Origin: Maribacter caenipelagi | GTDB taxonomy: Bacteria > Bacteroidota > Bacteroidia > Flavobacteriales > Flavobacteriaceae | Length of the DNA stretch: 64,000 nucleotides | Assembly (NCBI RefSeq): GCF_004364175.1 | Contig: NZ_SNZW01000016.1 | Coordinates: 281,133 to 345,132 of the forward strand | Direction of reading: 5' to 3' | Shown: positions 1 through 64,000 of the stretch, piece by piece | Layout: each line of letters begins with the position of its first letter | Position numbering within the stretch: position 1 is the first letter of the stretch | Notes under the pieces: model-generated | Databases searched by the model: none | What the model was told of the DNA's origin: nothing | The model's input: only the letters and a program-made list of their open reading frames with translations | Made by a program: the position numbers and the translations under genes

Positions 1-499
1 CATGCGAGCTGTAGAAATTAAGGTTGTCAAAATTATTATCCTTATAAGAATTTATCAGTATATCCTTATTAATGTATCCGCTCAAAGCGATAATATTCTT
101 TACTTTATCAGGATACGATAATGCCACTGCATAACTAAGAATAGTACCTTGGCTAAAGCCTAAAAGGTTAACGTTATTTTCATCTAACCCATAAGTAGAA
201 CAGGCTTCATCTATGAAATTCTTGATTTTGTCGCGAGATTCAATGGCTTGATCATCATCGCTCCATTTTCCGTTTTCATCATCAAAATTAATGGCATACC
301 ATGCATAACCATAAGGCTGTAATATATAAGGAGCACGAACGGCAATTATGCATAGTTCTTCTGGTAATTCTGGTGCGAAAGAAAATAAATCTTCTTCATT
401 ACTACCGTAACCATGCAGCATAAAAAGTACAGGTGGTTTTTTATCGGTTAAGGTAGAAGGTCTAATAATGTGTTCTAAAGATAGGGGAGCTGTTGTCAT
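1..499 (-). CDS. Alpha/beta hydrolase (phospholipase/carboxylesterase family), 3' part outside window
   Basis: The reading frame opens with ATG at 497-499 and runs off the window start, so only about 166 N-terminal residues are visible. They contain the oxyanion-hole stretch FMLHGYGSNEEDL near residue 28 and the nucleophile elbow LLGFSQGT, the G-F-S-Q-G signature of the phospholipase/carboxylesterase family of serine hydrolases. No signal peptide is seen, so it is probably cytoplasmic. The substrate cannot be named; family members cleave short-chain carboxylic or phospholipid esters. The start lies 4 bp after the stop of the upstream membrane-protein gene, so it is probably the last gene of the operon that begins at 4037. 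The catalytic Asp and His lie at or beyond the window edge. Confidence 0.85.
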   Translation of the reverse strand, partial: MTTAPLSLEHIIRPSTLTDKKPPVLFMLHGYGSNEEDLFSFAPELPEELCIIAVRAPYILQPYGYAWYAINFDDENGKWSDDDQAIESRDKIKNFIDEACSTYGLDENNVNLLGFSQGTILSYAVALSYPDKVKNIIALSGYINKDILINSYKDNNFDNLNFYSSH

Positions 500-503
500 T
501 ATA

Positions 504-833
504 TTATTTTATGAAAGTAAACCATTTTTGAAAATACGGACCTACAATAGGTACAATTTGTTCTTTGTTACTCAATGCACCAATAAAGCCATATACCCAA
601 AGTACAATGTAACAAAGGTATAAACCGTAAAGTCCATATTGATTGAACCATACGCTTGAAAATAGGGCGAAACCATGAAACATTAAATGCAGACCGAAGG
701 CTTGGCGTGTATGTATTCTTGCAAAACGATATTGTGGCTCGTTATTCATTGAAAGTGCAATAATTGCACCTAAAATGGTTAAATAAGAGATGATTGCTAT
801 GTTTTTTCCAGGTATTTCGGGAGATTTCTCCAT
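504..833 (-). CDS. Small conserved membrane protein (DUF4870/Tic20-like)
   Basis: This 109-residue protein has about three hydrophobic segments and an N-terminal PGKNIAIISYLTILG stretch. That stretch and the HTRQAFGLH motif resemble the DUF4870/Tic20-like small membrane proteins common in Bacteroidota. The function is unknown. It begins one base before the stop of the upstream dihydroorotase-like gene and ends 4 bp before the hydrolase start, so all three are probably cotranscribed. The family name is from memory of the pattern and is moderately certain; the membrane location is clear from the sequence. Confidence 0.7.
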   Translation of the reverse strand: MEKSPEIPGKNIAIISYLTILGAIIALSMNNEPQYRFARIHTRQAFGLHLMFHGFALFSSVWFNQYGLYGLYLCYIVLWVYGFIGALSNKEQIVPIVGPYFQKWFTFIK

Positions 834-834
834 G

Positions 835-2094
835 TTATTTATTTAATACTAATTGGTTATTTGCAATTGTTCCAACTACTTTTCCTTTCATTGGTTTGCC
901 GATTGCGATGGAGTTTTTACTGGAGCTAAGAATTTGATCTTCTGAAAATTCATAAACGTCATCTGTAGTAAAAAGAGAAAGGTTTGCTGGTTGCCCAACT
1001 TTTAATTCTGGCTCTTTCATTCCGAAAACTGATCTTCCTTTCGTAAGCAGTTCAATGGTATCTTCAACATCTAATAGTTCGTTCAGCATACCAAAGGTGC
1101 TTTCTAGACCAATCGTACCAAAATCTGCATTATCGAACTCTACATGCTTCAATTCTACATTCAATGGTGTGTGATCAGATGTTACAAAATCTATAGTTCC
1201 GTTTTTTACACCTTTTTGTAGTGCCTTCATATCTGTTGCTGTTCTCAGTGGCGGCATTACTTTATATTGTGTGTCAAAATCTTCTAAGGTACTATCGGTA
1301 ATAACAAGGTTGTGAGCTGCTACACTACAATAAACTTGTAATCCTTTTTTCTTGGCATCGGATATTAGTTTTACAGAACTTGCCGTTGAAATGGTCGGTA
1401 TAAACAATTTTCCACCAGTGTATTCCAATATAAATAAATCTCTTGCTATCTGTAATTCTTCCGCCAAGGCAGGTATTCCTTTTAAACCTAATTTGGTACT
1501 CGTAATACCTTCATTAACGATGCCTTTACCAGATATGCTTTTATCCGAAGGAAAAGAAAATACTAATCCCTCAAAATTCTGGGCATATTGTAATGCTATT
1601 TTCAATAGGTTGGCATTTTGCATCGGGTGTTTGTAGTCATAAAAGCCTAATGCACCTGCATTCTTCATGTCAAAAAGCTCTGCGAGTACTTCGCCGTCCC
1701 CTTTTACAGTTAGGTTAGCTAAAGGATGCAAACCTGTCAATTGATTTTTGGCTGCATTTTTTAGATAGACAATATCAGAAGCCGAATCTGGTGTAGGGTA
1801 GCTGCTGGTATTTAAGATGACATCTGTAAATCCGCTTTTGGCAGCAGTTAACAATCCGTTTTCAATGGTTTCTCTCTCTTCATACCCAGGCTCACCAAAA
1901 CTAACTCCGCTATCGAACCATCCTACTGAAACATGTAAGTTTTTTATATCGATAACCTTTGTATTACCACTTGGCTCAATTTTGGTATCAATAGCATCTA
2001 TAACTCCGTTTTTAATAAGAATATCCCTCCTCTTTAAATGAAGACTCTTTGTATTCCCATTTACTATCGTAACTGATTTTAAAAGTATATTCAT
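835..2094 (-). CDS. Dihydroorotase homologue, probably non-catalytic
   Basis: The 419-residue protein has the amidohydrolase fold of multifunctional-complex-type dihydroorotases: an N-terminal beta sandwich, a GEPGYEERETIENG stretch where active enzymes read REPGxExKE, a STASSVKLI stretch, and TSDHTPL near residue 306. The metal ligands are mostly gone. The usual HxH before the REPG-like motif reads GVS, the HxST position reads TIST, and the HCED region is replaced; only the Asp of TSDHTP persists. Family knowledge says such a protein should not hold the binuclear zinc centre. It may instead be a structural partner, as inactive DHOase-like chains are for some aspartate transcarbamoylases; that role is inference. 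It follows the BatA-like gene by 26 bp. Confidence 0.8.
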   Translation of the reverse strand: MNILLKSVTIVNGNTKSLHLKRRDILIKNGVIDAIDTKIEPSGNTKVIDIKNLHVSVGWFDSGVSFGEPGYEERETIENGLLTAAKSGFTDVILNTSSYPTPDSASDIVYLKNAAKNQLTGLHPLANLTVKGDGEVLAELFDMKNAGALGFYDYKHPMQNANLLKIALQYAQNFEGLVFSFPSDKSISGKGIVNEGITSTKLGLKGIPALAEELQIARDLFILEYTGGKLFIPTISTASSVKLISDAKKKGLQVYCSVAAHNLVITDSTLEDFDTQYKVMPPLRTATDMKALQKGVKNGTIDFVTSDHTPLNVELKHVEFDNADFGTIGLESTFGMLNELLDVEDTIELLTKGRSVFGMKEPELKVGQPANLSLFTTDDVYEFSEDQILSSSKNSIAIGKPMKGKVVGTIANNQLVLNK

Positions 2095-2120
2095 AGGGTT
2101 ATGGCTGGTTCATTACTAGT

Positions 2121-4037
2121 TTATTTTAAGAATCTTTGAAGTAGCGTTTCTATTAAAACAAATGCCAACGCTAAAATAGCAAACCATTTCCAAAACTCGT
2201 TTATGGTATTGTTTTTTTGACTTTCTAAAAAGAAATTCGATAGTGATGTGTCGCTGTTGTTTTCTGGTAATGGAGTGTAAATTAATGCACTCTCTTCTCT
2301 GTTATTATTAAAACTGATGTGTCTGATGTTTTTCTCATTATGCATAATTTTATAGATGCCGGCTTCTTTCGGGTTCTCTATAAAATTGATCTGTACTTTT
2401 TTGGGCAATACCCGCTGTTGCGGTATAAACTCATTGGTTTCGTTGGCGATTTTAATAATATCATCTTGTTGTAATGTGATCGGTAATTCTATTTCTACGT
2501 CCGAGCCTATAGTTGCATACAGCGGCGGAAGCTTTAAGCTGTTCATGCCCATATTGTAAAAGGCGGGTACTATTAACGGTGAATTTTGAAAATTTGAATT
2601 ATCGCTACTGATAGCGGCAGTAAAAAAATATCCATTCTTATTTCCCACTAAAAAAGGCTCTTTATTCTGAAAAGAAAGTGCTGTTGGTGCTTTGGAGTTT
2701 ATTTTGAAATATTTTTTTACGGTCGGAAATTGAAAATCGCTAACCTTCTTATCAAACACATTTACAAATAACGGATGTACTGTTTGTACCCCGGAAATTG
2801 CAATCTCTTGAGTTACCCCGTTTGAGAATTTGCTATTGAAATATGCGGATGCTAATTCGTTATAAGAAATTATGTCGCCATCAACTGACGGAATCAAAAC
2901 AAAACTACCGCCATTGGTACTTAGAGATTTAAGAGCTGTTATAAGTGAGCTAGGTATTTTTTGTACCTCGTTCAGTATCACTAGATCTTGATTCTCAATA
3001 GTGCTATAGTTTAATCTTTCTAAAGTACTTACGGTAAAGTCAAAATCATCTTCGGTATAAATACGAGATAAAAAGTTTGCCGATGTATCACCGATCCCTA
3101 ATACTTTAATTTTTGATTTCTTATCAATATTAAAGAAGAATTGGTTGTCATAATCCAATCCGGTATCTGAAATGGTGATTTTCCCTAAAATAACATCGTT
3201 TGCGTTGATGGTAAACCGGACTTCAGCGGTACCACTAGTATCAAATTTTGCTGATGTTTTAGCGATTAATTTTTTATCGTTGAATAAAGAAACAGGTATA
3301 GTTTCATCTTTAGCATTTGTCGATAAAAGTGCTACCAATTCTATATTGTCATTAGTGCGATCGGCAATAAAGATAGAATCAATTGCCGTATTCGTAATTG
3401 TTTCGTTAAAAGGCTTTATGTACTGAATATTGATATTCTTTGTCGAATCAACCTCGCTAAGGTCTCCCATACGTTGCTGAAAATCAGAAATAACCACTAG
3501 GTTTTTTTGAGATGCAGCATTATCGCTGAAATAGGTGTTTCCTTTTAGAATAATTTCTGTAACGCCCAATTGTTCGGCAGCTACATTAAGGTTCAATAAC
3601 TCGTTTTGAATATCTTTTACTTCAACATCTTTATACACTTGCTTGTTCGTGAATAACGTAAACCGTTGATCGTTGGGTATGTGCTTTATGAAATCTTGTA
3701 TCGTATTTTTAAAGAGATTGCCGTTTTCAATTTGCCCGTTCATACTAAAAGAATCGTCTAAGTAGAAAACAGTTTCTTTTTCTTGAAGTGCAAGGTCATT
3801 GGCTATAAACGGCTGTGCAAATGCAAATACTAAAGCTGCTAACAAGCCCATTCTAGTAAAAAGTAATAACCATTTTTTTAATGTGCTGCTTTTTCTTGAT
3901 TCAGAAACTACTTGTTTTAAGAACTTTACATTGGTAAAGGGCGTTTTCTTAAATCGACGTAATTGAAAAAGGTGAATAATGACAGGAATAAGTAGTAGTA
4001 AAAGACCCCAAAGAAGTTCTGGATATTTAAATTGCAT
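2121..4037 (-). CDS. BatA-domain / von Willebrand A membrane protein
   Basis: The 638-residue protein starts with the aerotolerance-regulator (BatA) N-terminal module: a first membrane segment (ELLWGLLLLLIPVIIHLF), a basic LRRFKKTPFTNVKFL stretch and a second segment near residue 60-80. A vWA-like domain follows, with the MIDAS-type motif DDSFSMNG (DxSxS) near residue 95. A long extracytoplasmic beta-rich region leads to a final membrane helix (FWKWFAILALAFVLIETLL). Bacteroidota have many such proteins in and around Bat operons; their biochemical role is not settled. It is the first gene of the minus-strand operon that continues into the dihydroorotase-like gene. Confidence 0.85.
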   Translation of the reverse strand: MQFKYPELLWGLLLLLIPVIIHLFQLRRFKKTPFTNVKFLKQVVSESRKSSTLKKWLLLFTRMGLLAALVFAFAQPFIANDLALQEKETVFYLDDSFSMNGQIENGNLFKNTIQDFIKHIPNDQRFTLFTNKQVYKDVEVKDIQNELLNLNVAAEQLGVTEIILKGNTYFSDNAASQKNLVVISDFQQRMGDLSEVDSTKNINIQYIKPFNETITNTAIDSIFIADRTNDNIELVALLSTNAKDETIPVSLFNDKKLIAKTSAKFDTSGTAEVRFTINANDVILGKITISDTGLDYDNQFFFNIDKKSKIKVLGIGDTSANFLSRIYTEDDFDFTVSTLERLNYSTIENQDLVILNEVQKIPSSLITALKSLSTNGGSFVLIPSVDGDIISYNELASAYFNSKFSNGVTQEIAISGVQTVHPLFVNVFDKKVSDFQFPTVKKYFKINSKAPTALSFQNKEPFLVGNKNGYFFTAAISSDNSNFQNSPLIVPAFYNMGMNSLKLPPLYATIGSDVEIELPITLQQDDIIKIANETNEFIPQQRVLPKKVQINFIENPKEAGIYKIMHNEKNIRHISFNNNREESALIYTPLPENNSDTSLSNFFLESQKNNTINEFWKWFAILALAFVLIETLLQRFLK

Positions 4038-4119
4038 TCCTGATTTTGCTTATGCCAAAGATAATTATTTTGAAATTAGAAGCTTGTGAGAATATAACTA
4101 TTATTTTTATTAAGGTTCA

Positions 4120-5127
4120 TTAGCAAAAGAAGAAATAATCTACAGCTGGCTTTAAATTCAATTCCTTGAAAAAAGCGGTAATACTCATTTGGTCTCTTTC
4201 ATTGGCTACGGTTATAATACATCTTATGTTTTCTATATTTTGTAGTTCTGAGAAATGTTGAAGTCTTACACCATAAATATCTTTACCTATTTTCTTTTCG
4301 TTATCGCAAACCCAACTAAAGGGAATATTTTTCTCAACTAATGAGTTAGCAATAGTTTTCCCTTTTTTGCCAGCGCCCCAAACCACTAAGTCGTTACTTG
4401 GTTTGAACTCTAATTTTAAAAAGTAATGTAATTTTATATCTAAAAAATAATTTTGGGCATAGTGTTCGCTGGTTCGCGATGTTCTGTTATCGTAATCTCG
4501 CCAATAGTGCAGGGTAGTGGAGCAGGGTATACATGTTAATCCGAATTCATAGAAACGGAAAGCAAGGTCATAATCTTCAGGATATCGGTCTGGCATAAAC
4601 GCTCCGCATTTGTCGAAGTCACTTTTATGTACCATCCAACATGGCGATGGTATTACACACTCTTTATAAATCTCTTTAAAATTTTCTCCGGTAGCAGTCA
4701 ATTTGTTTAACCACTTCTCATAGCGCTCGTAGCCATCTTTTACTCCTGCTTTAGAAAAATATTTTACCTTTCCAACGGCAAGAGTTCCTTGACCTTCATT
4801 TACTAATGATTCGACCATTACTTTAATACGGTCTTTGGTCATATGGTCATCGGCATCCATACGAGAGATGAAGCCACCTGTACTATGTTGGCATGCTTTT
4901 CTAAGAGCAGTTATAATGCCTGATTTATCATTAGAGAAGATTTTAAATCGATGATCTTCAGTAGCAAATTGGTTTGCAATTTGTACGCTATTGTCACTAG
5001 AATTATCATTTACGGCAATTACTTCCCAATTTTTATAGGTCTGGTTTTGGATGGATTTTAGACATTCTTCAAAATAATCTTCGACATTCTTAAAAGGAAT
5101 CAATATGCTTACTAGCGAATTTACCAT
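4120..5127 (-). CDS. Family 2 glycosyltransferase with C-terminal nucleotide-binding-like region
   Basis: The 335-residue protein opens with the GT-A fold of GT2 enzymes: SILIPFKNVEDYFEECLKSI, VNDNSSDNS and the metal-binding MDADDH near residue 117. Sugar donor and acceptor cannot be read from sequence. The last ~90 residues form a second module starting DLVVWGAGKKGK, a Rossmann-like G-x-G-x-x-G turn followed by IRCIITVAN, as in some flavobacterial glycosyltransferases. No membrane helix is seen. It stands alone, 82 bp upstream of the BatA-like gene, and is transcribed away from the tRNA gene. Confidence 0.85.
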   Translation of the reverse strand: MVNSLVSILIPFKNVEDYFEECLKSIQNQTYKNWEVIAVNDNSSDNSVQIANQFATEDHRFKIFSNDKSGIITALRKACQHSTGGFISRMDADDHMTKDRIKVMVESLVNEGQGTLAVGKVKYFSKAGVKDGYERYEKWLNKLTATGENFKEIYKECVIPSPCWMVHKSDFDKCGAFMPDRYPEDYDLAFRFYEFGLTCIPCSTTLHYWRDYDNRTSRTSEHYAQNYFLDIKLHYFLKLEFKPSNDLVVWGAGKKGKTIANSLVEKNIPFSWVCDNEKKIGKDIYGVRLQHFSELQNIENIRCIITVANERDQMSITAFFKELNLKPAVDYFFFC

Positions 5128-5242
5128 TGCGGCAAGGTAATAAATAACTGAATTTCAACCTTTTCATTTCCTTTAAAAAGTATAGAAATACATAGGATGA
5201 AAAATAATTAAGAAAAGGCTTTAATAGATAAGAAAACCTTTC

Positions 5243-5250
5243 TATATTTG
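5243..5250 (+). promoter_or_regulatory. Bacteroidota -7 promoter element of tRNA-Ser
   Basis: TATATTTG matches the Bacteroidota -7 consensus TAnnTTTG and lies 36 nt before the first base of the tRNA. No clear TTG -33 element was found at the ideal spacing. Confidence 0.6.
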
Positions 5251-5286
5251 CACCCGCATTCAGGGAATACCTGATGAGGCACTCAG

Positions 5287-5370
5287 GAGAAATGGCAGAG
5301 TGGTCGAATGCGGCAGTCTTGAAAACTGTTGAGGGTCACACCTCCGGGGGTTCGAATCCCTCTTTCTCCG
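5287..5370 (+). tRNA. tRNA-Ser (anticodon UGA)
   Basis: Acceptor strands GGAGAAA (5287-5293) and TTTCTCC (5363-5369) pair perfectly, with G73 at 5370. The anticodon loop CTTGAAA gives UGA, decoding UCA. The class II long variable arm and the T-arm GGTTCGAATCCC are present. CCA is not encoded (GCA follows). The last 13 bases including the following C (5359-5371) recur at 32414-32426, so this gene is the integration target of the 27 kb island. Confidence 0.97.
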
Positions 5371-5371
5371 C
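5359..5371 (+). other. attL core (3' end of tRNA-Ser)
   Basis: CCTCTTTCTCCGC is identical to 32414-32426 in the same orientation. The identity is partly preserved further upstream: GGTTC of the T-loop is also present at the other end, and 19 of 23 bases match. The island begins just downstream. Confidence 0.9.
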
Positions 5372-5374
5372 AGA

Positions 5375-5406
5375 AAAGCCCCGTAAGCTAATGTTTACGG
5401 GGCTTT
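5375..5406 (+). terminator. Rho-independent terminator supplied by the island
   Basis: A perfect 12-bp stem (AAAGCCCCGTAA at 5375-5386 with TTACGGGGCTTT at 5395-5406) and an 8-nt loop is followed by GTTTTTT. It lies 4 bp after the tRNA but inside the island, so it probably replaces the original tRNA terminator, now at 32434-32464. Confidence 0.85.
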
Positions 5407-5413
5407 GTTTTTT

Positions 5414-5435
5414 AGGTGACAATTTAGGTGACAGT
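5414..5435. repeat. Island-end paired AGGTGACA repeat (left)
   Basis: Two AGGTGACA words lie 11 bp apart (starts 5414 and 5425). The whole 22-bp block recurs with one mismatch at 32274-32295 in the same orientation. The position near each att core suggests arm-type binding sites for the integrase; that role is inferred. Confidence 0.75.
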
Positions 5436-5455
5436 GTTGTTGTTTTGCTTAATCA

Positions 5456-8400
5456 TCAATTCTTTCTAAAAGATTTATTTTCTTGCCTTCTTCTTGCATC
5501 TTCATGTTTGTAATCAGCGGGGGTAGGTTTAAATTCTTTATCATCACGTTGTAAGCCGAAACCCTTGTATTGAAATGCTCTTAGTTTTTTAATATCTAAC
5601 TCATCAACCAAAAGAGTTGTGTTTAAACCTCCTTTAATTCTTAAGCTATCTCTACTTTCGGTTTTTTTGGGTCTAGTAACTCTTGAGTCGCCATAATCAC
5701 TTGTATTAACCTGTATAAAATAACAATGTAAATCTCTACTTGTAGTTTCCGTAATATTAGAGTAGAAATTAACATCCTTGTTCCATTCCGATGCTATTAA
5801 AAAATCTATTTTCGAACGAAATATAGATCGGTGTATGATATCAGCTAATTCAAAACAGTAGTAGTTGGTGAAATACAAACCTTTCCATCTTAATAAATGA
5901 TATCGAAAAGGGGCTGGCTTAGGAATAACTCTTCTATACTCATTAATCCAAAACTCTTCTGAGGGTGCGTAGTGATTTTTTAATCTTAGAATTGGTACTG
6001 TATCTTTAATTCCTCTTATCTCACAAGGAAGTAACGTTAATATGAAATTAAATACAACATTATTATGAGTCCAGTGTTCAATACCAGAAACAATAGCCCT
6101 TTGGTGATTCCAGGATTCTTCCATAACTGTTTTTACTAATCCATGCGGTAGTGATAATTCCGGTAATACAACCAAATCGCACTTTTCAGCTTCTGCTTCA
6201 TTTAAGATTTTTGCAAATTGCAAATACCTATTTGCTAGTTTTGGTTTACCAAGCATACTGGATTCATAGTTTGAGCTTTCAACTTTCATATTAGCTAAGC
6301 CAACTTTTAATTTTTCTAGCTTTTCATTTTGATTGACCGAAATTTCGTGACCCAATAACTTCCAATCTTTCTTGTTGTTTGTTTCTTCAGAAATGTGAAA
6401 TGCTTCTCCATAATTAAAAATTTCTTTTTTCAAACATTCTTTAAAAGAAATGTCTCCCAACTTGTACCAATAATTTATTTTGAAGTAAATTTCAAATGAT
6501 TCATCGAGATACTGGTTATTACCTTCATCTTCATTATATAAGGAATCATTATTAATTCTATTTTGAAAAGGAGTAACCTCTCTTGTATTATGAACTCTTT
6601 TTATACATTCCATCCAGGCCACTTCGCAGAATCTCACTCTTCGCGGAGAGTATTTAAGTAAAATTTCAGAAAAATCAATTTCATCCATATTTATTTTTGA
6701 AAAATTAGTTTCAAGAAGCGTGGTTTCTATATTAACTTTTGTGTAATTCAGTAAAGGAATGTTTACATAATTATGTCTTAACATGTTAGATAGGCGATAT
6801 TTTTGCCAATTACTAAAGATTTTTAGTGGTCTTGTGTTACTATGGTTGAAATCATGATAGAACCTCTTGAATACCTTTAATATTCTATCTTCTACTGGTT
6901 TGTAGAATGTAGGATTTAATGCAATAGCCATTTCCATTGCAATCGAATAATGTTCCAATAAATCTACAGCTATTCTAGTATAGTTTAAATTATATCGTTT
7001 AAACCTTGTTCCCATAGGTAAATTGAAAATTTGCTCAAAAGTATTAACTGAGAATTCAATAAACTCTTCCTTATTATCATTAACTACAAAGTATGTTAGT
7101 AGCCTTTCCCATTGTCTAAAATGTTCTAAATTAGTTGTGCCTTTGAAAAATTTCAATATTTTTTTAACATCTTTTTTATTATCTGTTTTACCGTTTCTTA
7201 AGCTGTAAAAAATTTTTTTCGATAAATGAGAAGCAATACCATACCTATTTTCTTTATAATCCTTTAGAGTTTTTACTTTGTGTAGTGAATCGTCAAAGAC
7301 TAGTTCATAAGCTTCGTCATCAAAACCATTTTCAGCTAGTTTTTCATCAGGTAAAAATCTGAATTCACTAGATCTCTTTTCTATTTCATTTTTAAATTTT
7401 TCTAAAAGTGCTAATGAAGAGTTATGGTCAAAAAAGTACACCAAAGTCTTAGAAGGTTGTATGTAAAGGTTTTTGTAACATTGTATTTTAAATATTTTAT
7501 TGCCAATAGTTTTATCTATTCTTAATAATTCTTTTGGGGTATTTTCTAAAGTTATTACTGGGTGTAATGTTTTTATTATATGTTTTTCCTCTATAGTTAA
7601 ATTTTCAAAATATGAATCGGGAAATTTTTCATCAAAACCAATTTCAGCATTTTTGCAATTATCTTCAGAATCGAATTTGGGGTCTGGATTAGCAGTAATA
7701 ATAAAAATATCATCTACATATCTACTATAGTAGATAGGTCTTATGTTCTGATGTACTCTTGAATCAAAATCTTTTAAATACCAATTAGCCAAAATATATG
7801 AAGATGCTAATCCTATAGGAAGAACAGTTTCATTATCCGCTACATCTTTTATAAAATCATTTGGATATTTGGTTTTCTTTAATTTTTCAGTGTAAACAGT
7901 ATGAATTTTTTTAAATACATCTGACAAAGTAGAGTAATCTTCAAGTTGTTTGTTTTCTAATCTTTTTTCTAAATCATTAAAATTAAAACGAATGGAATAA
8001 TAGTAATCTTTTATATCAATATTTAAAAAAAGTACATCTTGTTTATTTTCTAAATAACTCTTTGCTACGGAAATACCTTCATCCCTCCATTTTTGATATT
8101 GATTATAATATGGTTTAAAAAGACTAGAATCATCCGTAACTTTGTTCTCAGTACTATTTGCTTTCTTTTTATTTAAGATTAACCTATTGCCATAGCATTT
8201 TTCATGTAAGTCAGTTTCCAAATGATAGCCAAGTTTCATAATCCATAAAATAGAAACTATGTGAATTTCTACTGGTGCTTCGAAAAAAAAAGTTAGCTTA
8301 TCAAATTCGTAATTTTCCTCATCTTCAATTTCTCTAATATTTGTAAATACACTTTCAATCAGGTGCTCTTCATTTTTTCTTTTTTTATTATTGTAATCGT

Positions 8401-8713
8401 TATATGATTTTACTTTTTTCGGTAGTATTCTATAATCTATTTTATTGTATAAATTCTTCCAATATTCTATAAAATTCTCTTGGACATTTGAAGTTAGGGC
8501 TTGATGTAAATTATCTAACTTTTCTTGAAAATCTATCAATTCATAATTTAAAGCACCTGAAGCCCGTAGTCCGAGTTCTATACCTGTTTCAAATGATGCA
8601 ATTCTTGATTTAAGATATAAATCATGTGTGTCGTAATAAGCCATAGATTTTAATTTTCTATATGCTGTTTCTATATCGTTAATAGTTAAATCATTTTCTA
8701 ATATATTTATCAT
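5456..8713 (-). CDS. Reverse transcriptase-nitrilase fusion, DRT class 1 (UG1-like) antiphage protein
   Basis: The 1085-residue protein carries an RT domain with motif A FLNIDIKDYYYSI (Asp near 231), a PIGLASS motif 4-like stretch near 300, and the catalytic RYVDDIF motif near 330. A helical middle region follows. The last ~280 residues are a carbon-nitrogen hydrolase domain: Glu in VVLPELSLP near 851, a Lys in RVIPKPAP near 932, and Cys in NYYCFELAD near 953. This RT plus C-terminal nitrilase order is the known architecture of class 1 defence-associated RTs (Gao et al. 2020; UG1 group). All catalytic residues of both domains appear intact. It is the last island gene before attL, 125 bp after an unknown coiled-coil gene. 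No partner ncRNA is evident. Confidence 0.9.
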   Translation of the reverse strand: MINILENDLTINDIETAYRKLKSMAYYDTHDLYLKSRIASFETGIELGLRASGALNYELIDFQEKLDNLHQALTSNVQENFIEYWKNLYNKIDYRILPKKVKSYNDYNNKKRKNEEHLIESVFTNIREIEDEENYEFDKLTFFFEAPVEIHIVSILWIMKLGYHLETDLHEKCYGNRLILNKKKANSTENKVTDDSSLFKPYYNQYQKWRDEGISVAKSYLENKQDVLFLNIDIKDYYYSIRFNFNDLEKRLENKQLEDYSTLSDVFKKIHTVYTEKLKKTKYPNDFIKDVADNETVLPIGLASSYILANWYLKDFDSRVHQNIRPIYYSRYVDDIFIITANPDPKFDSEDNCKNAEIGFDEKFPDSYFENLTIEEKHIIKTLHPVITLENTPKELLRIDKTIGNKIFKIQCYKNLYIQPSKTLVYFFDHNSSLALLEKFKNEIEKRSSEFRFLPDEKLAENGFDDEAYELVFDDSLHKVKTLKDYKENRYGIASHLSKKIFYSLRNGKTDNKKDVKKILKFFKGTTNLEHFRQWERLLTYFVVNDNKEEFIEFSVNTFEQIFNLPMGTRFKRYNLNYTRIAVDLLEHYSIAMEMAIALNPTFYKPVEDRILKVFKRFYHDFNHSNTRPLKIFSNWQKYRLSNMLRHNYVNIPLLNYTKVNIETTLLETNFSKINMDEIDFSEILLKYSPRRVRFCEVAWMECIKRVHNTREVTPFQNRINNDSLYNEDEGNNQYLDESFEIYFKINYWYKLGDISFKECLKKEIFNYGEAFHISEETNNKKDWKLLGHEISVNQNEKLEKLKVGLANMKVESSNYESSMLGKPKLANRYLQFAKILNEAEAEKCDLVVLPELSLPHGLVKTVMEESWNHQRAIVSGIEHWTHNNVVFNFILTLLPCEIRGIKDTVPILRLKNHYAPSEEFWINEYRRVIPKPAPFRYHLLRWKGLYFTNYYCFELADIIHRSIFRSKIDFLIASEWNKDVNFYSNITETTSRDLHCYFIQVNTSDYGDSRVTRPKKTESRDSLRIKGGLNTTLLVDELDIKKLRAFQYKGFGLQRDDKEFKPTPADYKHEDARRRQENKSFRKN

Positions 8714-8838
8714 TTGATGAGAATTTATTTACTCCGTTTAAAAGCTATTGACTCAATTTTTTTTTAAAAAGTTTTTATATTTTATTAAATATTTTTTGGC
8801 AATTAGTTTTTGGTAACTAAGCCTTTTTTGAAATTATT

Positions 8839-9672
8839 TTATTTTTTCAATACATCAATCAAAGGGTCATATGAATCTACTTTTTCCTTAGACCATTTAA
8901 CCCAGTTGGAAATTTCTTCTTGGTTGTCATTCTCTGATGTCATTTTTTTTTCAATAGCATTTATATAATTTCTGATAATTTGAGCTTGTTGCCAGCGATT
9001 TGCATCGTCTACTAAATCATTAAATTTTTTCAGATCTAATTCACGCTCTTTAATTAGCTCTTCTTCCTTTTTCCTTTTTAATTCATATTCCTTGTGCCAA
9101 GCTTCTCTTCTGATTTTCTCTTTAATTTCTTTTTTTGCCCTTATCTCACAATAAGCTAAAATTGTAGACAACTTGTCTTCCAACTTCAGGATTTTTGCAT
9201 CGCTCCATTGGTATTTATTTAATTCTTCAATTCTAAGTGATAAAATCCCTGTAGGTTCATAAACTGAATAATACCAACTAGCTGTAGACTTGACTTTTAC
9301 CCTTTTTCTAGTTTCTCTGATACAGATGTTAAAAACTCTGCCTTCTACAATAATTTTAGTTCCGTTATAATTCTCATACTTTTCATTAGTTCTTACTTCA
9401 ATCTTGTGACCTCTATGAATGAAAAGTTTGATTAGGCTGTCAGTAAAGATTAATGCCCGTTTTATTAATTGCTTGGATACATAGATGTTAAAAATATCTT
9501 TGGAGGTATAAATTAATTGGTCCTCTGATTGAAATCTTTTATCTCTTGGTTTTGAAAGGTCTTCTTTAGCAGCTGTAATTAGTTTATGTGGCTTTATTAA
9601 CTTTTTAGGTACTTCTATATATTCGGGTAGTTCGCTTTCTATTTCTTTTATTAAACTTTTAAGTTCTGACAT
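8839..9672 (-). CDS. Conserved hypothetical protein with C-terminal charged coiled coil
   Basis: The 277-residue protein has a mixed N-terminal half (with WYYSVYEPTGILSLRIEE near 135-150) and a long, highly charged helix from about residue 170 (EIKEKIRREAWHKEYELKRK), ending in a compact helical tail with WVKWSKEKVDSYDPL. I recall similar proteins, with a basic coiled coil and the W-x-x-W-x-K-x-x-x-D-x-x-D-P ending, on plasmids and islands of many phyla, usually without a known function. It lies 42 bp after hsdR and 125 bp before the RT-nitrilase gene, so it is probably cotranscribed with both. Whether it helps either system is unknown. Confidence 0.75.
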   Translation of the reverse strand: MSELKSLIKEIESELPEYIEVPKKLIKPHKLITAAKEDLSKPRDKRFQSEDQLIYTSKDIFNIYVSKQLIKRALIFTDSLIKLFIHRGHKIEVRTNEKYENYNGTKIIVEGRVFNICIRETRKRVKVKSTASWYYSVYEPTGILSLRIEELNKYQWSDAKILKLEDKLSTILAYCEIRAKKEIKEKIRREAWHKEYELKRKKEEELIKERELDLKKFNDLVDDANRWQQAQIIRNYINAIEKKMTSENDNQEEISNWVKWSKEKVDSYDPLIDVLKK

Positions 9673-9714
9673 TGAAATAAACTTATTTTGTTACTTCTGG
9701 TATAAAAGAATCTA

Positions 9715-12684
9715 TTAATAATATTCTTTAATATAAGCATATGCTCTATCAAATAAAACTTGATCTTTAATCTTGTATTTCACCCATAGTATCTTCCTTA
9801 AAGAACTTTGAACTTCACGTTCTCCTTGATTAGATTGTTGCCAGCCAGGAAAGCTTACCATTCTTACGATGGTATCTATATCTAATACAATTCGTTCTAC
9901 TACGGCTGGAGTTTTATCTGTTTTAAGGTCTAAGAACAATTCTGTCAACGCCGCTTGGGGTGTTTTTTCTTGAATAAGTTCTTCCAATTCCTTTTCTGCT
10001 TGAACAGTTTCCTTAGCTAACTTGCAAAGTTCTTTCACAAATTCAATAGAGGTAATTAGTCCCTGTTCTGCTTTATCTCTTAATTCTTCAAGGCGATCAC
10101 TTAATTTTTTGAACTTAGGGTTTCCAGCGTGTTTCTTAAATCTTTTTGCTAAAATTTTTTCCAGTTTTTTAGCGTTTTTCGGGTCTGGATTATTGAATAT
10201 TTCTTCAATTACATCGGCATCTAGAACAAATTCATCTAATTGATGCACATCGCCTACATGAATATTTTCATGTATTAATTTAGTTGTTTGGGCTCCTAAT
10301 GAAAACCATAAAAATTTGCCCAAATTATCACCTGCCGGTTTTACAGATTCAAAAACTTGAGATAACCATTTGTAATCTTCATTGTAAATATCTAAAATCC
10401 TATCTGGGGATAATGATTCCCAAAGTTTTGATAGAAATTTATAATCTCTTGCAAATGCATCTTTTTTGACATCAGTGTTTATTGCATTTTGGGCAGCTTC
10501 AAGACCTTCAAAGCCACTTATTTTTCTGTTTACATCGATAAAATGACCTAAGGTGTCACGCATAGCTTGCGGTAACTTTTCTTTTAATTCAGATAGGTTT
10601 GATATTATTGTTTTTACACTTTCTTCATCAAATTGTAAAGCTTTTGCAGCATCATCAAAAACCCCAAAATAATCTACAATTCTACCGAAATATTTCTTCG
10701 GAAAAAGTCGATTGGTTCTACAAATTGCTTGTAGTAATGTGTGGTCTTTTATTGACTTATCCAAATACATGGTTTGTAATATTGGAGCATCAAAACCAGT
10801 TAATAATTTTGCTGTAACAATAATGAATTTTAAATCTGATTGCCTATCATTAAATTCATCCACCATTTTTTCTTGTTGGCTTTTGTCCATTCCCCACTTT
10901 TGCTTGAATTCTAAAGCGTCATTGGCAGAAGTTGAAATGACAACTCTACTAGCTTTTTCTGGAAAATAGTTATCTAATTCTTCTTTATATTGTACACAGG
11001 CATAGCGATCTGGGGTTACTATCATACCTTTAAAACCATGAGGATTTACCTTTTCATTAAAATGTAAGGCAATATCAGCTACAATTTTTGAAACACGTTC
11101 TGGAGATTTTAAAAAAGCAGCCATTTTTGCAGACTTTTTATTTAGTGCATCTGCTTCTTCATCTGTTAGAGCAGCACTTTCTTTAAACTCTTTAAATGCC
11201 TTGTCAATATTTTCTTTATCTACATGTACATCTACTAACCGAGGTTCAAAGTGGAGTGGAAGAGTAGCATCATCACGAATGGAATCTTGAAAGGTATAAC
11301 GTGACATATATCCTTCTTTATCTTCTTTTGAACCAAAAGCCCAAAAAGTATTCTTGTCTGCTTTATTTACTGGTGTTCCGGTAAGTCCAAAGAGGAAAGC
11401 ATTAGGAAGGGCTGCACGCATTTGTCTCCCTAAATCTCCTTCTTGTGTTCTGTGTGCTTCATCTACTAACACAATGATGTTTTCTCGTGCATTCATATTA
11501 GGTTTGGCATCCCTGAATTTGAAAATCATCGAGACTATAATTTTACGGGTATCCCGTTCTAACATCGTTTGTAATTCCTTAATGTTATCTGTGGTTTCAA
11601 CGTTTGCTATATCTGCTGCATTGAAAGTGCCGCTAATTTGAGTATCTAAATCGGTTCTATCGACTAGAATGATTACTGTTGGACTTTTTAATTCTGGAGT
11701 ACGCCTTAGTTTCTGTGCTGCAAAAACCATTAAGAAAGATTTTCCTGAACCTTGAAAATGCCAGATCAGCCCTTTTTTAATCTTACCTTCTTTTACGCGT
11801 TCTACTATTTTGTTAGCCCCTTCATATTGCTGAAAGCGGGGTATAATCTTAATTCTGCGTTTTTTCTTGTCTGTAGAGAATAAAGAAAAATTTTGTAGAA
11901 TATCTAGTAATCGTTCTGGACTTAATAAATCTGAAAGTTCTTTGCCAACTTCACCTAAGCCCAATCTTTTTGCTAAAGTATCATCATCGTTTTCTAATCT
12001 CCAAGGTGCCCAGAACTCTAACGGACAACGTATGGCTCCGTAATACAATTCTTTTCCTTCTGTGGCAAATGAAAGAATATTTGGCACAAATAATTGAGGT
12101 ACATTATCCTCATAGACATCGTGTATTTCATGAGCGCCATCTAACCAACTAACTGAAGGTCTAATTGGAGTTTTTGCTTCGCCGATAACAACAGGTATAC
12201 CATTTATCATCATTACGATATCGGGAATTTTGGTTTCACGATGACGAATACGATATTGGTTAGTTATTACATATTTGTTATTTGTTAAATCATCAAAATC
12301 TAATAATCTAACTGGTACATGTCGGTTGTTTTCCCCAAAAGGCATTGTTTTTTCACCTGTAAGCCACTTAAAGAACTCTTCGTTTGCTTTCACCAACCCT
12401 ACTTGGTTAACTGCTAATAGAACTGCTCTTAATTTATAGATGACTTCATCTGCTAAATCTGGATTAGCAGTAATCTCTGGATTAAGTCGAACTAATGCAG
12501 CTTTAAGTTCGTTTTCAACTAAAACTTCGTTGATACCCCTTTCTATTTCTGTAGAAGTTTGAAATTTCCAAGATGCTCCATATTTTATTTTGGTTTCATC
12601 AAGTCGATTTTCATTTAAATTAACTCCGCTAAGTTGGTGAATGATATAATGCTCTACGCTATTGAGTTCGTTAAATGCCATCAA
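9715..12684 (-). CDS. hsdR: Type I restriction endonuclease subunit R
   Basis: The 989-residue protein has the HsdR order. A PD-(D/E)xK nuclease comes first (RETKIPDIVMMINGIPVVIGEAK, near 150-170). An SF2 translocase follows, with Walker A HFQGSGKS near 313, DEAH (VLVDEAHRTQ) near 407, motif III FGLTGTP and motif VI-like AICRTNR. A helical C-terminus probably docks the methylase. It acts with HsdM and HsdS to cleave unmodified DNA after ATP-driven translocation. Unusually, it sits 10.4 kb from hsdS, downstream of the AbiE-like pair, whose second gene it overlaps by 14 bp (12671-12684). It may therefore be expressed from the promoter of that pair as well as from the hsdM side. Confidence 0.95.
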   Translation of the reverse strand: MMAFNELNSVEHYIIHQLSGVNLNENRLDETKIKYGASWKFQTSTEIERGINEVLVENELKAALVRLNPEITANPDLADEVIYKLRAVLLAVNQVGLVKANEEFFKWLTGEKTMPFGENNRHVPVRLLDFDDLTNNKYVITNQYRIRHRETKIPDIVMMINGIPVVIGEAKTPIRPSVSWLDGAHEIHDVYEDNVPQLFVPNILSFATEGKELYYGAIRCPLEFWAPWRLENDDDTLAKRLGLGEVGKELSDLLSPERLLDILQNFSLFSTDKKKRRIKIIPRFQQYEGANKIVERVKEGKIKKGLIWHFQGSGKSFLMVFAAQKLRRTPELKSPTVIILVDRTDLDTQISGTFNAADIANVETTDNIKELQTMLERDTRKIIVSMIFKFRDAKPNMNARENIIVLVDEAHRTQEGDLGRQMRAALPNAFLFGLTGTPVNKADKNTFWAFGSKEDKEGYMSRYTFQDSIRDDATLPLHFEPRLVDVHVDKENIDKAFKEFKESAALTDEEADALNKKSAKMAAFLKSPERVSKIVADIALHFNEKVNPHGFKGMIVTPDRYACVQYKEELDNYFPEKASRVVISTSANDALEFKQKWGMDKSQQEKMVDEFNDRQSDLKFIIVTAKLLTGFDAPILQTMYLDKSIKDHTLLQAICRTNRLFPKKYFGRIVDYFGVFDDAAKALQFDEESVKTIISNLSELKEKLPQAMRDTLGHFIDVNRKISGFEGLEAAQNAINTDVKKDAFARDYKFLSKLWESLSPDRILDIYNEDYKWLSQVFESVKPAGDNLGKFLWFSLGAQTTKLIHENIHVGDVHQLDEFVLDADVIEEIFNNPDPKNAKKLEKILAKRFKKHAGNPKFKKLSDRLEELRDKAEQGLITSIEFVKELCKLAKETVQAEKELEELIQEKTPQAALTELFLDLKTDKTPAVVERIVLDIDTIVRMVSFPGWQQSNQGEREVQSSLRKILWVKYKIKDQVLFDRAYAYIKEYY

Positions 12685-13366
12685 TTATATTTTGAAAACG
12701 TTCTTTAATAATTTCCATACGTTCATCTGCCTGTTCATAATACAAGCTACCGCTAATTGCAGTCATGACACTACGGTTTTCCGTAAATGCCTTTAATTTT
12801 TCTGCTAGGTATAATTTTATATCGCTATTAGAGGCTAAAACCTGAGCATCAATATCTGAGGTATAGTTAAATAAATACACTAAATCTTCTAGGTCATGAC
12901 TTGCATACAAGTCCTTTATACCTCGATCAAGAAAAGCTTCGATTTTAGTAGCTAAGAAGTAGGGTAGAGGTAATACTTTAATAATGATGTCCTCTAGATT
13001 TACTGCTATACTCTTATCAAATCCTTTTTCAAACCAAGGGTTAGAAGGTGCCCACCCAACAGATTGAGTTGACATAACGTCAATTTTTAAATCTTCATAT
13101 AAAAATCTACAGATAACATCTTCTTCTGAGCTTTGGTAAAACCCTTTTGCATTTAAATCTTGGCGTAATTCTTCCAACTTGCTTGGTGTTGCTATCTGAA
13201 AGGTAAGGTCTATATCTTTTGTAGGGCGAACATCTTCTGCTGCTGAGTCATTTATATAAAGACTTACTACTGCACCACCTACATAAACTACTTGTTCGTT
13301 TAAACTTCCCAATGCTAAGGCGACTTTCTTTGTTGCCTCCTTATTTATTAAGGTATATTTTAACAT
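12671..13366 (-). CDS. AbiEii-like nucleotidyltransferase (probable toxin)
   Basis: The 231-residue protein has the nucleotidyltransferase core: VVYVGGAVVSLY near residue 27-38, then RPTKDIDLTF with the D-x-D metal pair near residue 51-55, and a later Asp in LKIDVMS. This fits the AbiEii/AbiGii family, whose members act as toxins by nucleotidyl transfer to RNA or protein targets. The gene overlaps the preceding regulator gene by 7 bp and the following hsdR by 14 bp, so expression is probably coupled. Pairing with an HTH protein is typical of AbiE modules. Toxic activity is inferred. Confidence 0.8.
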   Translation of the reverse strand: MLKYTLINKEATKKVALALGSLNEQVVYVGGAVVSLYINDSAAEDVRPTKDIDLTFQIATPSKLEELRQDLNAKGFYQSSEEDVICRFLYEDLKIDVMSTQSVGWAPSNPWFEKGFDKSIAVNLEDIIIKVLPLPYFLATKIEAFLDRGIKDLYASHDLEDLVYLFNYTSDIDAQVLASNSDIKLYLAEKLKAFTENRSVMTAISGSLYYEQADERMEIIKERFQNIIDGI

Positions 13367-13878
13367 AATTTTTGTTCTAGAATTTCTAATGCTTTGTTTT
13401 TCTCGCGCGCACGACCAACGCGAACGGCATCAAATAACGCTAGTAATTTATGAAGGTTTGAATCTAAATGGACAGCTTTTGGTACTGTTGGATATAATGG
13501 AATTATACTTTGACCTCTGTCTTTACCTTTTGCATATGGCCATACATATTTTTCATCACTTAAAAATTCCTTGTCTAATGGAGGTGCACTATGAGCTGTT
13601 AAAGTACCTCGTACAATCGCTCCTGGGTGTTGTGGGAATGAGACAGCCAAGCCATATTTTATAAAATCGAAAAATAGCTTTCGATTAACTTCTTTTCCAT
13701 TATTAACTAAAAGACCCGCATAAGTGGACCGGGATAAAGAACTGCTTATTTCTGATTGACTCATTTCTAAGCTTAACGCTAGATCTATTTGAGTATACGA
13801 AGGGTCGTTTAAAGAAATTAACTTTGCTAATACCACGATATCTTGTGGTTTCATTTGATGTAAATTGCTTTTTTTCAT
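13360..13878 (-). CDS. HTH transcriptional regulator / AbiEi-like antitoxin
   Basis: I use the ATG at 13876-13878 (172 residues), because the longer frame from 13923 would place the operator half-site inside its own codons. The N-terminal half has an HTH with YTQIDLALSLEMSQSEISSSLSRS; the rest is an uncharacterised domain with GTLTAHSAPPL and YPTVPKAVHLD. The position just before an AbiEii-like nucleotidyltransferase suggests an antitoxin-regulator. A 17-bp inverted repeat (13889-13905 / 13947-13963) immediately upstream is the likely binding site for autoregulation. A distant relation to AbiEi is inference from context. Confidence 0.7.
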   Translation of the reverse strand: MKKSNLHQMKPQDIVVLAKLISLNDPSYTQIDLALSLEMSQSEISSSLSRSTYAGLLVNNGKEVNRKLFFDFIKYGLAVSFPQHPGAIVRGTLTAHSAPPLDKEFLSDEKYVWPYAKGKDRGQSIIPLYPTVPKAVHLDSNLHKLLALFDAVRVGRAREKNKALEILEQKLC

Positions 13879-13888
13879 AATTATCGTG

Positions 13889-13963
13889 TATCGCGATATG
13901 CAATAATATGATATAACTTTCATAAATACAATTTATTATGAGTAAATATTGCATATCGCGATA
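13889..13963. promoter_or_regulatory. Operator: perfect 17-bp inverted repeat before the antitoxin gene
   Basis: TATCGCGATATGCAATA (13889-13905) and its exact reverse complement (13947-13963) flank a 41-bp spacer. Each arm also contains the self-complementary word TATCGCGATA, so each could bind a dimer. The first arm ends 11 bp before the ATG at 13878. This suits an autorepressing HTH antitoxin; binding is inferred. Confidence 0.75.
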
Positions 13964-13999
13964 TGAGATATTATTAAAGGTTTTACACTTTGGTATCGT

Positions 14000-14956
14000 T
14001 TAATTCCAGCAATTTTGGTAAGTCAGTTCTTCAATTTTCCATAAAGCTTCGCGGGCGTTTAATTGGTTAAATTCCCGTTTTTCGTATTCGGTTAAAGATT
14101 CCCAATCCCTTTCATACTGTTTCCATACTGGAATATTTTCTGGATTTACATTTGGATATATGTGAATAGCATCTCCATTTATATCTTTACCTGTGATTCT
14201 GTGATTGTCAATTGAGATTTTTGAAAAACCAATCACTAAGGGTGTGTGGTCGTAGTTTTTTATGGCTGAAACCACATCCTTTAATACGGGTTGAATAAAT
14301 ACCAGAGTAATCTCTACGCTTCCCAATTTTAGAAACTTTGTTTGGTAAATAGTTGTAAAAAGGATTTTTCTTTGAGTCAATTCCAAGATAAAAAGGCCAT
14401 AATCGAATTTTTTAATTTTTTCTTGCAGCTCCTTTTGTTTGCTTGCTATTTGGGATAACTGCTCATTAGACATAAAGAGCTTATTGATAATATTGACAAA
14501 AAGCTTAGCATTTCTATGAGGATAACCTATTGGGCCGCTTACGGTATGTTTTTTAGGATGCATTTTGGTATTTCTCCATTGCCTGGCCCTGTTTAATTCG
14601 GGTTCTAGAAAAGAGAGTTCCTTTTGTTTACAAACTTCGCGGATAAGGGTATTTAAGGATTTGTCATAAACCACTTCTTTCTTATTAGGTTTTTGCTTTA
14701 AAGGAATTTTCAGCTGATGCGCTTTTAGTTTCAATGCTAATTCCATTATAAGTAGCGCTTTTTCCACCGCAACATCCAACATCTCATAATGGTAATACGC
14801 ATGAGCCATAAGGTAGGTTACCGTTTCAAACGCCTCAATTACATCTTTTGGTACCTTATCGTGAAATTTGCCTGGTACCACATATTTATCTACAAATTCT
14901 TCCTTGGTAGTTATACCCCAAATTTCCCATCTCTTATCTGGCTGGTACCATTTCAT
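14000..14956 (-). CDS. Predicted HEPN-domain protein (candidate RNase effector)
   Basis: The 318-residue protein is not a family I can name. Its first ~170 residues are helical and contain RQWRNTKMH, where Arg128, Asn129 and His133 match the HEPN RNase motif R-N-x3-H. The motif is preceded by long helices (VEKALLIMELALKLKAH; LNTLIREVCKQ) as in HEPN proteins. The C-terminal half is mixed alpha/beta with two Trp-rich ends and no recognised motif. It starts 9 bp after the GIY-YIG gene, so the two are probably translated together. A role as an RNA-cleaving abortive-infection effector is inference. It could instead be a DNA-modification-dependent sensor. Confidence 0.6.
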   Translation of the reverse strand: MKWYQPDKRWEIWGITTKEEFVDKYVVPGKFHDKVPKDVIEAFETVTYLMAHAYYHYEMLDVAVEKALLIMELALKLKAHQLKIPLKQKPNKKEVVYDKSLNTLIREVCKQKELSFLEPELNRARQWRNTKMHPKKHTVSGPIGYPHRNAKLFVNIINKLFMSNEQLSQIASKQKELQEKIKKFDYGLFILELTQRKILFTTIYQTKFLKLGSVEITLVFIQPVLKDVVSAIKNYDHTPLVIGFSKISIDNHRITGKDINGDAIHIYPNVNPENIPVWKQYERDWESLTEYEKREFNQLNAREALWKIEELTYQNCWN

Positions 14957-14965
14957 TTGTTATTT

Positions 14966-15784
14966 CTATTTTATGCCTCTGGCAATTCTCTTACATTCAT
15001 TACGCAAATCAATTACTTCATTAAGCTTGCCGGGGTTTCCTGCTATATTTAATAAAGGTGAATACGCATTAAGTAATTTGCTTTCTGTTTCGCTTAAGTG
15101 AGTCTCAACAGCTACCCAGTTAATAATTAAGTTAGTGTTTATCCAAGAGATAATTTTTTGCTCATTCGCTTTGGAAAACTTGTAATTATTTTGATTTCTC
15201 ATGCCCACTAAGGAACCTGTTTCTGGTCTATACCCTAGAACGGCACCTAGACTTCTAAAAAAGGTACCATGACCTTTTGCACGTAATTCTTGCCCTAAAA
15301 ACCTTTTCTTTAAACTTTTTGAGGCTAAACCTATGTATATAATATTATGATTTCTTTCGTGTAGGATTTTAGTGAAGTTAGAACTCAACGCTTTTATATT
15401 TTTTATTCTAATACAATATAAGCCAGGTTTGTCGGGAATATTAATTTCACTCTCTTTAATTGGTTTGAAGTTTTTTTGACTCATTAAAACTTTCATAAAT
15501 AAATTTGAGTTAGACAAAACTCTATTTGCAGAAACTTTATTTAATTTTTTTACAGCCTTTTTAGGCAAAATACCTGTCTTACTTTTTAAGTTAATTAGAC
15601 CATCTATTTTACTAAATAAATGTGGATAGTTTTTAACTCTTGCACCAATTTGACTGCTAGCTATTTGTGAACCATTTTTTTTAGTATACCAACTATTCTT
15701 ATTCAGAATAGTAGCAATATCCTTTGCAGATAAAGATTTATTTGACTTTACTAATACTTGTTCAATGGCTTCGTGTAATGTCAT
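14966..15784 (-). CDS. HARE-HTH plus GIY-YIG nuclease
   Basis: Residues 1-70 form a HARE-HTH-like winged helix: TLHEAIEQVLVKSNKSLSAKDIA, then SSQIGARVKNYPHLFSKID. Residues ~118-250 form a GIY-YIG nuclease: GLYCIRI from residue 121, YIGLASKSLKKRF from 150, a conserved Glu in LSETESKLLNAY, and the closing SPLLNIAGNP. HARE-HTH domains are known to be fused to restriction endonucleases and are thought to read DNA modification; GIY-YIG provides the nuclease. I infer a modification-aware restriction enzyme. It lies 29 bp after the helical-repeat gene and 9 bp before the HEPN-motif gene. Confidence 0.8.
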   Translation of the reverse strand: MTLHEAIEQVLVKSNKSLSAKDIATILNKNSWYTKKNGSQIASSQIGARVKNYPHLFSKIDGLINLKSKTGILPKKAVKKLNKVSANRVLSNSNLFMKVLMSQKNFKPIKESEINIPDKPGLYCIRIKNIKALSSNFTKILHERNHNIIYIGLASKSLKKRFLGQELRAKGHGTFFRSLGAVLGYRPETGSLVGMRNQNNYKFSKANEQKIISWINTNLIINWVAVETHLSETESKLLNAYSPLLNIAGNPGKLNEVIDLRNECKRIARGIK

Positions 15785-15813
15785 ATGCTAATTATATAAA
15801 TTTAGAATAGTAA

Positions 15814-17772
15814 TCAAAATCTAAGATTATGGTTAGTCTCAAAATTTCTCTCTTGTTCAATCAATAAATCAAATTTGGCAGACATTTTTGAGGAAAAAAC
15901 CCGTACTTCTTCTAAGGGATGATTGCTCAGAGTTTGAACCAGTTCTTTTCTTCTCAAATAAAGTAATTCAGCACTGTTTGTGTGAATAGTATATGATGTT
16001 AATGATTCCTCCAACTTTGCAAGCATTTTTCGATTATTTCCATAATTATCAATTAAAGAGATTACTTCAGGTTCAAATTTTAATTTACTGTCGTCTTGGT
16101 TATATTTTTGAAAAATTTTAAGGCAATGCATAGCAACTACTTCTCGGTTCCCAGGTTTTTCTTTAACCCACTCTAAAAGTTTTGAATTATCAAAAGAAAT
16201 AGATGATAAGAGGTAGCTAAAGGTAAGGGGTACGTTTTGTTTTTCAATAATATAATCTCCAATTAACGGCCAGGATTTATCCCAATATTGGTCTAGAAAA
16301 AAATATACTAAAGAATTTAATAAGGTGCTATTTTGGAAGCTAAAGTCTTCATAGCATTCAAATATCTCGCTAAGAATAAAATTAATATTTTTTATATTTG
16401 GATTATCAATAACGGACACCTTAATCAGTTCTTCGATGTGTAAAGAATTGTTTATAAAGCTTGTGTTGTATAGTATTTCCTTTTGATATATTAATGGATT
16501 AACAATCTCTTTTAAGGCAATCCATCGTCTAGGTTCGTTTCTTATTACTCGATCTAAAATTTCTAATGTAAATGATAAATTAATATTATTTAACCAAGAT
16601 GTTAGTTCAATTAATTCATCATTAGTTAAGTGCAGAATATCAATGTATTCTAACAGTCTTAAGTAATTTGGATTTTGAATTAGGAAAGGTTTTATAAGTG
16701 CTAAATCGCTTAGTAGAATAGGTTTTAAAAATCTTGTTAAATGAATTCCAATTTCAATCGTATTTTTATTATTTAAAGCTAGGTCGATTGCTTTTCTGGT
16801 AAAATCATCATTATCGACTCCATGTACCAAACCATTTATAAATAAAATATTATGCTGTTCTTTATCAATTCTATCCAAAAAGGAGAATGCGTTTTCAAGC
16901 AAAGAATGATGGTTGTAATCTGATTGTCCTATTTTTTCTGCAAAATGATATGTTTGCTTTTGTTCATTAACTAACAAATTAGGAAGTGAAGTTTCCCAAT
17001 CAACCTTATTTTCAATATACTTTTTCGCAAGGTCCTTTGCTCGCTTTTGAGATAAATCATTGTAACTGCCATTTTCATTTCGCTCACTTAAATACGGAGC
17101 ATCAATAATAATCGTTTTAAGTTCTTCTTCTGTCGTTTCTATTTTAAACTCTTCTAGGAATGCTTTAAGGCTCAAAATATCTTCTTTGATTAATTTAGGT
17201 TGTGATATTATTAAGGCATCAATATTACTTCTCAACTTAATAGGGAGATTTCCTTGTTTAACAACTAGTTTCCTTATTAAACTAAATATTATTTCATAAT
17301 TGCCGTATCTATATTGTTCTTGTAACCTTTCAATTATTTTTTGTTCTATTAATTCTAAAAGATAAGAGTCATTGGTGTTTAAAGCGTCAATTAAAGCTTC
17401 AAAAGCATATTTATAATATTCTTTAATTTCATTATAATTTTTAATATCAACATCCTGGTAATTGTCAACTTCTGACTCACCGTTTGTTGTACCAAAAAAT
17501 CTTTCTGTTTTTAAAATTGAACCATATATATGGATTAGAGATTCAGTTATGCCAAAATCTTTTTTTAGACTATCTAATAGTTCTATTCGCTTTTCTAAAT
17601 TTAATGCGTTGTTAGATAGATATATATAAAACTTGTTTCTAATACTAATTAAAGCATCGTGCTTATAATCACCGTCAGAAATGGATAATTGGTATAACAA
17701 GGCTATAGCTTTGTAGGCAGTTATTTTATATCTCGCAAGCTTATTAAGTATATCTACAATATCATCATTCAT
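15814..17772 (-). CDS. Large helical protein partnered with the TIR-like ATPase
   Basis: The 652-residue protein has no motif I recognise. It is rich in Leu, Ile, Asn and Lys, with repeated amphipathic helices and no membrane segment or signal peptide, so an alpha-solenoid-like scaffold is the likely shape. Its ATG directly follows the TAA of the upstream ATPase gene in the same reading frame (TAAATG at 17775-17770), so the two could be two pieces of one ancestral STAND-type protein or a translationally coupled pair. In STAND defence proteins the helical C-terminal part senses the phage trigger. That role here is inference. Confidence 0.65.
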   Translation of the reverse strand: MNDDIVDILNKLARYKITAYKAIALLYQLSISDGDYKHDALISIRNKFYIYLSNNALNLEKRIELLDSLKKDFGITESLIHIYGSILKTERFFGTTNGESEVDNYQDVDIKNYNEIKEYYKYAFEALIDALNTNDSYLLELIEQKIIERLQEQYRYGNYEIIFSLIRKLVVKQGNLPIKLRSNIDALIISQPKLIKEDILSLKAFLEEFKIETTEEELKTIIIDAPYLSERNENGSYNDLSQKRAKDLAKKYIENKVDWETSLPNLLVNEQKQTYHFAEKIGQSDYNHHSLLENAFSFLDRIDKEQHNILFINGLVHGVDNDDFTRKAIDLALNNKNTIEIGIHLTRFLKPILLSDLALIKPFLIQNPNYLRLLEYIDILHLTNDELIELTSWLNNINLSFTLEILDRVIRNEPRRWIALKEIVNPLIYQKEILYNTSFINNSLHIEELIKVSVIDNPNIKNINFILSEIFECYEDFSFQNSTLLNSLVYFFLDQYWDKSWPLIGDYIIEKQNVPLTFSYLLSSISFDNSKLLEWVKEKPGNREVVAMHCLKIFQKYNQDDSKLKFEPEVISLIDNYGNNRKMLAKLEESLTSYTIHTNSAELLYLRRKELVQTLSNHPLEEVRVFSSKMSAKFDLLIEQERNFETNHNLRF

Positions 17773-19494
17773 TTAAATATGCTTTTTAACTATTGACTCT
17801 GATAGGTTGAGAACTTTTTCAGGAAAAATATGGGCAAAATCATTTAGGAATTTTTGTCCTATAGAGGTTTCGTAAAAGTTGTTTTTAGTAAGAAATTTAT
17901 CATTTCCAAATAAGTTGTGTTCAAGTGATGGTATTGGAATTCTTTTATGTGTTTTAAGTAGCTTATCAATTAATCTATAAAAAAGACTATTGCTTTCTAA
18001 ATTATGAATCTGATCAATTTTTGTTGAATCAATATCTTTCCACCATTCGTAAGTTAATTCCTCATCGTCTGTATTAACTTGAATAAAATCACCCTTGCGA
18101 TTAATTAATTTATGTTCTATTAATAAATCAAGGATTTGTTTAACTTCTTCTGGTTTAGTGTCGGGGTAAAATATCTTCAATAATACATTTAAATCATGCT
18201 CATGACCATTTTTAATGCCTATATATTTAAATAAAGAAATATTAGTTAATAATTCGACAGCACCTTTTCCAACATTACCTTTTCCAATCTCCTGTTTTAT
18301 CAATTCTAGAGAAGAAGTTTGACCTTCAAAAGAAATTTTATCACTAAGATTTAGTATTGCCATTTTAATATTGCCATTTAGCTTATTTGCTAATTCAACT
18401 GATTTGTTATATGAAAATTTTGTTTCAAGTATTTCGGTACACATATCAATTTGATCACCTTTTGTAATAATAATTTCATTACGGCTGTTCTGGCTATTGA
18501 TACTAGTAGTAATAAGTTTTATTCTTGAACCCATGAAAAGCTCCTCTAGACTTTCGATTTTATGTTCAGGACAATTATCCAAGATTAAAATTGTATCGAT
18601 ATTTCGTTTTTTTAGAATATCTAATTTTTGAGCGATATCTCCATCCAAAGCGCCGTTATAGTCATGGTATACCATCCTGTTTTTAGACTCGGTAATTTCT
18701 TCTAAATCGTCATTTTTTCTAAATAGTTCAAATAAAAGTCTAGACTTACCACTTTTAGCAGGTGCGATGATTCTTATAGGTTTGTCATCTTTAGATATTG
18801 TAAGTCTTAACCTCTTTATTATTTTTTTCATTGTTTTTATTAAAATATATGGCGGTCGACTTATTTCTGCTAAAGAGGTATAAAGTTGTAAAGGGCTTAA
18901 TATATCTGACTGATGATTAATACTTGACTTAATTGAATTTCGAATCGCTATTTCGAATGCTTTCACAAGATTTTTTTGTTCTTCTGATTTGATATCTGAT
19001 TGATTTGCTCTCTCTTCTGATAAATTATAAGTAATGGGGTATCTAAGACCTTTCATATCTACAGGTAGCATTTCTGGCTCACCAAAAGCAGTATTCATAA
19101 CCAAAATAGTTCTATCAAAATTTTTAAGTCCCCAGGAATAGCCTGTTTCTATGAGCACATTAGGATTAGGTGCGGGTTTGAGATTTGAAATTGGTTTGTC
19201 AATTTCGATTAAAATTTGTTTGCCATCATCATGGAAGCTAACTCCTTTTGACTGCCAAATTTTTGAAGAGGTAAAGGTCACATCACCAATAAACACATCT
19301 GCATTAGAAGAATGTTTAAGCATGGTTTCAAGTAAAGGCGGATTTCCACCTACCTCCCCAAACCCATCAATCAAAGGTTCAATATCAAACTCCTTAATAT
19401 TCCTAATTGCTTTTTTGATTGCATTTTTAATGAAACCTAAATTAAGTTTGGAGTTAATATCAGTTTGAAATGAATAAAAAACTTTATAACCCAT
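17773..19494 (-). CDS. TIR-like domain plus STAND-type P-loop ATPase
   Basis: Residues 1-~190 form a Rossmann-like domain opening KVFYSFQTD. It continues with ADVFIGDVT, PNPNVLIETGYSWGL and ILVMNTAFGEPEMLPVD, a pattern I know from TIR-like N-terminal domains of defence ATPases. From ~230 there is an NTPase with Walker A APAKSGKSRLLFEL near 246 and Walker B TILILDN near 305, then a winged-helix-like region. It is probably cytoplasmic. By analogy with STAND proteins it would bind ATP, assemble on a trigger and activate the TIR-like effector; none of this is proven here. It precedes the helical gene with no intergenic base and follows a small unknown gene by 7 bp. Confidence 0.7.
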   Translation of the reverse strand: MGYKVFYSFQTDINSKLNLGFIKNAIKKAIRNIKEFDIEPLIDGFGEVGGNPPLLETMLKHSSNADVFIGDVTFTSSKIWQSKGVSFHDDGKQILIEIDKPISNLKPAPNPNVLIETGYSWGLKNFDRTILVMNTAFGEPEMLPVDMKGLRYPITYNLSEERANQSDIKSEEQKNLVKAFEIAIRNSIKSSINHQSDILSPLQLYTSLAEISRPPYILIKTMKKIIKRLRLTISKDDKPIRIIAPAKSGKSRLLFELFRKNDDLEEITESKNRMVYHDYNGALDGDIAQKLDILKKRNIDTILILDNCPEHKIESLEELFMGSRIKLITTSINSQNSRNEIIITKGDQIDMCTEILETKFSYNKSVELANKLNGNIKMAILNLSDKISFEGQTSSLELIKQEIGKGNVGKGAVELLTNISLFKYIGIKNGHEHDLNVLLKIFYPDTKPEEVKQILDLLIEHKLINRKGDFIQVNTDDEELTYEWWKDIDSTKIDQIHNLESNSLFYRLIDKLLKTHKRIPIPSLEHNLFGNDKFLTKNNFYETSIGQKFLNDFAHIFPEKVLNLSESIVKKHI

Positions 19495-19501
19495 TTTTTC
19501 T

Positions 19502-19861
19502 TTAAAATTTTATAATCTCTTTTACAAACTTGTTAAAATCAAACCCAGTACCGCCAGATTTAACATCCCGTAAATACATATAACTTTTATCTGCTGAAAT
19601 CTCTAAATCAACGGCATTCCTATCTGGTCTAATTTTAAAGCTAGCGTTTATATCTTTGGTGAATTTATTGGTTAGATAAATCCAAATAACTTCTTGGTCA
19701 GTTTTTAAAAGTAAATGCACATCATCATGAAATTTATGTGTTTTAATGTTCAACCACCAGACTTCTTTAGATTTATTAATCTTGGAATAACTAGTATTAC
19801 TATTTGTTAGCGTCGTATCATATTTACTATTAATACGGTCGATTAAATCTTTTTTAGTCAT
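19502..19861 (-). CDS. Small hypothetical protein downstream of mcrC
   Basis: I choose the ATG at 19859-19861 (119 residues); the longer frame starts with TTG inside mcrC. The protein is alpha/beta, with KEVWWLNIKTHKFHDDVHLLL, VIWIYLTN and a C-terminal SGGTGFDFNKFVKEII stretch. I do not recognise the family. It starts 4 bp after the mcrC stop and ends 7 bp before the TIR-like ATPase start, so it could serve either McrBC or the ATPase system. It has no signal peptide or membrane segment. Confidence 0.65.
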   Translation of the reverse strand: MTKKDLIDRINSKYDTTLTNSNTSYSKINKSKEVWWLNIKTHKFHDDVHLLLKTDQEVIWIYLTNKFTKDINASFKIRPDRNAVDLEISADKSYMYLRDVKSGGTGFDFNKFVKEIIKF

Positions 19862-19865
19862 ATAA

Positions 19866-21149
19866 TTAATTTTCACCAACTTTAGTTTGAATACTAGGCA
19901 CGTAAAGACCTAAACTATAGAACCCGTTATATTTATTAATTGATACCTTTTGTTCTAAGTTTAATAAACCATAATGTTGATTTTCTTTATCTCTAATAGG
20001 ATATATGATTAGGCAGTCAATAATTTCATTTTTTTGCTTCCTTAGTTTTTCATAAACTTTATCCATTCTAGCATATCCTGCTAGTTGTCTAATATCTTCC
20101 TTATTATTTTTACCTCTTCCATATTTTGTTTTATACTTGGTGTCAATTACCATTTCTTCACCTTTAAGAGTCAATAAGAAATCTAACTCTTGATAATTTG
20201 ACTTGTATTGATAATGTATATCAATACCATACCTTTTTCGTAGAAAGGTAAATGCATATAACTCAAATAATAGAGGCATATTAATCCAAAATGGTTGTGT
20301 TTGAATTTTACTGGCTTCTATGGCCCTTACGTTATGCCCAAAACGTTTTAGAATTAGTTTTACAATATTAATTGCTTCCTTATAACTGCTAAAAAAAGGT
20401 GAGGTTTTAAAGTTTTGTAAGCTTGATATGTTTTTGGGAACTGTAACTTCTTCAAAAGCAGGCAGGCAAAATTGCAAAGCGTTTGATGCTAAAGCAGCAT
20501 ATTCCGGATAAGAGCTTAAATATTTTTGAACAAATAAAAGTCCAGCTTTTAATAATTGATTCTCAGGATGATTTAAACCAAATGTATCAAATGCGCATAT
20601 TGTTTTTAACGGCTCATTCTTATAAGTATATTTTTTAAGAGTTTGTGAAACTAACAGCTTCCCTTTTATACGAGCGTTTAAATGTTTCTCTTCGCGATAA
20701 TATGATTTCTTCAATCCTTTTTCTACTAATTGTTTTACTAAATTCAGAAATTGAATTACTAATAGAGGTGATAATAGGTCTAACGATTGATTGATTTCTA
20801 TAGGGTCATCTTGACTTTTAATTTCATAAATACTATTAATATGTTTGGATGCTACCGCATCATTTAAACAGGTTAACAGCATTTTTAAGTAATCAGTTTC
20901 AAAACCATCATTATTTAGTTTTGGTGAAATACAAATGGCACGATTACTAGTTTTGCATAACCAATCTACACCAATAAAATAATGAGAGGATACTACATTA
21001 TTGTAAATTGAAAAGCAGGGTTTATTTTGAGATTTATATTTTCCAAATTTTTGGTTTTTGAAATAGTATGTATTTAGAGTTTCACTATCAATGATAGCGC
21101 AAGTTCCTTTATGCTCTCCAATTGTTATTATTTCAGTTGTATTCGGCAT
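19866..21149 (-). CDS. mcrC: McrC, 5-methylcytosine restriction nuclease subunit
   Basis: The 427-residue protein shows the McrC pattern: a variable N-terminal beta-rich part, GVDWLCKTSNRAICISPKL, a central NARIKGKLL motif, and a C-terminal PD-(D/E)xK nuclease in ELDFLLTLKGEEMVIDTKYK (near 320-340). With McrB it forms a GTP-dependent complex that cleaves modified DNA. Its ATG follows the mcrB stop with no gap (TAAATG), implying coupled translation and a fixed McrB:McrC supply. Confidence 0.93.
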   Translation of the reverse strand: MPNTTEIITIGEHKGTCAIIDSETLNTYYFKNQKFGKYKSQNKPCFSIYNNVVSSHYFIGVDWLCKTSNRAICISPKLNNDGFETDYLKMLLTCLNDAVASKHINSIYEIKSQDDPIEINQSLDLLSPLLVIQFLNLVKQLVEKGLKKSYYREEKHLNARIKGKLLVSQTLKKYTYKNEPLKTICAFDTFGLNHPENQLLKAGLLFVQKYLSSYPEYAALASNALQFCLPAFEEVTVPKNISSLQNFKTSPFFSSYKEAINIVKLILKRFGHNVRAIEASKIQTQPFWINMPLLFELYAFTFLRKRYGIDIHYQYKSNYQELDFLLTLKGEEMVIDTKYKTKYGRGKNNKEDIRQLAGYARMDKVYEKLRKQKNEIIDCLIIYPIRDKENQHYGLLNLEQKVSINKYNGFYSLGLYVPSIQTKVGEN

Positions 21150-23060
21150 TTATAATTTCTCTATCTCTAATATTGCATCTTCAGTCAAAACCCCATCCTT
21201 TACATATTCTTTAAGAATAGGAACAACTTCAAATTTTATTTTAATCTCCAATTCTTCAATAGTATTTGCCATAAAATAACTATGACCTATTTGAACATCA
21301 TCTCTTTTAAATTCGGAAGACAAAAATTCCTTTTCAAATAAATTACTAACGCTCTGAAATTTGTCTTTGGCAAAATCAGGTACATACATTTCATTAGGTA
21401 ACACATCTATGAAAGAAAATCTACGTCTAATAGCATAGTCAATATGACCTACAGAACGGTCTGCAGTATTCATAGTGCCAATAATATATAGGTTGTTTGG
21501 TAGTTTAATTTTACGTTCACCTTCATATTCATATAATGAATTAATAGTTTTACCTCTATACTCGAGTGCATAAATTAACTCTCCTAAAACTGCGGGTAAA
21601 TTGGCTCTATTAATTTCATCAATGATTAATACAAATTTTGCTTTTGGATTATCTATAGCCTTTTCTGCAAATTTGGCTAGAATCTTATTCTTTACGGAAA
21701 ACATTGGTTGCTTATCTATTACTTCTGCAACTATACCTCTCACAAAATCTTCATAAGAGTAAGCAGGATGAAACTGAACCAATTCGAAAGCACCTTTTGT
21801 GACAACCTGATTTGCATCTAGTTTTTCACCTTCTTTTATATTGAAGTTTTCAAATAAAAACCGCATAAACTCATGAGGCTCTACATCTGTGTTAAACTCA
21901 ATATTCTTTTGTTGGTGTAATGCTAATAATCGTTGGTTAAGCTGAACAAAATTTAAATTTCCTAGTTCAATACTAAAAAGAGACAAGGCATTTTTTATAT
22001 AGTTTGCAGCGTTTATAGGGGCATACTCTTCTGGGTAGTATGTGTTTAAAATTTTTAAAATATAACTTTCACCAAAATATTTTTTTGCTTCATTATAATT
22101 TTTTGATTCAACAAGATTATATATAGCTTCTGCTATAGCTTTCATTGCCTCAGATTCATCTGTAATATCTTTTACGAAACCACTTTTTACGTATTCGTCT
22201 TTAGATTTTGACCAATATAAACGATAAGATAAAGAGCTGCCTGGAAAATAGTAACCAAGTATTTTTAAACCACGTTCAATCCACCAACAAAAATTATCAC
22301 GTTCTCCTGTACCAATACAATAGTTTTCTAATGATAATTCTTTCAGGTTTTCCTTAGGGAATTCATCTAAAAATTGCTCTCTTAATTTTTTTCGTTCAAT
22401 TCTGTAATTAACTACTTCTTTATTCTCACGATTAAAGTTTTTATAGAACTCATCCAACATTTCTTTTGGATTACTAAAAGTTTCAACTTCTGTTAGTTGT
22501 TTTGCAATAGCTTCTGCGGAATAAGTTTTCCCTGTACCCGGTGGTCCTTGTAATATAATCTGTTTTTTGTGTTCTAAAACGTTTATAATGTTTTCAATTT
22601 CCATTTGATTATTTTCTTTATTGCTAGAATTAACAATGAAATTATAAAGTGGGTGAATCTGGTTAATTTCTTTTATTTTTTGAACTGCAAATTTTGTAGA
22701 AATAGTTTTGACAGTTCCATATTTACCACCTGCCTCAGTAGCCTTGTCTATTCCGTAACGTGGTGTGCCATCAGTAAAGTCTTTATCATCTTTAAAAATC
22801 CATTCTTCAACAGATGCCCAGTGATTAAAACCATCTTCATTATTAATAAATCTGTTCTTTACTTTGCCATAAGCAACAAAATTTCGATGATATTTTAATA
22901 TCAAAATGTCTCCTGTGGAAATATCAAAGTAGCTTCCCTTTTGATTTGTATTTTCATGTAAAACAAAAGCCTTTTTTTCAATTATCCTTTTAAAGTTTTT
23001 CTCTATGTAATCTTCGTCAGGTTGACCAGCACTTACTACATGAAATTTTAAATGACTCAT
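21150..23060 (-). CDS. mcrB: McrB, GTP-dependent motor with EVE-like recognition domain
   Basis: The 636-residue protein starts with an EVE/ASCH-like domain (KFHVVSAGQPDEDYIEKNF, then STGDILILKYHRNFVAYGKV), a kind of modified-base reader found in several McrB proteins. The AAA+ GTPase follows: Walker A GPPGTGKTYSAEAI near 175, Walker B VLIIDEINRANLPAVLGEL, and the sensor region IIGTMNTADRSVGHID-YAIRRRF. The target modification cannot be read from sequence. It starts 2 bp before the hsdS stop, inside a type I R-M operon, so both systems are likely expressed together. Confidence 0.93.
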   Translation of the reverse strand: MSHLKFHVVSAGQPDEDYIEKNFKRIIEKKAFVLHENTNQKGSYFDISTGDILILKYHRNFVAYGKVKNRFINNEDGFNHWASVEEWIFKDDKDFTDGTPRYGIDKATEAGGKYGTVKTISTKFAVQKIKEINQIHPLYNFIVNSSNKENNQMEIENIINVLEHKKQIILQGPPGTGKTYSAEAIAKQLTEVETFSNPKEMLDEFYKNFNRENKEVVNYRIERKKLREQFLDEFPKENLKELSLENYCIGTGERDNFCWWIERGLKILGYYFPGSSLSYRLYWSKSKDEYVKSGFVKDITDESEAMKAIAEAIYNLVESKNYNEAKKYFGESYILKILNTYYPEEYAPINAANYIKNALSLFSIELGNLNFVQLNQRLLALHQQKNIEFNTDVEPHEFMRFLFENFNIKEGEKLDANQVVTKGAFELVQFHPAYSYEDFVRGIVAEVIDKQPMFSVKNKILAKFAEKAIDNPKAKFVLIIDEINRANLPAVLGELIYALEYRGKTINSLYEYEGERKIKLPNNLYIIGTMNTADRSVGHIDYAIRRRFSFIDVLPNEMYVPDFAKDKFQSVSNLFEKEFLSSEFKRDDVQIGHSYFMANTIEELEIKIKFEVVPILKEYVKDGVLTEDAILEIEKL

Positions 23061-23062
23061 AT

Positions 23063-24244
23063 TTAAAACAGCTGATTAATTAAACTTTTTTGTAGGGCTT
23101 TGGAACTTGAGATTTTTGATTTGACAATTTTTGTAGAATCATCAAGTTCTTCTAATTTTTCAGCTTCTTCTGAAATTAAATCTTTGTTTTTCGGTAAAGC
23201 AACTTTAAACTCTTCTACATCTGTAGGTGTAATTGCTGGATAGCTAGTTCCAGTCATTCTATCTTCACAATATCTAGTAAATTTTTTGGAAAAAAATTGA
23301 TGAAAAATAATTTTAGAATTAATATCATCAGAAACATTAATGACAGCTGTTCCTGTTGAAGCAATAATGTCCTTTCCTTCATCTATGTAAGCAAATGCTT
23401 GTTGGTAAGGTCTAACCATAGCTAGTATTATAGAATTATCATTTACAACTCTTTTTGCTCTACTTGGTGCATCAGAAAATTTCATTTTTTTTAGTTCACC
23501 AATAACTTTTGGCTCAATTATACCCGCTAAATCTAAATACCTAAATTCATAGTCTGGATTCGTGTTAGATTTCAGAGAACGAGCATTTATTTTAGCAATT
23601 TTATCAAGTCTTATATATTCCCAATTCTCTTTTTTCTTCGAGAACAAATTATCAACTAATGTAAAATATGCATGTTCTATTTTATTCAAAACCTCCTTCT
23701 CCCCCTCAATAACATCATCCATAGCCCAAAGTAATTCAGCAAGTTTGACTTGTTGGTCTTTTGGTGGTAGCAGAAATTCGTACTTAGCAATATCCTTCCA
23801 ATTTATATATGGATTTACAGAGCCTTTAGAGTTTTTAATTGAGTTTTCGGTAAAACCTTCCGACATCATAACAAATGGAAGTAATCGTTTGTCTATCTTT
23901 TCCTCATTAGCCTTAATGACTAATGTTGTATTAGAAGTTATTCCATCAAAATCTGCAATAGCAACCTTTCTTAAATATGTTCTTCGTGAACCATAAAGAA
24001 TATCTCCTTTTTCAAACTTTCGTATAAATGCAGGACCTAAATATTCATCTGTCAAATCTCCCCATTTTCTGATATGAAGGTCCTCCGAGCCCATGTGCTC
24101 ACCTTTAATATATCGTGTTAGCGTAGTATTATCACGATCTACTTTACCTTTTTCCTGAATAGCAACGTCACCAAACTTAGTTAGCTTCCACTTACTTTTA
24201 TCTAAACGAAGCTCTTCAATTGTATTTTCTATTATTTCACTCAT
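23063..24244 (-). CDS. hsdS: Type I restriction-modification specificity subunit S
   Basis: The 393-residue protein has two target-recognition halves. The central conserved helix is LPPKDQQVKLAELLWAMDDVIEG around residue 160-185, and a second helical repeat follows at the C-terminus (KSKISSSKALQKSLINQLF). The first half has the typical KGSVNPYINWKDI stretch and the second MTGTSYPAITPTDVEEFKVALP. Together they define a bipartite target, which I cannot predict. Its ATG directly follows the stop of the upstream hsdM (TAAATG). Confidence 0.93.
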   Translation of the reverse strand: MSEIIENTIEELRLDKSKWKLTKFGDVAIQEKGKVDRDNTTLTRYIKGEHMGSEDLHIRKWGDLTDEYLGPAFIRKFEKGDILYGSRRTYLRKVAIADFDGITSNTTLVIKANEEKIDKRLLPFVMMSEGFTENSIKNSKGSVNPYINWKDIAKYEFLLPPKDQQVKLAELLWAMDDVIEGEKEVLNKIEHAYFTLVDNLFSKKKENWEYIRLDKIAKINARSLKSNTNPDYEFRYLDLAGIIEPKVIGELKKMKFSDAPSRAKRVVNDNSIILAMVRPYQQAFAYIDEGKDIIASTGTAVINVSDDINSKIIFHQFFSKKFTRYCEDRMTGTSYPAITPTDVEEFKVALPKNKDLISEEAEKLEELDDSTKIVKSKISSSKALQKSLINQLF

Positions 24245-25702
24245 TTAGTTAAGGACTTCAAATAGGTTATTCATAGATTTTTTCAGTTTTTCCCCATCTT
24301 CATTCCATTTTTTAAATGCTTTAGGAAATGAAATTTCATTTTCTGAATTATCTCTCTTCACATAAAAATTGATATTCATATTACCATCAAACCCAAGAAT
24401 CTCTTCAGTTGTTGCAACTTTTGCATAATGAGGTATGTCTACAAAATCTTTATAAGTTTTATATATTTTATTAATATGATTTTCTTGGAGATAAGCCAAA
24501 CCTTTATTATCTATAACATCGTCTTTTCCGTTTACAAACAATATTTTGCCTTTTCTTTCTTTTGACTTATTAGTTTTACCGACGAGTATCATTGCCTCCA
24601 TTGGCGAATTATAAAACAAATTTGCCCCTATACCAATTACCGCTTCAATCTGATCTTCGGCAACCATTTTACGTCTCATTTCTGCTTCCATATCTCTAAA
24701 TAAAATTCCATGTGGCCAAAGAATAACAAAGCGACCGTTTTTCTTATCTAAACTTTTATGAATATGCTGCTGAAAAGCATAATCAGCACAACCTTGTGGT
24801 GGTGTGCCCCAAAGATTACGTCCATAGGGGTCGTTGACGAAACTTTTTCGATCCCATGCTTTTATACTGTATGGTGGATTAGCTAAGATTACATTGAAGG
24901 TTTTTAATTCGTCATTTTGTAAAAAAGCAGGGTTTGCCAATGTGTCGCCACGTACTATACTAAATTCTTCTATGCCGTGCATAAACATATTCATTCGGGC
25001 AATGGCACTGGTAATCAAATTTATTTCTTGACCATATAATTTTAAGGTTCTGTATTCCTTGCCTTCATCACGTAAATGCAGAGCACAGTTTAGTAACAAA
25101 CCTCCAGAACCACAGGTTGGGTCGTAAACAGATTCTCCCGATTGTGGGTCCATAATCATGGTCATTAGTTTTACTACGGTTCTATTAGTGTAAAACTCTG
25201 CTGCGGTATGTCCGGAATCATCTGCAAACTCTTTAATAAGGTACTCGTAAGCATTACCTAATTGATCGTCAGGTACGTTTTCTAAACTTAGTTTGTGTTG
25301 CGAGTAATGTTCAATTAAGTTCGTTAAGGTTTCATCACTTAACCTATTCTTGTTGGTCCAAGAAGCATCACCAAATATGCCGTACAAGGTTCCTGGGTTT
25401 GCCTTTTCAATGCTACGCATGGCATCTTGTATAGCAATACCAACGTTTGTTGTGGTTTCACGAACATCGTTCCAATGTGCACCATTTGGCACCAAGAAAT
25501 GGTGGTGTTCTGCAAAGGCAGCGTATTCTAAATCTCCATCGCCTTCTTTTAGAGCATTTTCAAACTCTTCGTCATAGACATCGCAAATACGCTTAAAAAA
25601 CATCAGCGGAAAGATGTACTGTTTGTAGTCTCCGGCATCTATTGTTCCGCGTAATTGCGTAGCAGCACCCCAAAGGTATTTTTCTAATTGCTGTTGGGTC
25701 AT
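24245..25702 (-). CDS. hsdM: Type I DNA methyltransferase subunit M (copy 1, adjacent to hsdS)
   Basis: The 485-residue protein has an HsdM N-terminal helical domain (EKYLWGAATQLRGTIDAGDYK), the SAM-binding motif I DPTCGSGGLLL, and the adenine N6-methylase motif IV NPPY (ILANPPYSI). It methylates adenine in the HsdS target. A second, diverged hsdM lies directly upstream, joined by TAAATG. Both copies look catalytically complete. The two may form an M1-M2-S complex with each M on one half-site, which is inference. Confidence 0.94.
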   Translation of the reverse strand: MTQQQLEKYLWGAATQLRGTIDAGDYKQYIFPLMFFKRICDVYDEEFENALKEGDGDLEYAAFAEHHHFLVPNGAHWNDVRETTTNVGIAIQDAMRSIEKANPGTLYGIFGDASWTNKNRLSDETLTNLIEHYSQHKLSLENVPDDQLGNAYEYLIKEFADDSGHTAAEFYTNRTVVKLMTMIMDPQSGESVYDPTCGSGGLLLNCALHLRDEGKEYRTLKLYGQEINLITSAIARMNMFMHGIEEFSIVRGDTLANPAFLQNDELKTFNVILANPPYSIKAWDRKSFVNDPYGRNLWGTPPQGCADYAFQQHIHKSLDKKNGRFVILWPHGILFRDMEAEMRRKMVAEDQIEAVIGIGANLFYNSPMEAMILVGKTNKSKERKGKILFVNGKDDVIDNKGLAYLQENHINKIYKTYKDFVDIPHYAKVATTEEILGFDGNMNINFYVKRDNSENEISFPKAFKKWNEDGEKLKKSMNNLFEVLN

Positions 25703-27184
25703 TTATATAAAATCTTTCAAAATTGTTTTAAATTTCTTTTCAGCTTTTAAGCTTTCATTCCAAGCAGTTTTTAAATCTGCCAAAGCCTCTTCAATAGAAG
25801 GCAAGTTGTCTTCAATGTTTTTTTCTACGTATAGAGGAATGTTTAAGTTGTATCCATTTTCTAACAAATCTTCTTTTGTGGCTACTTTAGCATAATTCTC
25901 AACATCTTTATAAGATATTAGCCAATTAAAAATTTGATCTATATGTGTAGATTCTAAATGATTCTGTGCCTTACCCACACGAATATGCTCTGAGGCATCT
26001 ATAAAAAGTACTTTGTCCTTTTTGGTTTCGTCTTTATTCTGTTTGAAAACCATAACGCAAGCCGCCAATTGAGTGCCATAGAAAATATTTGGTCCTAAAC
26101 CTATAACAGCCTCCAATATATCTTGCTCTAATAGTGCTTTTCTAATTTTTCCTTCTGCACCTTTTCTAAATAGAGCACCATGTGGTAATACTACGGTCAT
26201 GCGCCCGGTACTATTCATAGACTTAATCATATGTTGTACCCACGCCATATCTCCGTTGCCAGAAGGAGGAACACCTGCAATGTTTCTACCAAAAGGATCA
26301 TTAGCCCAATTTTCGGCTCCCCATTCTTTTAAAGAGAAAGGTGGGTTGGCTATAACACAATCAAAGGTTTTTAATCCGTCCGCTTCAAAAAAAGCAGGGT
26401 TGCGTAACGTATCTCCACGAACTATCTGAAAATCTTCAATACCATGAAGAAACATATTCATTCTGGCAATAGAACTAGAGGTCAGGTTTTTCTCTTGTCC
26501 ATAAAGCTTTAGGGTACGGTAATCCTCATTATTGTCTTTTAGGTGATCTACACATTCTAATAACATACCACCCGTACCACAAGCGGGATCATAAATGGTT
26601 TCTCCTTCATGTGGGTCTAAAATTAAACCTAGTAAATGCACTACAGACCTAGGAGTATAAAATTCTCCTGCCTTCTTATTGGTTAAATCTGCAAAGTGTT
26701 TAATTAGGTATTCATATGCATTACCTAACAAATCAGAATCAACTTTACTATTGCTTAAATTAAATTGTGAGAAGTGTTCTATGAGGTCTATAAGCAAATG
26801 GTCAGGCAGTTTGTTCTTGTTGCTCCATTGCGCATCACCAAAAATGCCATATAAGTATTCTTGATTATTCTGTTCAATACCGCGTAACGCTTTTTCTATT
26901 GCTAGACCTACATTCGTAGTTGTTTCCCTAATATCGTTCCAATGACAATGTTCAGGAATAATAAATCTGTGAAATTCAGGTAGATTGGCATAATCTTCAT
27001 CACCTTCAGATTCTTCAAGAGCTATTTTGTATTCTTCATCATAAACATCAGAAATACGCTTGAAAAATAGAAGAGGGAAAATATAAACTTTATAGTCAGA
27101 CGCATCTACAGGACCTTTTAAAATCCAAGCTGCTTTAGCTAAATATTGTTCTAATTGAAAAAGGGATAATTTTGTTTTGGTCAT
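25703..27184 (-). CDS. hsdM: Type I DNA methyltransferase subunit M (copy 2)
   Basis: I place the start at the ATG at 27182-27184 (MTKTKLSLFQLEQYLA), because it aligns with the start of the neighbouring hsdM; a longer TTG start at 27226 is possible. The protein has about 493 residues, with the same helical N-terminus, SAM motif DPACGTGGMLL and motif IV VIANPPFSL. The two M proteins are recognisably paralogous along their whole length but clearly diverged, so this is an old duplication. It is the first gene of the defence operon; the 1 kb upstream contains the G-rich array. Confidence 0.93.
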   Translation of the reverse strand: MTKTKLSLFQLEQYLAKAAWILKGPVDASDYKVYIFPLLFFKRISDVYDEEYKIALEESEGDEDYANLPEFHRFIIPEHCHWNDIRETTTNVGLAIEKALRGIEQNNQEYLYGIFGDAQWSNKNKLPDHLLIDLIEHFSQFNLSNSKVDSDLLGNAYEYLIKHFADLTNKKAGEFYTPRSVVHLLGLILDPHEGETIYDPACGTGGMLLECVDHLKDNNEDYRTLKLYGQEKNLTSSSIARMNMFLHGIEDFQIVRGDTLRNPAFFEADGLKTFDCVIANPPFSLKEWGAENWANDPFGRNIAGVPPSGNGDMAWVQHMIKSMNSTGRMTVVLPHGALFRKGAEGKIRKALLEQDILEAVIGLGPNIFYGTQLAACVMVFKQNKDETKKDKVLFIDASEHIRVGKAQNHLESTHIDQIFNWLISYKDVENYAKVATKEDLLENGYNLNIPLYVEKNIEDNLPSIEEALADLKTAWNESLKAEKKFKTILKDFI

Positions 27185-27627
27185 TGAATATGTAAGAAAT
27201 TCTTGTTGATGTGTAAAAATGTTCAATTTAAGGATTTGGCTTTGCTATTACATGCTTCATTGTATAAAAAAAATCTAATATTCTAAATATTTTACTATAG
27301 ATTATTGAAGTATGTCATAGCATATAAAAACCCTCTATTTATATTTATAGTTAACAATTACTAAAGTCTTAAAACATTTTCTATTTGATTTACGGATAAC
27401 CGTAATGCACTTAGATTATTTGTCAGTAATAGCTTAATCAGGTACTAGTCCTCTATAATAATATTCTAGCCAATTAAAAACATTGATATGAATGCTCAAG
27501 ATGTTAATCATTATTTGCTTAAAACGGTATTTAATAAATAAAATTGGTCGACCCTTACAATCAATATTCGCAAATAGCTTATTTGGTACGATTAAATTTA
27601 TTTCGATTGTTATTTATATTAAATATG

Positions 27628-27973
27628 AAAGGGTAGCACTTAGGGTAGGCTAGGGTTAGTGATGGTTGTATCAGGGTAGAATTTAGGGTAGGTAATGGTT
27701 ATTTTAGGGTAGAACTTAGGGTAGGCTAGGGTAGGTGATGGTTGTTTTAGGGTAGAACCTAGGGTAGGCTAGGGTAGGTGATGGTTATTTAAGGGTAGTA
27801 CATAGGGTAGGCTGGGGTTGGTGATGGTTGTTTTAGGGTAGAACTTAGGGTAGGTGATGGTTATTAAAGGGTAGTACATAGGGTAGGCTGGGGTAGGTGA
27901 TGGTTGTTTTAGGGGTGAACTTAGGGTAGGCAATGGTTTTCGAGCGTGAAAACTAGGGTAGGCTTTGATTGTT
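27628..27973. repeat. G-rich tandem repeat array (~43/33-bp units, about 9 copies)
   Basis: The units follow the pattern AGGGTAGAACTTAGGGTAGG, then an optional CTAGGGTAGG, then TGATGGTT and a T/A-rich tail. About nine units are present: long ones near 43 bp and short ones near 33 bp that lack the optional decamer, roughly alternating. The plus strand has many GGG tracts and very few C, so the array is strongly strand-asymmetric and could form G-quadruplexes. It differs from CRISPR because there are no unique spacers. Confidence 0.9.
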
Positions 27974-28105
27974 AGAAAGAAATTGTAAACATGTGTGTCA
28001 CGTACTTAATTATAATAATGTGAGTTTAAAGTTTAAGATTTTATTGTCGAATTGTTGAATAAGACAATGAGAGTAATGAGATAAGGAGTTTTTAGATAAA
28101 CTTTA

Positions 28106-28170
28106 AGTCAACAACTTGTCAACGCACAAATTATTAAAACGTGTTTTTGGTTGTTGATTCATTGTTGACT
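28106..28170. repeat. Inverted repeat AGTCAACAA / TTGTTGACT
   Basis: The perfect 9-bp arms (28106-28114 and 28162-28170) are 47 bp apart, in an AT-rich tract 65 bp downstream of the helicase stop. Extra GTTGTTGA-like words lie beside the right arm. It could be a protein-binding or origin site; this is inferred from position only. Confidence 0.5.
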
Positions 28171-28235
28171 AAAAGTTATGTTTTAAGTATTTGGCGTACA
28201 TAGTTTTAAGATTTAATTCAACACTGCGACAAGTA

Positions 28236-29453
28236 TTATTGTTGCATTTCTTCTAACTCTTTTTTCAGGAAGGTAAAATATCTACCTTTTGACTTATCTG
28301 CTACTACGATATATTCATTTTTGGTGTTCAGTATCAAACTGTATTTGTTATAAGAACCGTTCGTACTTGTAAGCCCGAATTTTGTTTTTAACGCATCTGA
28401 AATTTTAAAAGTAGATGTCCTTATATTATTTTTAGAGAGTTTGTCCACTAAATCACCAAGTGAATAACTTATCTCATCAACTTCATATCTAATAAAGTCA
28501 TCTAATACTATCTCTTGTATTTCTTTATCTAAATACGTTCTGTTTCCATTTACAAGTTTTTCTAGAGCAGCAGTGTGTATCTGTTGTTTTGTAAACCACA
28601 TTCTAGTTTTATTAGGGGAGGAAATTTTTCGCTTGTTTAGATGGTCGATAAAATGTGGCAACTCTAAACGAAGCTTATCCAAATATTTTGGGTCTCCATT
28701 AACCTGCGGTAGGGTGTGGACTTTAATCACCCAATATCTAATTTCTTTTTCATCAACTTGAATAAAATTTGTCTCATTATTAGAACATAATATGAATTTA
28801 CCGATGAAGAACGATTCTACCTTGTCTACACCTTTAGACTCTGTCTTGTAGCTAACTGCTGTTGATAGGTTTTTAATACGTTCACTGTCCTCTTTTTTGT
28901 CCAGGAGTACTTCATCTACTGCGACTATTGATTTAGACGCCCAATCAGCATTAAATCGACTTCTAAAGTCTTCATTTTTATTAATGGTCATATTACCTTG
29001 GAAAATGAGTTTTAGCCAATTGAGAAATGTTGTTTTACCGGTATGTCGCTCATCGCTAACAAGGCATAGAATGGGTAGTATTTGTGTGGGATGACGCCAT
29101 ATAATTGTCAAATAATCCAACCCTATTTCTAATTGATCTCCAAAAATATGTGTTAGAAAATTTATTGTCTCAGTGAAATCCCCCGGTTTAGGTTTTATGT
29201 CTATTTCCTCATACTGATTGTAAAAATTCTTAATTTCTTGCTGATAGTTTGTATGTGAAGGAATAAAACAAAAACCGTCATACTTTTTAATACTGCTCAA
29301 TGCATCTCTACCTTCGTCAGTAATGATTTCGGATTTTTTCCATTTTTTAATGGTTTTTAAACTATCACCACTAAATAATGGGATTTCAACTATTTTGTAA
29401 TATTCAGTGCCAATACGTATATATGTTGGCTTTTCTGTAATTTGCTTATTCAT
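28236..29453 (-). CDS. D5/SF3-type helicase (DUF5906-like primase-helicase)
   Basis: The 405-residue protein has a superfamily 3-like ATPase: Walker A ERHTGKTTFLNWL near 139, Walker B IVAVDEVLLDKKED, and a sensor-Asn stretch FILCSNNETNF. A C-terminal winged-helix-like region follows. Such proteins are replication helicases of satellites, plasmids and integrative elements. No primase motifs are visible in this chain. It overlaps the next upstream gene by 4 bp (ATGA), and lies beside the G-rich array, a possible origin. Its job is probably replication of the excised island; this is inference. Confidence 0.82.
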   Translation of the reverse strand: MNKQITEKPTYIRIGTEYYKIVEIPLFSGDSLKTIKKWKKSEIITDEGRDALSSIKKYDGFCFIPSHTNYQQEIKNFYNQYEEIDIKPKPGDFTETINFLTHIFGDQLEIGLDYLTIIWRHPTQILPILCLVSDERHTGKTTFLNWLKLIFQGNMTINKNEDFRSRFNADWASKSIVAVDEVLLDKKEDSERIKNLSTAVSYKTESKGVDKVESFFIGKFILCSNNETNFIQVDEKEIRYWVIKVHTLPQVNGDPKYLDKLRLELPHFIDHLNKRKISSPNKTRMWFTKQQIHTAALEKLVNGNRTYLDKEIQEIVLDDFIRYEVDEISYSLGDLVDKLSKNNIRTSTFKISDALKTKFGLTSTNGSYNKYSLILNTKNEYIVVADKSKGRYFTFLKKELEEMQQ

Positions 29454-29779
29454 AATTTTAAAAAATTTCTTTCTATTAATGCTCTTTTAGGTTTATCGGT
29501 GTCTACAAAATCTAAATTCAATTGAAATCCTGTCAAGCCATTGTCTAATCGAAATAACCTGTCCATTTCTTTTTGAATTTCCGACCATCCAAATCTTGGA
29601 TTAAATCTTACTAGTCCAATTATTATATCAAATCTTTTAAGACACCAGTCAAAGAATAGATTAGCTTCAACATCCAATGGGTATTTAGCTTTATTATATT
29701 CGATTTGACCGTTGATTTGTCTTAATTGGATTTCAATGTTTTCAATTGAAAAACCGTTCTGCTGGAAAAATGAATTCAT
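29450..29779 (-). CDS. Small hypothetical island protein
   Basis: The 109-residue protein is not recognised. It is mostly helical, with FFDWCLKRFDIIIGLVRFNPRFGW in the middle and a basic C-terminus (DKPKRALIERNFLKL). It overlaps the helicase gene downstream and the excisionase-like gene upstream by 4 bp each, so it belongs to the island's replication/recombination operon. It may be an accessory to the helicase. Confidence 0.65.
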   Translation of the reverse strand: MNSFFQQNGFSIENIEIQLRQINGQIEYNKAKYPLDVEANLFFDWCLKRFDIIIGLVRFNPRFGWSEIQKEMDRLFRLDNGLTGFQLNLDFVDTDKPKRALIERNFLKL

Positions 29780-30072
29780 AATCTCTTGTATTTAAGTGAT
29801 TTGATTTCGGTTAAGGATTTTTCAAGCTCAGAAGCATCAATAAGTACTCTTCTACCAATTTTGTCAGCTTTGATATAACCTTTCTGGATATAATTCCTGG
29901 TAGTTAATTCTGTGACATTGAGTTTTTGAGCAACCTCCTTGACGGTAAGTTTTTGTTTTGAAGGATTTACTTTGTTCATGATGAGCTCTCGTAATCCGTC
30001 TAATTTTTTACTAACGGACTTATCAATAATAAGCGTTAGTTCTTCCTGTGTTGTGATAATAAATTTGTGCAT
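29776..30072 (-). CDS. Excisionase-like HTH protein
   Basis: I choose the ATG at 30070-30072 (98 residues). The core is an HTH_17/MerR-like helix-turn-helix: TVKEVAQKLNVTELTTRNYI, then QKGYIKADKIGRRVLIDASELEKSL, the standard pattern of excisionase-family DNA-binding proteins. It lies close to the integrase and overlaps the next gene by 4 bp. It may direct excision or control the operon. Both roles are known for the family; which applies here is open. Confidence 0.82.
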   Translation of the reverse strand: MHKFIITTQEELTLIIDKSVSKKLDGLRELIMNKVNPSKQKLTVKEVAQKLNVTELTTRNYIQKGYIKADKIGRRVLIDASELEKSLTEIKSLKYKRL

Positions 30073-30262
30073 AAATCTTATATGTTTAAAGTTCATACAA
30101 AGAATGCAAGACCACGTCGGAGGATAAAACGGGTAAAAGTTAAATTTTAAGCTAACATAAATTACTGGTAATAAGAGCTTTAGATGTGATATGAAGTGAT
30201 TTTAGGAAGATTCGATGGGTAAAAAGTGGGTATTTCTAAAATATCCTATTAAAATTTCTGAT

Positions 30263-31000
30263 TTAATGATGCCGCTTAGCGATATCTAAAGCTATTTGAT
30301 TAATTTCCTCAAGCTTCAAATTAGTTGGAATATCACTTTTTTTATAGCCACATATACGTTTTGTTAAGAAATTATCATCTAATACTTTTCCATTAAGTAA
30401 GAATTTTCTTTTAATAATAGCGATATATCTCTTGACGGTATTATTAAATTCACTTAAGAAGAATGGTTTAATTGTATAAAATAGATAACCTAAATCTTGC
30501 TTAGAGAGTACACCTGTATTTAAATTTATGACTTCTGTATTCCCATAGTTCATAAGATTAGTAAAATGACTCCAATTAATATTAAGACAATTCATTTTTT
30601 GTAAGTAATCGAAAAATACTTTTAGAGAAGGATAATTGTCTCCCCATAGTAACTTGTCAAATTGATTTACATATACATAGTCTACTTCACGCACCAAAGT
30701 TTCATATTGCTTTTTATGAAAATCACTATCTTTTAAGGTGTCTTTAAGTTTGCGAATAATAGATAAAACTTCTTCTACGTTTGTCGCCTTAACTTCGTCT
30801 TTTATAATTTCAATTTGTACTCTTAGTTTACCATTTTCGATAAAAATTTCATTGTACTTATTTTGTTTTAATTCAATTTTTTCTAGTAATTCCTCATTTA
30901 TTTTATTTTGTCCTTCTATATCAATTTTAAGCATTGTATTCTCAAGGATTATTTTAGCGATGTTGGTTAAATCATCTATTTTTTTTTGTTCGTTATCCAT
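30263..31000 (-). CDS. Hypothetical coiled-coil island protein next to integrase
   Basis: The 245-residue protein begins with ~100 residues of charged coiled coil (NEQKKIDDLTNIAKIILENT; VEEVLSIIRKLKDTL), then a helical domain with DYVYVNQFDKLLWGDNYPSL and a basic C-terminus. No family is recognised. It starts 8 bp after the integrase stop and is probably cotranscribed with it. A role in recombination or element maintenance is a guess from position. Confidence 0.65.
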   Translation of the reverse strand: MDNEQKKIDDLTNIAKIILENTMLKIDIEGQNKINEELLEKIELKQNKYNEIFIENGKLRVQIEIIKDEVKATNVEEVLSIIRKLKDTLKDSDFHKKQYETLVREVDYVYVNQFDKLLWGDNYPSLKVFFDYLQKMNCLNINWSHFTNLMNYGNTEVINLNTGVLSKQDLGYLFYTIKPFFLSEFNNTVKRYIAIIKRKFLLNGKVLDDNFLTKRICGYKKSDIPTNLKLEEINQIALDIAKRHH

Positions 31001-31008
31001 TATTTATT

Positions 31009-32262
31009 TTAGTTATTCCAAACAGAAGACATAAAATCATTTTTATCTTCCTCGTTAGGTTTGTAGTATTTATTAAAAATTTCTAGGCTCTTATGCCCTG
31101 TAAATTCCATAATAATTTTATCAGGAATTTTTTTGTTTTTCATAATAGTAATAAAACTTCTTCGTGCTGTGTGGCTAGATATCCTGTCGCAGAACATTAT
31201 GTCTTCCTCAATTATTTTATTGCCAATTTTTGTAGTTTTCTTTATTTCTTCTTTATATGAGTCATCTACATCCCCAATTGCTTCTTTGATGTAAACATTA
31301 AATTTTTGACTTGAAATTACAGGAAGTTGATAGTTATACTTTTCAAGTATAGCTTTTGATATTTTGTTTAGCGGGATTTTTAATTGTTTATTTTGGTCTT
31401 TGTTATCTATAACTGAGATACAATTATCAATTATATCCTTAGCTCTTACTTTTGAATAGTTACCGTATCTCATTCCTGTAGAACATCCAAACACAAATAA
31501 ATCTCTTACTTTTTCTAATTTTTTATTCTTGGAAAAGTCTTTCTCATAAATCTGATTAACCTGGTCCATTGTTAATGCTACTTCATCCGTGACAAAAGCA
31601 GTTGGCGTTTTGAAACTTTTAAATGATATATTATGGGTGTAGGCATTCTCTAAAGCCCAGTTTAAAAAAGTTTTTAATAAACCTACATTTCTTCTAAGTG
31701 TGTTAGAGGAATGATTTTTAACCGTAATACAATAGTCTAGGAATAAATTATACGTATTACTGTCAAACTTATTTAAGTTTAAATTTCTCTTAGTGTGGGC
31801 TTGAAAGGTTATTAGCAAATCCTTATTGTATTCATATCTTTTAATAGTACTAGAAGTATTTGCGTCACCTGATTTATCACTCTTCTTAGATTCTAAGAAA
31901 ATTTCATAGACTTCGAAAAATCTATTTGATTTAGGCTTAGTCTTCTTAAAGTATTTGTCAAAATGATTTCTAGTGGTTTCTATATCTAAAGGCTCGTTAA
32001 TATTCTTGTATCTGCCAACGAGGTCTAAAAAGTAACTAGAGTATCTGTCTAATTGTTGTTTTATAGTTCTATGTTTTTCAGCTTCGCTAGACCTTCCTGT
32101 GGTGTTATTTGGAATTCTTAACTTGAAGTCCCATTCTTTTGGGTTAATCTTTTCACCAGTAGAATAAACAAATTTTCTTCCCTCATCTTTGAAATAAGTG
32201 GAAAAGAAAATTGGGGTGTCACTTGATGATTTCGAATTTTTAAGATTAAATGTATATCTCAT
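31009..32262 (-). CDS. Tyrosine recombinase (island integrase)
   Basis: The 417-residue protein has a SAM-like N-terminal core-binding domain and the C-terminal catalytic domain. Arg is in STGMRYGNYSKV near 264, the HxxR box is HTARRSFITIM near 365, then GHKSLEIFNKYY with the nucleophile Tyr near 397. This is the Bacteroidota phage/ICE integrase type. It lies directly inside attR, and its start is 11 bp from the paired AGGTGACA repeat. It almost certainly catalysed insertion into tRNA-Ser. Confidence 0.95.
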   Translation of the reverse strand: MRYTFNLKNSKSSSDTPIFFSTYFKDEGRKFVYSTGEKINPKEWDFKLRIPNNTTGRSSEAEKHRTIKQQLDRYSSYFLDLVGRYKNINEPLDIETTRNHFDKYFKKTKPKSNRFFEVYEIFLESKKSDKSGDANTSSTIKRYEYNKDLLITFQAHTKRNLNLNKFDSNTYNLFLDYCITVKNHSSNTLRRNVGLLKTFLNWALENAYTHNISFKSFKTPTAFVTDEVALTMDQVNQIYEKDFSKNKKLEKVRDLFVFGCSTGMRYGNYSKVRAKDIIDNCISVIDNKDQNKQLKIPLNKISKAILEKYNYQLPVISSQKFNVYIKEAIGDVDDSYKEEIKKTTKIGNKIIEEDIMFCDRISSHTARRSFITIMKNKKIPDKIIMEFTGHKSLEIFNKYYKPNEEDKNDFMSSVWNN

Positions 32263-32273
32263 ATTACGTTATT

Positions 32274-32295
32274 AGGTGACATTTTAGGTGACAGT
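32274..32295. repeat. Island-end paired AGGTGACA repeat (right)
   Basis: The same 22-bp block as at 5414-5435, one base different and in the same orientation. It sits between the integrase start and attR, where it could serve as integrase arm sites and as a site for autoregulation of the integrase gene. Confidence 0.75.
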
Positions 32296-32413
32296 AAAGA
32301 TATATTTAATTATGTTTTAAGCTTATAATTTAGATATAAATATTTTGGATAATCATTGGTATGTACTGTATTTATTGTGATTAAGTGTGTTTTAGTATAA
32401 AAAGGTTCAATAA

Positions 32414-32426
32414 CCTCTTTCTCCGC
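32414..32426 (+). other. attR core
   Basis: CCTCTTTCTCCGC repeats the tRNA-Ser 3' end at 5359-5371. The preceding bases GGTTCAATAA partly copy the T-arm. The terminator that follows fits a former tRNA downstream region. Confidence 0.88.
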
Positions 32427-32433
32427 TTAGAGC

Positions 32434-32464
32434 AAAGCTCAATATCGTTAAGATATTGGGCTTT
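32434..32464 (+). terminator. Probable original terminator of tRNA-Ser
   Basis: A 13-bp stem (AAAGCTCAATATC with GATATTGGGCTTT, one G-T pair), 5-nt loop and a T-run lie 8 bp after attR. Joined to the tRNA across the att core it would sit at a normal distance from the tRNA 3' end, so the island has separated the two by 27 kb. Confidence 0.85.
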
Positions 32465-32480
32465 TTTCTTTTACGACATG

Positions 32481-32830
32481 TTGAAAACATAGTTTTCATA
32501 AATCGAGTGAAAGAAAAAAGACCTAAAATTGTTTTTACAATTTGAGCTTTATTGTCATGTTCGGAGATTGAGGGATGCACGGGGTGAATCCCTCGTTAGT
32601 AAGATTTAAAGTCAAAAGCAAACTTTTGTAAAGGTGGAAAAAGAAAAAGCTCAAAGGCTGCAATAGTAGACTTGGGTTTTATTATCAAGTTCGGAGATTG
32701 AGGGATGTACTGAGTAAATCCCTTGTAATAGCGTTTTAAGGTTAAAATCTATCCTTTATAAGAACTTAAAAAGAAAAAGTCCATATGGCTGCGGGAGCAG
32801 ACATAAGCCTTATTTTCAGTTTCGGAGTTT
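32481..32830 (+). repeat. 130-bp tandem repeat with conserved hairpins (about 2.5 copies)
   Basis: Landmarks recur every ~130 bp: AAGAAAAA at 32511, 32641 and 32771; TTCGGAG at 32560, 32690 and 32821. The motif TTGAGGGATG...AATCCCT occurs twice. It folds as a stem, GAGGGAT/ATCCCTC, with an inner helix CAC/GTG in copy 1 and TAC/GTA in copy 2, a compensatory change. The first unit is preceded by the palindrome GAAAACATAGTTTTC. A related single copy is at 37156-37265. No ORF is supported. It is possibly a structured RNA or a DNA-level mobile repeat. The remainder to 33160 shows nothing clear except a weak TATCTTTA promoter-like word near 33113. Confidence 0.8.
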
Positions 32831-33160
32831 TACATTAATACTTACTTGTAGCTCATAAACTTCACTTTTCTAATATTCCTTACATCAAATAACTATTTCG
32901 TGTAAAAAACTACGTCATCGTTCGATCGTTTTATTAGTTTCTAAAACTAAGCTTTCAAATTACGATTGTTTTAGTCTGACTTTTAATTGTTATCACATAC
33001 TTCATACACTAAATAATAAAATTGTCTTATTATGGAATTTTCAATTAATAATCCTAATCTTTTTAAAGTATAATTGAAACTGAAAAATTATTTAAAAGAT
33101 TAGTTGAATGGTATCTTTACCAAAGCTATTTCTTATTAAATAAATAAAATTAAAGTAATC

Positions 33161-34633
33161 TTGCGTAAAAAAAAGCTAAATATTGTATGGTTAAAACGTG
33201 ATTTACGTTCACAAGATCATGAACCATTATTTAATGCGGAAATAGCAGGTATTCCTTACCTAATTATCTACTTATTTGAGCCATCTCTAATTCAATATCC
33301 AGATACAAGCATAAGGCATTTACAATTCATTTATAAATCTATTTTAGCTTTAGATTTAACTTTGAAACCATATAATAGAAATGTGGTACTATTTTATGGT
33401 GAAGTCGAATTTATTTTTGAATATCTTAATGATCATTTTGAAATTAATTCACTTTTTAGTTATTGCGAAAGTGGCATAAAATTAACATGGCAACGAGATA
33501 AAAAAGTAAAGGAAATTTGTAATACATACGGTATAAATTGGCAGGAATTTCAGCGTGACGGTATTCTAAGAGGTATTAAAAATAGAGAGGATTGGAGTAA
33601 ACAATGGCACTTGAAAATGCATCAACCTATTATTAGTAATAAGTATTCGGTATCTGATTTAGAGCCATTAAAACATCCTTTTTTATTACCACAAGAGTTT
33701 CAAACTAATTTAGAAAAAACCAATAGTAATCTTCAACCTGGTGGCGAACAGAATGCCTTACGATATTTAAAATCTTTTGTCGCCAAAAGGGGGAGTAATT
33801 ATCAAAGACATATTTCGAAACCAACTGAAAGTAGAAAAGGGTGTAGTAGACTATCGCCATATTTAGCTTGGGGAAATATAAGTGTAAAACAAGTCTTTCA
33901 ATTTATAGGTACCCATCCCAACGGAACAAAAAATGACCGAGCATTTTCAGCCATGTTAACTAGATTATTTTGGCATTGCCACTTTATTCAAAAATTTGAG
34001 GTGGAATGTAGATACGAAACAGCGTGTATTAATAAAGGTTATGAATTATTAGTACATGAAAAAAATGATGCATTTATTAAAGCATGGAAGTTAGGGGTAA
34101 CGGGTTACCCTTTAGTTGATGCTTGCATGCGAGCTGTAAAGCAAACTGGGTGGATAAATTTTAGAATGAGGGCAATGTTAGTTTCATTTTTGACACTAAA
34201 TTTAGATCAAGATTGGAGAGAAGGCACCTATCATTTGGCAAGGCAATTTTTAGACTACGAGCCTGGTATACATTATCCTCAATTTCAAATGCAGGCCGGT
34301 ACAACAGGTATTAATACTGTACGTTTATATAACCCAGTAAAGAACTCTCAAGAACATGATGCTGAAGGTGTTTTTATAAAAAAATGGGTTCCAGAGCTTA
34401 CAAACGTTCCTATGGCCAATATTCACGAACCCTGGAAAATGACAGTTATGGAACAATCGTTTTGTCAAGTGATAATTGGAGAAGATTACCCGTTACCAAT
34501 TGTTGATTTGCAAGAAAGTGCAAAGCTTGCAAGAGAAAAAATTTGGTCACATAAAAACCATCCTGCCGTTCAAAAAGAAAAGTACCGTCTACTAAAAACT
34601 CATGTAAATAATTCAAAGACTGATTTAAGGTGA
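33161..34633 (+). CDS. Cryptochrome/photolyase family protein
   Basis: The start is TTG at 33161; no ATG gives a sensible N-terminus before the WLKRDLR motif at residue 10. The 490-residue protein has the N-terminal alpha/beta antenna domain, then the FAD-binding helical domain: [67 protein letters not shown], and [19 protein letters not shown]. It should repair UV photoproducts with light, or act as a light sensor; the exact class is not decided by eye. Genes for glutathione peroxidase and pterin synthesis follow on the opposite strand, a photo-oxidative stress context. Confidence 0.9.
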
Positions 34634-34710
34634 AAATAGTTAGTGTTGTCAGCCATTTGCCGTAACTCAGTTTTAAATTTTTGATTGTTATTTTTTACAC
34701 TTTTTAGCTT

Positions 34711-35118
34711 CTAAATAAATACGCATTCTATAAAAAGTATAACCGTCCACAATGTAGTTCTTGACCAATTCTTTTGAACCAGAGATAAGATTACTTTATG
34801 GTCAAATTCATTATTGGTAATACGGTTGTGTAGTGGTACAAATTGTAACATTGTAATCACCCAAACAAAGATTATTAATATCAATTTTATTAACTGATAG
34901 GGTTGGGCTTCAATCATACAATGGTAAATCGATAGCGCTAATTGACCAACCATCAACGGACCAACGATATAGGCAATTAACCTAGTATATTTTTTATGCC
35001 ATAAGACTAGATTCTTATGATTGTAAAACGTAAAACTCGGATAAATGATTAATTGCACTATCCAAATGAGTACTACTAATACGAAATCAATAAGTATCCC
35101 TATAATATTAATTGACAT
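34711..35118 (-). CDS. Conserved membrane protein, four helices
   Basis: The 135-residue protein has four hydrophobic segments (IIGILIDFVLVVLIWIVQLI; YIVGPLMVGQLALSIYH; IKLILIIFVWVITML; LWTVILFIECVFI) and a central NHKNLVLWHKKYTRLI loop. I recall similar proteins beside photolyase genes in flavobacteria but cannot assign a function. The first base of its ATG overlaps the last base of the glutathione peroxidase stop, so they are translationally coupled. Confidence 0.75.
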   Translation of the reverse strand: MSINIIGILIDFVLVVLIWIVQLIIYPSFTFYNHKNLVLWHKKYTRLIAYIVGPLMVGQLALSIYHCMIEAQPYQLIKLILIIFVWVITMLQFVPLHNRITNNEFDHKVILSLVQKNWSRTTLWTVILFIECVFI

Positions 35119-35639
35119 TATAAATGCTTGATGATTTTTGAACTAAAAGGTTTCGTTATAGAATAAAAATAATCAATTAAGTTCCCTTCTTTGTTTATCA
35201 AATATTTTTGAAAATTCCACCTTACAGTAGAATTGGTTTTACCATTTAGTTCTTTATTGGTCAACCATTGATATAAAGGGTGCTGTTTGCTACCTTTTAC
35301 ATCTATTTTTTCTGTGAGTAAAAAATTAACGCCGTAATTGCGCTCACAAAAAGTTTTAATTTGAGAACTATCACCAGACTCTTGACCCCCAAATTGATTA
35401 CAAGGAACTCCTATAACCGTTAAGTTTTTATAAGTATCGCTTAGTTTTTGTAAATCTTTATATTGAACTGTAAAACCACATTCTGATGCCACATTCACAA
35501 ATAAAATATGGTTGCCATTAAATTTATATAGGTCAATAGCCTCGCCCTCAAGTGAATTTATTTTTATATCATAAATAGAAGTTTTGGCGATCGTTGTTTT
35601 TTTGATGGGAGCCGTTTTTGCTTTCTCTATTTTTTTCAT
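35118..35639 (-). CDS. Glutathione peroxidase family protein
   Basis: The 173-residue protein has the thioredoxin-fold GPx motifs: NVASECGFTVQY (peroxidatic Cys), GVPCNQFGGQESG (Gln) and VRWNFQKYL (Trp), so the catalytic triad is complete in the Cys form. About 20 basic residues precede the domain (KAKTAPIKKTTIAK), longer than usual but without a signal peptide. Bacterial GPx enzymes generally reduce hydroperoxides using thioredoxin. It is probably cotranscribed with the membrane protein gene that follows. Confidence 0.92.
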   Translation of the reverse strand: MKKIEKAKTAPIKKTTIAKTSIYDIKINSLEGEAIDLYKFNGNHILFVNVASECGFTVQYKDLQKLSDTYKNLTVIGVPCNQFGGQESGDSSQIKTFCERNYGVNFLLTEKIDVKGSKQHPLYQWLTNKELNGKTNSTVRWNFQKYLINKEGNLIDYFYSITKPFSSKIIKHL

Positions 35640-35836
35640 TGATTAAATTTTAAAAGAAATTATCTAACACTAATTACCCGACTTGTTGTGATGAAAAATT
35701 ACTAGTATTCATAGGTTTTTAAATTATCAAGCCAGCACTAATCACCTCTACAATAAAATTAACTAATCTATTTAATACAAAAATTTATAACTAATTATTT
35801 GACTACACTTTTCAAACATTTTTTGAAAGTATGTAA

Positions 35837-35868
35837 CTTAATACCATTCTTATATGAATGGTATTAAG
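35837..35868 (-). terminator. 13-bp hairpin downstream of folE
   Basis: CTTAATACCATTC (35837-35849) and its exact reverse complement GAATGGTATTAAG (35856-35868) enclose a 6-nt loop, 60 bp after the folE stop. No T-run follows on the minus strand, so termination is plausible but not certain. The rest of 35640-35928 shows nothing else. Confidence 0.45.
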
Positions 35869-35928
35869 CTAAAATAATATAAGATTGATTCTGTTTGGTT
35901 TATGGTAATGTTTTACGATTGAGCTTAT

Positions 35929-36630
35929 TTAGTGATTTAAATAATTTTGTAATTCTGTGATTTTATTTGATGTATTAAATACACCACCATAGAAAGAAGT
36001 TACAGTCGCTGAGGTATCATCTTTAATGCCACGCGACGAAACGCACAAGTGCTTTGCATCTATTATTACGGCAATATCATCAGTTTCTAGTATTTGTGAG
36101 AGTTCGGCAGCTATTTGATTTGTAAGTCTTTCTTGTACCTGCGGTCTTTTGGCGTAATATTGAACAATTCGATTAAGCTTTGAAAGTCCAATTACCTTAC
36201 CAGAAGATATATATGCGATATGAGCTTTGCCTATAATCGGAACAAAGTGGTGCTCACAATTTGAATAAAAGGTTATATTTTTTTCTACCAGCATTTGATT
36301 ATACTGATATTTATTATCAAATAATGCTACTTTAGGTTTGTTAGCCGGATTTAAACCTGAAAAGATTTCATCTATGTACATTTTTGCTACACGATTAGGG
36401 GTCCCTTTTAGAGAATCATCTTCAAGATCTAGACCCATAACATCCATTATTTCTGAGAATAAATGTGCTATTTTATCTTTTTTTTCTTCATCAGATATCT
36501 TAAAAGCATTCGATTTCATAGGGGTTTCAAGACCTGTGTAGATATGATCATCACCTATTTCTTCTTCTGAAAATCCATTTAATTTGTTTGTTTTAATAAG
36601 GGTATTCAACATAATTTCTTGGTGTTTCAT
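35929..36630 (-). CDS. folE: GTP cyclohydrolase I
   Basis: The 233-residue protein converts GTP to 7,8-dihydroneopterin triphosphate. Zinc and active-site motifs are present: SNCEHHFVPIIGKAHIAYIS and KHLCVSSRGIKDDTSAT, plus GTPNRVAKMYIDEIF. The N-terminus is longer than needed; an internal ATG at 36612 would shorten the overlap with the upstream pterin synthase gene (which ends at 36593) from 38 to 20 bp. The overlap couples the two genes. With the photolyase nearby, the pterin may serve as a cofactor for light repair or a tetrahydropterin-dependent hydroxylase; a housekeeping folate role is equally possible. Confidence 0.93.
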   Translation of the reverse strand: MKHQEIMLNTLIKTNKLNGFSEEEIGDDHIYTGLETPMKSNAFKISDEEKKDKIAHLFSEIMDVMGLDLEDDSLKGTPNRVAKMYIDEIFSGLNPANKPKVALFDNKYQYNQMLVEKNITFYSNCEHHFVPIIGKAHIAYISSGKVIGLSKLNRIVQYYAKRPQVQERLTNQIAAELSQILETDDIAVIIDAKHLCVSSRGIKDDTSATVTSFYGGVFNTSNKITELQNYLNH

Positions 36631-37003
36631 ATAGTTTAATCTTTAATTCTAAATTTGGTTCAATCTCAGTTTTTAAAATATCGTAAATGACTATTGCAAT
36701 ATTTTCAACAGTCGGGTTAAGAGTTTTAAATTCTTCTGTGTCTAGATTTAGATTTTTATGGTCAAATCGATTTAAAACTTTTTCTTCAATTAAATCCGAT
36801 AAGACTTTGGTATCTATTACGTAACCAGTATCCTTATTACAAAATCCAATAACTTTTACTTCAAGTTCGTAGTTGTGACCGTGATAATTTGGGTTGTTAC
36901 ATTTTCCAAAAACTTCTTTATTTTTTTCATCGCTCCAATTTACATTGTGCAATCTATGTGCTGCATTAAAATGTTCGCATCTTACAATGGCTAGTTTATT
37001 CAT
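36593..37003 (-). CDS. 6-pyruvoyltetrahydropterin synthase-like protein (PTPS/QueD family)
   Basis: The 136-residue protein has the zinc histidines HFNAAHRLH and YHGHNY, the catalytic Cys in GKCNNPNYHGH, and the closing ETPRNYVEY. The C-x5-HGH spacing is that of eukaryotic-type PTPS (GKCNNPNGHGHNY), not the usual CxxxHGH of QueD. It therefore more likely makes 6-pyruvoyltetrahydropterin (biopterin route) than the queuosine precursor. That reading comes from motif spacing alone. It overlaps folE, its likely supplier of dihydroneopterin triphosphate. Confidence 0.85.
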   Translation of the reverse strand: MNKLAIVRCEHFNAAHRLHNVNWSDEKNKEVFGKCNNPNYHGHNYELEVKVIGFCNKDTGYVIDTKVLSDLIEEKVLNRFDHKNLNLDTEEFKTLNPTVENIAIVIYDILKTEIEPNLELKIKLYETPRNYVEYPY

Positions 37004-37155
37004 GATTTAAAGAAAGTTTTTTTGAAAATTTCGTTATTCAAAGGTATTTAATTTTGTTTAAGTAATTATGTTAAATATTAAACAAAATTTATTTTTTTGT
37101 AAAACGTTAAAACCGAATAACAATTTCGGTAAACCATATTAGGTCAACTTTGGTT

Positions 37156-37265
37156 GTTGAAAACATAGTTTTCAGAAAAGGAGTGAAAGAAAAAAGATCT
37201 GAAATTGTTTGCGTAATTTGGTCTTTCTTTTCAGGCACGAAGTTTGAGTGATGCTCAAAGTGAAT
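37156..37265 (+). repeat. Dispersed copy of the 130-bp repeat
   Basis: GTTGAAAACATAGTTTTC, then GAGTGAAAGAAAAAAGA and a hairpin-forming AAATTGTTT block, then TTTGAGTGATGCTCAAAGTGAAT reproduce in order the landmarks of 32479-32590. The copy is single and more degenerate. It occupies part of the 419-bp gap before the histidine kinase gene. The remaining gap holds a TATATTTG -7 promoter element at 37383-37390. Confidence 0.75.
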
Positions 37266-37382
37266 ACTATGTCGTTCTATTTATATCTATCATAATTCCA
37301 TTTTATTTTCAAGACTATATCCTAGGCTACATATTTTATTACGATTATATTATATTTAGCTTATCAAAAGTAGCAAGCGCCT

Positions 37383-37390
37383 TATATTTG
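37383..37390 (+). promoter_or_regulatory. -7 promoter element of the histidine kinase gene
   Basis: TATATTTG matches TAnnTTTG, 33 nt before the ATG at 37423. No strong -33 partner was seen. Confidence 0.5.
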
Positions 37391-37422
37391 CAGCTGTTAA
37401 AACCACTTCTCTTAGATAGACT

Positions 37423-38754
37423 ATGATAAAAGCCAAAATTCATGATAGGGAAAAAGAACGTCTAGCGCTTCTTAATTCATATTCCATTTTAGACACATTG
37501 CCTGAAAAAGATTATGATAACCTTACCAAACTTGCGGCAGAAATTTGTCAGACACCAATTTCATTAATTACATTACTTGATGATAAAAGGCAATGGTTTA
37601 AATCTCATTACGGACTAGGAGTTTCTGAAACGCCGATCGAGGATGCCTTTTGTGCACATGCTATTACTGGCAATGATCCTATTTTTACAACAGAAGATGC
37701 TCGTAAAGATGAGCGATTTTATAATAATCCACTAGTGACCGGTGATCCTAACATTGTTTTTTACGCTGGTATTCCTTTAAAAAACGCAAGTGGTCTGCCT
37801 TTAGGTACCTTATGTGTTATTGATAATAAGCCAAGAAAACTAACTGAGAGTCAAAAAGAATCTTTGAATATTTTATCTGAGCAGGTTATAAATTTGTTGG
37901 AGCTTAGAAAGAATAAATTAGAACTTGAAAGGGCACATAAAAAATTAAAGAAATTCTCTAAAAAACTAGAGAGAAAGGTTTTTCAACGTACCAATCAATT
38001 AGAAATCAAGACTATAAAGTTAGAGTTAATGATTAATGATTTGGAATCTTTTAATCATATCTGTAGCCATGACTTACAAGAGCCTTTACGTAAAATTCAA
38101 ATGTTTATTTCTCAGGTTAGTGATACTGAATTCAATAACTTATCTGACGGCGGCAAACATAAATTAGAAAGAATTGATCGGTCTGCAGCTCGTATGAGAG
38201 ATCTTATCCAAGATTTATTGACTTATGGTGCTACCGAAACTATTGACAATAGTTTAACCACTGTTTCGCTAAAAAAGTTGGTCTTAGATGTAAAAGATGT
38301 TTTATGTGAAGAGCTTAAGCAGTATAAAACAGTTCTTAAAATACCTAAAGATTGTGAAATTACGGTTAGACCAATACAGTTTAAACAATTGCTGTTCAAT
38401 CTATTCACTAATGCAATTAAGTTCACTAAAAAAGAAGATAAACCTGTTATAAAAGTAATGGGCAAAATTGTGGATGGTGCAGATTACCCTGAAATGGATT
38501 TAGCGGAAGACAAACGTTATTCTCATATAATGGTATCTGACAATGGTATTGGTTTTGATCAAAAATATGAAAGTAAGGTTTTTGAAATTTTTCAACGATT
38601 ACATAGCGATGAAGAATACCAAGGCACCGGAATCGGACTCGCCATTGTAAAACGTATTGTGACTACCCATAACGGACAAGTTAGGGTAGAAAGTTCTCTT
38701 GGCAATGGTGCTTCTTTTGAAATTTTTATTCCGCTCGCAGTTAAAGCGATTTAA
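37423..38754 (+). CDS. Soluble GAF-domain sensor histidine kinase
   Basis: The 443-residue protein has an N-terminal GAF domain (~20-160; [11 protein letters not shown]-like stretch [13 protein letters not shown], and [21 protein letters not shown]), a basic coiled coil (~165-200), a HisKA domain with the phospho-acceptor in [15 protein letters not shown] near 215, and a HATPase with [17 protein letters not shown] and [12 protein letters not shown]. No membrane segment is present, so it is cytoplasmic. This GAF-HK layout resembles phytochrome-like kinases, but no chromophore Cys can be assigned. No response regulator is adjacent. The 3' end overlaps the convergent deaminase gene by 14 bp. Confidence 0.9.
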
Positions 38755-39760
38755 AATAATCTTTTACTTCTTGGATATGCTGTTTTTTAGATTCATCGCT
38801 CAACCAACTCGCTTCAAAACCATTGATGGCTAGTTGCTCTATTTGTTCTAAACTTAAATTCAAGGCTTTTGCAGTTTGATAGTAGTTCTCGTTCATATAC
38901 CCACCAAAATAAGCAGGATCGTCTGAGTGTATGGTGGCTACGATTCCCTTATCCAACATTTTAGCGACCGGATGCTCATCCATATTCTGAATTACTTTTA
39001 GAGCAACATTGCTAGTAGGGCAGAGGGTCAAAGCGATTTTTTCGTTTACCAATCTTTTTACTAAAGCCTCGTCTGTTAAACAGCGATTGCCATGATCTAT
39101 ACGTTCTACTTTTAAAATATCTAGTGCTTCCCAGATGTAATCTGCCGGACCTTCTTCCCCTGCATGAGCAACTAGTTTATAGCCTTGTGCAGCAGATGCT
39201 TTAAATACTTTTTCAAATTTACTTGGCGGATTTCCCATTTCTGATGAATCTAAACCTACGCCATCAATAATGTCTTTAAAGGGTAATGATTCTTCTAAGG
39301 TTTTAAAAGCGTCTCCTTCACTTAAATGACGTAAATAGCTCATTATGAGTTTGTAAGAAATATTTAATTCGTTTTTTCCTTTTTCTAAAGCACGGTGAAT
39401 TCCTTTTATCACAACGTCAAAAGCAACACCTCTTTCGGTATGTGTTTGTGGGTCAAAAAATACCTCTACATGCTTTACGTTTTCACTGTGTACTTTGGTT
39501 AAATATGCCCAGGTTAAATCAAAGAAATCTTGCTCATGTAACAGCACTTGCGCGCCGGCATAATAGATGTCTAAAAACTCTTGAAGGTTGTTGAATTTGT
39601 ACGCTTCCTTAACCGATTCAATAGAATCATAAGGTAAGGTGATGTTATTTCTCTTTGCAATTTGGAACATTAATTCTGGTTCAAAACTCCCTTCTAAATG
39701 TAAATGCAGTTCCGTTTTTGGAATGCCTTGAATTATTCGTTGTAGTTCTGATGATTGCAT
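38741..39760 (-). CDS. Adenosine/adenine deaminase family protein
   Basis: The 339-residue protein has the zinc site [17 protein letters not shown] near residue 15-20, [15 protein letters not shown] (His and catalytic Glu), RIDHGNRC and [13 protein letters not shown] (Asp pair). The last motif with FGGY resembles adenine deaminases of the Add-like/fungal type rather than adenosine deaminases, which usually read DDPxxFGT. I therefore lean to adenine to hypoxanthine in purine salvage, with moderate certainty. It stands alone. Confidence 0.85.
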
Positions 39761-39871
39761 ATTATTGGTTTTTTTTAAAAAAAGTAATCTCTTTAATTAT
39801 TGTAGATATTAGCCTGTCTGATTAACGTAAATTCTAATAATTTATATAACAGTAAGGTAAAGTAATTAACC

Positions 39872-40255
39872 TTACAATACGTACTTATTAAATATGTCTT
39901 CAAGCTCTTTTTCTGGATCTGTACTTAGTCCGGATCGGGTAGTGGAGCTTTGTATAACTGTGCTTCTGCATGCTGTTAACCAACCAAATCGGTCAGGTAA
40001 ATCTAACTTTCCTATCGGTCCGCTAGCTTCCTTACCTTCACAAATCAATTTCCAGGCTTTTAGATAATCATTCAGAATTTCATATTCTATTTCCGGGGAA
40101 AAGGCTTTTAACTTATCCTCATTAATATGATATTTGATATCTAGAAATTTTGTCCGCTTACAGAATAAAATAACACCTACATTAAAAAACTCTTCTCGTT
40201 CCACTTTGGGTACAATTCTAACTATCGCAAATTTGAAGGTATGTCTATCTTGCAT
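39872..40255 (-). CDS. DUF3037 family protein
   Basis: The 127-residue protein has FKFAIVRIVPKVEREEFFNVGVILFC and ends FGWLTACRSTVIQSSTTRSGL, the DUF3037 pattern. The function is unknown. It overlaps the upstream HipA-like kinase gene by 11 bp; this two-gene arrangement is conserved in many bacteria, which suggests that the two proteins act together. Confidence 0.85.
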   Translation of the reverse strand: MQDRHTFKFAIVRIVPKVEREEFFNVGVILFCKRTKFLDIKYHINEDKLKAFSPEIEYEILNDYLKAWKLICEGKEASGPIGKLDLPDRFGWLTACRSTVIQSSTTRSGLSTDPEKELEDIFNKYVL

Positions 40256-41024
40256 CTTCCGCTTCTTTTACTAAAACATCGATCATAGATAGCTTAGTGT
40301 TTATAAATTTGATATAGGCTGCTCTTTTTTCATTCGCATTAATTACATCAGATTCACTTGTCAACCAATCTTCTGGTATTTTAGTCACAATCTCTGTTAT
40401 TTTTTCTAATGTGATGATTTTTTGTATTTCTTCTGCAGCTTCGGGTAGGGCAGTGGCTTGTTGTAAAAGCACATGGTCTTTTATAAACGGAAATGTTCTG
40501 GTTAGGTGACTCTCCCAAGTCTCCCAATTATGATGAAAATAGAAACTTGCACCGTTATCTATCACCCATAATTCATTATGCCAATATAATAGATTTGCAT
40601 TTTTAGCGGTACGGTCTATGTTGCTTATTAAACTATCGAGCACCACAACCTTTGAAGCTGTCATGGCATCGGCTCTTGAAATTAAAGGATCGAAAGTGAT
40701 AGCACCAGATAAAAAGTGCAAACCGAGGTTAAGCCCTACACTAAACTTCAACAAATCTTGAATTTCTTCGTCAGGTTCGGTCTGCCTAAAAGAATCTTCT
40801 AAATTCATAAATACCAACTCAGGCACTTTTAATCCAATGGCTCGCGCCAATTCGCCACCAATGAACTCAGAGATAAGAGATTTTTTTCCTTGCCCTGATC
40901 CTCTAAACTTCAATACATAGAGAAAATCGTCATCGGCTTTTACTATAGCAGGCATTGAACCACCTTCTCGTAAAGGCTGTAAATATTGAACAACGTCTAC
41001 TGTTCTAATATGAATTGTATTCAT
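40245..41024 (-). CDS. HipA-like kinase domain protein
   Basis: The 259-residue protein has LKFRGSGQGKKSLISEFIGGELARAIGL near residue 38-65. The kinase catalytic stretch is SLISNIDRTAKNANLLYWHNELWVIDNGASF, with N-x-D-R and the metal-binding IDNG. It resembles HipA-type protein kinases, but lacks their N-terminal subdomain and has no HipB-like gene beside it. The partner is DUF3037. The target is unknown. Confidence 0.8.
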   Translation of the reverse strand: MNTIHIRTVDVVQYLQPLREGGSMPAIVKADDDFLYVLKFRGSGQGKKSLISEFIGGELARAIGLKVPELVFMNLEDSFRQTEPDEEIQDLLKFSVGLNLGLHFLSGAITFDPLISRADAMTASKVVVLDSLISNIDRTAKNANLLYWHNELWVIDNGASFYFHHNWETWESHLTRTFPFIKDHVLLQQATALPEAAEEIQKIITLEKITEIVTKIPEDWLTSESDVINANEKRAAYIKFINTKLSMIDVLVKEAEDAR

Positions 41025-41067
41025 TCTGCTAAGATAGTATTTGTGGTAAGATCATTAGCATACCGTC

Positions 41068-41403
41068 TCATACGACGTTTGCAATTTTTTCTAAAAAGTA
41101 GTGTGTTGAGCCAACAATAATGGTAATGATAGTGATAATAATAAATCTAAAAATAGTTGCTTTGTTATTGTTTTGAATCTTTTTGTTGAAATAGAAAACA
41201 TCGAACAAAATAAAAATAACTGCAATGATACTGCCAATTATTGTCCCTACATACAATAGCACAAAGTCATGAATTCCATTTAAAAATTGAATTCCGTTAT
41301 TGTCAGATTTTGGACTTGGACCTAAAACTATGCGCATGTGTAGAAACCCCAATAGAATGGCTACAATATACCACCCAAGGTAATTTAGTATTCGTTTGAT
41401 CAT
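41068..41403 (-). CDS. Small hypothetical membrane protein
   Basis: The 111-residue protein has three hydrophobic segments (ILNYLGWYIVAILLGFLHMRI; FVLLYVGTIIGSIIAVIFILFDVFYF; FRFIIITIITIIVGSTHYFL). No family is recognised. It follows the lipoprotein gene start by 29 bp... on the same strand (lipoprotein start 42110 lies upstream), so cotranscription is possible. Confidence 0.6.
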   Translation of the reverse strand: MIKRILNYLGWYIVAILLGFLHMRIVLGPSPKSDNNGIQFLNGIHDFVLLYVGTIIGSIIAVIFILFDVFYFNKKIQNNNKATIFRFIIITIITIIVGSTHYFLEKIANVV

Positions 41404-41432
41404 TTATAATGAATAATTTTTGGTTCAATTTT

Positions 41433-42110
41433 TTACTCTATTGCATTTTCTAATGGAGAAATCATAATATGTGCTCTGTGCGTACCAGGATTCATAATCC
41501 AAGGGTGATTTGGTGCAGACGGAGTTTCTGGTAAGCCAATTGATGCTGATGTTGCAAAAGGTGTGTATATCACATAACGTAGTTTTGCGCCATCTACTTT
41601 TGATGTTTCTACATCATAAGCAGAATTCGGACCGTAGTAAATATGTAATGCAGAACCGGGAGTAATTTTAATTTTACCAGATTTCACTTCTGCTTCTCGA
41701 ACAGCAAATATCTCATCGGCAGATTTACCTTCGGCACGTAATGCTCTACCTCTTGCCATAAAAGCATCTAAGTCTTTATGGTAGCAAGCAGCGTTGAAAC
41801 CATCTTTCTTTGGGTCATCTGCAAGTACAATATATTCGCTATCACCTTCTTTTAAGGTAACAAACTCACCAGCCATATTATAGCCTATTACTTTACTTGT
41901 AGCCCTGCTTTCTGCAGGTGCCGCCATTAGTGCCGTAGCAATAAGGTCTTCATCTGTTTCTATCTTTTTTAATTGCTTTTCAATTTTCGCAACGGCTTCT
42001 GTTGTTGTGTCTACATCTGTACTTTCTGCAGATGCTGATTTAGATTTATCAGATGAATTACAGGAACCTAATAGTGCGGCGATAAGCAATGTGGAGAGTA
42101 CATGTTTCAT
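41433..42110 (-). CDS. Hypothetical lipoprotein
   Basis: The 225-residue protein has a signal peptide ending in the lipobox LLGSC (Cys near 16) and then a Ser/Asp/Thr-rich linker. The mature domain contains HIYYGPNSAYDVET, KLRYVIYTPFATSASIGL and a His-rich end (NHPWIMNPGTHRAHIMI). The domain is not recognised. It should be anchored in the envelope. It lies 29 bp upstream of the small membrane-protein gene at 41068-41403. Confidence 0.75.
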   Translation of the reverse strand: MKHVLSTLLIAALLGSCNSSDKSKSASAESTDVDTTTEAVAKIEKQLKKIETDEDLIATALMAAPAESRATSKVIGYNMAGEFVTLKEGDSEYIVLADDPKKDGFNAACYHKDLDAFMARGRALRAEGKSADEIFAVREAEVKSGKIKITPGSALHIYYGPNSAYDVETSKVDGAKLRYVIYTPFATSASIGLPETPSAPNHPWIMNPGTHRAHIMISPLENAIE

Positions 42111-42418
42111 GTTTTTGATCTAGTTTAGATTATGTTAGAGATAAAAGGGTGGAGAACTTCTTTTAAAAATACGAAATCTTGCTAGAAGAATATCGCTACA
42201 TGCTTCATAAGAATAACTTATTCTCAGGGTTCGGTATATTTTCTTTTTATACGTCTAAATTAATATCTAAAATCATCATCGCATATACATGCCGATATTA
42301 TAAGTGCACTAGTAATTAGCGTTTTCAATTTTAAGTTGAGTTTTAGTTAAAGAAATCTGCCGATCATTCCTCCGAGAAAGAAGAAGTACCCAAAAAAGCA
42401 AAACAATTTAGTTGGTTT
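42111..42418. other. 308-bp intergenic region, nothing clear
   Basis: No ORF, RNA gene or strong hairpin is seen. In-frame with the gene at 42419-42751, after its TAA, the minus strand continues for ~20 open codons (including FFGYFFFLGGMIGRFL) before the next stop. This may be chance or a shortened gene end. Confidence 0.5.
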
Positions 42419-42751
42419 TTACATCAAGTATTTAAGTACTTCTATTGAAGTAGATAGTAATAATAATCCAAGTAAAATTGTAATTACCGAATTGATTATC
42501 AATGCTGTTATTTTCTTAATACTATTGGGCTCTCTAATACCTATTATGGATTTTACTAAACCAATTACAGCAATAAAAGTACCTGCAAGAATTAAAAAAC
42601 CTAGTATTATTGATTTAAGACCTGCATCTTCTACATCTAAAACTAAGTCAGCAAATATGAAAACAATAATAAATGCTATTGCTAGTATAGCATATTTAAA
42701 TGCACTGTTAGATGTTAGCTTTGTTGATGACATATTTTTTTTCAATTTCAA
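42419..42751 (-). CDS. Small hypothetical membrane protein
   Basis: The 110-residue protein has three hydrophobic segments (AILAIAFIIVFIFADLVLDV; GLKSIILGFLILAGTFIAVIGLV; ITALIINSVITILLGLLLLS) and a basic N-terminus. The layout resembles small DUF4190-like membrane proteins, but I cannot name the family. It starts 38 bp after the end of the gene at 42790-43263. Confidence 0.6.
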   Translation of the reverse strand: MKLKKNMSSTKLTSNSAFKYAILAIAFIIVFIFADLVLDVEDAGLKSIILGFLILAGTFIAVIGLVKSIIGIREPNSIKKITALIINSVITILLGLLLLSTSIEVLKYLM

Positions 42752-42789
42752 GAAATACTATAATTCGTACTTGCTTATGATGATTTCTT

Positions 42790-43263
42790 TTATTCCCAAT
42801 CGGTAATTTCTAATTCGATACCTCCATTATTAAGTGTAACTATTTTGAGCTCCATAGCATTATATTTTTCGGGTAAGCCGAAGCTATTAAAATCTTCAGG
42901 ATTTTCTTCTTTAAATTGTTTTAAGAATATTTCAGAATGATAGATATTGATTGTGCCTAAATCTTTGTCAAGCGACCAACTGTAATCTTTAAATGCTTCG
43001 TTGCCACAAAAACCTGAGGTTCTATCGTAGTTGACCTTGCATTGATCTAACTCAAGTAATATCACTATTATATTTAATTTCTCCTCTTGATTCTTTGATG
43101 ATTTCTCCCTTTCGAAAGTGTATATGTCATCATCTAAATCAAATTTATTGAGGTCTAATACCCAAGTGCCATAGACGTCAGATTTAGTGTAGGTTTTATT
43201 CTGAGCCAAAGCTGTCAATGCAAAGGCAAAGTATATAAGAGTTATGCAGATCGCTTTTTTCAT
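42790..43263 (-). CDS. Secreted hypothetical protein (lipocalin-like beta protein)
   Basis: The 157-residue protein has a signal peptide (KKAICITLIYFAFALTALAQ) and then DVYGTWVLDLNKF, a start seen in lipocalin-like flavobacterial proteins, followed by alternating beta-type stretches to IELEITDWE. The ligand is unknown. It is 6 bp downstream of the phosphotransferase-aminotransferase gene and may be cotranscribed with it. Confidence 0.65.
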   Translation of the reverse strand: MKKAICITLIYFAFALTALAQNKTYTKSDVYGTWVLDLNKFDLDDDIYTFEREKSSKNQEEKLNIIVILLELDQCKVNYDRTSGFCGNEAFKDYSWSLDKDLGTINIYHSEIFLKQFKEENPEDFNSFGLPEKYNAMELKIVTLNNGGIELEITDWE

Positions 43264-43269
43264 AAATAT

Positions 43270-45567
43270 TTAATCATAAGAAATTGCTCCATCAGCATAA
43301 TATGCACCTAGAATATCACTGACTGTTGTAACTACTGTTTCTGCATTTTTTTTACTAAAACATAAAGGTGGTTTTGTCTTAATTACATTATCGAAAGGTC
43401 CATCGGTACTCACTAAAATATGCCTGTTTCTTAATTCATTTTTGATATGGCTAGCTAGAGCCGTGTTAGGTGTTTTGCTATTATCTTCAACGATGTCAAA
43501 ACCGATAAATAACCCAGATCCGCGTACATCGCCAATGCAGCTATATTTTTTCATCATATCTTTTAAAAGAGACATGTAATAATCGCCAACAACTTTTGCG
43601 TTTTCTTGTAGTTTTTCTTCTTCTATAACATCTAACATGGCACTTGCAATGGCACAAGAAACAGGATTGCCACCAAAAGAGCTGAAAAATTCTACACCTT
43701 TCTCAAATGATTCTGCAATTTCTTGTGTGCAGACAACCGCTCCCATTGGGTGACCGTTGGCTATGGGTTTTCCTAAAATCACCATATCTGGTATGACACC
43801 GTGGGCTTCATATCCCCAAAAATGGTCTCCTAATCTTCCAAAACCCGTTTGTACTTCATCACTTATACAAACTCCGCCTTGAGCTCGAATAGCAGGGTAT
43901 ACTTCTTTTAAATATCCATCCGCTAAGGGAACTTGTCCTGCACATCCTAAAATTGGTTCACTTATAAAAGCAGAAATTGGTTGTTTAAATTGTTCTATTT
44001 GAGCAATGGCATCTTTACCGTATAATGTTCCAGCATTTGGATTATTAGCACTGTATTTACCTCGGTATGTATCTGGAAGCGTCGTTTTGATTATATGGTT
44101 TTTTTGACCATCCCCTTTAGGGTTATTAAACTTGTAATCACTAATATCTATGGCTATTTGGGTATTGCCATGGTAACCAGATTCCATTACCATCATGGTA
44201 TTACTTTTGGTGTGATTGTTTGCCATGCGTACCGCTAAATCACTTGCTGCGCTACCTGAATTCACAAAAAATACTTTATTCAACTGTGACGGAAAATGTT
44301 TTAATAATTTCTCTGCATATTCCGATAACTCATCAAAAATATAGCGTGTATTGGTATTTAGTTTCGCTAGTTGCCGTTGGGCTGCTTCCACGACTTTAGG
44401 GTGCGAATGCCCAACATGTGGAATGTTGTTATAAGCATCTAAAAATGTATTTCCTTCTGCATCATACATATATTGAAAGGCAGACCTTACCATATAAATG
44501 GGGTCTTTGTAACTGGTGGATAAAATAGGACTAATATGTTTGTGCCTTCTTTTTAGAAGACTCAAGGTTGATGCTGGTTTTTCAATAGGAAGATTAGCTG
44601 CTTTTTTAAATTCTTTTTCTACGTGTATAGGGTTTATTGCCAACCATCGGTATAGCATTTTCCAGGCAGATTGCTCGCTTACAGATGCATAGCTGTTATC
44701 GGGATTCACCTTTTTTGCATGTGCCGAATTACAAACACTAGTACATAATCTGGCAGCTATTAAGTAATATAATATACTTATTTCTTTAGCTTCAAGCGGA
44801 AGTTTTTGATGGTAAGACTTTAGTAATAGTACAGCCCACTGTAAGGGATTTTCCTTATTGTAGCACGTATAGGTGATGGCAATAGCCAATTCATTAATAA
44901 GGAAAGAATGAGCCAGGTCTCCGAAATCTATAATGCCTGTAACTTTGTTTTGTTGCACTAGAACATTCCATTCGTTGGCATCGTTATGTATAATCTGCTT
45001 TCTTAATTCAGGAAAGAGCGGTCTAACATTTTCTTCAAATTGATTGAAAAAGTAGCGGACAATATTTCTATCTGTGGCATCGGTAATATCAGTTAGATAC
45101 TTTCTGTTAAAATCAAAATATTGAAGGTCCCATTCCCACTGTCTGCTCTGTATGGTGTAATTTTTAAACTCTTTGAGTTTTAGGTCTAATTCGGCTAGAA
45201 AAGTACCCAAAGATTCCATTATTTGCGCTGAGTGTGATACATCGCCTAAAAAGTCACCTTCTAAAAATGAAAGCATACGGCATATTGAAGGTTGCTCGTC
45301 TATGGAAAATGTAGCTAGATAAGAACCATCTTTAAACGGAATCGGTTTTGGAATTTCTTTCTCAAAATCGCTTTGTAGAAATAGTAGAGTATCGTTCTCT
45401 GCTTTAACCAAATCAAATGATATATCAGAGTATTGATAGGTTTTATAAACATAAGAGTCATCTGAAGTGGTAATGCGGTAATTTAAATTATCGTATCCAT
45501 CAAGTTGTTTGCGGTCAACAACTTGAAGTCCGAATTCCTTTTTTAAAAAACTATTCAACTTAGACAT
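43270..45567 (-). CDS. APH-type phosphotransferase fused to class III aminotransferase
   Basis: Residues 1-~320 are a choline/homoserine-kinase-like phosphotransferase ([13 protein letters not shown] near 190 and GIIDFGDL, the Brenner box and metal Asp). Residues ~345-765 are a PLP aminotransferase/phospho-lyase ([52 protein letters not shown] Lys in [12 protein letters not shown]). The C-terminal half resembles ethanolamine-phosphate phospho-lyases, so phosphorylation of an amino alcohol followed by elimination or transamination is a reasonable inference. Related three-domain proteins carry a peptidase M23 module in the middle; here it is absent. Confidence 0.88.
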
Positions 45568-46017
45568 ATTATCAACTTATATTCTCGTTAAAATTCAATC
45601 AGGGTCTAGCTACCTTATAAATATACAAACCCTAGGGTTACCATTGATTGAGATATATATTATATGATTTTATGAATTTGTACGATTTTCTAAATAGGGT
45701 AATACCATAATTTCAATTTTAAAAATGTGCTTAAATTATGGGGAAAGAAGTAGTCTGTAATGAAAAATTTGAAATAAAAAAGCAGCAAAGGCATGGAGCT
45801 CTTGCTGCTTGGGATAACAGTTTGATAAATCAACCTATTTCCTAAATTATTGGAGAAAAAGCTTTTTTTTAATACAGTACTTATGAGTAGTTACGTGGAT
45901 TAGCACTTAATTTTGCATGTGCACACCAAACTGAAAATCTGCGAGAACAAGCAAATACTTATAGTGATTCATAAGTGAGTGTTCTATTATTTTTTTAAGT
46001 AGTTAATTGCTTTTCTA
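45568..46017. other. 450-bp intergenic region with a minus-strand terminator
   Basis: Apart from the hairpin at 45774-45810 nothing is supported. The tract lies between the phosphotransferase-aminotransferase start and the prolyl oligopeptidase remnant, so part of it may be decayed gene sequence. Confidence 0.5.
45774..45810 (-). terminator. Rho-independent terminator
   Basis: Read on the minus strand, AAGCAGCAA (45810-45802), a 13-nt loop and TTGCTGCTT (45788-45780) form a perfect 9-bp stem followed by TTTTTATTT. It probably ended the prolyl oligopeptidase gene now reduced to a remnant upstream. Confidence 0.75.
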
Positions 46018-46456
46018 TTACTTCAACTTCATTAACAAATATGAAAAAGTTAAAGCATTTGATTTTGCGCTTTGTTCGTTGGTTGCCGAACCTGCGTGAC
46101 CACCTTCGGTATTTTCGTAATAGTAGATTTTATAGCCCATGTCATTCATTTTAGCTGCCATTTTTCGCGCGTGTCCTGGGTGTACTCTATCATCACGGGT
46201 AGAAGTATAAAAGAATACTTCAGGATATTTTCTTCCTTCTTTAAGGTTATGATAGGGCGGGTATTTTTTATGTATGCCCATTCTTCAGGAATATCTGTAT
46301 TTCCGTATTTATCTTTCCAACTGGCACCTGCCAATAATTTATTATACTGTTGCATGTATAATAGAGGTACTTGACAGACTATAGCATTAAACAAGTCAGG
46401 TCTCTGTTTGAAAGCAACGCCAACCAACAAACCACCGTTACTTCTACCCATAATTC
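46018..46456 (-). pseudogene. Prolyl oligopeptidase (S9A) C-terminal remnant, frameshifted
   Basis: The frame opens with IMGRSNGGLLVGVAFKQRP (the S9 GxSxGG nucleophile motif) and runs to DIPEEWAYIK. The sense then shifts frame at an A6 run (46263-46268 on the plus strand) and continues KYPPYHNLKEGRKYPEVFFYTSTRDDRVHPGHARKM to GGHAGSATNEQ, the C-terminal end with Asp and His of the triad. Over 80% of a normal ~700-residue enzyme, including the propeller, is missing. The 5' end is joined to a RidA remnant. The frameshift could be a sequencing error, but the truncation could not. Confidence 0.88.
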
Positions 46457-46685
46457 CCGGTCAAATTGTTTTTATAGCAGCTAAACATCCAATGGCGCTT
46501 TACTTTGTCGCTTTTTTGCATTCTTCCAAGCTTAAATACTTTCCAAGATTACCTTTTTTTATTATTCCATTTTCCACAGGAATTTGCCCTGCAGCATAAA
46601 TTAGGTTTACAGTCCGTTTCGCAGGTATGTAATTGGCAACGGGTTTCTTTGCTGCTGGCAATTACATACCCAATTCAATTAATTT
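46457..46685 (-). pseudogene. RidA/YjgF-family remnant
   Basis: Translation on the minus strand reads KLIELGM, stop, LPAAKKPVANYIPAKRTV, NLIYAAGQIPVENGIIKKG, NLGKYLSLEECKKATK, stop, SAIGCLAAIKTI, stop. This matches the N-terminal half of RidA-like imine deaminases (NYxPAxRTGNLxYxxGQIP, LSLEEGxxAAR, CLAAIK). Three in-frame stops and loss of the C-terminal half show that it is dead. It overlaps the last 11 bp of the methyltransferase gene and abuts the prolyl oligopeptidase remnant. Confidence 0.85.
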
Positions 46686-47445
46686 TGACGCTATTATCCT
46701 CATTTGCCCTTGAATTTGTTTTTGTAAAAGGAATAATCATAGGCACTTCTTTTTGGTACGTTTCATATTTTTTTCCGATAGCTTTTTTTAAGTCTTTTTC
46801 TTCTAAATATTTTACGGCAACGAAAATATAGGTGGTAGTTACTATGGCAAACAATAAATGACCTGCAGACATGGATGGTGTTGCCCAAAAAGCGATTAGA
46901 AACCCTAGCATTAGCGGATGCCTTACAAAGGCATATAAATAGTTGGTTTGAAATTCGGGATTCGGTGTCTTTTTATTTTTTAGATTATCAAAAATTTGGG
47001 CTAGACCAAAAAGTTCTAAATGATTGATCATGAATGTAGATAACAGTACAATACCCCAACCTAGAAAGAAGATTGCCCTCAGTACATAAATTGCAATTTT
47101 GCTTTCGGTTTCCCATACGATAGTTGTCATGGGTTGCCATTGCCAATAAATGAAAAGCAGAGCTAGACTTGATAAAAGTATGTATGTACTTCGTTCCATT
47201 GCTGGACTAAAAATAGTAGTAAACCATTTTTTGAATTGCGGTCGAGCCATTATGCTATGTTGTAAAGCAAATACACTTAATAAAAGCACATTGATTAATA
47301 GGGAAGAAAACAATGTCGATTCTGCACCTGAATCTATCGATTTCGGAACAATAATATTACCTACAAAACCTATCGCATATATAAAGGCTATTAGAAAAAC
47401 GATATATGATATTATACCGTAAATAAAGATGATTGATTTTTTCAT
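46675..47445 (-). CDS. mddA: Methanethiol S-methyltransferase-like membrane protein (MddA/NnrU type)
   Basis: The 256-residue protein has about five to six hydrophobic segments and the MddA signatures FALQHSIMARPQFKKWFT, ERSTYILLSSLALLFIYWQW, INHLELFGLAQI and YAFVRHPLMLGFLIAFWATPSMSAGH. This is the isoprenylcysteine methyltransferase-like superfamily. MddA makes dimethyl sulfide from methanethiol with SAM; the assignment is by whole-length resemblance, and another S-methylation substrate is possible. The 3' end runs into the RidA remnant. It lies 11 bp after the OsmC gene and is probably cotranscribed with it. Confidence 0.75.
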   Translation of the reverse strand: MKKSIIFIYGIISYIVFLIAFIYAIGFVGNIIVPKSIDSGAESTLFSSLLINVLLLSVFALQHSIMARPQFKKWFTTIFSPAMERSTYILLSSLALLFIYWQWQPMTTIVWETESKIAIYVLRAIFFLGWGIVLLSTFMINHLELFGLAQIFDNLKNKKTPNPEFQTNYLYAFVRHPLMLGFLIAFWATPSMSAGHLLFAIVTTTYIFVAVKYLEEKDLKKAIGKKYETYQKEVPMIIPFTKTNSRANEDNSVKIN

Positions 47446-47456
47446 AATGTATGTTT

Positions 47457-48038
47457 TTAGTTATTAATCTTAATGTCTGCATTTAATGTAATTGGAGTCC
47501 CTTTTTTTATAGTTTGATACACAATACAACTATGTTTTGCTCCTTTTAACAAGGTATTGAGGAGTTTTTCATTTGTGTTTTTAGCAATAATTAATGCATC
47601 TATGTGCAAAGATTGAAATCCAACAGGTACAGATTTATCAATCATTAAAGTGCCTCTTACATCTACTTGGGCATTCGCTCTTATTTTTGTTTCTATGAGT
47701 TCTATCCCTAATTTTTCACAAATCAATCTAATAGTACTTTCAAAACAAGAAGCCAAAGAAGCACATAGTAAATCGCCCGGATTTGGAAAATCGTGATCGC
47801 CACCAACAGCTTTATGAACTCCAATTTTGAATGGAACTTTCATTTTATCATTGATGGCAACTGTTGTTCTAAATGGATCTTGTAGATTTAATCCAATTAC
47901 TTCTGCACTATCAGTAATCCACGCTGATGCAGGATCGGCATAATATTTTTCATTTAAAAGTATATGTCTTTGGTGAACGACAGATCCGCCTTTATTGGAG
48001 TTTGCATTTTTGGTTGAATAATCTTTTCGAGACATCAT
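47457..48038 (-). CDS. OsmC family protein
   Basis: The 193-residue protein has the OsmC/Ohr-type fold pattern: GGDHDFPNPGDLLCASLASCFESTIRLICEKLGIEL (catalytic Cys in ASC) and a second conserved Cys in GAKHSCIVYQTIKKG. The peroxidase Cys pair is therefore present. Such proteins reduce organic hydroperoxides or act in osmotic/oxidative stress. It precedes the mddA-like gene by 11 bp. Two tandem Met codons start the frame. Confidence 0.88.
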   Translation of the reverse strand: MMSRKDYSTKNANSNKGGSVVHQRHILLNEKYYADPASAWITDSAEVIGLNLQDPFRTTVAINDKMKVPFKIGVHKAVGGDHDFPNPGDLLCASLASCFESTIRLICEKLGIELIETKIRANAQVDVRGTLMIDKSVPVGFQSLHIDALIIAKNTNEKLLNTLLKGAKHSCIVYQTIKKGTPITLNADIKINN

Positions 48039-48140
48039 ATTAATTCGTTATTAATTAATGATGTAAAGGTTGGATATATAATGCCTTTCAAGATTTCTTA
48101 AAAGTCCAAATAATGTTCTTAGAGGTTCAAAAAAGTAAAA

Positions 48141-49007
48141 CTATGCTTCCTTTTTAAATGTTCTAAATTTATTGGGAGTAACGCTTACCTTCTTTTTAAA
48201 GGCTTGAATAAAATGCGAACTGTTTTTAAAACCACATTCATAACCTATCTCACTTACAGTTAGGTTTGTGCCGAGTAAAAGCATTTTGGAGTGCTCTAAT
48301 CTCTTATTGATTAACCATCTATTTGGTGTTGTGTTGAAACAGGCTTTGAATTCACGTTTAAAAGACGATAAACTTTTGCCACAAAGTTTAGCAAAATCAA
48401 CTATTTTCAAATCGTATTGAAAATTTTCTGTCATTATGTATTCAATGGTTGCTTTGGTGTTTTGAGTCAATGAATTGAAAAAAAAGAGTATTTCATTATT
48501 GTTTGAATTTAGAACTATATTAAAGAGTAGTTCTTTAAATTTAATTTCGACTAGTTCTTTCGGAATTTCTTTTCCTTGTTTTAAATAATGAAATATACTT
48601 TCTATTAATGTTTTAAATACATCATTTGTAGTAATGTCGAAAATTTGATTATGTTCTATCTTTTGATTTAATTCCCTTTTAAAAGATGGATTTTCTGTAA
48701 TAAATCTTTTGATGAATTCATCATTGATAAAAAACAGCATCACGCAATAATCACTTTCTAAATATTGCCTTGTAGTGTATACACCCTTTCTAACAAACAA
48801 TGCGTCTCCTGTCGAAAGCTTATGTGTTTTTTTTGATGTAATCCAATCCTTCTTACCACTTATAACATATGTTATTAAATGATTCTCTATCCATAATTGA
48901 TATTCTTCAATATTTATAGGACATTTATATTCTACGAATAAAAATTCATTGCCAACGAGTTTGTTGAATTTTGGATGATTTTTAAAGTATTCGTATGCAT
49001 TAATCAC
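48141..49007 (-). CDS. AraC family transcriptional regulator
   Basis: The 288-residue protein has an N-terminal cupin-like sensor region (KLSTGDALFVRKGVYTTRQYL) and a C-terminal double HTH (DFAKLCGKSLSSFKREFKACF; VSEIGYECGFKNSSHFIQAFKKKVSVTPNKFR). It lies 102 bp upstream of OsmC on the same strand and may control it and the mddA-like gene. The effector is unknown. Confidence 0.9.
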   Translation of the reverse strand: MINAYEYFKNHPKFNKLVGNEFLFVEYKCPINIEEYQLWIENHLITYVISGKKDWITSKKTHKLSTGDALFVRKGVYTTRQYLESDYCVMLFFINDEFIKRFITENPSFKRELNQKIEHNQIFDITTNDVFKTLIESIFHYLKQGKEIPKELVEIKFKELLFNIVLNSNNNEILFFFNSLTQNTKATIEYIMTENFQYDLKIVDFAKLCGKSLSSFKREFKACFNTTPNRWLINKRLEHSKMLLLGTNLTVSEIGYECGFKNSSHFIQAFKKKVSVTPNKFRTFKKEA

Positions 49008-49169
49008 TATGTTGTTTTTAGTTTTAAATTATTGCCAATGTGCGGTATATGATTAGTTGTATCCGCTAGGAACTAATTTAGTTAAAGGAAACCGAACGTT
49101 AAGGAGATCTTAAGGATTTTCTGAGTACACACAGACCCAAACAATTAATAATACAAGTTGTTGTGTTCA

Positions 49170-50231
49170 CTACTTATTTGATTTTCTTGTTTTCTTGAAG
49201 TGTTTTATCATTTTTCCAAAATCTTTGTCTTTTTTACGTTTTTCAGCAACTGTCAATTCAAAATGCTCTTTTTCCTTTTTCATTTTTAGGTAGTTTTCAT
49301 AAGAGTCCATGTCAATTTCTCCTTTGCTAACAGCTTCTAAAATGGCACAGTCAATTTCTGTTGTATGGGTACAATCCTTGAATTTGCAATTTTTGGATAA
49401 CTCAATTATGGATTTAAACGTCTTTTCCAATCCACTAGTCGAATCAGCAATTCCAACCTCTCTCATTCCTGGGTTGTCAATTAAGATACCATTTTGAAGA
49501 ACTAATAACTCTCGGTGACTTGTAACGTGTCGTCCTTTGTTCGTACTTGTACTAATCGTATTCGTTTTCATCAATTGACTTCCTGACAGATTATTTAAAA
49601 GGGTAGATTTTCCTACACCTGACGAACCTAACAAACAGTATGTTTTTCCTTTTTGCATAAGTTTTTTGAGTTTTTCAATACCTTTTTTGGTCTCATTACT
49701 TATTTCAATTAATGGCACTTGTTTTACCCTGTCTTGCACTTTAGAAATCAACTTTTTTAACTCAATCTCATTTATCAAGTCAATTTTATTTAGAACGATA
49801 ATGGGCTTTACATTGGCTGTATTGCAAATTATCAGATATCTTTCTATTCGGTTAATGTTAAAATCCCTGTCAACCGACTGTACAATAAAAGCAAAATCAA
49901 CATTTGTTGCTATGATTTGTTTTTCTCCTTGTTTTCCAACAGCATGTCTTTCAATGATTGTCTTTCTTGGGAAAACAGAATGTATAAGTACTTTTTCTTC
50001 ATCATATTCTGAAATCGCAACCCAATCCCCAACGGCAGGAAAATCGGACCTTTTTTGTGCTGAAAATCTTAAATTCCCAATTATCTCCGCATCATATTCA
50101 TCTTCTGTGGTTTTTACAACATATCTTTCCTTGTGTTCAGAAATAACTCGTCCCACTCCGAATGACTCAAGGTTTTGACTTCTTCGGTAGCTTTCCAAAT
50201 CTTTATTATATCCTAAGTCTTCTAGTGTCAT
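49170..50231 (-). CDS. rsgA: Ribosome small-subunit-dependent GTPase A
   Basis: The 353-residue protein has the circularly permuted GTPase order: OB fold, then G4 IVLNKIDLI, then G1 LLGSSGVGKSTLLN and G3 IDNPGMREVG. The C-terminal zinc knuckle is CKFKDCTHTTEIDCAIL, and the tail is basic (KKRKDKDFGKMIKHFKKTRKSNK). It helps late 30S maturation. It is slightly longer than typical RsgA (~310-350) and sits in an accessory-looking region, so it may be a second, YjeQ-like paralogue. Confidence 0.92.
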   Translation of the reverse strand: MTLEDLGYNKDLESYRRSQNLESFGVGRVISEHKERYVVKTTEDEYDAEIIGNLRFSAQKRSDFPAVGDWVAISEYDEEKVLIHSVFPRKTIIERHAVGKQGEKQIIATNVDFAFIVQSVDRDFNINRIERYLIICNTANVKPIIVLNKIDLINEIELKKLISKVQDRVKQVPLIEISNETKKGIEKLKKLMQKGKTYCLLGSSGVGKSTLLNNLSGSQLMKTNTISTSTNKGRHVTSHRELLVLQNGILIDNPGMREVGIADSTSGLEKTFKSIIELSKNCKFKDCTHTTEIDCAILEAVSKGEIDMDSYENYLKMKKEKEHFELTVAEKRKKDKDFGKMIKHFKKTRKSNK

Positions 50232-50271
50232 TAGACTTTTTTTGTATTATAAACTGTGTTGCCAGCAGTTT

Positions 50272-51012
50272 TTATTTTTTAGGTAAATACAATTTCATAT
50301 TCTCAATTTCCAGCTCGTCCAAATGCCCCATTTTACTTTCGTCTTTCGTTATCAAGTGCAAATGGATGTTAGAATCGTGATGAGTAAAAATTCCTTTATG
50401 TTCTGTTGAGAAAAAACCTATTATTTCTACAGATTCATTATTTAATTCGTAATTCATTTGTCCTTGATGCGCCTCGGCTGGTGAAGAAACTTTTGTTCTT
50501 TTTGGTAAATTTTGAATGTGAATTATAGCTTTAGATACTTTTCCGCTCAATTTGAAAGCAAAAGGTCTTTTTGAGTTAGTTGTTTTTTCGTCAACAAGTT
50601 TCTCTAAATCTTGAATAGTTTTAATTTCTGACGTTAATTCAATTTCGTTCCATTCGTTCACGTTTGCATAAACAAAGAAAGGTGCGGAAACGTTAAAACT
50701 TTTTTTGACTACCATAGTTGAATCTGAAGTCACCTTTGAAACGTAACTCATTCCATTATTAATCAATAATTCGCCTGTCAGATAACTAACAGGTCCTATT
50801 CCATAAAGTCCTTTTTTGTTCGAAATAGTGTCTAGATTAATTATTTCGTTTAATTCTCCTTTCCACATAACATTTTTCATTGAACCTACAATATTAATGT
50901 CAGGATAAGTTTCATTCAAGTTATTTTTCTTTTGCTCAGAATTGCAACCAAATATTCCGATTATTAGAACTCCAATTATTATTTTTTTAATCATAGATTT
51001 CGTTTTTTTCAA
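50272..51012 (-). CDS. Acetolactate decarboxylase-like lipoprotein
   Basis: The 246-residue protein has a lipoprotein signal peptide (IIIGVLIIGIFGC, lipobox Cys near 23), then the BudA-type fold: GPVSYLTGELLINNGMSYV, APFFVYANVNEW and GFFSTEHKGIFTHHDSNIHLHLI with the zinc-binding H-x-H. Active BudA decarboxylates 2-acetolactate to acetoin in the cytoplasm. An exported, membrane-anchored form is unusual, and the substrate here may differ. The gene is bracketed by the inverted words TGCCAGCAG (around 50261) and TTGCTGGCA (around 51015). Confidence 0.78.
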   Translation of the reverse strand: MKKTKSMIKKIIIGVLIIGIFGCNSEQKKNNLNETYPDINIVGSMKNVMWKGELNEIINLDTISNKKGLYGIGPVSYLTGELLINNGMSYVSKVTSDSTMVVKKSFNVSAPFFVYANVNEWNEIELTSEIKTIQDLEKLVDEKTTNSKRPFAFKLSGKVSKAIIHIQNLPKRTKVSSPAEAHQGQMNYELNNESVEIIGFFSTEHKGIFTHHDSNIHLHLITKDESKMGHLDELEIENMKLYLPKK

Positions 51013-51121
51013 ATTGCTGGCATTGTTTTAGCTACGAACAGTACGGGCGCAAACTAGCATTTGCTTTCCGCCACGCACATAGCGAAATCTTTTTGTTTTG
51101 TTTTTTCTTTTCCTGTTTAAA

Positions 51122-51142
51122 GCAAAATCTCAAAGATTTTGC
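51122..51142. repeat. Intergenic palindrome shared with 52021-52044
   Basis: GCAAAATCT and AGATTTTGC form a perfect 9-bp stem with a CAA loop. The surrounding 24 bases (51119-51142) match 52021-52044 at 22 positions. Both lie in GC-richer spacers between single genes, after a T-rich TTTTCTT tract. Confidence 0.7.
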
Positions 51143-51262
51143 TGTCACTATAAAATACGCAAACCATTCGTTTATGCCCGAAGCCCTCATTGCTTATAGG
51201 TTTTGATGTAAAACGTTTTATATGGTTTTAAGAGTATTTTTATACTTATTTAAGAAAGGTCT

Positions 51263-51922
51263 TTAACGAAAAGTTATATCTTTTACCTTTTGGCAACCAT
51301 AATAAAGAGAAGCTTTTTTTATTCCCCTAGGAACTAAGAAAATTAAATTAGCTTTCCTCTTTTTAAATCCTCTGATTTCATAATAATACTTGATTTTCTT
51401 TGCGTTTTTGGACCTACCCCATTTATAAGAGTGTGTAACGTTTTCATAGTCTTTATAAGTGTAGTTTTCAAAAGTGTCTATTATTTTAGGGTCATAAACA
51501 TAGCCTGCTAAACTAACAATATCTTTATCGTACTCCATTAGCACTCTGTTCATACTGCTATTCAAATGTGCTATTGGATAATCAAAATTTGTTGGTCTAA
51601 TTCTTTTTTTGCTATCATCTAAAATAAATGAGATTGGATTAGGGTCAAATTCAGCTTTCTTACCATTTTTGGATGTTAATCTAATTCGAACATTTATAAA
51701 TTTAGCTTCACTTGATGTACGATGCTCTGTTCGATGTGCAAAGTTTGAATTATTCTTTGTTCTAATGAATTCGATATTAAAAGGACTGTCATCTAAGTTT
51801 AGATTTTGGCAAATTATGTGATTATTAAAAAATAAACCAATTATAATGCTGGTAAAGTATAATTTTCTTGTTGCCATCTGGATGTTTTTGATTAATTCAA
51901 AATATTGACCTAAATGTAGCAC
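51263..51922 (-). CDS. Hypothetical secreted protein
   Basis: The 219-residue frame begins MLHLGQYFELIKNIQMATRKLYF; the second Met (MATRKLYFTSIIIGLFFNN) gives a clean signal peptide and is the more likely start (near 51877). The mature part has two beta-rich stretches (AKFINVRIRLTSKNGKKAEF; NLIFLVPRGIKKASLYYG), resembling DUF4352-like exported domains, but I do not recognise a family. It is a single gene with long spacers on both sides. Confidence 0.65.
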   Translation of the reverse strand: MLHLGQYFELIKNIQMATRKLYFTSIIIGLFFNNHIICQNLNLDDSPFNIEFIRTKNNSNFAHRTEHRTSSEAKFINVRIRLTSKNGKKAEFDPNPISFILDDSKKRIRPTNFDYPIAHLNSSMNRVLMEYDKDIVSLAGYVYDPKIIDTFENYTYKDYENVTHSYKWGRSKNAKKIKYYYEIRGFKKRKANLIFLVPRGIKKASLYYGCQKVKDITFR

Positions 51923-52135
51923 AACGGTTGGGCAAAGCGTAGTGCGGAGGCAAGGAAACTTTTCTTTTCCGTCTGCGCACGAAGCTATAGCTTATAGTTT
52001 AGTTTTATTTTTTCTTGTCCAAAGCTAAATCCCAAAGATTTTGCGACCTCCTAAACCTGCCCGCAGGCAGGCAGGTATACACAGACCTTGGCGTAAAAAA
52101 CCTAAACCCCGCATTAATTATAGTTATTGTTGTGC
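51919..52135. repeat. Spacer bracketed by GCACAAC / GTTGTGC
   Basis: The words GCACAAC (51919-51925) and GTTGTGC (52129-52135) are inverted around a 217-bp, mostly non-coding spacer. The spacer includes the 24-bp element shared with 51119-51142 and a tight palindrome CCTGCC-CGCAGGCAGGCAGG (around 52068). The architecture recalls recombination-cassette spacers, but it does not match the R'/R'' attC consensus. Confidence 0.5.
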
Positions 52136-52602
52136 CTCGTTTTTATTTCGATGGTTTTTGTCAATTTATTCAGACCAGTTTTTGAAATAAAGCGAAAACT
52201 TAATTCTATAAAAACAAACCTTATAAAAAGTAATACTGTTATATGAACTGGCAGGAATATTATTCCCTCTTCAAATCCTTGATTATATGTAATTAAACCA
52301 AAGCCAATAAGCGGATATGATAAAAGTATAGAAAACATTACTTTAAAAGCATTATGAATTCTTATTTCTAATTCTCCTACAGAATCTTGAAGTTCTCCAG
52401 TAAAAACACAAACCGCTCCACGTCCAATTTCAGATGATATTATTTTAAATCCGCTTTCATTTACTTTTCCAATAAATTTTTTGTCAGTATAACTAGAAAT
52501 TAGATTATCAGTCAGTTTTGTGTTGCGCTTTAATTCATTCAACGTAGCTACTCTATCTTCTCTTAATTCTACCGTAAAGTATTTACTTGGGAATAATTTC
52601 AT
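52114..52602 (-). CDS. Hypothetical membrane protein
   Basis: The 162-residue protein has a cytoplasmic-looking N-terminal ~85 residues (ending GELEIRIHNAF), two hydrophobic segments (VMFSILLSYPLIGFGLITY; GIIFLPVHITVLLFIRFVFI) and a basic tail. No family is recognised. It is isolated between repeat-bearing spacers. Confidence 0.6.
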   Translation of the reverse strand: MKLFPSKYFTVELREDRVATLNELKRNTKLTDNLISSYTDKKFIGKVNESGFKIISSEIGRGAVCVFTGELQDSVGELEIRIHNAFKVMFSILLSYPLIGFGLITYNQGFEEGIIFLPVHITVLLFIRFVFIELSFRFISKTGLNKLTKTIEIKTRHNNNYN

Positions 52603-52787
52603 ACAGTTTTCGTTGTTATTGTCAAATGACGCAAAGCGTGTTTGTGTATGATTTCGTTGCGTGTTTCTGTACTAAATTTAGTAAATAAATCACAGATAGA
52701 AAGTCTGCGGGCCTTCGTAAGTAGGCTAAAACAAGCAATTAATTTAATACATTGTTGGGGCACGTTTTCTTCAATATTAGCTTACAA

Positions 52788-53207
52788 CTAATAGAAGTTA
52801 CCACCCTTTTTAAGGTAAAGATTTAAGATTGCTAAAAATAAAAAAATTCCAGGAATATAAGGAGGGCTAATTTTCAAAGGTAAGACTTCTGATGGCACAT
52901 TTGGATGAAGATGTACATAAAAGGCTATAACCATAATTATTACTATGCTTAGATTGCTTAATGTGAAAATTCTTTTGAAATTCTTTTTTGAAGTTTTAGA
53001 GTCGAAAAATAAAACAAAAAACAGTGATAATCCTATAAGGATTTCTCCCATTTGTCCACTCCAATATGAAAGTGTAGGAAAGGGTAATTCACTTTTTATT
53101 ATTTGTGTTGAATACCAGTATTTGAATGGGTTTATAAATTTTAGTACTCCAAACGTAAACATTGATAGTCCAAGAATTCCAGTTATAATTTTATTTGCTT
53201 TAGTCAT
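52788..53207 (-). CDS. DoxX-like membrane protein
   Basis: The 139-residue protein has four hydrophobic segments. The first begins with the DoxX-type pattern ILGLSMFTFGVLKFINPF, and later stretches include YWSGQMGEILIGLSLFF and PPYIPGIFLFLAILNLYL. DoxX-like proteins are small quinone- or redox-linked membrane proteins of mostly unknown role. It lies 81 bp downstream of the AraC-type regulator stop and could be its target. Confidence 0.7.
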   Translation of the reverse strand: MTKANKIITGILGLSMFTFGVLKFINPFKYWYSTQIIKSELPFPTLSYWSGQMGEILIGLSLFFVLFFDSKTSKKNFKRIFTLSNLSIVIIMVIAFYVHLHPNVPSEVLPLKISPPYIPGIFLFLAILNLYLKKGGNFY

Positions 53208-53288
53208 TATATTGAATTGTTTAATATTTACAAATATCTATTAAATCAAAACAGACAAAAAGGATAATTAGTCCATTATCTAGTATAA

Positions 53289-54125
53289 TTAGCTTTGCTT
53301 CTTTCTGAAGGAGGAAGGTGTAATTCCCACCTTTTTTTTGAAAAAACGGGTGAAATATTGAGGATCTTGAATACCAATATGAAATGAAATTTCGCTAATA
53401 GAATAATCTGATACTTTCAGAAGTTCTTTAGCTTTTTCAATTCTTCTATGATTGATATAATTGGTAGGACTATCTTGAAATATAGTCTTGAATTGTCTTT
53501 TAAAAGAAGATAGACTCAGGTTACATAATTTTGCCAATTCTTCAAGAGATAGATTTTCATATAAATGAAGCTTTATAACTTTTTTTATACTCACAACATT
53601 TGGTGAATATAAGTCAGAAATAATCTCCAATATAGATTCGGAGTTTTTTGTTTGAACTAATAATAAAATAAGTTCTTTAATTTTTAATTCTAATAAGTCC
53701 TCATTAACCAATGCTGGATTCTGAAAGTAAAAATTGAGAGAGTCTACAAATTTGGAAATGGTATTATCTGGATCAATTTTTTTAATTTGATTTTTTCTGT
53801 TTTTTTGGGTTAGTGATTTAGGTAATTCTTGCAGATATATTTTCTTTAGAATTTCTGGGTATAAATGAAAAGCTATGACTTCAATAGTCTGCTTTGATTT
53901 TTCAAGCCATTCTACAAAATAGGTTCCGCAATTTAATAAGACTGCTTGATTTTCGTTCAGGTTAAGATTGTTTTCGGAAGATAAAAACTTACTGTCTGAT
54001 CCTTTTACATAAATAAAACATCCTTCATTCTGGAATATAGCTTCATATTTATATGGAGGATTGATAGTAACTCTTTCAATCAAGGTTTTGTTTTGATATT
54101 CAAATTTCTCTCTTTTTAATATCAT
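53289..54125 (-). CDS. AraC family transcriptional regulator
   Basis: The 278-residue protein has an N-terminal AraC-binding-like domain (NENQAVLLNCGTYFVEWLE) and a C-terminal double HTH (ELAKLCNLSLSSFKRQFKTIF; ISEISFHIGIQDPQYFTRFFKKKVGITPSSFRKK). It is a paralogue-like companion of the regulator at 48141-49007. It probably regulates the DoxX-like gene or itself; the signal is unknown. Confidence 0.9.
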   Translation of the reverse strand: MILKREKFEYQNKTLIERVTINPPYKYEAIFQNEGCFIYVKGSDSKFLSSENNLNLNENQAVLLNCGTYFVEWLEKSKQTIEVIAFHLYPEILKKIYLQELPKSLTQKNRKNQIKKIDPDNTISKFVDSLNFYFQNPALVNEDLLELKIKELILLLVQTKNSESILEIISDLYSPNVVSIKKVIKLHLYENLSLEELAKLCNLSLSSFKRQFKTIFQDSPTNYINHRRIEKAKELLKVSDYSISEISFHIGIQDPQYFTRFFKKKVGITPSSFRKKQS

Positions 54126-54597
54126 ATTATTCTTGATTTCTAATGTGCCCTAACAATTTTATATATAACATATGTTATAGATCTTTTATAAATTTCCGAA
54201 TGTGTCAATTTAATTTCATATAAATACTTTACCAGTCGTTGAACCATAGTAATAAAGATATTGATCAAACTTAAAATTTGTCTATAAAAATTAGAATTAG
54301 CGTAGACTATTGAAAAAAGCAATGTATTTATTTTGGCTATACTCATGGTTCAATTTTAACAAGGGTAGTTGTACCAAGTTTAATTTCGGTATTTAGTAAA
54401 TAAATTAATTCTTGAATTAAAAAAAACAACTCAATTCTTATTTAGAATAAATAAAAATAATTATTTTTGTTAACTAAATTAATTAATGATATGACTAGTT
54501 AACTAGTCATTTTTAATTGTACTGCTAATATTTAGGAGTGTTATTTCAAAGAAGATTAAAAATAAAAAAACCACATCATTTGTTAAAAAATAAGAAC
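54126..54597. other. 472-bp divergent intergenic region
   Basis: It separates the minus-strand AraC gene from the plus-strand ankyrin gene. It holds a perfect 20-bp palindrome at 54491-54510 and AT-rich promoter-like DNA. A 68-codon minus-strand frame at 54140-54346 has no family or coding character and was not accepted. Confidence 0.6.
54491..54510. promoter_or_regulatory. Perfect 20-bp palindrome, candidate operator
   Basis: ATGACTAGTT at 54491-54500 is followed immediately by its exact reverse complement AACTAGTCAT. The site lies 88 bp before the ankyrin-protein start and has no T-run, so an operator for a dimeric repressor (TetR/MarR type) is more likely than a terminator. Confidence 0.65.
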
Positions 54598-56100
54598 ATG
54601 AAAACCGTAAAACAAATAGCCCTAACTGCACTGTTGTTTATTAGCTTCACTGGTATAGCACAGCAGAAGAATGAATTGTTGGATCGTAAATTTTGGAAAA
54701 GTAACCCCGATGTTGCTGCCGTAAAGCAAAAAATTGCCGAAGGTAACGATCCATCTGCATTAGACAACAACTCTTTTGATGCCACGACATTGGCAATTAC
54801 CACTAAACAAGATACCGAAGTAATTAAGTATTTATTATCTCTTGAAGGTAACGGGGTAGATAAAAAAACTCACGACAGCCGTATTTATTTACATTGGGCC
54901 AGTTACTCTGGCGATGCCGAATTAGTTCAATATTTATTGGACAACGGTGCTTCGGTTACGGCTTTAGATAGTCACCGTTTTACACCACTTGCTTTTGGTG
55001 CAAATGCGGGACTAACAAACCCTACGGTTTATAACGCCTTTGAAAAAAAAGGCGTGAATTTGGCTGACGAGAAAAATGACCATGGGGCTAATGTATTACT
55101 ACTTGCTTCAGCATCGTTAAAAAGCGAAAAAGAATTAGATTTCTTTTTAAGTAAGGGTCTTGCCCTTGATAGTAAGGATAATGACGGTAACGGAATTTTC
55201 AATTACACTTCTAAAAAAGGAAATATCGATTTTTTGAAATTGCTTGTTGAAAGGGGAGTTGATTATAAATCTTTGAACAACAATGGTGGTAATGCCTTTA
55301 TGTTTGCTTCTCAAGGCGGACGCGGATTCAGCAATGGTCTACCGGTTTATACCTATTTAAAAGGTTTAGGGTTAGAACCTAATATTATAGAAAAAAATGG
55401 AAGCACCCCTTTACACCGTTTAGCTTATGGTACTAAAGATGCTGCCATTATTGAGCTTTTCTTAAATGCTGGTGCAGATGTAAACCAGGCAGATGAAAAG
55501 GGGAACACTCCGTTCTTGAACGCTGCTGCGAGAAACGAGCTTGCTATGGTTCAATTATTGGCAAAAGATGTAGCCGATGTTAATGTTGCTAACAATAGTG
55601 GTGAAACTGCGCTTATGCTTGCAACTCATGACAATTCAGCAGATGTAGTAGCATTTTTAATAGAGAAAGGTGCAGATATCAATGCGAAAGATGCTACCGG
55701 AAATACTGCGGCTTTTTTCTTGGCAGATTCATTTAGCAAAAGAAATGCAGCTGCTTTTGATGCTAAATTGGCTTTGTTGAAGTCTAAAGGATTAAAATTT
55801 AATACTGTTCAAGGCGAAGGGAACACCTTGTACCACGTTGCAGCTAAGAAAAATGACCTTGAGTTATTGAAAAAGGTATCTGATTTCAATATCGATATCA
55901 ATGCTAAAAACGATGAAGGGATAACGGCATTGCATTTGGCGGCTATGAAAGCAGAGAATGATAAGTTACTTAAATTCTTGTTAGCTAAAGGTGCAGACGC
56001 AAAGAGTACAACTGATTTTGAAGAAACGGTGTACGATTTGGCAAGTGAGAATGAAGTGTTGCAGAAAGAGAACACATCGCTAGATTTCTTAAAGCAATAA
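54598..56100 (+). CDS. Secreted ankyrin-repeat protein
   Basis: I start at the ATG at 54598, which gives a clean signal peptide (KTVKQIALTALLFISFTGIAQ); an upstream frame to 54538 lacks one. The remaining ~480 residues are about a dozen ankyrin repeats, for example LHWASYSGDAELVQYLLDNGASV, TPLHRLAYGTKDAAIIELFL and TALMLATHDNSADVVAFLIEKGADIN. The protein should lie in the periplasm and act as a binding scaffold. It is followed after 52 bp by a DUF2271 gene and then a PepSY-flavodoxin reductase gene; this trio suggests a shared redox or iron role, by inference. Confidence 0.9.
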   Translation: MKTVKQIALTALLFISFTGIAQQKNELLDRKFWKSNPDVAAVKQKIAEGNDPSALDNNSFDATTLAITTKQDTEVIKYLLSLEGNGVDKKTHDSRIYLHWASYSGDAELVQYLLDNGASVTALDSHRFTPLAFGANAGLTNPTVYNAFEKKGVNLADEKNDHGANVLLLASASLKSEKELDFFLSKGLALDSKDNDGNGIFNYTSKKGNIDFLKLLVERGVDYKSLNNNGGNAFMFASQGGRGFSNGLPVYTYLKGLGLEPNIIEKNGSTPLHRLAYGTKDAAIIELFLNAGADVNQADEKGNTPFLNAAARNELAMVQLLAKDVADVNVANNSGETALMLATHDNSADVVAFLIEKGADINAKDATGNTAAFFLADSFSKRNAAAFDAKLALLKSKGLKFNTVQGEGNTLYHVAAKKNDLELLKKVSDFNIDINAKNDEGITALHLAAMKAENDKLLKFLLAKGADAKSTTDFEETVYDLASENEVLQKENTSLDFLKQ

Positions 56101-56152
56101 CTTAATTAACCGATAATTATACATATTTATTAGATTACAAACTTATATATAG

Positions 56153-56638
56153 ATGAAAAGATTTTTAAAATACATTCCGGCAGTGCTATTGGTCTGGGCT
56201 TTGTTAACAGCATTTACTCCGGTAGATAAAACTCCTGTAAAGTGTCTTATTCAATTAACAAATTATTCTGGCGAAGGTGCTTACTTGATCGTATCTATTG
56301 TTGATGCCGATAATGAGTATGTAGAGACCATATACGTTCAAGGTAAAGACAGCGAGTGGTACAGTGAAATTACCGAATGGTGGAAATTTTATGGAAAAAA
56401 TCGTCCAAATATAGATGCTATTTCTGGTGAGACCATTAGTGGTGGAGAACGCGCATTGAATGTTTTGCAAATTCCTACGGATAAGATAGATAAAGGATAT
56501 AGCCTTCGTTTTGAAACTTCTGTTGAAGATCAAGGGTATTATGCAGATGATATTCAATTTCCGTTGACCACAGCGAACTTAACAACAAAGGTAGAGGGTA
56601 AAGGATTCATTCGTTACGTACGTATGCTACCTCAGTAA
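56153..56638 (+). CDS. DUF2271 periplasmic protein
   Basis: The 161-residue protein has a signal peptide (LKYIPAVLLVWALLTAFTPV) and the DUF2271 pattern: CLIQLTNYSGEGAYLIVSIVDADN, WYSEITEWWKFYGK, IDAISGETISGGERA and YSLRFETSVEDQGYYADDI. The molecular role is unknown. It lies 52 bp after the ankyrin-protein gene, so they are likely cotranscribed; the next gene is 348 bp further. Confidence 0.85.
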   Translation: MKRFLKYIPAVLLVWALLTAFTPVDKTPVKCLIQLTNYSGEGAYLIVSIVDADNEYVETIYVQGKDSEWYSEITEWWKFYGKNRPNIDAISGETISGGERALNVLQIPTDKIDKGYSLRFETSVEDQGYYADDIQFPLTTANLTTKVEGKGFIRYVRMLPQ

Positions 56639-56655
56639 TAGCTTTAAATTGAAAA

Positions 56656-56782
56656 CGTCATTGCGAGGAGCTTTTTCGCGACGAAGCAATCTGTTGAAAA
56701 GTGGCAATATTTAAGTTTAAGGTTACCATTTAGCAGAATGACGTCTTTGCGATGAGCTTTTTCACGACAAAGCAATCTGTTG
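56656..56782. repeat. Two copies of the CATTGCGAGGAGC-type dispersed repeat
   Basis: Copies at 56656-56696 and 56742-56782 share the frame CGTCxTTGCGAxGAGCTTTTT, then CRCGACRAAGCAATCTGTTG. A third is at 59188-59221. This is a well-known intergenic repeat type in many bacterial genomes. The 348-bp gap 56639-56986 holds these two copies and the palindrome at 56805-56879. Confidence 0.85.
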
Positions 56783-56804
56783 AGTAGAGTCAGTATGTTA
56801 ACGT

Positions 56805-56879
56805 GTCACATTAAGCGCAGTCAAAATTCAAGGTTTGCGAGATACTAACTTAAGAGTTCTCTACTGCGCTCAATGTGAC
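56805..56879. repeat. Long inverted repeat GTCACATTAAGCGCAGT / ACTGCGCTCAATGTGAC
   Basis: The 17-bp arms (56805-56821 and 56863-56879) are complementary with one mismatch and enclose a 41-bp loop. This GTCACATTGAGCGCAGTC type is common between flavobacterial genes and is probably a MITE- or REP-like element. Confidence 0.8.
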
Positions 56880-56986
56880 GTAGGTGTGTTTATTTTTACA
56901 ATCACAATCAATCTTCCAGAATGTCTTAGTACAGGTGTTCTGGAAGTTTTTAAATAATATAAGGTTACATAATTACATTACTTCGT

Positions 56987-59182
56987 ATGACAATTTCTAT
57001 TTGGCGCTATAGTCATCTTACCCTCGCTCTGGTTTCTTCGTTATTCTTAATAGTGGCTTCGGTTACTGGAATAATTTTAGCGGTTGAACCCATTTCTCAC
57101 CAAACAAAAGGCTATGCAGTAGAAAATTTAGAAGAGGTTTCATTGGCTACTACAATTGATGCTTTAAAGAATACTTATGACGAAGTGTTGGGCCTAGAAG
57201 TAGAATCGTCAGGGTTCGTAAAGGCTTCGGTACTGACGATGGATATGGAAACCTTAGATGTATATGTGAATCCCATAACTGGTAAACAGTTGGGTGAAGT
57301 GGAAGAGCGCCCGTCAATTTATACCTTTGCGACTAATGTACATAGGTCTTTGTTTTTAAAAAGTATAGGTCGATTCTTTGTTGGTCTTATTTCACTACTC
57401 TTGGCTATTATTGCTATTACAGGTTTGGTTTTGTTAGCTAGGCGCCAAGGAGGATTCTTGAAATTATTCTCAAAAGTTCAGAAAGATTATTTTGAATTAC
57501 GATACCATGTGGTGTTGAGTCGTTGGTTCTTTATTCCTATTATAATTCTTGCCGTAACAGGGGTTTATTTGTCTGCCGAAAAGTTTAATCTTTTGCCAGA
57601 TGCAATTGTTGAAAAACAAGAAGTTGTAGTCAATGAAAATGCCAAGGCGTATGACGACATAAAAGAAGTGCCCTTTTTTAAGGAAACTACATTAGCAGCT
57701 GTTCGACAAGTTGAATTTCCTTTTTCAGATGATCCAGAAGAATACTACTTAATTGCTTTGCAGGATAGGGAAGTAGCCGTGAATCAGCTAACTGGAGCCA
57801 TAGTGCATAGTGGAGATTACCCTTTTGTGACATTGGCATCGCGTTTGAGCTTGGTATTGCACACGGGCGAAGGCAATGTTATTTGGTCCATCATATTATT
57901 GCTTGCCAGTGCATCTATTTTGTTTTTTATGTATTCTGGCTTCGTAATGACCTTGAAGCGTAGAAAAAAAGGAGAACGAATTACCCAATTATTAGACAAA
58001 GATGAATGTGAGTATATAATCTTAGTAGGGTCGGAGAGTGGTACTGCATTCGATTTTGCACAACGATTTTATAATGGATTAACACAGGTTGGTAAGAAGG
58101 TCTATTTAACTGAGCTTAATACATATACCGCCTACGAGAAAGCAAAAAATATACTAGTATTTACATCAACCTACGGAGAAGGAGAGCCGCCAACGAATGC
58201 TCGAAAATTTCCAGCACTATTTTCGACCATACAACAGCCGAATAAAATTGACTTTTCGGTTATTGGTTTAGGGTCGTTAGATTATCCAGATTACTGTAAG
58301 TTCGCTATTGAACTAGATAATCAGATAGCATCGGCAAAGAATTTTCAACAGCAGTTGCCACTTTTTAAAATTAATAACTCCGATTTTGATTCTTTTGAAC
58401 TGTGGATGATTCAATTTTCTGCTAAAGTCGGATTTACAATTCCCCTAGAAAGACCACTCGTTAAGAAAAAGAAATATAAGAAAGTAGATTTCGAAGTTGT
58501 TGAACGAACAGAATTGAATTGTGATGATACTTTTCTGTTGAGATTGAAACCTAAATCTAAGATTGTTTTTACATCGGGAGATCTGTTAGCTATTTTTCCG
58601 AATGCAGATGATACGGTTCGTCAATATTCCGTAGCTCGAATTGAAGATGAAATTTTATTGAGTATTAAAAAACATAAACTAGGAAGAGGTTCTAATTTTC
58701 TCTTCGGGTTAAAAGTTGGTGAAACTATAAAAGCAGCCATAGACCGAAACGAACATTTCCATTTTCCGGAAAAATCAAAGAATTCAATTTTCATCTCAAA
58801 TGGCACCGGCATAGCTCCGTTCTTAGGGATGATCTCAGAGCATACAACTCAGAATATATCGATGTTCTGGGGAGGGCGATCAGAGGCTTCTATGTCGATT
58901 TATAATTCTGTTTTACAAAAATCAGGAGCATTCAATGAAAATATTAATGTATTCGCCACCTTCTCTCGAGAAGGAAAAAAGCAATATGTTCAAGATGTCA
59001 TTTTAGAGCAAAAAGATTTGGTTTTGGAAACCATCACCCAAGGTGGTACAATTATGATCTGTGGTTCATTAGCCATGCAACATAATGTTCTCGACATAAT
59101 AGAAATAATATTAAAAGGAAACCAAACCATCACTTTCGAAGCCTTTGAAAAAAGTAATCAGCTAAAAACGGATTGTTATTAA
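56987..59182 (+). CDS. PepSY-membrane / flavodoxin / ferredoxin-reductase fusion
   Basis: The 731-residue protein has an N-terminal PepSY-associated membrane part with about four helices (LTLALVSSLFLIVASVTGIIL; GLISLLLAIIAITGLVLLARR; WFFIPIIILAVTGVYLSA; VIWSIILLLASASILFFMYSGFV) and candidate haem His residues. A flavodoxin domain (LVGSESGTAFDFAQRF, STYGEGEPP) follows, then a sulfite-reductase-like FAD/NADPH part (RQYSVARIED, GRGSNFLFGL, ISNGTGIAPFLGM, MICGSLAMQ). It should pass NADPH electrons through flavins to the membrane part, as in ferric or siderophore reductases. The acceptor is inferred. Confidence 0.87.
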   Translation: MTISIWRYSHLTLALVSSLFLIVASVTGIILAVEPISHQTKGYAVENLEEVSLATTIDALKNTYDEVLGLEVESSGFVKASVLTMDMETLDVYVNPITGKQLGEVEERPSIYTFATNVHRSLFLKSIGRFFVGLISLLLAIIAITGLVLLARRQGGFLKLFSKVQKDYFELRYHVVLSRWFFIPIIILAVTGVYLSAEKFNLLPDAIVEKQEVVVNENAKAYDDIKEVPFFKETTLAAVRQVEFPFSDDPEEYYLIALQDREVAVNQLTGAIVHSGDYPFVTLASRLSLVLHTGEGNVIWSIILLLASASILFFMYSGFVMTLKRRKKGERITQLLDKDECEYIILVGSESGTAFDFAQRFYNGLTQVGKKVYLTELNTYTAYEKAKNILVFTSTYGEGEPPTNARKFPALFSTIQQPNKIDFSVIGLGSLDYPDYCKFAIELDNQIASAKNFQQQLPLFKINNSDFDSFELWMIQFSAKVGFTIPLERPLVKKKKYKKVDFEVVERTELNCDDTFLLRLKPKSKIVFTSGDLLAIFPNADDTVRQYSVARIEDEILLSIKKHKLGRGSNFLFGLKVGETIKAAIDRNEHFHFPEKSKNSIFISNGTGIAPFLGMISEHTTQNISMFWGGRSEASMSIYNSVLQKSGAFNENINVFATFSREGKKQYVQDVILEQKDLVLETITQGGTIMICGSLAMQHNVLDIIEIILKGNQTITFEAFEKSNQLKTDCY

Positions 59183-59187
59183 ACGAA

Positions 59188-59287
59188 ATTGCGAGGAGCT
59201 TTTTCGCAACGAAGCAATCTGCCGAATTTCTACACCAAGTGAGTTTTAGTTTATCAAAAACAGATTACTTCACTACGTACGTAATGA
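59188..59287. repeat. MITE-like element with inverted arms
   Basis: The left arm ATTGCGAGGAGCTTTTT...GAAGCAATCTG (59188-59221) and the right arm CAGATTACTTCACTACG...AATGACG (59265-59287) are related in inverted orientation. It sits between two converging genes and could also terminate transcription. Confidence 0.75.
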
Positions 59288-59290
59288 CGG

Positions 59291-61258
59291 TTAACTCCAC
59301 TGCATTTTCTGCAATCGTACCGCATTCAAAATCGCCAATAGCGCAACACCCACATCGGCAAAAACTGCTTCCCACATGGTTGCTAGTCCGCCGGCGCCCA
59401 ATGCTAGAACAATAAGTTTTACTCCGAATGCCAAGGCAATATTCTGCCAAACAATTTTTCGTGTCGAATTTCCGATTTTAATAGCCGTGGCAATTTTAGA
59501 AGGTTGGTCGTTCTGTATAATGACGTCGGCAGTTTCAATGGCAACATCACTGCCTAATCCGCCCATGGCAATACCGACATCACTAATGGCAAGTACGGGA
59601 GCATCATTGATTCCGTCACCCACAAAAGCAATTTTGGTATTCGGTAGTTTCTTGAGTTTTTCAATCTCTTCCAGCTTTTCTTCTGGTAGTAATCCGCCTT
59701 TTGCCCAATCGATTCCCAATTGCTGTGCTACTTGTTGGGTGATGGAATTTTTATCGCCAGAGAGCATAATAATTTTATCAATTCCCGATTTACGAATATT
59801 TGCAATGGCTTCTAGGGCATCGTCTTTTAATTCATCGGCAATGGTAACATAACCAGCGAATTTTCCATCGATAGCCATCATTACAATAGATTCTACAATG
59901 CTGTCGGTCTCTGATGGAACATTGATTTGATTCGCAGTCATCAGCGCTTTATTGCCGACCAAAATCGATTTTTGATTAACTGTTCCTTGTAGTCCCTTAC
60001 CGGCAATTTCGATGACATCTGTTGCTTTAAACTTTTTTCCTTCAGTCTTATATTCTAAAATTGCCTTAGCGATAGGATGTGTAGATTGTGATTCTATAGC
60101 GATCAAGTACTTCATGAAATCTGCCTCGGTAAAGATCTGATCTTTAACAAGATCCTTAATTTTAAAAACACCCTTGGTAACGGTGCCTGTTTTGTCCAGA
60201 ACCACTGTATTTACTTTGGTCATGGTGTCTAAAAAAGATGCGCCTTTAAAAAGAATTCCGTTACGTGATGCAGCTCCTAATCCGCCAAAATATCCTAACG
60301 GAATTGAAATAACTAAAGCACACGGACAAGAAATTACAAGGAATATTAAAGCACGATATAGCCAATCTTGAAAGACATAATTCTCCGTAAAAAAGTAGGG
60401 TAGAATAGTCAATGCAATAGCCAGATAAGTAACAATTGGAGTATATACCTTCGCGAATTTTCTAATAAAGAGTTCAGTCTTCGATTTTCTAGCTGTGGCA
60501 TTCTGCACCATATCTAGAATACGGGCAATAGAACTGTCCTTAAAAATTTTTGTGGTTTTAATTTCAATTACTCCGTCTAAATTGATACTGCCTGAGTATA
60601 TAGGTTCTCCTTTTTTAAGGGTATTTGGCTTGCTTTCTCCTGTTAAGGCAGCTGTATTGAATGACCCTTTTTCTGAGAGTAATATTCCGTCTAGCGGCAC
60701 TTTTTCGCCTACTCTTACTTGTATGATTTCTCCAATTTTGACCTCTTCTGGTGAGACTGAAATAAAGTTATGATCTCGGAAAACCAAGGCTTGATCCGGT
60801 CGTAGATCAAGTAAAGCTTTAATATTGCTTTTAGCACGCTGAACCGCAGCACTTTGAAAAATTTCACCCACTGCGTAGAAGACCATTACCGCCACACCTT
60901 CTGGATATTCGCCAATACCGAATGCCCCGATCGTGGCAATGCCCATTAAAAAGAATTCTGTAAAGAAATTTCCTTTTTTGATGCTTTCCCAACCTTCTTT
61001 TAAAACTGGCAAGCCAACGGGAATATATGTCGCGATATACCAAGCTAAACGTATGTAGTTTTTGAAGAATGGTACTGCATTAAAATAATCTAAGGTAATA
61101 CCAATGACCAGCATGATAAAACTGATAATTGCCGTTACGTATAATTTAATACTGGTTGAAGGTGCAGCTGTTTCGTGTGTATGTTCTTCGTCGCTACAAT
61201 GAGCGCAAGTACTTTGGGGTGTTGTAAAGGCTTTTAAATCTATTTTCTTCTTCTTCAT
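59291..61258 (-). CDS. P1B-type heavy-metal-transporting ATPase
   Basis: I use the ATG at 61258 (655 residues); a TTG at 61291 is an alternative. No HMA domain is present, but the N-terminus has a Cys/His cluster (CAHCSDEEHTHE). The P1B features are complete: TGES, the CPC motif in SCPCALVISIPLGY, DKTGTVTKG, ATP-binding ESQSTHPIAKA, GDGINDAP and a closing membrane pair. The pattern fits Zn/Cd/Pb/Co exporters. It lies 44 bp after the Fur-family gene, probably its regulator. Confidence 0.92.
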   Translation of the reverse strand: MKKKKIDLKAFTTPQSTCAHCSDEEHTHETAAPSTSIKLYVTAIISFIMLVIGITLDYFNAVPFFKNYIRLAWYIATYIPVGLPVLKEGWESIKKGNFFTEFFLMGIATIGAFGIGEYPEGVAVMVFYAVGEIFQSAAVQRAKSNIKALLDLRPDQALVFRDHNFISVSPEEVKIGEIIQVRVGEKVPLDGILLSEKGSFNTAALTGESKPNTLKKGEPIYSGSINLDGVIEIKTTKIFKDSSIARILDMVQNATARKSKTELFIRKFAKVYTPIVTYLAIALTILPYFFTENYVFQDWLYRALIFLVISCPCALVISIPLGYFGGLGAASRNGILFKGASFLDTMTKVNTVVLDKTGTVTKGVFKIKDLVKDQIFTEADFMKYLIAIESQSTHPIAKAILEYKTEGKKFKATDVIEIAGKGLQGTVNQKSILVGNKALMTANQINVPSETDSIVESIVMMAIDGKFAGYVTIADELKDDALEAIANIRKSGIDKIIMLSGDKNSITQQVAQQLGIDWAKGGLLPEEKLEEIEKLKKLPNTKIAFVGDGINDAPVLAISDVGIAMGGLGSDVAIETADVIIQNDQPSKIATAIKIGNSTRKIVWQNIALAFGVKLIVLALGAGGLATMWEAVFADVGVALLAILNAVRLQKMQWS

Positions 61259-61302
61259 AATACCTGCAAGGTCTGAAAAGAGATCGTGCAACAGAAGTGC
61301 AT

Positions 61303-61719
61303 TTAATGCTGGCTACACGAATCGCATATACCTTTAATGACCAAATTGGCATCTTCGGCAATATAACCTGCCGGTAGATTTATATGCGGAATTTTATGTT
61401 CGGTCAAACATACTGTTTTGTCGCAATGGCTACAATGAAAATGTAGATGTAGGTCTTGGTCTATTTCACAATTACAACCTGGCTGACATAATGCATATTT
61501 GGAAACATTTGTACCATCATCTATTTGATGAACAATACCTTTTTCTTCAAAGGTTTTTAATGTTCTGTACAACGTTGTTCGCTCAGCTTTCTCGAAAGCG
61601 TTCTCGATATCGGTAAGTGCGACCGCATTTTGCTTGCCTGCCATAAATTTGTAAATAAGTATGCGCATAGCAGTGGGGCGTACACTTTTTTTATCTAATT
61701 TTTTTTCTATTTCGGTCAT
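61303..61719 (-). CDS. Fur family metal-responsive regulator
   Basis: The 138-residue protein has the winged-helix start (VRPTAMRILIYKFM; AERTTLYRTLKTFEEKGIVHQI) and the metal sites HLHFHCSHCDKTVC and CDSCSQH, a structural Cys4 zinc site. Location directly before a P1B metal exporter suggests a zinc or related metal signal (Zur-like), but Fur or PerR behaviour cannot be excluded by eye. Confidence 0.9.
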   Translation of the reverse strand: MTEIEKKLDKKSVRPTAMRILIYKFMAGKQNAVALTDIENAFEKAERTTLYRTLKTFEEKGIVHQIDDGTNVSKYALCQPGCNCEIDQDLHLHFHCSHCDKTVCLTEHKIPHINLPAGYIAEDANLVIKGICDSCSQH

Positions 61720-62112
61720 GCAAAACGGAGTTTAAAAATTCTCTTAACACTAATGTAATCAATGTTTTAGAAGATTTCAACTTGAGAGGATCTTTAACTT
61801 TTAAATTATGCAGTTTGACCTAGTAAAAAGTACTTAGTTTTTGTTATAAAGTGCTGAAAGTTTGACAAATAACGTGTTGAAGATTGATTTTTTGAAAATA
61901 ACGATCGTCGATTATAAAATATGCAATCTATAATCTTTCTTTAGCTAAGAAATGATGATGTTTTATGTGTAGTTACTTGAATTTTAGTAATAATCAACTT
62001 GTTTTTTGTTGAAAGGTTAATGATCCTTCAGTCAGTAAGATAGCTAGTTTTAATTGCAGGTGATCTTTAACTTTTTAGCCTGTAATTCTTAAAATTTAAA
62101 TGTCTTGGAAAC
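61720..62112. other. 393-bp intergenic region, nothing clear
   Basis: The tract upstream of the Fur-family gene is AT-rich and must contain its promoter. No ORF, RNA or clear operator palindrome is seen. Confidence 0.5.
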
Positions 62113-63084
62113 CTATTCTACTTCGTATGCAATATGGAAGATTGCGTCGCCTTGATTCACGATCGGTGATTCGTTGATGCAAATTATATATCCGGTTTCT
62201 TTTGCTTTTATTTTCTTTTCAAAATACCCGAACGGACCAGAAATACTTCCTATTTCTTCTCCTTTTTTTACTGCTTGTCCAATTTTGATTGTAGGGTGAA
62301 ACATACCTGAATGTTTTGCTCGAACCCATTTAGAGGCATGAACCAATTTCGGAACTGTTTCTTTTAAGGCATAGTGAGAAAGTTCTTCTTCAAAATTTCG
62401 CATGCCTAGATGATGCATCATCCGCAGTGCACCAACAATACCTGTATCGGTTATTTCGCTATCAATATGAAGCGATTTTCCGCCTTCGTATAACAATACT
62501 TTTTTGTCAAGTTGATGTAACGTCTCACGAAACGATTTTTCTCTTCCGGCAGATTTAACAATGAATTCTGCACCAAAAACTTTGGCTAACGCCAACCCGT
62601 CTACATCATCACTGTCAATTCTAATCTGCGGAGCATTAAAACGGCTGTCACCACCTGTGTGATAATCTATACAGTAATCTATAACCGGAGCAATGTCTTT
62701 CACCAAATGATGTGCAAAACGGCTCGCTAAGGATCCTCTTAAGCTTCCGGGAAAAACTCTGTTCAAATCTCGACCGTCAGGAAATTGACGGGTCTGGTTC
62801 AAGAACCCGAATATGTTTACTACTGGAATACAAATAACCATACCACATTCTGGACGGTTGAATTTTTTGGAAACAATTTGTCTGACAATTTCTACACCGT
62901 TAATTTCATTACCGTGAATACCACCAGTAATCAATAGGGTAGGACCGTCTTTTTTACCACGCTGTACTATTACCGGAACTTCAATTTTGGTTCTGGTATG
63001 TAGTTTCGCGATATCTAAATTCAATTGGGCACCTTTGCCTTTCTGAATGGTTTCACCTAAAACTGTATATTTTTTATTAAACAT
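62113..63084 (-). CDS. Succinylglutamate desuccinylase/aspartoacylase family hydrolase
   Basis: The 323-residue protein has the zinc carboxypeptidase-like core: GGIHGNEINGVEIV (H-x-x-E), DGRDLNRVFPG, YCIDYHTGGDSR, and a Glu in VLLYEGGKSL. The C-terminal ~80 residues form a barrel-sandwich-like module (VKKGEEIGSISGPFGYFEKKIKAKETGYIIC). Family members deacylate N-acyl amino acids or related amides. It is not in an arginine-catabolic operon, so the substrate is open. Confidence 0.88.
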   Translation of the reverse strand: MFNKKYTVLGETIQKGKGAQLNLDIAKLHTRTKIEVPVIVQRGKKDGPTLLITGGIHGNEINGVEIVRQIVSKKFNRPECGMVICIPVVNIFGFLNQTRQFPDGRDLNRVFPGSLRGSLASRFAHHLVKDIAPVIDYCIDYHTGGDSRFNAPQIRIDSDDVDGLALAKVFGAEFIVKSAGREKSFRETLHQLDKKVLLYEGGKSLHIDSEITDTGIVGALRMMHHLGMRNFEEELSHYALKETVPKLVHASKWVRAKHSGMFHPTIKIGQAVKKGEEIGSISGPFGYFEKKIKAKETGYIICINESPIVNQGDAIFHIAYEVE

Positions 63085-63190
63085 CTCGTATTACCTATAT
63101 TAAGATTTCTACTATAACCTAAAAGGTTGCAGTTTGGTATATTTCAATCGGTAAAATTAGTGTTTAAAATTGCATTTAATTGGTGATTCT

Positions 63191-64000
63191 TTATTCTGTA
63201 GTAAATGGACTTGCAGGTAAGCCTTCTTTATTATATAAGTTTGGATTGTCTGGGTTATCTGCCCAAGCATAGCGTGCGTATTTCGGATTTGGGATATTTT
63301 CGTTCCATATCACCACTTTGTTGTCCTCGATTTTTGCATCTGCCCAAACCCATTTTTTATCTGAGCCAGCAATAGCGAAATGGTGAGGAGCCAAATTATC
63401 TTTAGTAATTAGTGCTGACCCAATATGAGAAAACGATATAATTATCTTGTTTCCTTTGATTGTATGGCTTTTATACAAAGGTCCGGAATAGACTACATCT
63501 TCATTATAAGCTAGTCTAAATGCCGCTAATGCCATACGTTCACCAACATCTTTTTTGTTGTCAGGGTGAATATCGTTCCATTCACCAAGGTCTATATTTA
63601 TTGTCATTGCCGTATTTGGTTGATGTAAACCATGCATTTGTGCGGCTCTAAATTCTGCCCATTTGCTTTCTTCAGGTGTATAGTTAACATCCATAAAGTT
63701 TGGTAACTGTGCGTATATAAACGGAATATTTGGTTGTTGAAATTGCTTACGCCAATCTTTTATCAATGTTTCTTGAAATGCACCATACTTTTCTGGTTCA
63801 CCAGTATTAGATTCACCTTGATACCAGAGCAACCCTTTAAAAGTGAGTTGGGTGTAAGGGGCTATCATCGCATTATACAATGCTGCTGGTTGGTTCTGAG
63901 TATTAATAGGGCTATCGAAAGATGGTATAGGTTTTGGTTCAAATACTTCACCGACCTTGTAGTGCCAAGTTCCTTTTAAATCAACCGTATCATTTCCTGC
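63191..64000 (-). CDS. Sialate O-acetylesterase-like enzyme (5' part outside window)
   Basis: The frame is open to the window end, so about 269 C-terminal residues are visible. They contain NQPAALYNAMIAPYTQLTFKG, LLWYQGESN (family motif with catalytic-region WYQGESN), FIYAQLPNF, WAEFRAAQ and DIHPDNKKDVGERMA (Asp/His of the triad). The protein is an SGNH-type acetylesterase likely to remove O-acetyl groups from sugars. Its neighbours outside the window are unknown; such genes often sit in polysaccharide-use loci. Confidence 0.9.
   Translation of the reverse strand, partial: AGNDTVDLKGTWHYKVGEVFEPKPIPSFDSPINTQNQPAALYNAMIAPYTQLTFKGLLWYQGESNTGEPEKYGAFQETLIKDWRKQFQQPNIPFIYAQLPNFMDVNYTPEESKWAEFRAAQMHGLHQPNTAMTINIDLGEWNDIHPDNKKDVGERMALAAFRLAYNEDVVYSGPLYKSHTIKGNKIIISFSHIGSALITKDNLAPHHFAIAGSDKKWVWADAKIEDNKVVIWNENIPNPKYARYAWADNPDNPNLYNKEGLPASPFTTE

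Follow-up and report, generated by a model that had tools for sequence, protein, structure and literature searches.

Known elements and the island

In Bacteroidota, integrative and mobilizable elements of the NBU type carry an integrase, an HTH protein and a DUF5906 helicase; in plasmid pBUN1, the helicase, a toprim gene and a MobV relaxase gene stand in a row. The iteron origins of SaPI, P4 and iteron plasmids consist of clustered short half-sites beside a helicase gene, and bacterial minisatellites are tandem units that differ in copy number and decay. In the consulted sections of the source, the search model for PICMI elements wants an integrase, AlpA (with PF12728 among its profiles), a DUF3987/DUF5906 primase and Fis (PMC10803314). 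The origin of the PLE satellite of Vibrio cholerae is presented, in the sections consulted, as a non-coding region with several repeat types, one of which is an iteron and another dispensable for replication (PMC7145576).

The window, i.e., the whole 64 kb stretch of DNA that was analysed, holds an island integrated at tRNA-Ser. Its size is put at ~27 kb because the 3' end of the tRNA gene recurs at 32414-32426 and because the integrase end of the related element in genome G011 carries the identical att core and, after it, the terminator of the tRNA gene. The main features of the island are as follows.

5359-5371, + strand: att core CCTCTTTCTCCGC, 13 bases, the 3' end of tRNA-Ser(tga) (5286-5371)
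19866-27226, - strand: start of the defence cargo, with two N6 methylases, a specificity subunit, an AAA (McrB-like) ATPase and a McrC-like protein
27227-27628: AT-rich spacer from the array to the first cargo gene
27965-28045: spacer from the array to the half-site block
28236-29453, - strand: DUF5906/VapE-like ATPase of helicase type, 405 aa (Pfam PF19263)
29450-29779, - strand: 109-aa core protein, no family found
29776-30096, - strand: HTH_17/excisionase-family protein (PF12728)
30263-31000, - strand: 245-aa core protein, no family found
31009-32262, - strand: tyrosine integrase (PF00589)
32414-32426, + strand: second att core copy at the integrase end, a repeat of the tRNA-Ser 3' end

Like NBU-type elements, the island has an integrase, an HTH protein and a DUF5906 helicase, with direct repeats at its ends. 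Unlike in most of their distant relatives, no primase gene was found within 28 kb behind the helicase. A Pfam scan of island proteins, a general one outside which some small ORFs fell, detected no relaxase. It resembles iteron origins in having clustered half-sites beside the helicase gene, but the array that is our subject is not itself the recurrent half-site set. The array is like bacterial minisatellites in its tandem units, difference in copy number and decay, and unlike them in that arrays of mostly unrelated sequence recur beside one type of probable origin. Set against the PICMI model in the consulted sections of its source, the window shares PF00589, PF12728 and PF19263, but no Fis domain was reported among the core proteins, and neither phage genes nor a packaging site nor a helper phage could be identified for the island (PMC10803314). 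As in the PLE origin, a non-coding region holds several repeat types; the PLE origin differs, as far as the consulted sections describe it, in its RepA_N initiator and unrelated repeats (PMC7145576). No account of the half-site layout or of the array turned up in the literature searched, in which subscription journals were thinly covered and which included the consulted sections of PMC7145576, PMC5704250 and PMC10803314.

No viral relative of the helicase was confirmed among viral contigs, and among phage sequences a single phage (two records) had a stretch of 23% identity; no solved structure matched the helicase by sequence. Leftwards from 27226 the cargo is largely defence-like and also includes HsdR, AbiEii, GIY-YIG and reverse transcriptase genes. 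The two type I methylase genes (24245-27226) are adjacent, each with HsdM_N and N6_Mtase domains, and are accompanied by one specificity gene; the McrB- and McrC-like genes come next, and HsdR is distant, at 9715-12684. A 1085-aa reverse transcriptase that is weakly Drt3a-like (56.8 bits; cut-off 200) is encoded at 5456-8713, on the tRNA side of the island. Repeats of TTTAGGTGACA lie inside both island ends, at 5411-5433 and 32283-32295, and are possibly integrase arm sites.

A G-rich tandem array behind the helicase gene

The array was delimited by TRF and by reading, and the borders of its units were set by eye.

27629-27964, + strand: G-rich, C-poor tandem array, 336 bases, nine units
27630-27672, 27673-27705, 27706-27748, + strand: units U1 to U3
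27749-27791, 27792-27834, 27835-27867, + strand: units U4 to U6
27868-27910, 27911-27942, 27943-27976, + strand: units U7 to U9, U9 being degenerate

The sequence-only reading had described about nine units of ~43 or ~33 bp, and both the unit reading and the TRF scores (391-494, against at most 72 in 200 dinucleotide-preserving shuffles) agree with it. That reading also had the two lengths roughly alternating. Both lengths are present, a long unit being a short one plus an extra decamer, but by-eye lengths of 43, 33, 43, 43, 43, 33, 43, 32 and 34 bases give an order without strict alternation. U5 and U7 are 98% identical, and TRF reports a further period of 162 bp (1.9 copies, score 494). The strand asymmetry claimed at the outset is clear from the base counts, A78 C20 G134 T104 over the 336 bases and A80 C20 G136 T110 over the 346 bases of 27628-27973. 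A coding function was considered and rejected, since no open reading frame runs through the array and every frame is interrupted by 2 to 18 stops. Searched against its own genome, the array gave itself as the single significant match, the next best having E=0.23.

One proposal made from the letters alone was a G-quadruplex. Folded by the G-rich strand, such structures would act on replication or transcription. A G2 motif does match the array twelve times, and the local G4Hunter maximum is 1.52. However, a motif search, which covered this strand only, found no instance of four G3 runs with loops of up to 12, and same-strand G4Hunter means of arrays in related elements (described below) are 0.69 in G011, 0.10 to 0.49 in five others and -0.30 in G142. 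We regard a quadruplex role as barely credible.

A separate block of paired half-sites

Between the array and the helicase stop lies a second, distinct repeat structure, the only half-site cluster of its kind found in the 64 kb window. Its words were read on the - strand.

28046-28230, words read on - strand: half-site block, probable replication origin
28226-28230 and 28218-28222, - strand: outer pair GTTGC/GTTGA, 8 bp spacing, one degenerate word
28164-28168 and 28153-28157, - strand: inner pair, TCAAC twice, 11 bp spacing
28119-28123 and 28108-28112, - strand: inner pair, GTTGA twice, 11 bp spacing
28054-28058 and 28046-28050, - strand: outer pair TCAAC/TCGAC, 8 bp spacing, one degenerate word

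The block was compared with a close set of 24 helicase loci (window included; about 52 to 100% identity), with 32 more distant loci and with four plasmid records of Bacteroides and Phocaeicola. L372, in which our script found no helicase ORF, and L031-L034, L039 and L040, which are partial, broken or weak matches, were left out, and helicase matches without an assigned locus stand outside the half-site and array counts. Behind the helicase stop of close loci the pairs alternate in direction: forward at the stop, reverse at about +50 to +80, forward again at about +80 to +125 and reverse again at about +130 to +210. Neighbouring words of the same direction in the 24 loci are most often 11 bp apart (27 cases), then 8 bp (11 cases). 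GTTGA/TCAAC density averages 5.1 per 260 bp in these loci, compared with 0.53 in 400 kb of control sequence, where 0.4% of blocks have at least four sites. The inner layout in exact words occurs in 10 of 24 close loci (window included) and in 23 of the 32 distant ones; two of the four plasmid records have it as well, and none of the control blocks, 1040 in all, shows it. The corresponding counts for all four pairs in order are 3/24, 17/32, 2/4 and 0/1040. In the distant loci the word is GATGA/TCATC, with the exception of L369, which has GTTGA; pairs are present in another order in L023, L025, L028, L365 and L367.

Conservation within the close set is uneven. Fourteen of its 24 loci, including that of G011, do not have the exact inner layout, six have at most three exact words, and no exact pair whatever occurs in G366, G164, G363 or G479a. 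Given this degeneracy across much of the close clade, the assignment of the block as an origin rests on the distant clade too. Its layout, its recurrence and its place beside the helicase gene nonetheless suggest that the block is probably a replication origin.

The paired layout was seen behind DUF5906 helicases of Bacteroidota in the window and in loci L017-L030, L359-L371 and L435-L437. Among the plasmid records, L436 and L437 have the full layout, L435 has partial pairs and L434 has only loosely spaced GTTGA/TCAAC words. L434, 'plasmid 55' of Bacteroides finegoldii (15.9 kb), is a closed-circle record with an integrase and a 43%-identical helicase homolog; no primase matched in it, and it would fit an excised circular form or a plasmid.

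A CHC2/Toprim-type primase gene stands next to the helicase in 31 of the 32 distant, mainly GATGA-type loci, and was found behind the helicase in none of the 24 GTTGA-type close loci, in seven of which the search reached only 0.7-1.5 kb; five primases, four of which came from distant loci, went into the search profile. By its word, GTTGA or GATGA, the half-site layout roughly tracks the presence of a primase gene.

The array had been suggested to be an iteron-like origin. That it lies beside the island helicase, as the same reading held, is correct, and it appears to adjoin a probable origin as well. The array as such is probably not the origin, the half-site block being separate and the related word GTTG/CAAC occurring five times in the array against 3.3 in shuffles, which is not an enrichment. 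A repeat conserved together with its initiator among relatives, as expected of an iteron, is not seen in the array; the half-site block comes closer to this expectation.

Arrays beside the block in related loci

A TRF search (score at least 50, 700 bp behind the helicase) detected repeats in nine of the 24 close loci, compared with two of 152 control stretches behind long ORFs (p=1.7e-7). Eight are arrays (G000, which is the window's genome, G011, G060, G366, G474a, G142, G135 and G184; p=1.4e-6 for these alone), and the ninth match, in G630, is the half-sites themselves. Without G000, G011 and the G630 match the count is 6/22 (p=5e-5). These p values are optimistic because the loci are related; by lineages, as we grouped them, the counts are 6/17 against 1/35 control intergenic regions (p=0.003), or 5/16 without the seed lineage (p=0.009). 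The G135 array sits in a mechanical ORF, so that the intergenic test missed it and it was counted by TRF instead. At this threshold 16 of 24 close loci and all 32 distant loci have no array, the seven TRF matches in distant loci all being 11-bp half-sites.

The arrays are mostly unrelated in sequence between elements. Their units are built on CCCTACC in G000 and G011, an irregular CAACA in G060, GTTGGTTAAG in G142, GCCAAC/TTGCC words in G184 and, in G135, the 12-mer ACCACACTTAGC (~35 copies, 100% matches, L383, ~214-629 bp behind the helicase stop). Those of G366 and G474a are CAA runs located inside the half-site block rather than behind it; the length of the run differs at one site between G366, G164 and G479a. 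In loci L376, L377, L409 and L410 a CAA run likewise lies in the half-site region, with a length that varies among the close elements G366, G164, G479 and G474. By TRF units and reading, an array like that of the window occurs in one of the 23 other close loci, that of G011. A look for the array next to related helicases, as the sequence-only reading had proposed, gives a similar array in G011; the other arrays are mostly of unrelated sequence.

The main rival to the reading that we favour below is that the array is an accessory replication site, like the extra repeats beside satellite origins, bound by a protein of the island or of the host through phased G-tracts and setting copy number or aiding strand opening. 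Consistent with this possibility are its place beside the probable origin, the periods of ~10-12 bp in most arrays (CAA runs excepted) and GTTG/CAAC counts above dinucleotide shuffles in five of the eight arrays (G060, G366, G474a, G142 and G184), although this is trivial for the two CAA runs. On the other hand, GTTG/CAAC is at shuffle level in G000 (0.22 of shuffles reach the count), G011 (0.13) and G135 (1.0), array sequence is not conserved, an array is missing at threshold from the loci counted above, and the array evolves faster than the half-site block. An accessory site is thus a possibility to be taken seriously, though we doubt it.

In a further reading, elements without a primase gene behind the helicase would keep low-structure, strand-asymmetric and often helically phased repeats next to the origin, as a single-strand platform for the loading of host primase or of the helicase. 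Selection would then act on composition and phasing, not on sequence, and array sequence would be free to change. Six of the eight arrays are C-rich on the helicase strand, G142 being the reverse and G184 nearly neutral. Against this view, a primase gene follows so closely in 31 of 32 distant loci that little room is left there for an array, and most close loci have none. We consider the platform unlikely.

Array relatives away from the helicase

Three close GGGTAG(G) words were found in 4 of 36 genomes of the genus, namely G000, G011, G004 and, at two places, G013; a reversed control pattern matched 1 of 36 (G010). Alignment with the window array gave 82 bits for the G004 array (at most 34 in 200 shuffles) and 35.6 bits for the two G013 arrays (shuffles at most 32 and 27). 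A search of G004 for a helicase homolog found none, and in G013 the arrays and the two helicase matches lie on different contigs. The fetched stretches around the G004 and G013 arrays yielded no half-site cluster, by a test that is not sensitive because it also missed the block in G011. The sequence-only reading had named the same array scattered in the chromosome, away from such helicases, as the observation that would tell against it, and G004 and the two places in G013 largely supply that observation.

In a family-wide scan (397 genomes, three of them of this genus) a stricter pattern matched only in G000 and its reversed control in 13 genomes, so that words of such composition are not rare as such. 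Wider scans of genome and viral contigs for GGGTAGG triplets gave, among the matches listed, mostly unrelated simple repeats. Also among the matches listed were irregular GGTAGGC-rich arrays of similar vocabulary at several places in uncultured Prevotella RUG541 (L104, L105, L146). The G004 array and one G013 array are near other defence genes, which may be chance because the arrays are so few.

A XerC-like recombinase gene beside a G013 array was considered as a partner and dropped, since the recombinase occurs in 27 of 36 genomes (E<=1e-60) and the array pattern in 4 of 36. This recombinase (L318 2663-4030 and G000:C2:6174-7316) is in several cases near a contig end in the genus and once has three 451-bp repeats behind it; the locus is possibly integron-like or otherwise repeat-generating.

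Divergence between the window and G011

Relative to the window, the core of the G011 element is 97% identical in the helicase and 96% in the integrase, but only 63-64% in the 245-aa and HTH proteins. As in minisatellites, units of 10-100 bp stand head to tail and copy number varies, with nine units in the window and 4.5 TRF units in G011, these being different elements. Divergence between the two is 28/213 (0.131) in the half-site block, 13/55 (0.236) in the spacer, 84/336 (0.250) in the array and 42/128 (0.328) at fourfold sites of the helicase gene. In this one pair of elements, divergence in the array is about double that of the block and a little below that of fourfold sites, the array figure being lowered by the choice of best-matching units; because it is below the fourfold rate, weak constraint on the array is possible.

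Homology between the two elements ends within the array, beyond which the cargo differs: the genes facing the G011 array encode a DUF4407 protein and others that have no assigned family. This bears on the suggestion that the array controls the defence operon as a binding or leader array. The near end of the window array is indeed only ~0.4 kb upstream of the first methylase start (27629 and 27226, respectively), but G011 keeps an array beside different cargo, and no exact Bacteroidota-type promoter was found in the spacer 27227-27628, only cores with one mismatch to the consensus. Operon control is accordingly very unlikely.

The same breakpoint could mean that the array is a recombination junction, where one cargo replaces another while the replication core stays constant. 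The G004 array, which lies between two genes in a neighbourhood not found in the fetched flanks of the 18 other genomes that have the downstream gene, would fit such a role. However, arrays cannot serve exchange between most elements because they share no sequence, G366, G164 and G479a are homologous on both sides of the variable run, and any spacer before the cargo would give the same break. A junction role therefore seems improbable.

Interpretation

On balance, and with somewhat better than even confidence, we regard the array as a replication-linked minisatellite, strand-asymmetric and with a fast turnover, which occupies the spacer that separates the probable origin from the exchangeable cargo in the tRNA-Ser-integrated island. 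What can be read directly from the DNA in its favour is the position, the separate block, the mostly unrelated arrays near the block, the difference in copy number and a divergence above that of the block. On this view, the half-site block would be an origin that fires upon island excision, with the helicase acting at the block; next to the origin, slippage or unequal recombination may add and remove array units, which would then decay. Counting against the minisatellite reading are the degeneracy of the block in the close clade and the close loci without an array, and the C-richness and ~10-12 bp periods of the arrays could be selected. Most likely, the island tolerates the array, or the array has an accessory role at most; it would be neither the set that binds the initiator nor a G-quadruplex device, nor would it serve the defence operon as a promoter array.

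Although probably a by-product, the array points to where a large family of integrative elements in Bacteroidota probably has its origin, and the recurrent half-site layout is a larger yield than the array itself. Since different genera and families share this layout but vary its word, GTTGA or GATGA, initiator specificity would be testable with small clones.
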